The notes under the pieces: generated by a model
Seen by the model: only the letters and a program-made list of their open reading frames with translations
The model's database searches: none
Told to the model about the DNA's origin: nothing
Program-made: the position numbers and the translations under genes
Source: a virus
Length of the DNA: 27,229 nt
Virus record (IMG/VR): IMGVR_UViG_3300025301_000091
Span: 1 to 27,229 of that record
Strand: one strand, 5' to 3'
Shown here: one piece after another, positions 1 through 27,229 of the stretch
Numbering within the stretch: the stretch's first letter is position 1
How the letters are laid out: each line of letters starts with the position of its first letter

Positions 1-5
1 ATACT

Positions 6-392
6 ATGAGTATTGCAAATGGTAAGTACCGTTTAGTTTCTACTGATGGTACCAACTGGTACGATATTTTTTCTTTAGCTGGATTAGGCGAAGCATGGGT
101 GGAAAAAACTGATAGTGATTCCCCTTACACAGCCTCAGACGGCGATAATATTTTTGTTGACTGCTCAAGTGATGTAGTCACAATAACATTACCCGCCTCT
201 CCTACAATTGGAATGCAAGTAAAAGTCATTGATGGCACAGGAAGTGCGGGAACCAATAATATTACTATTGATGGAGGAGCTGAAAAAGTTCAAGGAGACG
301 CGGCCGATATGACAATTTCCACTAACAGTGCAGGGATTTCTTTGGTATACTACGATTCAACAAATGGTTGGAGGCTAAAGTACAATGACTAA
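6..392 (+). CDS. Tail fibre/virion protein, possibly only the C-terminal end
   Basis: This 128-residue protein is rich in Thr, Ser, Gly and Asp. It has the beta-rich character of the end of a phage fibre: an N-terminal segment like LVSTDGTNWY and a later ITIDGG motif followed by an SLVYYDSTNGW-type ending. Such patterns are common near the ends of fibre or baseplate proteins. The first ATG is at base 6, and the frame is open to the window edge, so this may be the tail end of a longer fibre gene rather than a complete one. No ribosome-binding site can be judged. Its stop overlaps the next gene (collar-domain fibre) by 8 bases, which supports co-translation. Function is inferred from composition and position; no catalytic motif is seen. 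Confidence 0.7.
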   Translation: MSIANGKYRLVSTDGTNWYDIFSLAGLGEAWVEKTDSDSPYTASDGDNIFVDCSSDVVTITLPASPTIGMQVKVIDGTGSAGTNNITIDGGAEKVQGDAADMTISTNSAGISLVYYDSTNGWRLKYND

Positions 393-1059
393 TCTGCAGG
401 ATTTTACAAACAGAAGCGAAGTAGGCACAATCAAGCCTTGGGGAAAAACTACAGCACCTGTTGGATATTTATTATGCGATGGAACCGCTGTATCACGAAC
501 AACTTATGCCGAACTTTATGTGGTTCTTGGAGATACATACGGAGCGGGCAACGGATCAACAACATTCAACGTTCCTCAATTACAAGGAAAAACTCCGCAA
601 GGATATGATGGAAACACTTATAACCTCGCAGGAACGGGCGGTGCCAATACGGTAACCGTGGCTGTTACCAACAACCAGGCGGTAAGCAGTGTAACAGCTA
701 CAAACAGTGTAACAAACAACCAAGCGGTAACGGTAACGGGATCGATTGACAATACATCAATCACCGAGGCTCAGTTAGCCGCTCATATTCACAATATTCC
801 AGCTTTACTCAACAGTGGAGGCGGTGGAGGGGGCCACAAAGGAGGTTGCTCTCCGAAAGTACCAGGTCCCAACATGGTAACAAACAATGTTGGTTCAGGA
901 ACGGGACACAATCATTCACACACCTTGGCGGGAACGCTGACGGGAACAGTAGCGGTAACAACAACGGCATCAGGTGGTGCTTTATCGGGAACGGTAACGG
1001 CAGCGGGAAACAATGCCTTTTCACCTTACGTGGTGGTTAACTACATTATAAAACATTAG
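385..1059 (+). CDS. Phage tail collar-domain fibre protein with HxH motifs
   Basis: Residues about 13-75 match the phage tail collar domain: GTIKPWG, then PVGYLLCDGTAVSRTTYAEL, then YGAGNGSTTFNVPQLQGK. This fold is found in short tail fibres and other receptor-contacting proteins. The remainder is Thr/Val/Gly-rich with repeated VTNNQAV (95-101 and 109-115), a run of six glycines at 145-150, and His pairs H134/H136 and H175/H177/H179. It ends in the SPYVVVNYIIKH-type C-terminus common in collar proteins. HxH pairs bind iron at the tip of the T4 long tail fibre, so a metal-bound trimeric tip is possible here by analogy. A GGAGG at 370-374 precedes the ATG, which overlaps the upstream gene by 8 bases. 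Likely role: receptor binding at the tail tip. Confidence 0.88.
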   Translation: MTNLQDFTNRSEVGTIKPWGKTTAPVGYLLCDGTAVSRTTYAELYVVLGDTYGAGNGSTTFNVPQLQGKTPQGYDGNTYNLAGTGGANTVTVAVTNNQAVSSVTATNSVTNNQAVTVTGSIDNTSITEAQLAAHIHNIPALLNSGGGGGGHKGGCSPKVPGPNMVTNNVGSGTGHNHSHTLAGTLTGTVAVTTTASGGALSGTVTAAGNNAFSPYVVVNYIIKH

Positions 1060-1067
1060 GAAAAACA

Positions 1068-1454
1068 ATGGCAACACAAATTGTAATACATAACGACAGT
1101 TCTATAAAACTAGATGATTCCTTTTATATAGCTTGGGCGGATAAGGGAAACGCAATGCCTTCTCTACCCAACACTGTTCATGCTGTTATTTGGAATGATT
1201 TGATTGGTCAAAATGAAATTCAAAGCAAAGACCCTGCAACTGGAAACATGACGGGAAATACGGACTTAAGTGCTACTTCCGATGCTGTTGGATCAACAAC
1301 CATAGCTGATCTTCTTACATGGGGGGAAACCAGAAAAGGTGAAATAACAACTGCCATGGCAGCATACGATGCCGCCGTAGCGGATGATGAAGCTAATGGA
1401 ACGACTAACGCTGTTGGTAAAGAGTGGACTGACTACGATCCTAATTATTCTTAA
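1068..1454 (+). CDS. Hypothetical protein downstream of the tail fibre
   Basis: This acidic 128-residue protein begins with MATQIVIHNDSSIKL and has a central AVIWNDLIGQNEIQ segment. It recalls small proteins that follow fibre genes in marine phages, some of which resemble fibre-assembly factors, but I cannot name a family. An AGGAAA stretch precedes the ATG, and the gene starts 8 bases after the collar-fibre stop, so it is probably co-transcribed with it. No signal peptide or membrane segment is visible. Its TAA shares three bases with the TAA of the convergent minus-strand gene. Role in fibre assembly or as a minor virion protein is inference from position only. Confidence 0.75.
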   Translation: MATQIVIHNDSSIKLDDSFYIAWADKGNAMPSLPNTVHAVIWNDLIGQNEIQSKDPATGNMTGNTDLSATSDAVGSTTIADLLTWGETRKGEITTAMAAYDAAVADDEANGTTNAVGKEWTDYDPNYS

Positions 1455-2077
1455 TATTTTTTTAAAAAAAATAAATTCCTTTCCTTGAGTGTTGTTATCA
1501 TATTTTTAATTTCCTTTTTAATTTTTAGAAATTCTTCTTCATGTTCCTCATTAGTTTTATTGGGAGTTAAAGTGGCATAAGGCCCATTCAAATCAACATA
1601 ATGCAAGAACACTTGATGGTGCCAATATTCTTTTGGCTGTTGAAAAACAGGCCTCCAGTGCTCTACTTCTTCCCCTTTATAAATAACTCCGTCACCTGAC
1701 TTAATGTTGATGGGGATATTTCCCATGCAAAGAGGCCACTGATATGTTTTATCCTGGTAAAAATATTTTAAAGTTATAGAAGCGCTTATTTCGCAGGCTT
1801 TTCTGTCTCGATGTTTTGATAATTCGGATCCTCCTACATAAATTCTGGTATAACCATACATAGGCTTTAACTTTAAATTAGTTTCTTTTTCCATGACAGG
1901 GAGTAAATGATGAAGTAAATGAGAATAAATTTCTGAGTTCTGGGAATGCAATGAAAAAGCGTGGTTTACTTGTTCGTCTATCCATGTTTTTTCAACGTTT
2001 TTTAAAGTCCAAGTGGACAGGTATTCCACCAAATCCATGGAGAGCATGTTCTTAACATATATGTATTTATTTTTCAT
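1451..2077 (-). CDS. 2OG-Fe(II) oxygenase-like protein (HxD type)
   Basis: This 208-residue protein has the double-stranded beta-helix signature of 2-oxoglutarate/Fe(II) dioxygenases. YTRIYVGGSELSKHRD contains the H89-x-D91 metal pair, and GVIYKGEEVEHWRPVF supplies the distal H140. A basic residue after H140 (R142 or K149) could bind 2-oxoglutarate. The family hydroxylates protein side chains, sugars, nucleobases or small molecules; the substrate here is unknown. AGGAA lies just upstream of the ATG, and the gene overlaps the upstream glycosyltransferase by 11 bases, so the two are probably made together. It ends at the shared TTAA junction with the plus-strand tail gene. The last 30 residues are Lys/Glu-rich and probably lie outside the fold. 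Confidence 0.8.
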   Translation of the reverse strand: MKNKYIYVKNMLSMDLVEYLSTWTLKNVEKTWIDEQVNHAFSLHSQNSEIYSHLLHHLLPVMEKETNLKLKPMYGYTRIYVGGSELSKHRDRKACEISASITLKYFYQDKTYQWPLCMGNIPINIKSGDGVIYKGEEVEHWRPVFQQPKEYWHHQVFLHYVDLNGPYATLTPNKTNEEHEEEFLKIKKEIKNMITTLKERNLFFLKKY

Positions 2078-2915
2078 TTAATTTCCTCGCCTCCTCTATT
2101 ATTTTTTTTGGATTAATTTCTACACAATAAGGATATTCTGATATTATATTTATATTTTCTTTATATCCAAACCTCTCAGGTTTTGATGTTCCCCACAAAA
2201 CAATTCCTTTTTTATTAAAAGATTGATTAGAGCCCATGTGTTGAAGCGCGCTGTCTATAGAAATAAAAAAATCACAATACTTGGACAATACCATAAAATC
2301 TTCTCGTGTTTTAAATAAGGGCAATCCCCCTTCATCATTAAATTTTGTTTCCCCTACAAATTCCCTCCTTTCATTGAAGTGACTAAAGACAATTAATAAA
2401 TGTCGAGGAAAAAATTCAGTTAAAAGTGAAATTAGTTCCTGTCCATATTTATAATTTTTACCTAAATTATTAAAATCGTAGTTATTTGATTCTATTCCTT
2501 GACCGCCCGTAAATTGAAGAAGAATAAATTTATCTATTTTTTTTATATGGGGTATAAATTTTTTTTCCAAGTCTGGGTTTATGGAAAAATTTGGCCTGTA
2601 ATCGTTTATCTTTATTTTATATAGATCAGCCCAGTTTTTTACAACATGACTTTTACCTTTTACAAAATCAGTTTTATAAGGATCATGAAAAAATAGTTTA
2701 TTAAAATGATTATAATATTGTTGATATGTGTCAAAAAATACGTCATCCGTCCCTTTTTTTGAATCTGCAACTTCAGGGCAATAGTTAAATAGTTCAGGGT
2801 ATTCTGAGTTAATAATTAATTTTTGATTATATTTCCTGTATAGAAATGACAGTAAGGCAGTAAACTGCAAGTGTTTTCCTACCCCTCCTTCTATATAATA
2901 GAGATTAGGTTTCAT
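2067..2915 (-). CDS. Glycosyltransferase family 9-like (heptosyltransferase-like) protein
   Basis: Two motifs indicate the GT-B fold of the ADP-heptose:LPS heptosyltransferase type. An N-terminal GGVGKHLQFTALLSFL (residues about 10-25) is like the nucleotide-sugar-enzyme GxGDxL start. A C-terminal FFISIDSALQHMGSN (216-230) with D221, S222 and H226 is followed by GIVLWGTSKPERFGY (237-251), like the D/SG..H and VLWGpT.P motifs of family 9. At 282 residues it is somewhat shorter than bacterial heptosyltransferases (about 320-350). It would transfer a sugar from an activated donor; acceptor and donor are unknown. No good ribosome-binding site is seen. The ATG lies 6 bases after the stop of an HxD oxygenase and the gene overlaps another HxD oxygenase downstream, so translational coupling is likely. 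Confidence 0.78.
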   Translation of the reverse strand: MKPNLYYIEGGVGKHLQFTALLSFLYRKYNQKLIINSEYPELFNYCPEVADSKKGTDDVFFDTYQQYYNHFNKLFFHDPYKTDFVKGKSHVVKNWADLYKIKINDYRPNFSINPDLEKKFIPHIKKIDKFILLQFTGGQGIESNNYDFNNLGKNYKYGQELISLLTEFFPRHLLIVFSHFNERREFVGETKFNDEGGLPLFKTREDFMVLSKYCDFFISIDSALQHMGSNQSFNKKGIVLWGTSKPERFGYKENINIISEYPYCVEINPKKIIEEARKLNEK

Positions 2916-2921
2916 TATATA

Positions 2922-3449
2922 TCAATGAATCCATGTTATAATGGCGTGTCGATCCCCATTTGTAACGGGAGTTACAGCATGAGGAAAACAGAAGTTGCTC
3001 GGAAATACAACTGCACTTCCAGCTTTTTTCTTAATTATATGCCCTCCCTCAAAAAAAGAAAAATCCCCTCCATCATAATTATCATTCAATATTATTGAAC
3101 AACTTAAAACCCTAGGATATAAATCCATATGATCTACATGGGATTTATATTCCCCTTTTTCGCTCCCCTTATAAAGCAGATGTTGATAACCAGTATCTTC
3201 GGTATTTAAACCAGTGGTAAAGTAAGTAAAATCATTTTGGTATTGTTGTAATATTTTACCCACACTTTCATACATAGAACCGTCAAATTTTTTATTCAAT
3301 CTTGAATCATAGCAGTTTCTGGCTTGGGATACATCTCCGTCATTAACCGTGGCTCTTTGAAAATCACCAGAGGCTTCTATAATTTCTTCACATACTTCTT
3401 TGCTTATTATGTCCGTATAACATTTTATATAATCTTGTATTTTTATCAT
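2922..3449 (-). CDS. Prolyl-4-hydroxylase-like 2OG-Fe(II) oxygenase
   Basis: This is the clearest dioxygenase in the window. The 175-residue protein carries H104-x-D106 in YKSHVDHMDLYPRVLSCSII, a DGGDFSFF strand, distal H157 in FCFPHAVTPV, and R167 in NGDRHAIITWIH at the very C-terminus. This is the order and spacing of the P4Hc domain: two His and one Asp bind Fe(II), and the Arg binds the distal carboxylate of 2-oxoglutarate. Related enzymes hydroxylate proline in proteins, but phage members act on unknown substrates. The start overlaps the upstream DUF6065-like gene as ATGA, and the stop is 6 bases from the glycosyltransferase start. All catalytic residues are present, so it should be active. 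Confidence 0.92.
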   Translation of the reverse strand: MIKIQDYIKCYTDIISKEVCEEIIEASGDFQRATVNDGDVSQARNCYDSRLNKKFDGSMYESVGKILQQYQNDFTYFTTGLNTEDTGYQHLLYKGSEKGEYKSHVDHMDLYPRVLSCSIILNDNYDGGDFSFFEGGHIIKKKAGSAVVFPSNFCFPHAVTPVTNGDRHAIITWIH

Positions 3450-4129
3450 TTGAAACTTTTTTTATTCCAGAACATTTTTTTATACCGATCCATAAATTTA
3501 CTTTCTAGAAGTCGAAGAGTTTTGCCATGGGCTACTTCCATTACAAAGCCAGACCATTTTTTCCATGACTCTCGTTTAAATGGAATTACTTGAATCATGG
3601 GTTCTCCTTTTTTCAAAAGGGTCTGCTGATTCCATTTTTTCCAATGAAAAGGAAAATTAATTACATTAATGTACGTATCCGTATCCACCACTCCCGATAT
3701 GGCTTCAAAACGTTCTTCTCTTCGATTAAGAGGTTGAATAAATAAACAGCTATATCCTGGCGGGGTTTTGATTAGCCATTTGTTATGAAATTTTCCCGCG
3801 TTTTCTTTTCCCTTATCGTCTCCTAACGGAAGTTGGGTTTTATTATGAAATCCCGCAGGTTCAGGTTCTTTGTTGGCAGATGAAATACTTAAATCGGTTT
3901 CCGTTGCATCCACAATATAATCCTGGTCAAAAGGAATAATGTACCCCGCAGTTAAGGCATCCAAAAAAGGTATGCATGTCTTAACCGTTGGTTTGTGAAG
4001 ATTATTATCCTCGTGACGTTTTAAATTTTTATAATTTTGCGGAATAAAATGATTGGCAGCTTGGGGATGTGGCCATATGTTTTCATAATCTTTATCAATG
4101 GCAATGAAAGTTATTTTCTTTTCAAACAT
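3446..4129 (-). CDS. DUF6065-like protein in the oxygenase cluster
   Basis: The 227-residue protein (start taken as MFEKK) contains TCIPFLDALTAGYIIPF, then KWLIKTPPGYSCLFIQPLN, then ISGVVDTDTYINVINFPFHW, then KKGEPMIQVIPFKRESWKKW. I recall this order of motifs from the DUF6065 family of phage and bacterial proteins of unknown function; the assignment is from memory, not a search. A later ATG than the longest frame (which opens at 4144) is chosen because TAAGGAG lies at 4134-4140, right before it. The start overlaps the upstream oxygenase stop by 8 bases, and the end overlaps the P4H-like gene as ATGA. No HxD...H triad is present, so it is not counted as an oxygenase. Its conserved place among oxygenases suggests a shared pathway. 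Confidence 0.72.
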   Translation of the reverse strand: MFEKKITFIAIDKDYENIWPHPQAANHFIPQNYKNLKRHEDNNLHKPTVKTCIPFLDALTAGYIIPFDQDYIVDATETDLSISSANKEPEPAGFHNKTQLPLGDDKGKENAGKFHNKWLIKTPPGYSCLFIQPLNRREERFEAISGVVDTDTYINVINFPFHWKKWNQQTLLKKGEPMIQVIPFKRESWKKWSGFVMEVAHGKTLRLLESKFMDRYKKMFWNKKSFK

Positions 4130-4727
4130 TTTTCTCCTTATCATTTACAATAAAATTAAAAGACATGGATCGACGAACTGCTTTAGGGTCTTTGGTTTTA
4201 AAGGGCATTACGCAATGTTGGTGACGGGCGTGAAAAATATAAAAATCCCCGACTTTAGGGGTAACATAATAAGTGGTGTTTCCTCCCATTATAAAACACA
4301 GTGACCCGTCCTTGAACTTGTGGGGATCTTTTGCATCGTTAATGAATTCGGGAACCTTTAAAAACAGAACCGTTGACCAACCGGATCCGTCATGATGGGT
4401 ATGGGGAGGATTGTATTCCCCCGCTTTCATGTCATTTATCCAGCATCCTATAATATCCAAATTGTAGGAGTCACTTGGTAAGCATTTAAATTCAATGCTT
4501 TGCTTCATATGTTTTTCCATACATTTAACGATTTGAGGAAAAGAATCCGTTGATTGGATAATGGGTAGCATCTCCAATTCACTATCCAATCTACCCGCCA
4601 AACGTGGTCCGTAGCTTTTTAAACCGTCCTTGGCGGCTTCATATCTTTTATTAAGGTCTTTAATGTATTTATTGGCTATTTTATAGTGGCCAATAAAAAA
4701 GGAATCTGCAATGATTTCTGCTTTCAT
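4122..4727 (-). CDS. Putative 2OG-Fe(II) oxygenase (HxH type)
   Basis: This 201-residue protein belongs with the phage group described as putative 2OG-Fe(II) oxygenase (PF13759/TIGR02466-like). NDMKAGEYNPPHTHHDGSGW carries H109-x-H111 (with D113 two residues on) and is followed by STVLFLKVPEF. VGDFYIFHARHQHCVMPF holds H171 and VRRSMSFNFIV holds R185/R186. The family's typical order of metal His, distal His and terminal Arg is kept, but the first pair is HxH rather than HxD. The N-terminal 90 residues are mostly helical. ATGA overlaps link it to the gene upstream, and its stop overlaps the DUF6065-like start. Substrate unknown. Confidence 0.82.
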   Translation of the reverse strand: MKAEIIADSFFIGHYKIANKYIKDLNKRYEAAKDGLKSYGPRLAGRLDSELEMLPIIQSTDSFPQIVKCMEKHMKQSIEFKCLPSDSYNLDIIGCWINDMKAGEYNPPHTHHDGSGWSTVLFLKVPEFINDAKDPHKFKDGSLCFIMGGNTTYYVTPKVGDFYIFHARHQHCVMPFKTKDPKAVRRSMSFNFIVNDKEKNV

Positions 4728-5251
4728 TCTTTTTTCTGTTCCTTTTGTTGCATATCAAAATTACCTGAAATAGATATTCTTTCCTCTTTTGTATCGTTTT
4801 GTCCTGTATAATGAAAAACTTCACTTGGAAAAATCAATAACATTTTTTTCTCAGGGGTAATTATTCTTTCAATTATTTTACCATTCCAAAATATAATAAA
4901 TCGTAAACCTCCTTGTCTCTCTATAAAATTGGGATAATAAACAAAAGAACAGAAGTTTCCACGGTGATTGTGAAGTCCTGTTGAAGCCTTAGGTGAAGTT
5001 TTATGAATCCATGATTGTGCATATTCTAAATTTACGCCCATAATTTCTTGAGTTTTATCTTTTATTCTATTTTTAAGTTCGTTGAGTAAAGGGGTATTAG
5101 GACACTTATAATCTTCAAAGAAAGAATGGTTAATGTCATTATTCATTTTTTCATCACTTTTCTTTATTTCTTGTAAAAGAACATCAGTATCAATATCTAT
5201 AAAGGTTTCAAAAACCTGAATAATTGCCAAGACATGATTATTTACTTTCAT
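4724..5251 (-). CDS. Putative Fe(II) oxygenase (HxH type), first gene of leftward cluster
   Basis: The 175-residue protein (start taken as MKVNNHV) contains ASTGLHNHRGNFCSFVYY with H94-x-H96, a GGLRFIIFWNG strand, then KKMLLIFPSEVFHYTGQN with H147, and EERISISGNF with R159. These fit the PF13759-like oxygenase plan in a shortened form. The ATG at 5251 is preferred because GGGAGAA lies 5-11 bases ahead of it. An upstream in-frame ATG at 5272 (seven residues more) has a weaker AAGGAA and cannot be excluded. It heads the leftward run of genes to 1451. The transcript probably begins in the 126-base gap before the divergent gene at 5378. The acidic helical N-terminus (1-70) is unlike its neighbours. 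Confidence 0.75.
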   Translation of the reverse strand: MKVNNHVLAIIQVFETFIDIDTDVLLQEIKKSDEKMNNDINHSFFEDYKCPNTPLLNELKNRIKDKTQEIMGVNLEYAQSWIHKTSPKASTGLHNHRGNFCSFVYYPNFIERQGGLRFIIFWNGKIIERIITPEKKMLLIFPSEVFHYTGQNDTKEERISISGNFDMQQKEQKKE

Positions 5252-5377
5252 TCTATTTTCTCCCTCTTCCATATCATAATTTCCTTGTCAAGAAAACAAT
5301 TTAAAAAAGTTCTATTGCTTTGGAACGAAATATGGTTAAATTGGTTCTCACCCAAAAATTTAAATCAGGAGAAAAAA

Positions 5378-5593
5378 ATGGAAAATCAGGAAGTATTGAA
5401 GGCTATAGCTGTCCTCGCTGACAAGGTGAGCCGCTACCACGAACGTTTATTAGCTACGGAGAGAGATAATTTAAGACTAGAAAAGACACTGGCCGAGCAC
5501 CTTAAGGGGTGTGGTTGTCATGATACTTCCGATGAAAAAGTAATGCTTAACGGCACTGAAACCGAGATTGAATGTGAAGCCTGTAGCGCTTAA
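5378..5593 (+). CDS. Small coiled-coil protein with possible zinc-binding cysteines
   Basis: A 71-residue protein on the plus strand, alone between minus-strand genes. Residues 1-43 form a probable coiled coil (KAIAVLADKVSRYHERLL then RLEKTLAEHL). The C-terminal part has C45, C47, H48 and C66, C69, arranged CGCH...CEAC, which could hold one zinc ion. ATG at 5378 is chosen because a strong AGGAG lies at 5368-5372. A longer frame back to 5234 has no such signal and would run through the promoter region of the divergent operon. The TAA shares the TTAA at 5590-5593 with the convergent gene. No family is recognised. A regulator or a small oligomeric structural protein are both possible. Confidence 0.75.
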   Translation: MENQEVLKAIAVLADKVSRYHERLLATERDNLRLEKTLAEHLKGCGCHDTSDEKVMLNGTETEIECEACSA

Positions 5594-5847
5594 TCGTTAT
5601 CGCTTGCGCCGATCATGTCGGCCAATGACGGGGCGAATATTTTAACGTCTCGTCTAATGTGTTCTTCTTTCGTTTCTGTTCCAGGATCAGCTACATCATT
5701 GGTAGCGTGTTCTTCTGAATCATATTCTTGATTTGTTTCTGTATTAGTAATTGTAGTTTCTGAACGGCATCTAATGTGAGGAACCATGCGACCATCACCA
5801 GCATCAATTTCCCCCAAGACTTTTGCTTCTTCTATGATTTTAGCCAT
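5590..5847 (-). CDS. Hypothetical small acidic phage protein
   Basis: An 85-residue acidic protein starting MAKIIEEAKVLGEIDAGDGR, with a central GRMVPHIRCRSETT segment and a C-terminal HIRRDVKIFAPSLADMIG. Similar-looking small proteins occur near virion genes in marine phages, but I cannot assign a function. AAAGGAG lies directly before the ATG. The start overlaps the upstream oxygenase stop by 8 bases (ATGGCTAA), so translation is coupled to that gene. It is the last gene of its leftward run and ends at the shared TTAA with the plus-strand gene. No membrane segment, signal peptide or metal motif is seen. Confidence 0.75.
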   Translation of the reverse strand: MAKIIEEAKVLGEIDAGDGRMVPHIRCRSETTITNTETNQEYDSEEHATNDVADPGTETKEEHIRRDVKIFAPSLADMIGASDND

Positions 5848-6433
5848 TGTTTCTCCTTTTTAATTCAATATTAAAACTTATCACAATTCTTTCTTCTTGT
5901 GAATTATTTTTCTCCACTTCATGGGTAAGCCATGAGGGGAAAAACAGTATATCATTTTGCTTGGGTTTCCAAGAAACCCGGGAAGAGGTATGTATGCTTT
6001 CTCCTGGTTTTTTAGGAGGAGCCAGGACTTCACTCTGAGGACGAGGATCATGAAAGACAAGAGCCCCGCTATCTTCAGGAACTTGTAAATAAAAAACCCC
6101 CGACATATTATTATAGGGGTGACTATGTAAACGATTACTGCTTCCCGGCCCATTGACCACGGCCCACATACCAGTAATTATAGGAACTATTTGATCAATA
6201 ATGGATAAGTGACTCATTGTCTCTTTTGTCATTTCAATTATTTCTGCTTTTAATTTAGCGAATTGTTTATCCTCATGTAAAAAATCATGGCTATGCCATC
6301 CCCCATCAGTGCTTTTTCCTTCAACACTTATGGGCTCTTTCTCTTGAATATTTTTTATAACTTCAGTAAGATTTTCATAGCCTGCTAAATTTATAGAAAA
6401 GATAGGAGTAATAAATAAAGAATGAAGGTCGAT
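5840..6433 (-). CDS. 2OG-Fe(II) oxygenase (PF13759/TIGR02466-like) with apparent ATC start
   Basis: The full 197-residue frame fits the TIGR02466 plan. It starts near DLHSLFITPIFSINLAG, then has DGGWHSHDFLHED (about 43-55), NRLHSHPYNNMSGVFYLQVP with H103-x-H105, LVFHDPRPQ, FFPSWLTHEVEK with H171 and ERIVISFN with R182. The first ATG in frame is only at residue 68 (base 6232), inside the conserved domain. No ATG, GTG or TTG exists upstream before the stop at 6482-6484. An AGGGGA followed 6 bases later by ATC at 6433-6431 is the best start. It shares one base with the upstream stop (TAATC), just as other genes here use TAATG. Either ATC is used, or an ATG was mutated or misread. Catalytic residues are intact. 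Confidence 0.8.
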   Translation of the reverse strand: MDLHSLFITPIFSINLAGYENLTEVIKNIQEKEPISVEGKSTDGGWHSHDFLHEDKQFAKLKAEIIEMTKETMSHLSIIDQIVPIITGMWAVVNGPGSSNRLHSHPYNNMSGVFYLQVPEDSGALVFHDPRPQSEVLAPPKKPGESIHTSSRVSWKPKQNDILFFPSWLTHEVEKNNSQEERIVISFNIELKRRNNG

Positions 6434-6807
6434 TACAAATCCCCTTTTGTTATTTCCAGTACGCTTAAAGTAATATGAATCTCATTAGCGGCGTTCGCTG
6501 TAATTTTAATCAAGTCCGATTCCTCCAGAACCAGAGGCTGTGATAAAACCTCATAGGTGGTATCGGTGGCAATCGTCTTATCATTGGTAATTTTATAGGT
6601 TGCCGAAGCGCTGCTGTCCGTCCATTCTATGGTGTACTCAGTGGTGTTCGCAGAATCATTGCATATGATAATGGATTTAATTACGGCTGTGGTTGGAAAA
6701 ATAGGAGCAGTTCCTGTTATACCTGGAGCCGCTGTTGGAACCGTGTAAATGGTTGTTGGATCAGTTGTGGTTAAATCTACACCGGCATTTTTAAAAGTAT
6801 CAGCCAA
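6433..6807 (-). CDS. Small virion-type structural protein
   Basis: A 124-residue Thr/Ile/Ala-rich protein of beta character: MADTFKNAGVDLTTTDPTTI, then AVIKSIIICNDSANTTEYTI, then EVLSQPLVLEESDLIKI and a final HITLSVLEITKGDL. This pattern (A-V-I-K-S-I-x-I-x-N, later L-V-L-E-x-x-D-x-I-K) is common in small proteins in virion modules of marine phages and suggests a decoration, neck or tail component. The start is TTG at 6807, supported by a strong GGAAGGAG 8 bases ahead. No ATG would keep the conserved N-terminus. It overlaps the upstream 55-residue gene by 8 bases, and its TAA overlaps the apparent ATC start of the oxygenase. Function is inferred. Confidence 0.8.
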   Translation of the reverse strand: MADTFKNAGVDLTTTDPTTIYTVPTAAPGITGTAPIFPTTAVIKSIIICNDSANTTEYTIEWTDSSASATYKITNDKTIATDTTYEVLSQPLVLEESDLIKITANAANEIHITLSVLEITKGDL

Positions 6808-6967
6808 GGTACCAACTCCTTCCAGAAGATTTTTCTTCTATATCCTGAGAGTAAGAAGTATTTAAATTTAAAATTAATTGTTCGAGTAAACGAATCATTT
6901 GATCAAATTGACTTGGTTCATATTGAGACGTGGCATTAGGTAAACGAGTAATCGTTATTTTAGCCAT
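6800..6967 (-). CDS. Small conserved-looking phage protein (55 aa)
   Basis: This 55-codon gene reads MAKITITRLPNATSQYEPSQ, then FDQMIRLLEQLILNLNTSYS, then a tail ending SGRSWYLG. The middle is an amphipathic helix (DQMIRLLEQLILNL) that could mediate oligomerisation. Support for its being real: the ATG overlaps the upstream stop in the form TAATG, its own stop overlaps the TTG start of the next gene by 8 bases, and a start TTITRLP-plus-RLLEQ pattern is one I recall from small virion-module genes of marine phages. No enzyme motif. It probably belongs to the same neck/tail group as its neighbours; this is inference. Confidence 0.75.
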   Translation of the reverse strand: MAKITITRLPNATSQYEPSQFDQMIRLLEQLILNLNTSYSQDIEEKSSGRSWYLG

Positions 6968-7446
6968 TATCTATATCCTCCAAAAAAAGAATTTAATAAC
7001 ATATTATAAGGAGAGTATCCATAATTTGGCTGTACCATTCCTCCCATTCCTGATCCCCTGTTTTGTAGTAAGCTTCCAATTCCTTCTTCTATTTTTGCTA
7101 ATTTATCATTTACTCCTCCAAACCTGTCTCCCAGTCCACTAATTTGTTGACCAAACCTGTCTCCCAGTCCACTTAACTGTTCACCAAATCCTCCAAGTCT
7201 TTCTTCAAATCCTCCTAGCTGCTCGCCATATCCTCCAAGGGTTTCTCCGTATCCTCCAAGGGTTTCACCAAATCCCGTTATCTGTTCTCCCATTCCCTTA
7301 ACTCCCCACGGATCAAACTGTTTAGGTGGCTGTTGAATTGGATGTTGGTAAGGGTATTGAGGTTGTCTTGGCCCTCCTGCAAGTCCGAATATTCCACTCA
7401 AGGACAATTGCCTTCTCTTTAAATCATTTGGATCGTACTGTGTCAT
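6967..7446 (-). CDS. Glycine-rich heptad-repeat protein, putative virion protein
   Basis: A 159-residue protein with a Pro/Gln-rich N-terminus (about 26-47) and then at least seven seven-residue repeats of the type GYGETLG, GYGEQLG, GFEERLG, GFGEQLS, GLGDRFG (about 57-110). A KLAKIEEGIGSLLQ helix and a Gly/Met/Tyr-rich end follow. In each heptad an aromatic or Leu and a Leu/Phe/Ile fall at regular positions, so a trimeric coiled coil or stalk is likely despite the glycines. At DNA level there are 21- to 33-base-spaced near-perfect repeats. ATG overlaps the upstream stop as TAATG, so translation is coupled to the P22 gp10-like tail gene. I infer a tail or fibre stalk-like role; no family is recognised. 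Confidence 0.75.
   Translation of the reverse strand: MTQYDPNDLKRRQLSLSGIFGLAGGPRQPQYPYQHPIQQPPKQFDPWGVKGMGEQITGFGETLGGYGETLGGYGEQLGGFEERLGGFGEQLSGLGDRFGQQISGLGDRFGGVNDKLAKIEEGIGSLLQNRGSGMGGMVQPNYGYSPYNMLLNSFFGGYR
7118..7173 (-). repeat. 23-base direct repeat within heptad-repeat gene
   Basis: The segment 7118-7140 (beginning ccaaacctgtctcccag on the plus strand) recurs without change at 7151-7173, an offset of 33 bases. It encodes the two SGLGDRFG units of the heptad-repeat protein. The identity at DNA level suggests recent duplication or ongoing recombination. Confidence 0.85.
7228..7269 (-). repeat. 21-base tandem repeat within heptad-repeat gene
   Basis: Two adjacent 21-base units, 7228-7248 and 7249-7269, share tatcctccaagggtttc and differ at only two positions. 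Each encodes one GETLGGY heptad of the repeat protein. The unit length equals one coiled-coil heptad, so unit gain or loss keeps the frame. Confidence 0.85.
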
Positions 7447-9326
7447 TATCTTCTTCCGTCCGGTCTAAGTTGAAGTTTCATTGATCCCAATCTCCAGTTT
7501 GTATCATCCACAGTATCACTTGCAAAAGCTAATTTTACTGATCGTCCTCTTCCTCTTACATTAATTTTAGTCGTGGTGCTAGTAACATTACCTGAAGTAG
7601 TTTGACTTGTTGTTGATTGAGGGTAATCCTCCAATGTTAAAGTAACGGCTACATTATTTGTTAGGGAAGTAAAGTCAGGAACAAATTTACTCACTGACAT
7701 AAATTGATCTCCATTTGCAATTTCAATTGATCCTGTTGTTAAGGAAGCTGTTAAGGCAGTTCCATCAGCTTGGTTGTTTCCTATTTCTTGATTATATACA
7801 TAGGAAGCTCCCGCCGTGACGCCGTAAGGAGTATCGGTTACTCCTGTGCTTGTAGTGGCATTGGCCACTAAAGCAGCATCATATTGCGTGGCTATAGGAT
7901 TTTCAAAGGTGTAATTTCCCAGGTACGTGGTTCTTCCCAATGTTGACGTATACCACGTTCCTTCCAGATAATTATAGACAACAACTCTATCAATTTGCGT
8001 GGCGCTGCCTGAGGGATAATACCACATAATTTCATTAAATTCGGGGTTGATGCCACAGGCAATGTCATTCTTGTTTGTGTAACTCAAGTCATCATATACG
8101 TAATCTTGTACAGAACACGGCATTTTTTTAACAACACCATCGTACATATAGAATGCATCATCACCCATCCAGAAAGCTTTACCATTCACATCAATGGCTG
8201 CATGCTGTGCTATCAAGCCACAGTTGGCTCCTAATTGTCTTTGACCAAATGTAAAGGGAGTTCCTACAAATTGAATACCGTGCAAGGATTGGTCAGTCCA
8301 TACCAGGATTTGACCTGTTGATGTTACCGCTCCTATGATACGGGAACCATCAGCAATACGCAATGATCCCGCTTCATTTGTCGATTTTGGTGCCCACTGC
8401 GTCAAACTTTCACGATCAGAAAATCTAAAAAATAAATCATCTTGCGTGGCTGCATCTGTAACTGTTGTGCATGTGCCAAATAAAAATAAGTGTCTTGTGT
8501 CAGATGATACTAAAGAAAAACGAGAAGCTACCGGGGCTGTTGCACCAAGGCTCACGGCCCTAGTTGTTGTGCCTCCTGAAGTATCCCATTGATAAGTGCC
8601 CCCGTTTAAGACGGTAGCAATCAAGTCCTCGCCAAAATTATCCAATGACCATTGACGAGCATTAATGGTGACGCTTGATGAAGACCTAGCGGTACCCCAT
8701 GTACTTAATCCCCATGTTAAAACACCCCAACCATATCCATAAGTTGATGTAGCGGGGCCAACAGAAATTTGATAGCTTGCGGTTACCGATCCACCTCCCG
8801 CCGCTGTTGTTCCCGTAGCGTCCGAGGAATAGGTTATTTTATAACTGTTGCTATCAACAATTTCCGTAATTTCAAATTCATTGTTAAATTCTATACCGTC
8901 CACAACATTGTTGGTGGTAGTGTCGTCAAATGTAACAAAATCGCCCAGTGCCGCTCCATGCGACGCATCGGTTACGGTCACGATAGGACTACCGCTTACT
9001 GTCGCAAAAGGATTTGTTAAACTCTCTGTTTCCCGAATGGGTGTAATATCATAAAGTCCACTGCCTACTAATATATATAATTTTCTATCGGTTCCCAAAG
9101 CAAGATATCTGGTTCCGTTTAAACTAACCCAGGAATGCGTATCACGGACCACGCCAATAAGGGTTTCATTGGGATTGGGAAGGTATTCCCACCCCTTCCA
9201 CCTTTCGGGTTTTCCGTAATGAAACCTTACTAATTGAGAATCAATATAGCGTCGATCATCTCCCGCCGCATAAGGGGAGTCTTGTTTATCTACACCTGGT
9301 TGAAATTTTAAATCGGTTAATTGCAT
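7446..9326 (-). CDS. P22 gp10-like packaged-DNA stabilisation/tail protein
   Basis: A 626-residue protein with a beta-propeller-like repeat pattern. It begins LKFQPGVDKQDSPYAAGDDR, then FHYGKPERWKGWEYLP, a pattern typical of the Phage_stabilise family (P22 gp10). That protein plugs the portal after packaging and links it to the tail. Further family-like pieces: SLNGTRYLALGTDRKLYILV (about 69-88), YGYGWGVLTWGLSTWG, LVSSDTRHLFLFGT, DGSRIIGAVTSTGQILVWTD, KAFWMGDDAFYMYDG and NEIMWYYPSG. P22 gp10 has 472 residues; the extra length includes an Ala/Thr/Val-rich beta insertion at about 105-190 and a Thr-rich C-terminal part. The weak GTGGT before the ATG is 16 bases downstream of the glycosyltransferase gene. 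Expected in the virion at the portal/tail junction. Confidence 0.82.
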   Translation of the reverse strand: MQLTDLKFQPGVDKQDSPYAAGDDRRYIDSQLVRFHYGKPERWKGWEYLPNPNETLIGVVRDTHSWVSLNGTRYLALGTDRKLYILVGSGLYDITPIRETESLTNPFATVSGSPIVTVTDASHGAALGDFVTFDDTTTNNVVDGIEFNNEFEITEIVDSNSYKITYSSDATGTTAAGGGSVTASYQISVGPATSTYGYGWGVLTWGLSTWGTARSSSSVTINARQWSLDNFGEDLIATVLNGGTYQWDTSGGTTTRAVSLGATAPVASRFSLVSSDTRHLFLFGTCTTVTDAATQDDLFFRFSDRESLTQWAPKSTNEAGSLRIADGSRIIGAVTSTGQILVWTDQSLHGIQFVGTPFTFGQRQLGANCGLIAQHAAIDVNGKAFWMGDDAFYMYDGVVKKMPCSVQDYVYDDLSYTNKNDIACGINPEFNEIMWYYPSGSATQIDRVVVYNYLEGTWYTSTLGRTTYLGNYTFENPIATQYDAALVANATTSTGVTDTPYGVTAGASYVYNQEIGNNQADGTALTASLTTGSIEIANGDQFMSVSKFVPDFTSLTNNVAVTLTLEDYPQSTTSQTTSGNVTSTTTKINVRGRGRSVKLAFASDTVDDTNWRLGSMKLQLRPDGRR

Positions 9327-9342
9327 AAGACCACATACTAAA

Positions 9343-10134
9343 TTATTTCTTCTTCGGTGGCAAGAATTGAGTACCTACATTGCCTTTGAAGGCATAAGTC
9401 CCATAGTGCGTCAGCCCACTCGTAATGTCAGCATATACGGTCCCACCAATCTTCTGCCATAGTCTACAGAAAGCATAGTCCTCTGACAAGTATCTTTTAG
9501 TTTCTGGTTCAACCGTGGTATCAAAAAAAGCATAATTCCAATTTGAATTATCATGATAATTGAACGTTTTATCGTGGGGGTCATTTAAATGTTGATCCGA
9601 TTTAAATTTTAATTCAGGATAAGCTTTAGCCATTTTTTCAAAGACCTGTCTTTTAATCAACATAAAACCCGTAGCGCCGTCCAGTACTTCTATAAATCCT
9701 TTTTTTACTTCCACGTGTTCTGGATTTTTTACATTAAGATTATACTGTAATGAAGAAGCTAATAATTCATTTTCTTTAATATTGGGTTTTTCTTTTACTT
9801 TTCGTATAACTTTTGTCCAATCAATAGTCTTTCTTGGATATACTCCTGTCACTACTTCTTCATCCAGTTCTAACATTCGCATAACAGTTCTTTCACTAAA
9901 ACCAATATCAGCGTCTATAAAAAGTAAATGGGTATACTCTGAATGATCCATGAATAATTGAACCAATGTATTACGAGCTCTCGTTACTAAAGATTCATTT
10001 CCAATTGTACCAAACTGTAGTCCTACTTTATTTAGGGAGCATTCAGACATTAAACGTAAACAGCTTTCAAAATAATTTACAGAAATCATTCCCCCATAAC
10101 ACGGGGTTCCGATAAATATTTTAGAACCCGGCAT
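9343..10134 (-). CDS. GT-A-fold glycosyltransferase
   Basis: A 263-residue protein with the start of a GT-A nucleotide-sugar enzyme, KIFIGTPCYGGMISVNYF (residues 5-22). THLLFIDADIGFS holds D74-A-D76, the DxD that binds the metal and sugar nucleotide. EVLDGATGFMLIKRQVF (about 160) and YLSEDYAFCRLWQKIGG (about 226) follow, with a C-terminal GLTHYGTYAF where His could complete the metal site. I recall very similar proteins from cyanophages and other marine phages, annotated as glycosyltransferases. The ATG overlaps the upstream HxD oxygenase by 14 bases. Donor and acceptor are unknown. With the neighbouring hydroxylase, glycosylation of a hydroxylated group is a reasonable inference. Confidence 0.8.
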   Translation of the reverse strand: MPGSKIFIGTPCYGGMISVNYFESCLRLMSECSLNKVGLQFGTIGNESLVTRARNTLVQLFMDHSEYTHLLFIDADIGFSERTVMRMLELDEEVVTGVYPRKTIDWTKVIRKVKEKPNIKENELLASSLQYNLNVKNPEHVEVKKGFIEVLDGATGFMLIKRQVFEKMAKAYPELKFKSDQHLNDPHDKTFNYHDNSNWNYAFFDTTVEPETKRYLSEDYAFCRLWQKIGGTVYADITSGLTHYGTYAFKGNVGTQFLPPKKK

Positions 10135-10654
10135 CTTTGGAAACCTTTTGTCTGTAAAAAATATTTAACGTATAGCGTGGAGAACTTTCCCCTAATCCCT
10201 GTAAGTCCGTATGCCATATTTTACTGCCATTAAAAAATAAAGCCCGATTTTCTACAAATCCTATATGTGAGGAAAGTTTACTACCTATAAAAAACCCGGT
10301 TCCGTTATTTAATAATGGTTCTCCCTTAACAAAGAAAAGAAAATTTGCTATGTTTCCTTTATCCGTATCAATATGTACTTTAGGTTCTCCTTGATTGTGG
10401 CGCAAATGAGCATGAATAGATATTGGTTCTAGATCTGTATAAGGAAAAAAGAATTCTTTAATACGCTGCAAGACCGGATCATTTTTAAATTGATGGAGAG
10501 GAAAGGTGTGTCTTTGACCATAATGCTGTCCTTCTTCATTTTTTACTTCGGTATATTTTAAACTAATAAGTGTTTCTTGTAATGATTCTAATGTTTCAAC
10601 ATTAAAAAAATTATCTACGTATTGAACGTATGCTGTTTCCTTACTGTGTTGCAT
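10121..10654 (-). CDS. 2OG-Fe(II) oxygenase-like protein (HxD type)
   Basis: A 177-residue protein with HLRHNQGEPKVHIDTDKG holding H94-x-D96, then NFLFFVKGEP, FFIGSKLSSHIGF, ALFFNGSKIWHTDLQG with H148, and SSPRYTLNIFYR with R160. The spacing between HxD and the distal His (52 residues) and Arg 12 residues later is right for a 2-oxoglutarate dioxygenase. The core resembles small phage oxygenases but is not close to the other copies here. The start overlaps the upstream 91-residue gene by 14 bases, and the stop overlaps the glycosyltransferase by 14 bases. Substrate unknown; a partner of the adjacent glycosyltransferase is likely. Confidence 0.83.
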   Translation of the reverse strand: MQHSKETAYVQYVDNFFNVETLESLQETLISLKYTEVKNEEGQHYGQRHTFPLHQFKNDPVLQRIKEFFFPYTDLEPISIHAHLRHNQGEPKVHIDTDKGNIANFLFFVKGEPLLNNGTGFFIGSKLSSHIGFVENRALFFNGSKIWHTDLQGLGESSPRYTLNIFYRQKVSKDAGF

Positions 10655-10916
10655 AGTCTATTTTTAAATATTCTATTTTTTTTATCCATCCTTGGGGGAT
10701 GGCAATGGCTCCTCCTCCAGTAATGTCTTCTTTATCTTTACTGTAAGAACGCATAATAACTATTTTTTCAGGACTATTAACAACCATCCATCCTACTTCT
10801 TGGCATGTAGCAAGAGGCGCTTTTAAAATATCTTTAATATCGAGCCAACCTGTTTCTGTATCACGAGCATCCAACCACGTCACACGGACCATTGGAGTCT
10901 TGTCAATATTAATCAT
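10641..10916 (-). CDS. Hypothetical small phage protein (WLDARD motif)
   Basis: A 91-residue, mostly beta protein: MVRVTWLDARDTETGWLDIK, then CQEVGWMVVNSPEKIVIMRS, then a GGGAIAIPQGWIKKIEYL end. The pattern of two short beta halves with conserved Trp residues is one I recall from small conserved genes in marine phages, with no known function. An SH3-like barrel is plausible from the strand pattern but unproven. Its ATG overlaps the upstream oxygenase stop as ATGA, and its end overlaps the downstream oxygenase by 14 bases, so it sits inside an oxygenase pair in one translational unit. A helper or substrate-binding role is only speculation. Confidence 0.75.
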   Translation of the reverse strand: MINIDKTPMVRVTWLDARDTETGWLDIKDILKAPLATCQEVGWMVVNSPEKIVIMRSYSKDKEDITGGGAIAIPQGWIKKIEYLKIDYATQ

Positions 10917-11617
10917 TTCAATAATTGTTTTTCTTCTTCTTTTTTAATAAGGTGAAGATTAAACGACACGGATCGTCTTTCTTCATTAGGGGTTCTAAAA
11001 GGATAGACACCGTGTGCTAACCAATTTGGAAATAAAAATATATCACCAACTCGAGGCGAGTGTTGAAATTTATGCCCACTAAATGTTGAGGCTCTTCCAT
11101 CAAACCAACATATATCACCAACTGTAGGATAATGATCCTCTTTTGCATACTCCTCGGGTAAGCTTGGAGGAACCCGTAAATAAAACACACCTGATAGTTG
11201 GCCTTCATGGATATGAAAAGGATTAAAATCCCCTGCATATTGTGAGACAACCCACATAGATTCCATAACCAATTTACCTACAAATTCAGGTTTGATAGTT
11301 TCATTAGCAGGAGGAATAGAAATATAGGATTTAACCATCTCTCCTATGAAGCTTACCATAGGAAGAAATGCATTTGTATCCATCCACTCAGTCGGGAAAC
11401 GTACCTCTTGCTTAACATTCCCTGCTAGTGATCCTGAATGATCAAACTCTTTTGAAAGTTTTTCATCCTCTAGCATTTCTGTTGCTTTAGTATCCATCAA
11501 TTCAAGTAAGTGTTTAGGAAGTGTTCCCCTTACTATTGTTGGACCGAAAGGTCGAATAGCCTGGAACTCGATAGTTTCTTCTTTAGACTTTTTTATTTGT
11601 TTTTTTTGTGGCTTCAT
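10913..11617 (-). CDS. 2OG-Fe(II) oxygenase (PF13759/TIGR02466-like, HxH type)
   Basis: A 234-residue protein with a charged N-terminus (1-16), then AIRPFGPTIVRGTLP and helices. The catalytic half has SQYAGDFNPFHIHEGQLSGV with H135-x-H137, then FYLRVP, DICWFDGRAS, GDIFLFPNWLAHGVYPFR with H202, and NEERRSVSFNLHLI with R214/R215. This matches the PF13759 plan closely (NPFHxH, SGVFYLRVP, FPNWLxH, ERRSVSFN). No earlier or later ATG fits, so the 35-base overlap with the upstream small gene is accepted. The stop overlaps the next gene as ATGA. Substrate unknown. Confidence 0.85.
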   Translation of the reverse strand: MKPQKKQIKKSKEETIEFQAIRPFGPTIVRGTLPKHLLELMDTKATEMLEDEKLSKEFDHSGSLAGNVKQEVRFPTEWMDTNAFLPMVSFIGEMVKSYISIPPANETIKPEFVGKLVMESMWVVSQYAGDFNPFHIHEGQLSGVFYLRVPPSLPEEYAKEDHYPTVGDICWFDGRASTFSGHKFQHSPRVGDIFLFPNWLAHGVYPFRTPNEERRSVSFNLHLIKKEEEKQLLK

Positions 11618-11735
11618 TAAATTTCCTTAAGTTCTCTTGTACAAATGCCCATTCATCCTTCTTTAAAGGTCGCCCTGCAGTGGGATAAGAAGGAACATAA
11701 ATTACTTCAGGTTGCTTGACTTTCTTCTTCGCCAT
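11583..11735 (-). CDS. Small basic hypothetical protein
   Basis: A 50-residue protein MAKKKVKQPEVIYVPSYPTA, then GRPLKKDEWAFVQENLRKF and a Lys-rich end. The ATG at 11735 has AAGGAT close before it and gives the MAKKK start usual for such proteins. A longer form from 11792 (19 extra hydrophobic residues) has a strong AAGGAGG but about 13 bases away, so it is less likely though not excluded. It is the first gene of the leftward block from the divergent control region and overlaps the next gene by 35 bases. No family recognised. Confidence 0.6.
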   Translation of the reverse strand: MAKKKVKQPEVIYVPSYPTAGRPLKKDEWAFVQENLRKFNEATKKTNKKV

Positions 11736-11819
11736 AATATCCTTGTCATATAACAATAATTTCCATATAAATAAAGTATTAAATTGGCCCATGATTCAAG
11801 TTTCGCCTCCTTGCTACAT

Positions 11820-11841
11820 TGATATAATGCATTATAAGGAG
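11820..11841 (+). promoter_or_regulatory. Extended -10 promoter candidate in a perfect palindrome, plus ribosome-binding site
   Basis: TGATATAAT at 11820-11828 is an ideal extended -10 element for the rightward block. TATAATGCATTATA at 11823-11836 is a perfect 14-base palindrome, so a TATAAT also faces left. No convincing -35 is seen on either strand (gtttcg on the right-hand promoter, ttaagc on the left). AAGGAG at 11836-11841 serves the ATG at 11846, so the rightward leader would be very short. The palindrome could also bind a repressor. No transcription data. Confidence 0.5.
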
Positions 11842-11845
11842 ATAA

Positions 11846-13048
11846 ATGAACAAGCTTAAATTAGTTAAGGGCGGATTAGCCGACTTTCAAGAAGCGGTCG
11901 ATGCCCTTAAAGATTTCGGACGATATGAAGATGACACGCTAGCTCACGTAGCGACAGGGGAAACCATTATCCCCATGGAGGTTTTTGAAAAGAACCCTAA
12001 GTTACGAGATCAAGTATTTAAATCTATGGCGGATCTAGGAATAGATCCAACCGAATATATTGTAGGCAGTAATTTTAATTCGATTAACCCCGTAACAGGG
12101 CAGCCGGAATTCTTTCTTAAAAAATTATTTAAAAAATTAAAAAAAGCTGCACCTATTATTTTACCAATTGCCGCATCTTTTATTCCCGGTGTGGGTCCTT
12201 TAATGATGGGCGCCGCAGGGTTTGCTGGTGGTAAAATAGCAGGTCAAGATACAAAACAGGCTCTTATGTCTGGTATTATGGCAGGGCTTGGTGGTAAGTT
12301 TGCTAAGGGATCACAGGCAGCTCAAGCTGGTCTGGATGCTGGTGCTGGATCTTTAGGAAGTTCTATATTTAAAGGAATATCTAAAGAAGGTTTGGGAAGT
12401 TTATTAAGAAGAGCGGCGCTGGAAAATGCAGGGGTTGTTCCATCAGGAGCGGGTAATCTACCCGGAGGAGGTATGAGTGAATCTAAAGCAGCAACATATT
12501 TTCAAAATGCAGATAATCCTGCGTTCACAGGCTACAAGTCTGGTGGAGCTGACGCCGCAACCAAGAAGAACTGGCTGGATATCTTCAGGAAAAAGGGAGA
12601 AGCAGGGGGTGACTGGAGCCCTCAAAGAATATTTACAGCAATGACTCTAGGTGGTATGATTCCTGGAATGTTTGCACAAGATGAGGAAACGGAGGAGTAC
12701 GTAGACACTAATGTATATCCTGGTGACTTTGGACAACTACTTCAATTAGCTAAAGCTAATACATATAATCCAGGTAGTAATATTGTCCCTTTTAGTTTAG
12801 CTAAAGGTGGTATAGTTAATTTAAAAGAAGGAGGATTTCCTTATGCCACTGCTCAAAGAGCAGAAGGAGGGATCACGGGTCGCGGAACAGGGACCAGTGA
12901 TGAAATCCCCGCTTACTTAAGCAATGGCGAATTTGTTGTAACAGCCAAGGCTGTTAAAAATGCAGGCGGTTCACGACCTATGTATGATATGATGGATCAT
13001 TTAGAAAAAGGTGGTAAACTGTCAATGGAATCGAGAGGTAAAAAATAA
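11846..13048 (+). CDS. Putative internal virion/ejection protein with membrane-active segment
   Basis: A 400-residue protein opening the rightward virion block. Residues 89-131 run from a Lys-rich amphipathic stretch (FFLKKLFKKLKKAAPIILPI) into a Gly/Ala-rich hydrophobic stretch (AASFIPGVGPLMMGAAGFAG), the kind of segment that inserts into membranes. Residues 29-44 (DDTLAHVATGETIIPM) and 352-366 (DEIPAYLSNGEFVVT) share a D-[DE]-x-x-A-x-[VL]-[AS]-x-G-E pattern, so the ends carry a related motif. I recall GLADFQEAVDALKDFGRYED and the GE motif from marine-phage virion proteins. Position before larger coiled-coil proteins suggests a T7 gp14-like role, but no direct homology is claimed. Start fits the AAGGAG 4 bases upstream; stop overlaps the next ATG as TAATG. 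Confidence 0.7.
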   Translation: MNKLKLVKGGLADFQEAVDALKDFGRYEDDTLAHVATGETIIPMEVFEKNPKLRDQVFKSMADLGIDPTEYIVGSNFNSINPVTGQPEFFLKKLFKKLKKAAPIILPIAASFIPGVGPLMMGAAGFAGGKIAGQDTKQALMSGIMAGLGGKFAKGSQAAQAGLDAGAGSLGSSIFKGISKEGLGSLLRRAALENAGVVPSGAGNLPGGGMSESKAATYFQNADNPAFTGYKSGGADAATKKNWLDIFRKKGEAGGDWSPQRIFTAMTLGGMIPGMFAQDEETEEYVDTNVYPGDFGQLLQLAKANTYNPGSNIVPFSLAKGGIVNLKEGGFPYATAQRAEGGITGRGTGTSDEIPAYLSNGEFVVTAKAVKNAGGSRPMYDMMDHLEKGGKLSMESRGKK

Positions 13049-14118
13049 TGGTTGATGTAACAGAAACAGAACAAACGGTAAGGCAAGCTCCTTTTATTGA
13101 ACAGCGCTCAGAACAATTACTGGCGTCTATTTTTGGTGATCCTACCGCTGAAAGGCGGAAAGATGAATCAGGTGCTTTTACTGAAACCGAAGAAGATTTT
13201 AATTTAAGAAGATATGGGAGAGCGGGTATAGGAAGACAGATACCTTCTTATCAAGTTGCGGGTTTCAGCCCAGACCAATTAGAAGCAATGAGGATGGGCC
13301 GTGCCGGTCTTGGGGGATTTGCTCCTCATCTAGCGGCGGCTGAAGGAACTTTAGGTTCAGGTATTGCAGCACTCCAACAAGGAATGCCATGGCTCACGCA
13401 GGGCGCAAATCTACTGCAAACGGGCGCACCATTAATGCAAGAAGGTTCACAAGCGTTAACCGGCGCAGACATTAGTCAATATTTTGATCCTTATCAAGAT
13501 TATGTGACAGATGAAATTATAAAACAAGGGGATATTGCTACTACAAAAGCAGGTGATGCTGCTCAAAAATATGGAGCATTCGGAGGTTCAAGGCAAGGAG
13601 TGGTAGAAGGAACGATAGCAGCGGACACCGCAGCTAGGGTAGGACAAGCCAGATCGACAGGGTATGGCCAAGCTTTACAAGCAGCGGAAGCAGCGAAGAA
13701 AAGATCTCTTTATGGAGGTCAAGGATTAGGACAATTAGGTGCAGGGCTTAGTGGTATTGGTTCACGGTTCGGACAATTTGGAACACAACTAGGTCAACTA
13801 GGAGGAGCCCAAGCGGGATTAGGATTGGATGTCCAACGAGCAGGATTAACGGATATTAGTTCACTAATGGGCATTGGAGGATTAAATCAACAATTAATGC
13901 AAGCTGGTATGGATGCGGCAAGAGGAACTGAAGAAGCAAGACAACTTGAACCATTTACTAGAATGGGATGGGCAAGTGATATTCTACAGGGTCAGCCGTC
14001 CAGTTATTCAACATATACAACACGTACCAGTCCTTCGGACAATATTAGTCCCTATTCTCAAATTGCAGGATTGGGATTAGCCGGATTGGGAGCATATAAT
14101 AAAGGGCTTTGGGGCTAA
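13048..14118 (+). CDS. Putative DNA-ejection/internal virion protein
   Basis: A 356-residue Gly/Ala/Gln-rich protein. A central SQYFDPYQDYVTDEIIKQGD, then KYGAFGGSRQGVVEG (about 145-190) is a pattern I recall from ejection or internal virion proteins of alphaproteobacterial podophages, with helical Ala-rich regions either side. Gly/Gln/Leu repeats (LGQLGAGLSGIGSRFGQFG, then TQLGQLGGAQAG) occupy about 225-260. No enzyme motif and no signal peptide. ATG overlaps the preceding stop as TAATG. It is likely packed in the capsid and ejected with the DNA, based on neighbours and composition. The C-terminal ASDILQGQPSSYSTYTTRTS is low-complexity. Confidence 0.7.
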   Translation: MVDVTETEQTVRQAPFIEQRSEQLLASIFGDPTAERRKDESGAFTETEEDFNLRRYGRAGIGRQIPSYQVAGFSPDQLEAMRMGRAGLGGFAPHLAAAEGTLGSGIAALQQGMPWLTQGANLLQTGAPLMQEGSQALTGADISQYFDPYQDYVTDEIIKQGDIATTKAGDAAQKYGAFGGSRQGVVEGTIAADTAARVGQARSTGYGQALQAAEAAKKRSLYGGQGLGQLGAGLSGIGSRFGQFGTQLGQLGGAQAGLGLDVQRAGLTDISSLMGIGGLNQQLMQAGMDAARGTEEARQLEPFTRMGWASDILQGQPSSYSTYTTRTSPSDNISPYSQIAGLGLAGLGAYNKGLWG

Positions 14119-14121
14119 CCA

Positions 14122-16998
14122 ATGGAAAATGTTCTTAATAGAAGAATGTTTCAGCAACCTATCTACGCAAAAAGCGGAGTATATGTTCCTACTATAGAAC
14201 AGATAATGAATTTTTATGGTGGCGGCTTTGGTGAGGACGGCGTGCCTAAGGATATGGAAGCTTTTCAAACAGCTATAGAGAATGCTAATAAAGCAAACGA
14301 AGCGGGGCTTTTTGATTGGTATGGAGAGGGTCAACCCATAGATTCAAATTGGTTCACGACAAGAAGAAGTACTGGCGAGTTTTTGAAAAAGCATGGCCTT
14401 GAGATGTATGATCCTATATTTGATATGTACAATACGCCGGGAGGAATGGTTAAACCAAGTGAAAAACATGAAGAGTTCCTTAAAAATTATTTACTGGAAA
14501 AAGAAAAAGAACTTCAAATGATTAACAAACAAGATTTAAGTACTGATGAAGGTGCTCAAGTTGAATCCGATTTAACAGTATATGATGCTGCTAATCTGCC
14601 TCCAGAAGTAGCAGCGGAAATAGCTAAAAAAGATAAAATGGAAGATGAGGAAGCGCAAAGACTACTTGGTATAGCCAATCAAAAAGAATTATTTGAACTT
14701 CTTCAACAAGCTAAAGTTAAAAACTTAGCCGGTGAGACGGAACGCGAAGTATCAGGAGACGAAAATATAGAAATAATTAAAAGAAACATATTGCAAGGCA
14801 CCAACATTGTAGAACCGGGAACCGAAGAATTTAAAAATTTATCAGCGGCTGATAGAATGAAAGTTAAAGACGCAATTTCTGAAAAAAGAAAAGAAGAAGT
14901 AGATTTAACTGACGTTTCCGAAAAAGGAATGCAAAACATTATTGAGGCTGCCGGGGAGTCTGTAGAAGTTGCTCTAGACATTTACAATGATATGAAAAAT
15001 TTTGGGGGAGAAGTAGGCGAAGCTGCAGGAGAATTTATAGATGGTTGGAAAAAGGCTATTAGTAGTGGATGGTCAGATGAACGAAAACAAGAACTTAATG
15101 AACAAATAGACTATTTAAAATCGAAAAAACAAGAAAGCACCACGACTATAGAGGAAGCAGAGGCGGCTTTTCCTACAACAAGTTCTATATTTGGTGTAGA
15201 TATAGATGATTTAAAAAAAGGAAGTAAGAAGGTTACAGATTGGTATAAAGACTCTATTATCCCTGAGGCAATAGAGGGGGGTGCTGATATTATTCAAAAT
15301 GTCTTTGGTGCTTCAGACGTGGCAAATGCTGAGCTTTCTAAAGAAAATCAATTGCTGCAAGACAAGATAATTGAAGACCAGAAACTGGAAGACATGCGTT
15401 CAGTAGAAGAGGAATATTTAAAAGCGTCGGGTGCGGCAGATTCTGTGGACACTAGTATTTTTAAGGAGGCAATAGAGGGGGGTACTGATGCAGTTAAAAA
15501 AACAGTGGATAGTCTTAACGCACAAGTGGACAAATTATTCAGTGATCGTGACAACAATATTATTGATGCGGAGACATTTAAGGAAGGACTAAATTTTATT
15601 AATGATAAAAAAAATGAACTTCTAGACAAATTCGACGATACGGGTGCAGGAAAATGGTTGGATAAAAAAACAGAAGAGGTAAGCGACTATTTGAAAGACA
15701 AAGGACAAGAGTTAAGCGACTTTAGAAAACAGGCTTTGGAAGATGGAGCAGATCTAAATGAAGATGGTAAAGTAGGTCCAATAGAATTATTTGAATATCA
15801 CCTAAAACAAAAAAGAATCGAAAAGCAGAAACAGGAAGGTATGCGTTCAGTTGAAGAGGAATATTTAAAAGCGTCTGGTCTGGACGAGCAACGAAAGAAA
15901 AAAGCAGAGGAAATTGTAGAGAAATCAAAAGTAACAGAAGACGACGGCGTCGCAACAATTGAGGATACGGAGCAGGAAATTGTAACGACGGATGAAGTAG
16001 CTGATGGTGACAAGGCCATTAATAAAGCGGATACAGCCGCGGCTACGGCCGGTACCGATACTGTTGGTTTAGGTGCCGCAGATGAAGCTGTTCCGGCAGG
16101 CACGTCAGCGATGGCTCAACTTATAGCGGAAACAGCGAAAGAAACAGGGTATAATTTTGGTGCGTTGGATCAAACAAAAGATGACCTGGCCCTTAAAACA
16201 ATTATGTATGGATTAAAATTAGCTATGACTCCTGGTAAGTTTCATGAGGCTGTGCTGGGAACGGGATTTGAGGCGGTTAGAAATGAAATTAATGAACGCT
16301 ATAAAACAAAAGCAGCCAAACAAAAATTTGCTGGGACTTTATTTAACACAATGCTTGCGGGAAAATTAGATATAGAAAAGGAAAGAGTTAAAGCAGCTAA
16401 TAAAAAAACAGTTCCAAAGAAATATGATTTTGGAACAAACTTTCAAAAAGATGTATTATTAAAGATTGCTACTGGCAATCCAGAAAAAGGATTAGGCTTT
16501 GATTTAAGCGGCTTGGGTTTAGATGAGGATATTAGTGAGGAAAACAAAGGTGCGAAAATGTTTGTTCTGGACATCATGAATGAAATGCAAATGTTAGCGA
16601 ATAAAGCGGTAACTGGTGGTGAACTCCCTCCTAGTCAGGATATATTATTTAATCAGGCCTATGAAAATATAAGCCCTGTATATAAAATAGTTACCAAAGA
16701 TCTCTTTAGTATAATGTATACCCTTGACAAAGAGCTTCTTGGTGATTGGCTTCCTGGAGATTGGAAACAACCTAAAGAAACAACTATCGAGAGACTACGA
16801 GATCAAGATACAGCGGGAGCTACAAGTACAGTAAGCACAATAAGCGCAGCGGAAAGAGAAAAAATACTTGAACAATTTAAAGACTTTCCAGTAACCGAAG
16901 CGATCGTCAAGCAACAAATGAAAGAGCATAATAAGACAAGAGACGAGGTTATAGCCGAATTCGAAAAAGTAGGCGCAGATGTATCGGAAGTAAAGTAA
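14122..16998 (+). CDS. Large coiled-coil internal virion protein with EF-hand loop
   Basis: A 958-residue acidic protein, mostly helical. D544-L-N546-E-D548-G-K550-V-G552-P-I-E555 is a canonical 12-residue EF-hand calcium loop. A degenerate copy lies at 475-486 (DRDNNIIDAETF). Two copies of MRSVEEEYLKASG (425-437 and 574-586) and of an EAIEGGxD motif mark internal duplication. The C-terminal part (about 670-760, YNFGALDQTKDDLALKTIMY and following) looks like a folded helical domain, then ends in a Glu-rich tail. Length is comparable to T7 gp15 (747) plus extra. No lytic transglycosylase motif is recognised. Only 3 bases separate it from the previous gene. Role as an ejection protein is inferred. 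Confidence 0.7.
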   Translation: MENVLNRRMFQQPIYAKSGVYVPTIEQIMNFYGGGFGEDGVPKDMEAFQTAIENANKANEAGLFDWYGEGQPIDSNWFTTRRSTGEFLKKHGLEMYDPIFDMYNTPGGMVKPSEKHEEFLKNYLLEKEKELQMINKQDLSTDEGAQVESDLTVYDAANLPPEVAAEIAKKDKMEDEEAQRLLGIANQKELFELLQQAKVKNLAGETEREVSGDENIEIIKRNILQGTNIVEPGTEEFKNLSAADRMKVKDAISEKRKEEVDLTDVSEKGMQNIIEAAGESVEVALDIYNDMKNFGGEVGEAAGEFIDGWKKAISSGWSDERKQELNEQIDYLKSKKQESTTTIEEAEAAFPTTSSIFGVDIDDLKKGSKKVTDWYKDSIIPEAIEGGADIIQNVFGASDVANAELSKENQLLQDKIIEDQKLEDMRSVEEEYLKASGAADSVDTSIFKEAIEGGTDAVKKTVDSLNAQVDKLFSDRDNNIIDAETFKEGLNFINDKKNELLDKFDDTGAGKWLDKKTEEVSDYLKDKGQELSDFRKQALEDGADLNEDGKVGPIELFEYHLKQKRIEKQKQEGMRSVEEEYLKASGLDEQRKKKAEEIVEKSKVTEDDGVATIEDTEQEIVTTDEVADGDKAINKADTAAATAGTDTVGLGAADEAVPAGTSAMAQLIAETAKETGYNFGALDQTKDDLALKTIMYGLKLAMTPGKFHEAVLGTGFEAVRNEINERYKTKAAKQKFAGTLFNTMLAGKLDIEKERVKAANKKTVPKKYDFGTNFQKDVLLKIATGNPEKGLGFDLSGLGLDEDISEENKGAKMFVLDIMNEMQMLANKAVTGGELPPSQDILFNQAYENISPVYKIVTKDLFSIMYTLDKELLGDWLPGDWKQPKETTIERLRDQDTAGATSTVSTISAAEREKILEQFKDFPVTEAIVKQQMKEHNKTRDEVIAEFEKVGADVSEVK
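15265..15489 (+). repeat. Duplicated EAIEGG-encoding segment
   Basis: Bases 15265-15288 (gaggcaatagaggggggtgc...) recur at 15466-15489 with one change in 24. Both copies lie in the large coiled-coil gene, in the same frame, and encode EAIEGG followed by A/T and D. Confidence 0.85.
15394..15879 (+). repeat. Duplicated MRSVEEEYLKASG-encoding segment
   Basis: A 39-base segment at 15394-15432 recurs at 15841-15879 with two changes, in the same frame of the large coiled-coil gene. Together with the EAIEGG copies it indicates that a block of the protein was duplicated, then diverged outside these short conserved pieces. Confidence 0.85.
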
Positions 16999-16999
16999 A

Positions 17000-19900
17000 A
17001 TGGTTGAGAGTTGGTTAGACCCTGCAAAAATTTTAGGATTAAAAGAAACTGTTGATACAACTCAAATAGAAATTCCTGAAGGATTATTTGCAGATGAAAT
17101 GAGTACCACTATTGGTATGGAAGAGGATGTTGTTCCCGAAGAGGATGATGATGGAAATGAATTTACGAAAGGCCTTCAACGACAATGGAATAATGTACAA
17201 AGTTTAACAGGCGACGCTCTGGAAGTTTATGGTAATTTAATTGGTAATGAAAATCTATCTGATTATGGCAGAGGCGTTTCAATAAAAAATAAACTAGAAG
17301 CCCAAGCAGTGGGGGCACCTGAAGTAGCGCGAGTGGAAGATGTAACAAGCGAAAATTTAGGTTCCTTTGTAGCCAGTTCTATTGGGGAGGCGCTGCCTTC
17401 TCTAGTTCCTTTAGCGGCTGGCGCTACAGGGGCCCGTACCTTATCTAATTTTATTCCTTATTTAAGAGCGATTAAGTACGGGAAAGCGGCGGTCACGGCA
17501 CTTGGTGCGCTGATCCCTGCTGTTACATTAGGTGTAGGGGAAGCATCGCAAACACAAAAAGACTTCATGCAAAGATTAACCGGATCTCCTGTGGGTGAAG
17601 TTCCTGATGACTGGGCAGCTTTATTTACGGGGATTAAATCCGGTTCATTAGATGCTGTAACAATGATTCCAATTTTACAGGCTTTTAAAAGAGGGGGAGG
17701 AGTTGTTAAAAGCATAAAAGAAATTGAAGACGTATTTGGTGTATCAACGGGAATAGCAACCAAAGCAGCGGCAGCGGTTCCGGGTATAATTATGACCGGC
17801 GGTAAAGTAGGGGTTATTGAAGGGGTAACAGAGATGGCCCAAGAAAAAGTATTTATGTCGGATGCGGAAAAAGTAACTGGATTTAAAATAAGTAAAGAAG
17901 AAGAACAAAGTCGACTACTTAATTCTATGGTTAAAGGGTCCATAGGCGGCACGACTATTGGTGGAGGTGCGCAAATAGTCAGTAATATTTTACCGGCTAA
18001 TGTTCCAACAGATTCCGGATTAAAACTTAATGATATAGAAGAAGGAACTGTAATTAAATATCCTAACTTTACTACTTTTAACAAAGAAGTAACGGAAGCG
18101 GATAAACAAAAAATTATAGAAAATTACGGAGCCGTTTTTCCTGACGGAATTAATAATGAACAAGACTTTTTAAAACTACAAAGAGCGGAGATTAATAATA
18201 TCGTTGATAAGCCCGCACGTAAAACATTACAAATGGTATACGATATGGGTGGCCGTCCTATTTCTGCTAATTATTATAAAAAAGGCCCTGAACAAATACG
18301 CTATAATGTTTTAGGTAAAGATGGAATATTATCTGAACGGCCGGAATTAATTGATACGAGTTTCTTAACTCGGTATAAAAAAAATTTAGGTCTTGGATGG
18401 GACGCTCTTGTTAATGCAACAGTGGGAAAATCAGTGAGTGCATTAGATGATCTCGCTTCACGGTCCAAAACTGCTGAGGGCGTACGGGCAGATTTTGCCT
18501 ATTTTGATGATGGTCGAGGTAAGAAAAAAGTACAGGATGCTACAATAGATGAAGCTATAATAATGAACATGGGAAAATATAGCACTAAAGTAGAACAAGC
18601 TATCCAAAGTATTTCAAAAATTTTGCGTCTTCCTTTTACATCGAGGCTAAAAGCAAAAACAAATAGACAGCTCTATCAAATATTAACTAATCCTAAATTT
18701 AATTTAGATCCTAAAAATAAAGCTAAAATTCCAGCCAATGTAATTAAAGCAGGAAAACTTATACGGGAAGGCTTTGAAGATTTGTATCAATACGTTATCG
18801 ATGCAGAGCATACACGGGGAGGCATTGCCTTTGAAGGAAAGACTGTTGGGTTTACGCCAGGGAAAGTAAATAACTATTTTCCTATTATGATTAAATATAA
18901 AAAATTACAAAGCGATAGTAAGTTTAGAGCAGAGTTTGAAAACATGTTGGCAAGAAATGGTTTTACAGATCCCGCTGCAACAGTAAGTGATGTTATTGAA
19001 AACAGGGGCTTTATGAATTTAACAGATACAGAAGGGCAGATGGATCCTACTAAAAAAGCGGGAAACATTGAACGTGAAAGAAAATTAAAAAATTTAGATC
19101 CAGAACAACTTGGCCCGTTTATTAATACCAATGTTGTTGATGTGTTTAACCGTTACCGTGATAGTGTTATACGCCGTGTTGAATACGCAAAAAGATTTGG
19201 GAAAGAAAATGAAATTTTAAAATCACGTATAAATGAAATTGAAGCAGAAGTTCAGGCTAAAGGACGTCCAATGACTGAAAACGAAAAACAAAGGATGTTT
19301 AATATAGCTAAGGCTTTACAGAAACAATACAAGCCCATTGAAAATAATTTTTTTCGTAAATTAAATGCGGCCTTAATTACCTATGGATATATTCTTACTC
19401 TTCCTTTTGCTACTATATCATCTTTAAGCGAACCATTCCTGGTACTCACACGTGGTGGTGCGGGTCCGACAATTATATTAAAGTCTTTATTTAGTGGTAT
19501 GAAAGGAATTGTTCGTTCTGTTTTTCCTCGGTTCCCTCGTGATGAATTTGATATAGCCGTAGCAGATATTGGATTAGGTTTGGAAGCATCTGTCTTGGAA
19601 AGACAAGCGGCTGCCTTTGGTGGAGGACAAGAAACAAATAAAATTACAGAAAAGTTTTTTCGTCTAAATTTTCTTTCTCAGTTTACTAGATGGAATAGAA
19701 TGTTGGCTAATGCTTCAGGGCGTAATATGGTGTTTAGTCATGCACGCTTCTTATCCAGTAACATGAAAAGATTAGACTTAACAAGCGTAGAAGAACTACC
19801 ACAAACAGGAAGATATAAAGTTTATGCAGAACAACTAAGAGAATTAGGTGTCAATCCAAATGACGCTGTTGCTTTTGTTCGTTCCGAAGCTTACAGAAAA

Positions 19901-20584
19901 GGAAATGTGGAAGAATATAAAGCAACTCCTTTCTATCAAGATCAAGTAAGATTAGCCGGAGTACGATATACTAATGAAGTAGTTATGAACCCCCGGGCCG
20001 TAACAAGGCCTATGTGGATGTCTGATCCTAAGCTCGCTTTGTTTTCTCAGTTAAAAGGTTTCCAAGTGGCTTTCTCTAACACTGTTTTAAAACGATGGAT
20101 TAGTGAAGTAAAAGACACGGGATTTTATGAAGGGGTGCCTAATGCCGCAAAGTATTTTTCTGTTGGGGCGATTATGGTTATCGCTGCAACTCTTGGTAAT
20201 GAATTGAGAGAGTTTTTACAATACGGTCCTGAAGGAAGTAAACGTTATAAAGATGAAGATCTCAATGAGAAACTTTTAAGGGCAGTAGAAAGAACAGGTT
20301 TCTTAGGCCCTGTTCAGTTTTTAATGGACGCCGCAAGAGCAGAGAGATTTGGATCTGGTCCTGTTGAAGCATTGATGGGTCCTGTTGTAACAAGGCTCGT
20401 GAGTTACTTAGAGGGGATCGCTGACCTCATGACACAAGGAGAAAAGAAAAAACTTCTTCGGGAAATAGTTAAATCAATACCAATTGTAGCGTCAACCCCC
20501 GCAATTCGTGATAGATTTTATGAAGCATTGGGTGTAGAGTCCACGTTTGGGAAGAAAAAATCTTTAACAGCGATAGGCGGCTAA
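17000..20584 (+). CDS. Very large internal virion/DNA-ejection protein
   Basis: At 1,194 residues this is the largest gene in the window. The N-terminal 60 residues are acidic (EEDVVPEEDDDGNE). A Gly/Ala-rich hydrophobic run follows at about 120-180 (FVASSIGEALPSLVPLAAGA, then ALGALIPAVTLGVG) and another at about 250-330, which could cross membranes. Residues about 430-780 are helical and charged. A hydrophobic helix lies at about 795-825 (ALITYGYILTLPFATISSLS). Near the C-terminus is another membrane-like helix (YFSVGAIMVIAATLGNEL). Size and order (after a 958-residue protein) resemble the T7 gp15-gp16 pair, but no N-terminal lytic transglycosylase is recognised. Likely part of an ejected channel through the envelope; inferred. 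Confidence 0.72.
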   Translation: MVESWLDPAKILGLKETVDTTQIEIPEGLFADEMSTTIGMEEDVVPEEDDDGNEFTKGLQRQWNNVQSLTGDALEVYGNLIGNENLSDYGRGVSIKNKLEAQAVGAPEVARVEDVTSENLGSFVASSIGEALPSLVPLAAGATGARTLSNFIPYLRAIKYGKAAVTALGALIPAVTLGVGEASQTQKDFMQRLTGSPVGEVPDDWAALFTGIKSGSLDAVTMIPILQAFKRGGGVVKSIKEIEDVFGVSTGIATKAAAAVPGIIMTGGKVGVIEGVTEMAQEKVFMSDAEKVTGFKISKEEEQSRLLNSMVKGSIGGTTIGGGAQIVSNILPANVPTDSGLKLNDIEEGTVIKYPNFTTFNKEVTEADKQKIIENYGAVFPDGINNEQDFLKLQRAEINNIVDKPARKTLQMVYDMGGRPISANYYKKGPEQIRYNVLGKDGILSERPELIDTSFLTRYKKNLGLGWDALVNATVGKSVSALDDLASRSKTAEGVRADFAYFDDGRGKKKVQDATIDEAIIMNMGKYSTKVEQAIQSISKILRLPFTSRLKAKTNRQLYQILTNPKFNLDPKNKAKIPANVIKAGKLIREGFEDLYQYVIDAEHTRGGIAFEGKTVGFTPGKVNNYFPIMIKYKKLQSDSKFRAEFENMLARNGFTDPAATVSDVIENRGFMNLTDTEGQMDPTKKAGNIERERKLKNLDPEQLGPFINTNVVDVFNRYRDSVIRRVEYAKRFGKENEILKSRINEIEAEVQAKGRPMTENEKQRMFNIAKALQKQYKPIENNFFRKLNAALITYGYILTLPFATISSLSEPFLVLTRGGAGPTIILKSLFSGMKGIVRSVFPRFPRDEFDIAVADIGLGLEASVLERQAAAFGGGQETNKITEKFFRLNFLSQFTRWNRMLANASGRNMVFSHARFLSSNMKRLDLTSVEELPQTGRYKVYAEQLRELGVNPNDAVAFVRSEAYRKGNVEEYKATPFYQDQVRLAGVRYTNEVVMNPRAVTRPMWMSDPKLALFSQLKGFQVAFSNTVLKRWISEVKDTGFYEGVPNAAKYFSVGAIMVIAATLGNELREFLQYGPEGSKRYKDEDLNEKLLRAVERTGFLGPVQFLMDAARAERFGSGPVEALMGPVVTRLVSYLEGIADLMTQGEKKKLLREIVKSIPIVASTPAIRDRFYEALGVESTFGKKKSLTAIGG

Positions 20585-20588
20585 TATA

Positions 20589-21557
20589 ATGGCAGAGTTT
20601 ACAGACACAAAAGGGGCATACCTTGAAGCGCAAGCGAAAAAAACGCGGCAAGATAAAATCAATGAGATAAAAGAAAGCATTGGTAGTCTTGATCGCCGTG
20701 TTCAAAAAGCTCTTAGGTCGGGGGATACAGATAAAGCGAAGGACCTCCGTTCCAGGCAGAATAAATTCACTACTGACTTAGGATTAGAACGCGCCATAGA
20801 AGCAGGAGGTGTATTAAGACAGGGGGGCCCAGACGGAAGAATTGTTCGTTCTTCTAGGACAGGCCAGCCTATCATGACCGGTGCCGGTCATGATATATTT
20901 AGAGAAACAAAGGATAAATATTATATAGACCCGACAAGAAATTTACAGAATACAAATCCTCAAGCGTATGCAAAAATGTATCCAGTAGCCAATCTCCTGC
21001 AAAAGGGACCTTTGGTAGCACAGGGACTAAAAAGTTTATTTGATAAGGGAAAGAGAAGAGATATTCCCTACGCTAATCCTGAAACTCTAGGTTTGCCGGG
21101 AACAGAATTTCCTTTAGGATATGCAGAAGCTCTCGGTACACCCGAAGCTTATAATCTTGGAAACGGAAACAATGAGATTCTTGCTAATAGCGTCGATGGT
21201 ACGGCTCCGATAAATGTAAATGCAGCCGGTTTAGATTTATCTGATGGTTATCAAGTAATGCCCGCAGGTAATAATACTGTGATAGGCGACGGAATTTTTT
21301 CAGGGACGGATGTTTCAGGAATGAACCTTCTTGATTATTTTAATTTAAGGGACCAGCTTCCCAATGAAGGAATATTTCAACGAGGAGCCAATGTCTTGCA
21401 AGAAGGATACAATAAGATGCAAGATGATAGGGGTTTTGATATTGATCTTGAAAATCAACAACTTGAATATAACAAACCACTTTGGGGGGGAAACTTAAGA
21501 CTTTTCGGTAGCCCTGATCAATCAGGAATATTTTATTCTAGAGAGTTGGGGGTATAA
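20589..21557 (+). CDS. Hypothetical virion-block protein
   Basis: A 322-residue protein in two parts. Residues 1-80 are a charged coiled coil (KKTRQDKINEIKESIGSLDR, then VQKALRSGDTDKAKDLRSRQ). The remainder is Gly/Asn/Leu-rich and loop-like, ending with YNKPLWGGNLRLFGSPDQSG and FYSRELGV. It starts 5 bases after the giant ejection protein and overlaps the next ATG as TAATG, so it is the same transcript. I do not recognise a family. A minor virion or tail-associated protein is the best guess from context. Confidence 0.65.
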   Translation: MAEFTDTKGAYLEAQAKKTRQDKINEIKESIGSLDRRVQKALRSGDTDKAKDLRSRQNKFTTDLGLERAIEAGGVLRQGGPDGRIVRSSRTGQPIMTGAGHDIFRETKDKYYIDPTRNLQNTNPQAYAKMYPVANLLQKGPLVAQGLKSLFDKGKRRDIPYANPETLGLPGTEFPLGYAEALGTPEAYNLGNGNNEILANSVDGTAPINVNAAGLDLSDGYQVMPAGNNTVIGDGIFSGTDVSGMNLLDYFNLRDQLPNEGIFQRGANVLQEGYNKMQDDRGFDIDLENQQLEYNKPLWGGNLRLFGSPDQSGIFYSRELGV

Positions 21558-21745
21558 TGTTAAGCGTTCGTGATTGGATATGGGTAGCCTGCATTGTAGC
21601 GGGCATAGCTTTTACAAACGGGATGCTTTCCTCACGGGTCACGGCCCTTGAATCAAGCATTAAAGATTTAGATTTATTGCGTATTGATGCACGACTAGCA
21701 GTGATAGAAGAACAAGTAAAACAAATAAATAATAAATTAAATTAA
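21557..21745 (+). CDS. Small membrane protein with coiled coil (holin/spanin candidate)
   Basis: A 62-residue protein with one transmembrane segment (about 7-25, WIWVACIVAGIAFTNGMLSS) and a following coiled coil (VTALESSIKDLDLLRID, then ARLAVIEEQVKQINNKLN). This is the plan of small inner-membrane spanins and of some holins, but also of virion-membrane proteins, so the function is open. ATG overlaps the stop of the previous gene (TAATG). Its TAA uses the same TTAA as the convergent small membrane gene at 21742. Last gene of the rightward block. Confidence 0.65.
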   Translation: MLSVRDWIWVACIVAGIAFTNGMLSSRVTALESSIKDLDLLRIDARLAVIEEQVKQINNKLN

Positions 21746-21939
21746 TTTTCTAAAAATTCTTTTAACCAAGAACCCTCCTTTAATAATTCCTTATAATACC
21801 AGGTACAATATTCCTTGCTAAAGTCCCATTCATAGTGTTCATTATATATACAGTCACGCATAAAGGTTTGGTATGGAGAATAGTAACGCCAAATTGAAAC
21901 ACTTATAATAATAGTGGCACAAATAAGAATAATTTTAAT
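21742..21939 (-). CDS. Small membrane protein with apparent ATT start
   Basis: An open frame of 65 codons ending at the shared TTAA: first residues (I)KIILICATIIISVSIWRYYS form a transmembrane helix. Then PYQTFMRDCIYNEHYEWDF and EYCTWYYKELLKEGSW include C30 and C45. The KIIL..helix..YYSPYQ..MRDC pattern is one I recall from small proteins of marine phages, where it follows an initial Met. No ATG, GTG or TTG is available before the in-frame stop at 21946-21948. CTG (21945), ACG (21942) and ATT (21939) are. GGGG at 21949-21952 is a weak site, 9 bases from ATT. The first in-frame ATG (residue 27) would drop the membrane helix. Confidence 0.6.
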   Translation of the reverse strand: MKIILICATIIISVSIWRYYSPYQTFMRDCIYNEHYEWDFSKEYCTWYYKELLKEGSWLKEFLEN

Positions 21940-21960
21940 CGTCAGTTACCCCACTGCTTA

Positions 21961-22170
21961 TCATTCTTTCCATAAAAACTCTTGCTTAATGGTAATTTGC
22001 ATTGAATCTTTTGTTTGATCCTTACTATCATTGGCCTTGTCCACTTCATCCTGTCCATAGGTTGTTGTCACACTAGTTTTGTGGGGCTTCATAGATAATC
22101 CTTCATACATCGTGCAACTTACCACAAACAATATAAGCAGAAAAAGAATAACTAAAAGAATAATTCTCAT
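21961..22170 (-). CDS. Small lipoprotein (outer spanin candidate)
   Basis: A 69-residue protein: M-R, then a strongly hydrophobic stretch ILLVILFLLILFVV (3-16), then SC at 18-19. This fits a lipoprotein signal with lipidated Cys19 (VVSC is an imperfect but workable lipobox). The mature part is about 50 polar residues (MKPHKTSVTTTYGQDEVDKA, then DSMQITIKQEFLW). Short lipoproteins in phages are often outer-membrane spanins, but it could be another envelope protein. ATGA overlap with the upstream exported-protein gene. The 21 bases to the next gene contain the weak GGGG site. Confidence 0.65.
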   Translation of the reverse strand: MRIILLVILFLLILFVVSCTMYEGLSMKPHKTSVTTTYGQDEVDKANDSKDQTKDSMQITIKQEFLWKE

Positions 22171-22400
22171 GCACTCACCGGAGACTGCATTCCCGCAATA
22201 GGGAAAGCGTCAAAAGGGATGCAAAAAGCCTCTGATTTTATTTTGTTTTTATAATCCTGGTCTTTGTTTTTATAGGCTATATTATAGCTATCCTGTGCCG
22301 TTAAGCATTTTTCTTCATCAGGATAAATATAGGCTGTGTATTTTACCGATGGCTGATCTGGCATGGATATAATCATCAGCAGTAACCAAATTTTAATCAT
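22167..22400 (-). CDS. Small exported protein with two cysteines
   Basis: A 77-residue protein starting MIKIWLLLMIISMP, a short signal-like hydrophobic N-terminus. Then VKYTAYIYPDEEKCLTAQ and KIKSEAFCIPFDAFPIAG carry two Cys (about 32 and 60) that could form a disulfide in the periplasm. ATG at 22400 is chosen: AAAGG lies 6 bases ahead, while a TTG at 22406 would add two residues. I recall similar VKYxAxxYPxExxC...FCxPFxxFPI proteins in marine phages, function unknown. Overlaps the Cys-rich gene upstream by 8 bases and the lipoprotein gene as ATGA. Confidence 0.68.
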   Translation of the reverse strand: MIKIWLLLMIISMPDQPSVKYTAYIYPDEEKCLTAQDSYNIAYKNKDQDYKNKIKSEAFCIPFDAFPIAGMQSPVSA

Positions 22401-22506
22401 TTTCAACCTTTACACCTTTACACGTCTTGTCGTACAAACGATGACACAGTTCACAAGAGTATTGTTGGTTTTTCTTGTGTCTTTGTAAAAATGTAAATAG
22501 TGTCAA
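22393..22506 (-). CDS. Possible small Cys-rich protein (TTG start)
   Basis: A 37-residue frame from TTG at 22506: (M)TLFTFLQRHKKNQQYS, then CELCHRLYDKTCKGVKVEND. The CxxCH...C pattern may bind a metal. Its stop overlaps the ATG of the exported-protein gene as ATGATTAA, a coupling typical of this genome, which is the main support. Weak points: no ribosome-binding site before the TTG, and only 4 bases separate it from the start of a plus-strand frame. The frame stays open upstream to about 22584 without a better start. Confidence 0.45.
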   Translation of the reverse strand: MTLFTFLQRHKKNQQYSCELCHRLYDKTCKGVKVEND

Positions 22507-22510
22507 TTGT

Positions 22511-22672
22511 ATGCAGCAAGAACAAACACTCAAGATCTTATCAGATTTAACCAAAAAAGATATTGAAAAAATGTATGAAACCAAGGCATACTATAGCAAA
22601 CGCTACGGTTGGACATTGCGTCGTGTTGCTCCCCCTGTTACCTCTACATCAAACCTTCCTACCAACAGGTAA
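22511..22672 (+). CDS. Possible small hypothetical protein
   Basis: A 53-residue frame MQQEQTLKILSDLTKKDIEK, then MYETKAYYSKRYGWTLRRVA and a Pro/Thr/Ser-rich end. The first 35 residues look like a normal amphipathic helix with charged residues, which is why it is listed. No ribosome-binding site is seen, the start is 4 bases from a divergent TTG, and its last 24 bases overlap the convergent endonuclease gene. It would be the only plus-strand gene between 21745 and the window end. Treat as uncertain. Confidence 0.4.
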   Translation: MQQEQTLKILSDLTKKDIEKMYETKAYYSKRYGWTLRRVAPPVTSTSNLPTNR

Positions 22673-23101
22673 GTTCTTTATATAATCTATCATTCTTTTA
22701 AGTTCTTCTATATTTTCTTTAACCATACCTAAAGCTAAATTATGCCGGTGACACAAAATACCTCTTGGTAAAAGATCTGAATTATTTCTGTAATCTTTTC
22801 TTGTATATCGATGATCATGATCAATAACTAATTCTGATTCATTGCTTCTTCCTTTTATTCGTGTGGGAGCTTTGTCATAAAGAACATGTGGGCCACATGC
22901 AGGGCACTTTGTATCTTGTTTAAGCCACCAGTCAGCAACAGGTTTTCCCCATTCACATTTAATCTTTCGGTATCTTAAAGTTATTCTTCCGTCTGGAGTA
23001 GCACGTAACTTTGCTGCTTCTTTTCTTCTCGATCTTCTAATAGCTTCTTTTCCTTTTTCAGTCATAATATACCTTTCTTGTCTTTTATTTGCGTATGCCA
23101 T
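22649..23101 (-). CDS. Recombination endonuclease VII-like nuclease
   Basis: A 150-residue protein. Residues 1-50 are basic and helical and may bind DNA. The nuclease part has C66-P-A-C69, then ELVIDHDHRYT (D94, H95, D96, H97), then LPRGILCHRHNLALG (C117, H120, N121) and a final helix EELKRMIDYI. This is the endonuclease VII (His-Me finger) order: zinc pair, DHDH metal-binding motif, second zinc pair with RG.LC..CN. Here the last zinc ligand is His instead of Cys. The family resolves branched DNA such as Holliday junctions and cleans replication products before packaging. GGGAGG lies about 10 bases before the ATG, overlapping the end of the polymerase gene. Confidence 0.88.
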   Translation of the reverse strand: MAYANKRQERYIMTEKGKEAIRRSRRKEAAKLRATPDGRITLRYRKIKCEWGKPVADWWLKQDTKCPACGPHVLYDKAPTRIKGRSNESELVIDHDHRYTRKDYRNNSDLLPRGILCHRHNLALGMVKENIEELKRMIDYIKNLPVGRKV

Positions 23102-23102
23102 A

Positions 23103-24965
23103 TTATTTTGCCTCCCCCCATGAGGGACCTTTCTCTAAGTCAATTACACTGGGTATATTTAATTCTACACAATGTTCCATTACCTCAATGATCTTCTTCG
23201 CTTGCTCTTCTGATTCAAAAGAAAGATCGAGTTCATCATGAACCTGTATTAAAGGTAAGAAACCTTCTTCATATAGGATAACCATAGCTTGTTTAGTTTG
23301 ATCAGCGGCGCTGCCTTGTATTAATCTATTCAACGCTTTGTATGTCCACCCTCTTTTTATTCTAGTGAACCCACCATACTCACGTTCAGCTTGTTTTTTA
23401 GGAAGAGGTAGTCCTGCTCCAAATTCCCATGGCTCCCATAAATTAAAACGACATTTGCGTCCTTTGATTGTTCTAATAAAACCTACATCTCCTGCTCGTT
23501 TTTGTGCATTCTTAGTTAGTTGTTTAACAAAAGGTACATTAGTATGGTATTTAGAAAAAAGATCTTCAGCTTCAAATTCTGTAAGATTTAATTCATTTGC
23601 TAATTTAGCTTTGCCCATACCATACATCATGCCTAAATTAATTGTCTTTGCTTGTTTACGGTCAATGCCTGCCATGTCTGCTACAGTTTGATGAAAGTCT
23701 ATGTTGCCGGATTGATATCCTTCGACTAAATGCTGTGCCCCCTCAAGCTTAGTTAAGGCTGCATAATGTACTAGAAGACGTGGCTCTTGTTGAGAATAAT
23801 CAAAGCAGCCCCAGGTCTGTCCTTCTTCAGGAATAAATAGTCTTCTAATTAAAGGGCTTATATCTTTATTGCGAGCAGGGATTTGTTGCAGGTTTGGATT
23901 CTGCATACTTAACCGACCAGAGATCGTGCCTCCCTGCTCATTTCTCATTTGATTTATTTCAGCATGAATCCGCCCCTTGATCTCGTGCTTGAGGATACTG
24001 TCAATGAACGTGGTTCTCGCCTTATTAATCTCACGAGCTTCAACAACCAACCTTGCAAGTGGATTAGAATGATTCGACAAAAAGTCCTTGTCAAAGCGAG
24101 GCTGTTTAGACTTCTCAGTGCGCTCATAAGATATCCCTGCCGCATCAAAAGCCTTGGCGACAGATGTCGGAGTCCAAATATCAACGTGGATATTTGTAAT
24201 CTCATGGATTTTTTTAAGTATCTTTTTCTCTGTAGTATATAAAGATTTTTTTGTTCTCTCTGCGTGATCGACATCTACTCTTACTCCCTTCTTTTTCATT
24301 TCAAATAAAACAGGAAATAAATCTGTTTCTAATTTGAATACATCTATAAGTTCTTGTTTAACTATTTCACGTCTTAACACGCCCCATAGTTTTAATGTTA
24401 GGGATGCGTCCTGTTCAGCGTAGTGGCCCACATACATGGGAGGTAGTCTCCACATCTCAGTCTTTGCATCAACACCCCACTCCTTAGCTGCTTCATATAA
24501 AGCAGTTTGCGCTTTTTTTTCTCCTACATATTTTCTTCCTAACTCATCAAGAGAAAATCTGTTGGGTTCGTTTTCATTTACCAAAGGACCGGCTATCATC
24601 GTATCAATAATACGGCCGTGAACCTTTAGCCCCATTTGATGTAACCACCCTACATCATAAATTGCATTATGAAATATTTTATCACACGGTAATTCTAAAA
24701 TTTTTTTAAGCTGTCTTGTAAAAACCTTTTCATCTATATTGCCCCCGCCTTCATGACGAAGAGGAAAATAACCTTGCCACCCTTCAACAGCTATAGCTAC
24801 GCCAATAACATAACCATTACTCACGGCCCAACCAGGCCCTATTTTTTCACTCAATCCCGAGTCTCTTGTTTCTAAATCAATGGCAATTTCTTTTGCTTCG
24901 CTTAAATCAGGTATCCTTTCCGGAGGGAGCCATTCAATTTTAGTTTGAAATAAGGGTATCTGCAT
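23103..24965 (-). CDS. polA-like: Family A DNA polymerase with 3'-5' exonuclease
   Basis: A 620-residue replicative polymerase. Exonuclease: D30-L-E32 (motif I), FHNAIYDVGWL with D104 (II), YAEQDASLTL with Y182/D186 (III), all present, so proofreading should work. Polymerase: motif A FDYSQQEPRLLVHYA (D389, E394), motif B RKQAKTINLGMMYG (R436, K440, L444, Y448), motif C QVHDELD (H576, D577, E578). The residue equivalent to E. coli Phe762 is Leu444, a substitution described among marine viral PolA. No 5'-nuclease domain. AGGAGG follows the stop of the exonuclease gene (TAGGAGG) directly before the ATG. Replicates the phage genome with the neighbouring nuclease and helicase. Confidence 0.95.
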   Translation of the reverse strand: MQIPLFQTKIEWLPPERIPDLSEAKEIAIDLETRDSGLSEKIGPGWAVSNGYVIGVAIAVEGWQGYFPLRHEGGGNIDEKVFTRQLKKILELPCDKIFHNAIYDVGWLHQMGLKVHGRIIDTMIAGPLVNENEPNRFSLDELGRKYVGEKKAQTALYEAAKEWGVDAKTEMWRLPPMYVGHYAEQDASLTLKLWGVLRREIVKQELIDVFKLETDLFPVLFEMKKKGVRVDVDHAERTKKSLYTTEKKILKKIHEITNIHVDIWTPTSVAKAFDAAGISYERTEKSKQPRFDKDFLSNHSNPLARLVVEAREINKARTTFIDSILKHEIKGRIHAEINQMRNEQGGTISGRLSMQNPNLQQIPARNKDISPLIRRLFIPEEGQTWGCFDYSQQEPRLLVHYAALTKLEGAQHLVEGYQSGNIDFHQTVADMAGIDRKQAKTINLGMMYGMGKAKLANELNLTEFEAEDLFSKYHTNVPFVKQLTKNAQKRAGDVGFIRTIKGRKCRFNLWEPWEFGAGLPLPKKQAEREYGGFTRIKRGWTYKALNRLIQGSAADQTKQAMVILYEEGFLPLIQVHDELDLSFESEEQAKKIIEVMEHCVELNIPSVIDLEKGPSWGEAK

Positions 24966-24972
24966 AGGCCTC

Positions 24973-25836
24973 CTATTTTATTTCCTTTATGGTTTTTTGA
25001 ATTTCATCATATCGCAGCTGCGCCCACTTATATTCCCTGTGTTTTACATCTCTATCAGTGGCGATAAAATCACTTAGCCTTTCACAAAACCTTTCATAAT
25101 ACATATTCCATTCCTCCCCCTCAATAATAATGCGCTTAAATTCTTCTTCACGTGTGACTATCAAGATAACTCCTTTTTTAATGTTAGTTCTACATTGTAA
25201 ATTATGAGCCATTCCGTATGCCGCCACTTGCATTTTCCAATCCTCGGTCCATTCTTCTTTAGGCATTTGTTTTTTTGTTTTAAAATCAACAATGGCTTCT
25301 TCCCCTTCATAAACTCCCACGAGATCAATAACGCCCCGGAAATAAATGCTGTAATAAATATGAGCTTCTACTCCGTAGACCCATTCCAAGCGATCCTTTA
25401 ATCCTTTTTCCAATATTATATTTCCCATCTTAGTTGCGAGCTCAGCGTAGGGGTGGTATGCGGGATTGACAAGGGGAGGATAGTTTGCATATTTTGATTT
25501 CCATTCATCACCAAGCCTCCAATTAATGCAAAATTTCCAAATAGAATTTTCCAGATATTTGTGCATACTTTTTCCAATGCTTATTCCTTCTTCAGTAATT
25601 CGGTTAGCTTCTTCTTCCCCCACTCTTTTTCTCCAAGCCTCCAGTCCAGCTTTATCTTTTGTGCCATCAAGTATTCTTGTAGGAGAAAGTAATAAATGGG
25701 AGTCCTCGGGCCATCCATACCTATCTTTTTCTTCGTTATAAAAATCATTATACTTAAAAGTAATTTCTCGACAGCTTTCAGGATACATTCCCACTGTTCG
25801 TTTTCCATCCTTGCTTCTTATTGTTGTTTTTTTCAT
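24973..25836 (-). CDS. PD-(D/E)XK exonuclease (RecB/Cas4-like)
   Basis: A 287-residue protein. GKSMHKYLENSIW gives the family's His (H92). GVEAHIYYSIYFRGVIDLVG has E157 and D171, EEAIVDFKTKKQ has D184-F-K186, and MQVAAYGMAHNL has Q203. This is the RecB-like order H...E..GxxD...DxK...QxxxY for Mg-dependent DNA cleavage. In podophages such an enzyme next to PolA takes the place of the T7 gp6 exonuclease: degrading host DNA and removing primers or trimming ends for recombination. Starts as an ATGA overlap with the DUF6378-like gene and ends 7 bases before polA. Confidence 0.88.
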   Translation of the reverse strand: MKKTTIRSKDGKRTVGMYPESCREITFKYNDFYNEEKDRYGWPEDSHLLLSPTRILDGTKDKAGLEAWRKRVGEEEANRITEEGISIGKSMHKYLENSIWKFCINWRLGDEWKSKYANYPPLVNPAYHPYAELATKMGNIILEKGLKDRLEWVYGVEAHIYYSIYFRGVIDLVGVYEGEEAIVDFKTKKQMPKEEWTEDWKMQVAAYGMAHNLQCRTNIKKGVILIVTREEEFKRIIIEGEEWNMYYERFCERLSDFIATDRDVKHREYKWAQLRYDEIQKTIKEIK

Positions 25837-26096
25837 TCTTTATCCTGTATTTCCCCTGCGATTGCCGCGTATCCCGCCATGTCTACGTAACAGTCTTCCG
25901 TCTTTCTGTGTTTCAGTCGTGCTACTTTTACAAGGAGCATACATATTGCCACATCATGAGGCGATATTTCTGTTTCTAAATAAGCACTCCATAAGTCTGC
26001 GATGTTTTTATGGTTCTCATATTTATTCCCATAATCATGTTGTCTTTGTCCCGTTACAACTTTGATAGCCTTGTCTAAATAATCTCTTGTTCTCAT
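25833..26096 (-). CDS. DUF6378-like small phage protein
   Basis: An 87-residue helical protein: RDYLDKAIKVVTGQRQHDYG, then NHKNIADLWSAYLETEISPH, then DVAICMLLVKVARLKHR and a DCYVDMAGYAAIAGEI end. I recall this pattern (V.G.R..dYG, N...IA.LWSAYL, DV...M.LVK.AR, D..VD.aGYAA) from the DUF6378 family of phage proteins, whose function is unknown. The ATG at 26096 is chosen because GGAGGGTG lies just before it and the ATG overlaps the helicase stop as TAATG. An in-frame ATG 12 bases earlier lacks these features. Sits between helicase and exonuclease genes, so a DNA-metabolism role is likely. Confidence 0.75.
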   Translation of the reverse strand: MRTRDYLDKAIKVVTGQRQHDYGNKYENHKNIADLWSAYLETEISPHDVAICMLLVKVARLKHRKTEDCYVDMAGYAAIAGEIQDKE

Positions 26097-27229
26097 TACA
26101 CCCTCCAAAACATTTCTGAAAACTCTTTATCATTTTCTGAACGCACCATGTGCAATTCATTTTTTGCTCGTGTCATTCCCACATAGAAGACCCGGCGTTC
26201 TGCATCCCTATTTTTTCTATACCCCTCATCAACACGGTGGGATAACTGAGAAAATAATAATACATTGCTTGCTTCCCCGCCTTTTGATCCATGAATAGTA
26301 GAGAGTTTAACTTTTGCTTCATGGTTTAAATTTTGATTTCGTCTTAATGAAGCCAATAAATAAGCCAGTCTTGTTGGAGATATACGATCTAACGCTACAT
26401 CCCATTGCATAGTCTGGGGTAAAAGTAATCCGTGATTATCTATTAAATCCCCATGGGTATATTCTTTATCTTCACTGGCCCGTGGCATTGTTTTGAATCC
26501 ATACTTTACTCCTGTATCTACATTCATATAATGATACATGGCCTTTACACCTTCTAATGTAATAGACCGGTTGCGTGTAAGTTTAGTCCAACTATTAATA
26601 GCTAGGAGTAGACGATCACTCACGGATTTAGAATTGTGTCGTTGATAAAATATCCCCCGCGTTTTTAATTCTTCTTCCACTTTGTCTAATATATAATTTG
26701 TTCGTGCTAAAATTAGCCAATCATCTTTTAAGAAATCTATATTACGATAGGGATTGGTTTGAAGTTTTAATACCCCTTCTCTCTCTGTAGCCCCCCATTC
26801 TTTTTGTACTCGGTGGTTGTGTCCTATACGGCCTATTACAGAATTTGCCCGCTGTTGCACGGCTAACGGTACACGGTACGATTGATTTAAAATAATTCTA
26901 TTTCCTGTCTGTTGTTTAAAGCGCCACGGGTGTGCGCCCGCCCATTCAAATATAGCTTGATCATCATCCCCGGCAATATAGGTATGAGTAGCATTTTTAG
27001 ATAAAATGTCTACCATATTCCATTGAATTGCGCTAAGATCTTGCGCCTCATCTATAATAAGTAAACGAAACTTAGGAGATACATTACGTTTAATAAACTC
27101 TAGGATCATATCAGTGAAGTCCAGGAAGCCATTTTGTTTTTTATATTTCTCTAATCCCACTCCTATTTTACGTAACTTTAAAATACCCCCAGGCAAATGT
27201 CCGGTCTGTGGCTGACAGAATTGATGTTC
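26096..27229 (-). CDS. UvrD/Rep-family superfamily 1 helicase, N-terminus cut by window
   Basis: The frame runs off the right edge, so at least the Walker A motif and the start are outside. Present, in order: motif II RLLIIDEAQDLSAIQW, motif III YIAGDDDQAIFEWAGAHPW, motif IV LNQSYR, a stretch DDWLILARTNY, motif V VKLSTIHGSKGGEASNVLLF and motif VI ERRVFYVGMTRAKNELHM. These are the SF1A helicase motifs with correct order and key residues (DEAQ, GDDDQ, TIHGSKG, VGMTRAK). The visible 377 residues are short of a full UvrD (about 700), and phage versions are smaller. It would unwind DNA by ATP hydrolysis for replication or recombination with the neighbouring nuclease and PolA. Last codon overlaps the DUF6378-like ATG. 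Confidence 0.93.
   Translation of the reverse strand, partial: EHQFCQPQTGHLPGGILKLRKIGVGLEKYKKQNGFLDFTDMILEFIKRNVSPKFRLLIIDEAQDLSAIQWNMVDILSKNATHTYIAGDDDQAIFEWAGAHPWRFKQQTGNRIILNQSYRVPLAVQQRANSVIGRIGHNHRVQKEWGATEREGVLKLQTNPYRNIDFLKDDWLILARTNYILDKVEEELKTRGIFYQRHNSKSVSDRLLLAINSWTKLTRNRSITLEGVKAMYHYMNVDTGVKYGFKTMPRASEDKEYTHGDLIDNHGLLLPQTMQWDVALDRISPTRLAYLLASLRRNQNLNHEAKVKLSTIHGSKGGEASNVLLFSQLSHRVDEGYRKNRDAERRVFYVGMTRAKNELHMVRSENDKEFSEMFWRV

Follow-up and report, generated by a model that had tools for sequence, protein, structure and literature searches.

Diverged oxygenase-like genes in conserved order around a tail gene of a phage related to HTVC023P, one of them apparently misnamed ferrochelatase

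The collagen enzymes of the giant virus mimivirus follow a hydroxylate-then-glycosylate chemistry. Among phages, the closest described gene sets come from the HTVC023P-type group, for which Wittmers et al. 2022 reported eight co-located oxygenase families together with 'ferrochelatases' (PMC9599517); the cultured phages of this group have SAR11 bacteria as hosts. Cyanophages carry such sets as well, with 24 oxygenases in S-SCSM1 and 10 in S-CREM1 (PMC9602691, PMC9964418). The cluster described here is one more case of these known oxygenase sets, multi-oxygenase sets of the HTVC023P group having been published before.

The window, by which we mean the whole stretch of 27,229 nucleotides that was analysed (positions 1 to 27,229 of IMG/VR record IMGVR_UViG_3300025301_000091), is, judging by protein similarity, a fragment of an ocean phage, an HTVC023P-type podovirus and kin to phages of SAR11 bacteria: its PolA matches 023Pt_psg01 at 56% and HTVC023P at 53%, and its tail gene matches HTVC027P and HTVC023P at 37-40%. 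Freshwater DSL-LC04 is about equally close to the window, so that SAR11 bacteria are a candidate host. When the 27 kb were searched with the oxygenases' own family profiles, exactly seven oxygenases were found, all within 1.4-11.7 kb. Open reading frames are present at every coordinate given for the cluster in an earlier note on this DNA; the cluster genes are co-directional (-), mostly overlapping, and surround a tail structural gene:

385..1059 (+), collar-domain tail fibre at the cluster's far end, convergent with the cluster (Pfam Collar, 1.3e-21)
1451..2077 (-), OX1, labelled ferrochelatase (phrog_2954) but by predicted fold a 2OG oxygenase
2067..2915 (-), GTa, possible GT9-like glycosyltransferase
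2922..3449 (-), OX2, PF13640 2OG oxygenase with HxD...H...R (Pfam 5.7e-15; phrog_61, 1.2e-35)
3446..4129 (-), DUF6065 protein, predicted dUTPase fold (Pfam 5.2e-8)
4122..4727 (-), OX3, putative PF13759-type 2OG oxygenase, usually immediately before DUF6065 (Pfam 6e-13)
4724..5251 (-), OX4, putative PF13759-type 2OG oxygenase in a variable stretch (Pfam 3.9e-11)
5590..5847 (-), small conserved gene with homologues in 97 loci
5840..6433 (-), OX5, putative 2OG oxygenase of PF13759/TIGR02466 that starts at a rare codon and occupies a fixed slot (Pfam 1.7e-27)
6433..6807 (-), small conserved gene (phrog_1276, 2.6e-8)
6967..7446 (-), glycine-rich open reading frame overlapping the tail gene
7446..9326 (-), tail/virion structural gene, mid-cluster (phrog_3287 virion structural protein, 1.8e-80)
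9343..10134 (-), GTb, probable GT-A glycosyltransferase
10121..10654 (-), OX6, a 2OG oxygenase by motif, listed in PHROGs as 'DNA endonuclease V' (phrog_274)
10641..10916 (-), small conserved gene with homologues in 95 loci and no match in a Pfam search
10913..11617 (-), OX7, putative PF13759-type 2OG oxygenase, the cluster's fixed first gene (Pfam 8.7e-18)

The earlier note had proposed seven Fe(II)-oxygenase-like genes that are not recent tandem duplicates, and both claims were upheld. In per-protein profile searches, five of the seven (OX2, OX3, OX4, OX5, and OX7) exceeded the Pfam gathering scores for PF13640 or PF13759, whereas OX6 is recognised by an invariant motif and OX1 by fold and motif. 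The genes fall into four families: PF13759, with four members, PF13640, and two outside Pfam. Structure prediction, which had been suggested as a check, gave for OX1 an AlphaFold model (pLDDT 93.5) with a prolyl-hydroxylase-like 2OG oxygenase fold; all 50 matches listed are 2OG oxygenases, among them P4H, PHD2, SnoN, and PiuC, with VIA Z scores of 15-17 (17.0 for SnoN, 16.6 for P4H). Residues H89, D91, and H140 of its HxD...H motif are invariant in 33 sequences, and R142 (HWR) is nearly so but atypically spaced; where the 2-oxoglutarate-binding Arg/Lys would normally stand, the sequence reads QxFxHY. OX6, for which there was no Pfam match, has H94, D96, H148, and R160 conserved without exception across 70 sequences, some as low as 17% identical; its profile reaches OGFOD1 (E=0.0017), and the HxD...H...R motif identifies it as a predicted 2OG oxygenase.

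The remaining group (OX3, OX4, OX5, and OX7) reads HxH...H...R in 105 of 105 sequences instead of the usual HxD/E...H triad, and the motif is likewise invariant among OX3 (n=56) and OX7 (n=20) sequences. HIH is found in 2rg4, a relative of solved structure, as well, which makes HxH a feature of the PF13759 branch; superfamily membership of these four proteins rests on the PF13759 profile, and their 2OG dependence is putative. Pairwise hhalign comparisons among OX1, OX2, OX6, and the PF13759 group showed no relation, so that a common superfamily is argued from fold and motif. In the OX5 frame (5840-6433), no ATG, GTG, or TTG occurs before 6232. The frame nevertheless stays open as far as 6433, and its 197-aa translation aligns with TIGR02466 from end to end (profile positions 1-200, 6.3e-37), so the longer gene, beginning at a rare codon, is very likely the correct one. 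The best pairwise identity in the window is about 30%, and recent tandem duplication was rejected: across the seven loci compared, identity between paralogues does not exceed 30-37%. Every testable gene is under purifying selection similar to that on the tail gene.

A survey of gene neighbourhoods, also among the checks first suggested, found the same gene set in fixed order in dozens of contigs. Core genes hold fixed positions, while extra oxygenases are gained and lost in slots, up to nine per locus, a count biased by the use of OX1, OX6, GTa, and DUF6065 as baits in fetching the loci; this arrangement of fixed order around a tail gene with oxygenase gain-and-loss slots is new here. Slot genes group by slot in the tree (OX5 slot clade, 16/16). 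OX7 adjoins the virion gene at 11846 in 34 of 36 loci, OX5 precedes the 5590..5847 homologue in 53 of 55, and OX3 precedes DUF6065 in 30; OX4 has no orthologue above 60% identity within the sequence set. The tail gene itself (7446..9326) is 43% to the DSL-LC04 stabilization protein, and homologues of 6433..6807 come after it in 55 loci and of 6967..7446 adjoin it in 10. Elsewhere, a DUF6065-OX2-OX1 unit recurs near a tail gene in another phage contig, and Mosig, S-T4, and S-CREM1 have similar runs of oxygenase genes close to genes for tail fibres or collagen-like proteins. Of five cellular OX1 relatives, two have peptide- or protein-modifying genes nearby, one being neighboured by asparagine synthase, PqqD, and a sulfotransferase, the other by GT41 and a second oxygenase.

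The most likely role that we infer for the oxygenase set is modification of the phage's own proteins at a late stage of infection. Support comes from the fixed tail-gene synteny, the slot-wise tree, purifying selection, an OX1-OX2 fusion in cyanophages, the recurring DUF6065-OX2-OX1 unit, and the runs in Mosig, S-T4, and S-CREM1, as well as from the resemblance of OX1 and OX6 to protein hydroxylases (P4H, PHD2, viral collagen hydroxylase, and OGFOD1) and from the two cellular relatives near protein-modifying genes. More specifically, and tentatively, with chances somewhat short of even, late cytoplasmic enzymes would hydroxylate and then glycosylate appendage proteins, the putative substrate. 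The oxygenases would be made alongside tail proteins, if late expression is assumed (the passages found in the HTVC027P transcriptome paper give no timing for these genes); the cytoplasm would supply iron and 2-oxoglutarate for hydroxylation of side chains on a phage-made protein, most likely of the tail or an appendage, and glycosyltransferases would add sugar at some of the hydroxylated sites. Since DUF6065, OX2, and OX1 recur together as a gene unit, the DUF6065 protein may serve the two oxygenases as partner or scaffold. Swaps in the variable slots would alter virion surface chemistry. It is conceivable, if on balance doubtful, that the cluster is a combinatorial virion-modification system: a fixed core of oxygenases, together with a dUTPase-fold partner and glycosyltransferases, would decorate tail or appendage proteins, and exchangeable oxygenases (at most nine per locus, from four families, one having a putative three-histidine metal site) would give related phages differing hydroxylation and glycosylation patterns. 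What stands of the single modification system originally envisaged is a conserved co-directional set interlocked with tail genes; its hydroxylate-then-glycosylate chemistry and its target are inferred. The fixed tail-gene positions and the OX1-OX2 fusion make the substrate question for marine phage oxygenases directly testable on virions of cultured isolates.

The two glycosyltransferases first named fared unequally. GTb is a probable one, with an invariant DxD (D74xD76) and a match to the phrog_34859 glycosyltransferase (2.5e-4); its Pfam score is below cut-off, and it weakly matches STIV A197 (E=0.0038). GTa shows only a weak resemblance to Pfam Glyco_transf_9 (PF01075; E=0.0081; 15.9 bits, where the cut-off is 22), and a PDB profile search gave it no support. 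The presence of two likely glycosyltransferases, together with a cellular OX1 relative whose neighbours within a few genes include one that is porin-like (by eye) and a GT41 enzyme, could point instead to modification of proteins or polysaccharide precursors of the SAR11 surface, which would block re-adsorption or alter the cell envelope; we consider this unlikely, given that the genes interlock with tail genes and not with sugar-nucleotide genes. It is rather unlikely that the oxygenases are independent auxiliary metabolic genes, each acting on its own small molecule or shifting 2-oxoglutarate/nitrogen signalling: such roles have been proposed for cyanophage oxygenases (PMC3037559) and would suit the high diversity and the gene gain and loss, but they leave the fixed slots, the OX1-OX2 fusion, and the recurring DUF6065-OX2-OX1 unit unexplained.

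The gene at 3446-4129 had been called DUF6065-like, as its Pfam match bears out, and its AlphaFold model (pLDDT 77.7) suggests a dUTPase fold, a new assignment here: the Foldseek and VIA matches listed belong to the dUTPase superfamily (VIA Z about 11, Foldseek probability 1.00). By eye, GVVDTDxY and KKGEPMxQ resemble dUTPase motifs III and IV, with the Tyr off by one; a PDB profile search returned nothing useful. Haloviral DUF6065 relatives adjoin thymidylate synthase or ribonucleotide reductase, and three cellular DUF6065 neighbourhoods showed no adjoining oxygenase when searched with the oxygenase family profiles. Both the fold and the haloviral neighbours would fit nucleotide or DNA modification, in which a base would be hydroxylated by the oxygenases and receive sugar from the glycosyltransferases, with the dUTPase-fold protein acting on the nucleotide. 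We nonetheless judge this improbable, as the match of OX2 to Tet_JBP (E=0.04) falls below cut-off, no other OX protein matches it, and DNA-hypermodification genes of the HTVC023P group have been reported from other sites, in some cases close to the polymerase (PMC9599517). The same nucleotide-enzyme fold and haloviral neighbours count against protein modification, as do the weak GTa and the lone OX relatives that HTVC008M and ACG-2014d/f carry among replication or nucleotide genes.

OX1 carries the name 'ferrochelatase' in PHROGs and in phage records, and OX1-type proteins are treated as such in at least two papers (PMC9599517, PMC11561400), one of which reports 'ferrochelatase' enrichment in seasonal viruses (PMC11561400). 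No Pfam family, ferrochelatase PF00762 included, matched OX1 at E up to 1, and none, ferrochelatase included, matched HTVC023P gp67 at E up to 0.1. An iron or haem partnership in which OX1 is a ferrochelatase serving iron-dependent oxygenases, as published for relatives in which the two co-occur, is very improbable, a ferrochelatase identity being rejected on the 2OG oxygenase fold of OX1, its invariant HxD...H, and these Pfam results. On the strength of the structural model, phrog_2954 'ferrochelatase' is a 2OG oxygenase and the label is wrong; the correction is new here and bears on both papers.

Like the HTVC023P-type sets (PMC9599517), the window combines non-orthologous co-located oxygenases (eight in the published sets), a 'ferrochelatase' adjoining an oxygenase, and glycosyltransferases, but its genes are largely contiguous and in conserved order around a tail gene; the present study also recognises the 'ferrochelatase' as an oxygenase and gives DUF6065 a predicted fold. 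As in the cyanophage sets, a single phage carries numerous diverged oxygenases from PF13759, PF13640, and allied families, and S-CREM1 likewise has a contiguous oxygenase run with a DUF6065-like gene, whereas S-SCSM1 and S-CREM1 are T4-like myoviruses and S-CREM1 adds a tryptophan halogenase and a JmjC gene. Two cyanophage 'ferrochelatases' (phrog_3531-type; S-T4, ACG-2014f) are OX1-OX2 fusions, homologous to both proteins, with two domains in one protein where the window has two separate genes. The prolyl and lysyl hydroxylases of PBCV-1 and mimivirus are enzymes of eukaryotic viruses with collagen substrates, whereas the substrate proposed here is putative; the OX1 fold matches PBCV-1 vCPH at Z 15.8, and the mimivirus collagen enzymes (PMC9546862) follow the same hydroxylate-then-glycosylate logic as proposed here. 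If tail proteins are indeed modified, the cluster would be a phage counterpart of this giant-virus chemistry.

Seven Fe(II)-oxygenase-like genes and two glycosyltransferases, acting as one modification system, had been proposed in an earlier note from the sequence alone, and every open reading frame that it named is present. The seven oxygenases were confirmed—five by Pfam, OX6 by an invariant motif, and OX1 by fold and motif—and are given here by start coordinate.

OX1, 1451: 2OG-Fe(II) oxygenase, as predicted from its fold and metal motif; no Pfam match
OX2, 2922: PF13640 above the Pfam cut-off
OX3, 4122: PF13759 above the Pfam cut-off
OX4, 4724: PF13759 above the Pfam cut-off
OX5, 5840: PF13759 above the Pfam cut-off
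OX6, 10121: invariant H94, D96, H148, and R160; no Pfam match
OX7, 10913: PF13759 above the Pfam cut-off

Profile-profile comparison placed OX3, OX4, OX5, and OX7 in one family, with OX1, OX2, and OX6 each separate. The four OX6 residues showed no variation in 70 relatives, at identities down to 17%, and the OX6 profile reached the protein hydroxylase OGFOD1 (4nhx, E=0.0017). For OX1, all 50 Foldseek matches listed for its AlphaFold model (mean pLDDT 93.5) are 2OG oxygenases (top, Pseudomonas P4H, 4.6e-8), with VIA-align Z scores of 17.0 against SnoN and 16.6 against P4H; 33 relatives all retain H89, D91, and H140. Because of these structural matches and this triad, OX1 is, as modeled, a 2OG-Fe(II) oxygenase; R142, nearly invariant but unusually spaced, is a candidate for its 2-oxoglutarate-binding residue. 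The OX5 gene (5840-6433) has no standard start codon before 6232, and its product, translated from 6433, matches TIGR02466 along its entire length, which makes the longer gene very likely the correct one. Its start is a non-standard codon, ATC or near it, just past a GGGG-type ribosome site of the preceding gene.

The PHROG name of OX1 is ferrochelatase, an identity that the fold and metal motif of OX1 make very unlikely for its family. Relatives were found by tblastn in 156 phage records, mostly cyanophages, and among the matches listed most carry that name. HTVC023P gp67, deposited as a putative ferrochelatase, has no Pfam match and is recovered by phrog_2954 at 2.8e-51 and by the OX1 profile at 8e-62. 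Two cyanophage “ferrochelatases” are fusions, with OX1 and OX2 matched in turn at residues 4-176 and 206-385 in S-T4 (L214:9986-11146) and 11-180 and 186-360 in ACG-2014f (L213:11929-13017). Two published readings need revision: the pairing of the oxygenases with a ferrochelatase that serves them in iron/haem supply (PMC9599517), and the seasonally enriched phrog2954 as ferrochelatase (PMC11561400). The OX6 family falls in phrog_274, named DNA endonuclease V; the gene at 10121-10654, with its invariant HxD...H...R, also matches phrog_1644, “minor coat protein,” and both names look misassigned.

In related IMG/VR contigs, gene order is OX7, a small gene, OX6, GTb (a probable glycosyltransferase, 9343), TAIL (a virion structural gene), a small gene, OX5, a small gene, and a variable stretch, followed by OX3, the DUF6065 gene (3446), OX2, OX1, and convergent tail genes. 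Five to nine oxygenases occur in 40 of 73 loci of at least 10 kb, a count in which overlapping loci from one contig enter more than once. Since OX1, OX6, GTa (2067), and DUF6065 served as baits for fetching loci, only counts of other genes are informative: the same small gene follows OX5 in 53/55 loci, the same virion gene precedes OX7 in 34/36, and TAIL immediately follows GTb in 66/82. In the PF13759 tree, all 16 OX5-slot genes form one clade (support 0.999) and a clade of 38 contains 36 of 40 OX3-slot genes (0.88); grouping is less distinct for the OX7 slot (7 within a clade of 10, 0.50), and 70 further oxygenases vary in position. Best within-locus paralogue identity was 30-37% in the seven loci checked. 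Purifying selection acts on the orthologues (median dN/dS 0.10-0.21, with 0.11 for the tail gene); OX4 was left out because it lacked an orthologue at more than 60% identity. All PF13759 and OX6 genes of a 48-kb record are confined to ~12 kb. Record G575 (locus L062) has an OX6-type copy interrupted by internal stop codons (4516-4978), which suggests oxygenase loss from variable slots.

Of the two proposed glycosyltransferases, GTb is probable: its DxD is invariant, a PHROG glycosyltransferase family matches it at 2.5e-4, and it weakly resembles STIV A197. GTa, a possible one, reached GT9 only at E=0.008. The AlphaFold model of DUF6065 (pLDDT 77.7) has dUTPases and one dCTP deaminase as its listed structural matches (Foldseek probability 1.00, VIA Z ~11). 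Relatives at 33-37% identity occur in haloarchaeal tailed viruses (L203, L204, L205). The mid-cluster gene at 7446, TAIL, encodes a virion structural protein whose DSL-LC04 counterpart is named stabilization protein; a tail fibre with a collar domain lies at the opposite end of the cluster.

We place the window, a 27,229-base IMG/VR virus record, with HTVC023P-type podoviruses because the DNA polymerase that it encodes shares 56% identity with that of phage 023Pt_psg01 and 53% with that of Pelagibacter phage HTVC023P. The polymerase of DSL-LC04, a freshwater phage, is similarly close (52%), which leaves a SAR11 host likely rather than certain. The DUF6065-OX2-OX1 order recurs in two alphaproteobacteria-labelled assemblies: L201, from a Maricaulis MAG, is a phage contig judged by its tail genes, with a tail gene and a glycine-rich protein near this run, and L200, from single-cell genome AG-910-K03, may be host evidence for this phage group.

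The modification-system interpretation is partly supported, by the conserved architecture; its substrate side is hypothetical. Our best, tentative reading is that phage appendage proteins would be hydroxylated late in infection and that some hydroxylated sites would then be glycosylated. Pelagiphage Mosig and cyanophage S-T4 carry mixed oxygenase runs that adjoin tail-fibre genes or lie a few genes away. In Synechococcus phage S-CREM1 such a run (L207:399-8516) lies beside a collagen-like gene and combines eight genes named 2OG oxygenase with a DUF6065-like gene and genes for a tryptophan halogenase and a JmjC protein. Peptide- or protein-modifying genes lie near two of five cellular OX1 relatives. 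In alphaproteobacterial genomes, one relative (L248:8814-14968) has asparagine synthase, PqqD, sulfotransferase, and a kinase-like gene nearby, as in lasso-peptide-like clusters, and another (L247:1336-10808) adjoins a second oxygenase, TPR proteins, and a GT41 gene. By eye, the proteins show no sign of export, and the expected place of the substrate while infection proceeds is therefore the cytoplasm. Two observations weigh against appendage modification: HTVC008M and ACG-2014d/f carry oxygenase relatives singly, in the company of replication or nucleotide genes, and the haloviral DUF6065 genes adjoin thymidylate synthase or ribonucleotide reductase. Rival readings are a change to the host surface, independent metabolic genes, which faces the conserved architecture, and nucleotide modification.

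The cluster itself is not new, given reports of eight 2OG-Fe(II) oxygenase genes, co-located but not orthologous to one another, with three glycosyltransferases in HTVC023P-type phages (PMC9599517), of 24 such oxygenases in one cyanophage (PMC9602691), and of prolyl-hydroxylase-like proteins as widespread in marine phages (PMC12774648); what this analysis adds is a corrected annotation, a definition of the conserved architecture, and a hypothesis about the substrate that can be put to the test. OX3, OX4, OX5, and OX7 depart from the usual two-histidine-one-carboxylate triad: HxH...H...R, never HxD, occurs in 105/105 sequences of these types, which points to a putative three-histidine centre, and the solved PF13759-type protein 2rg4 likewise reads HIH.
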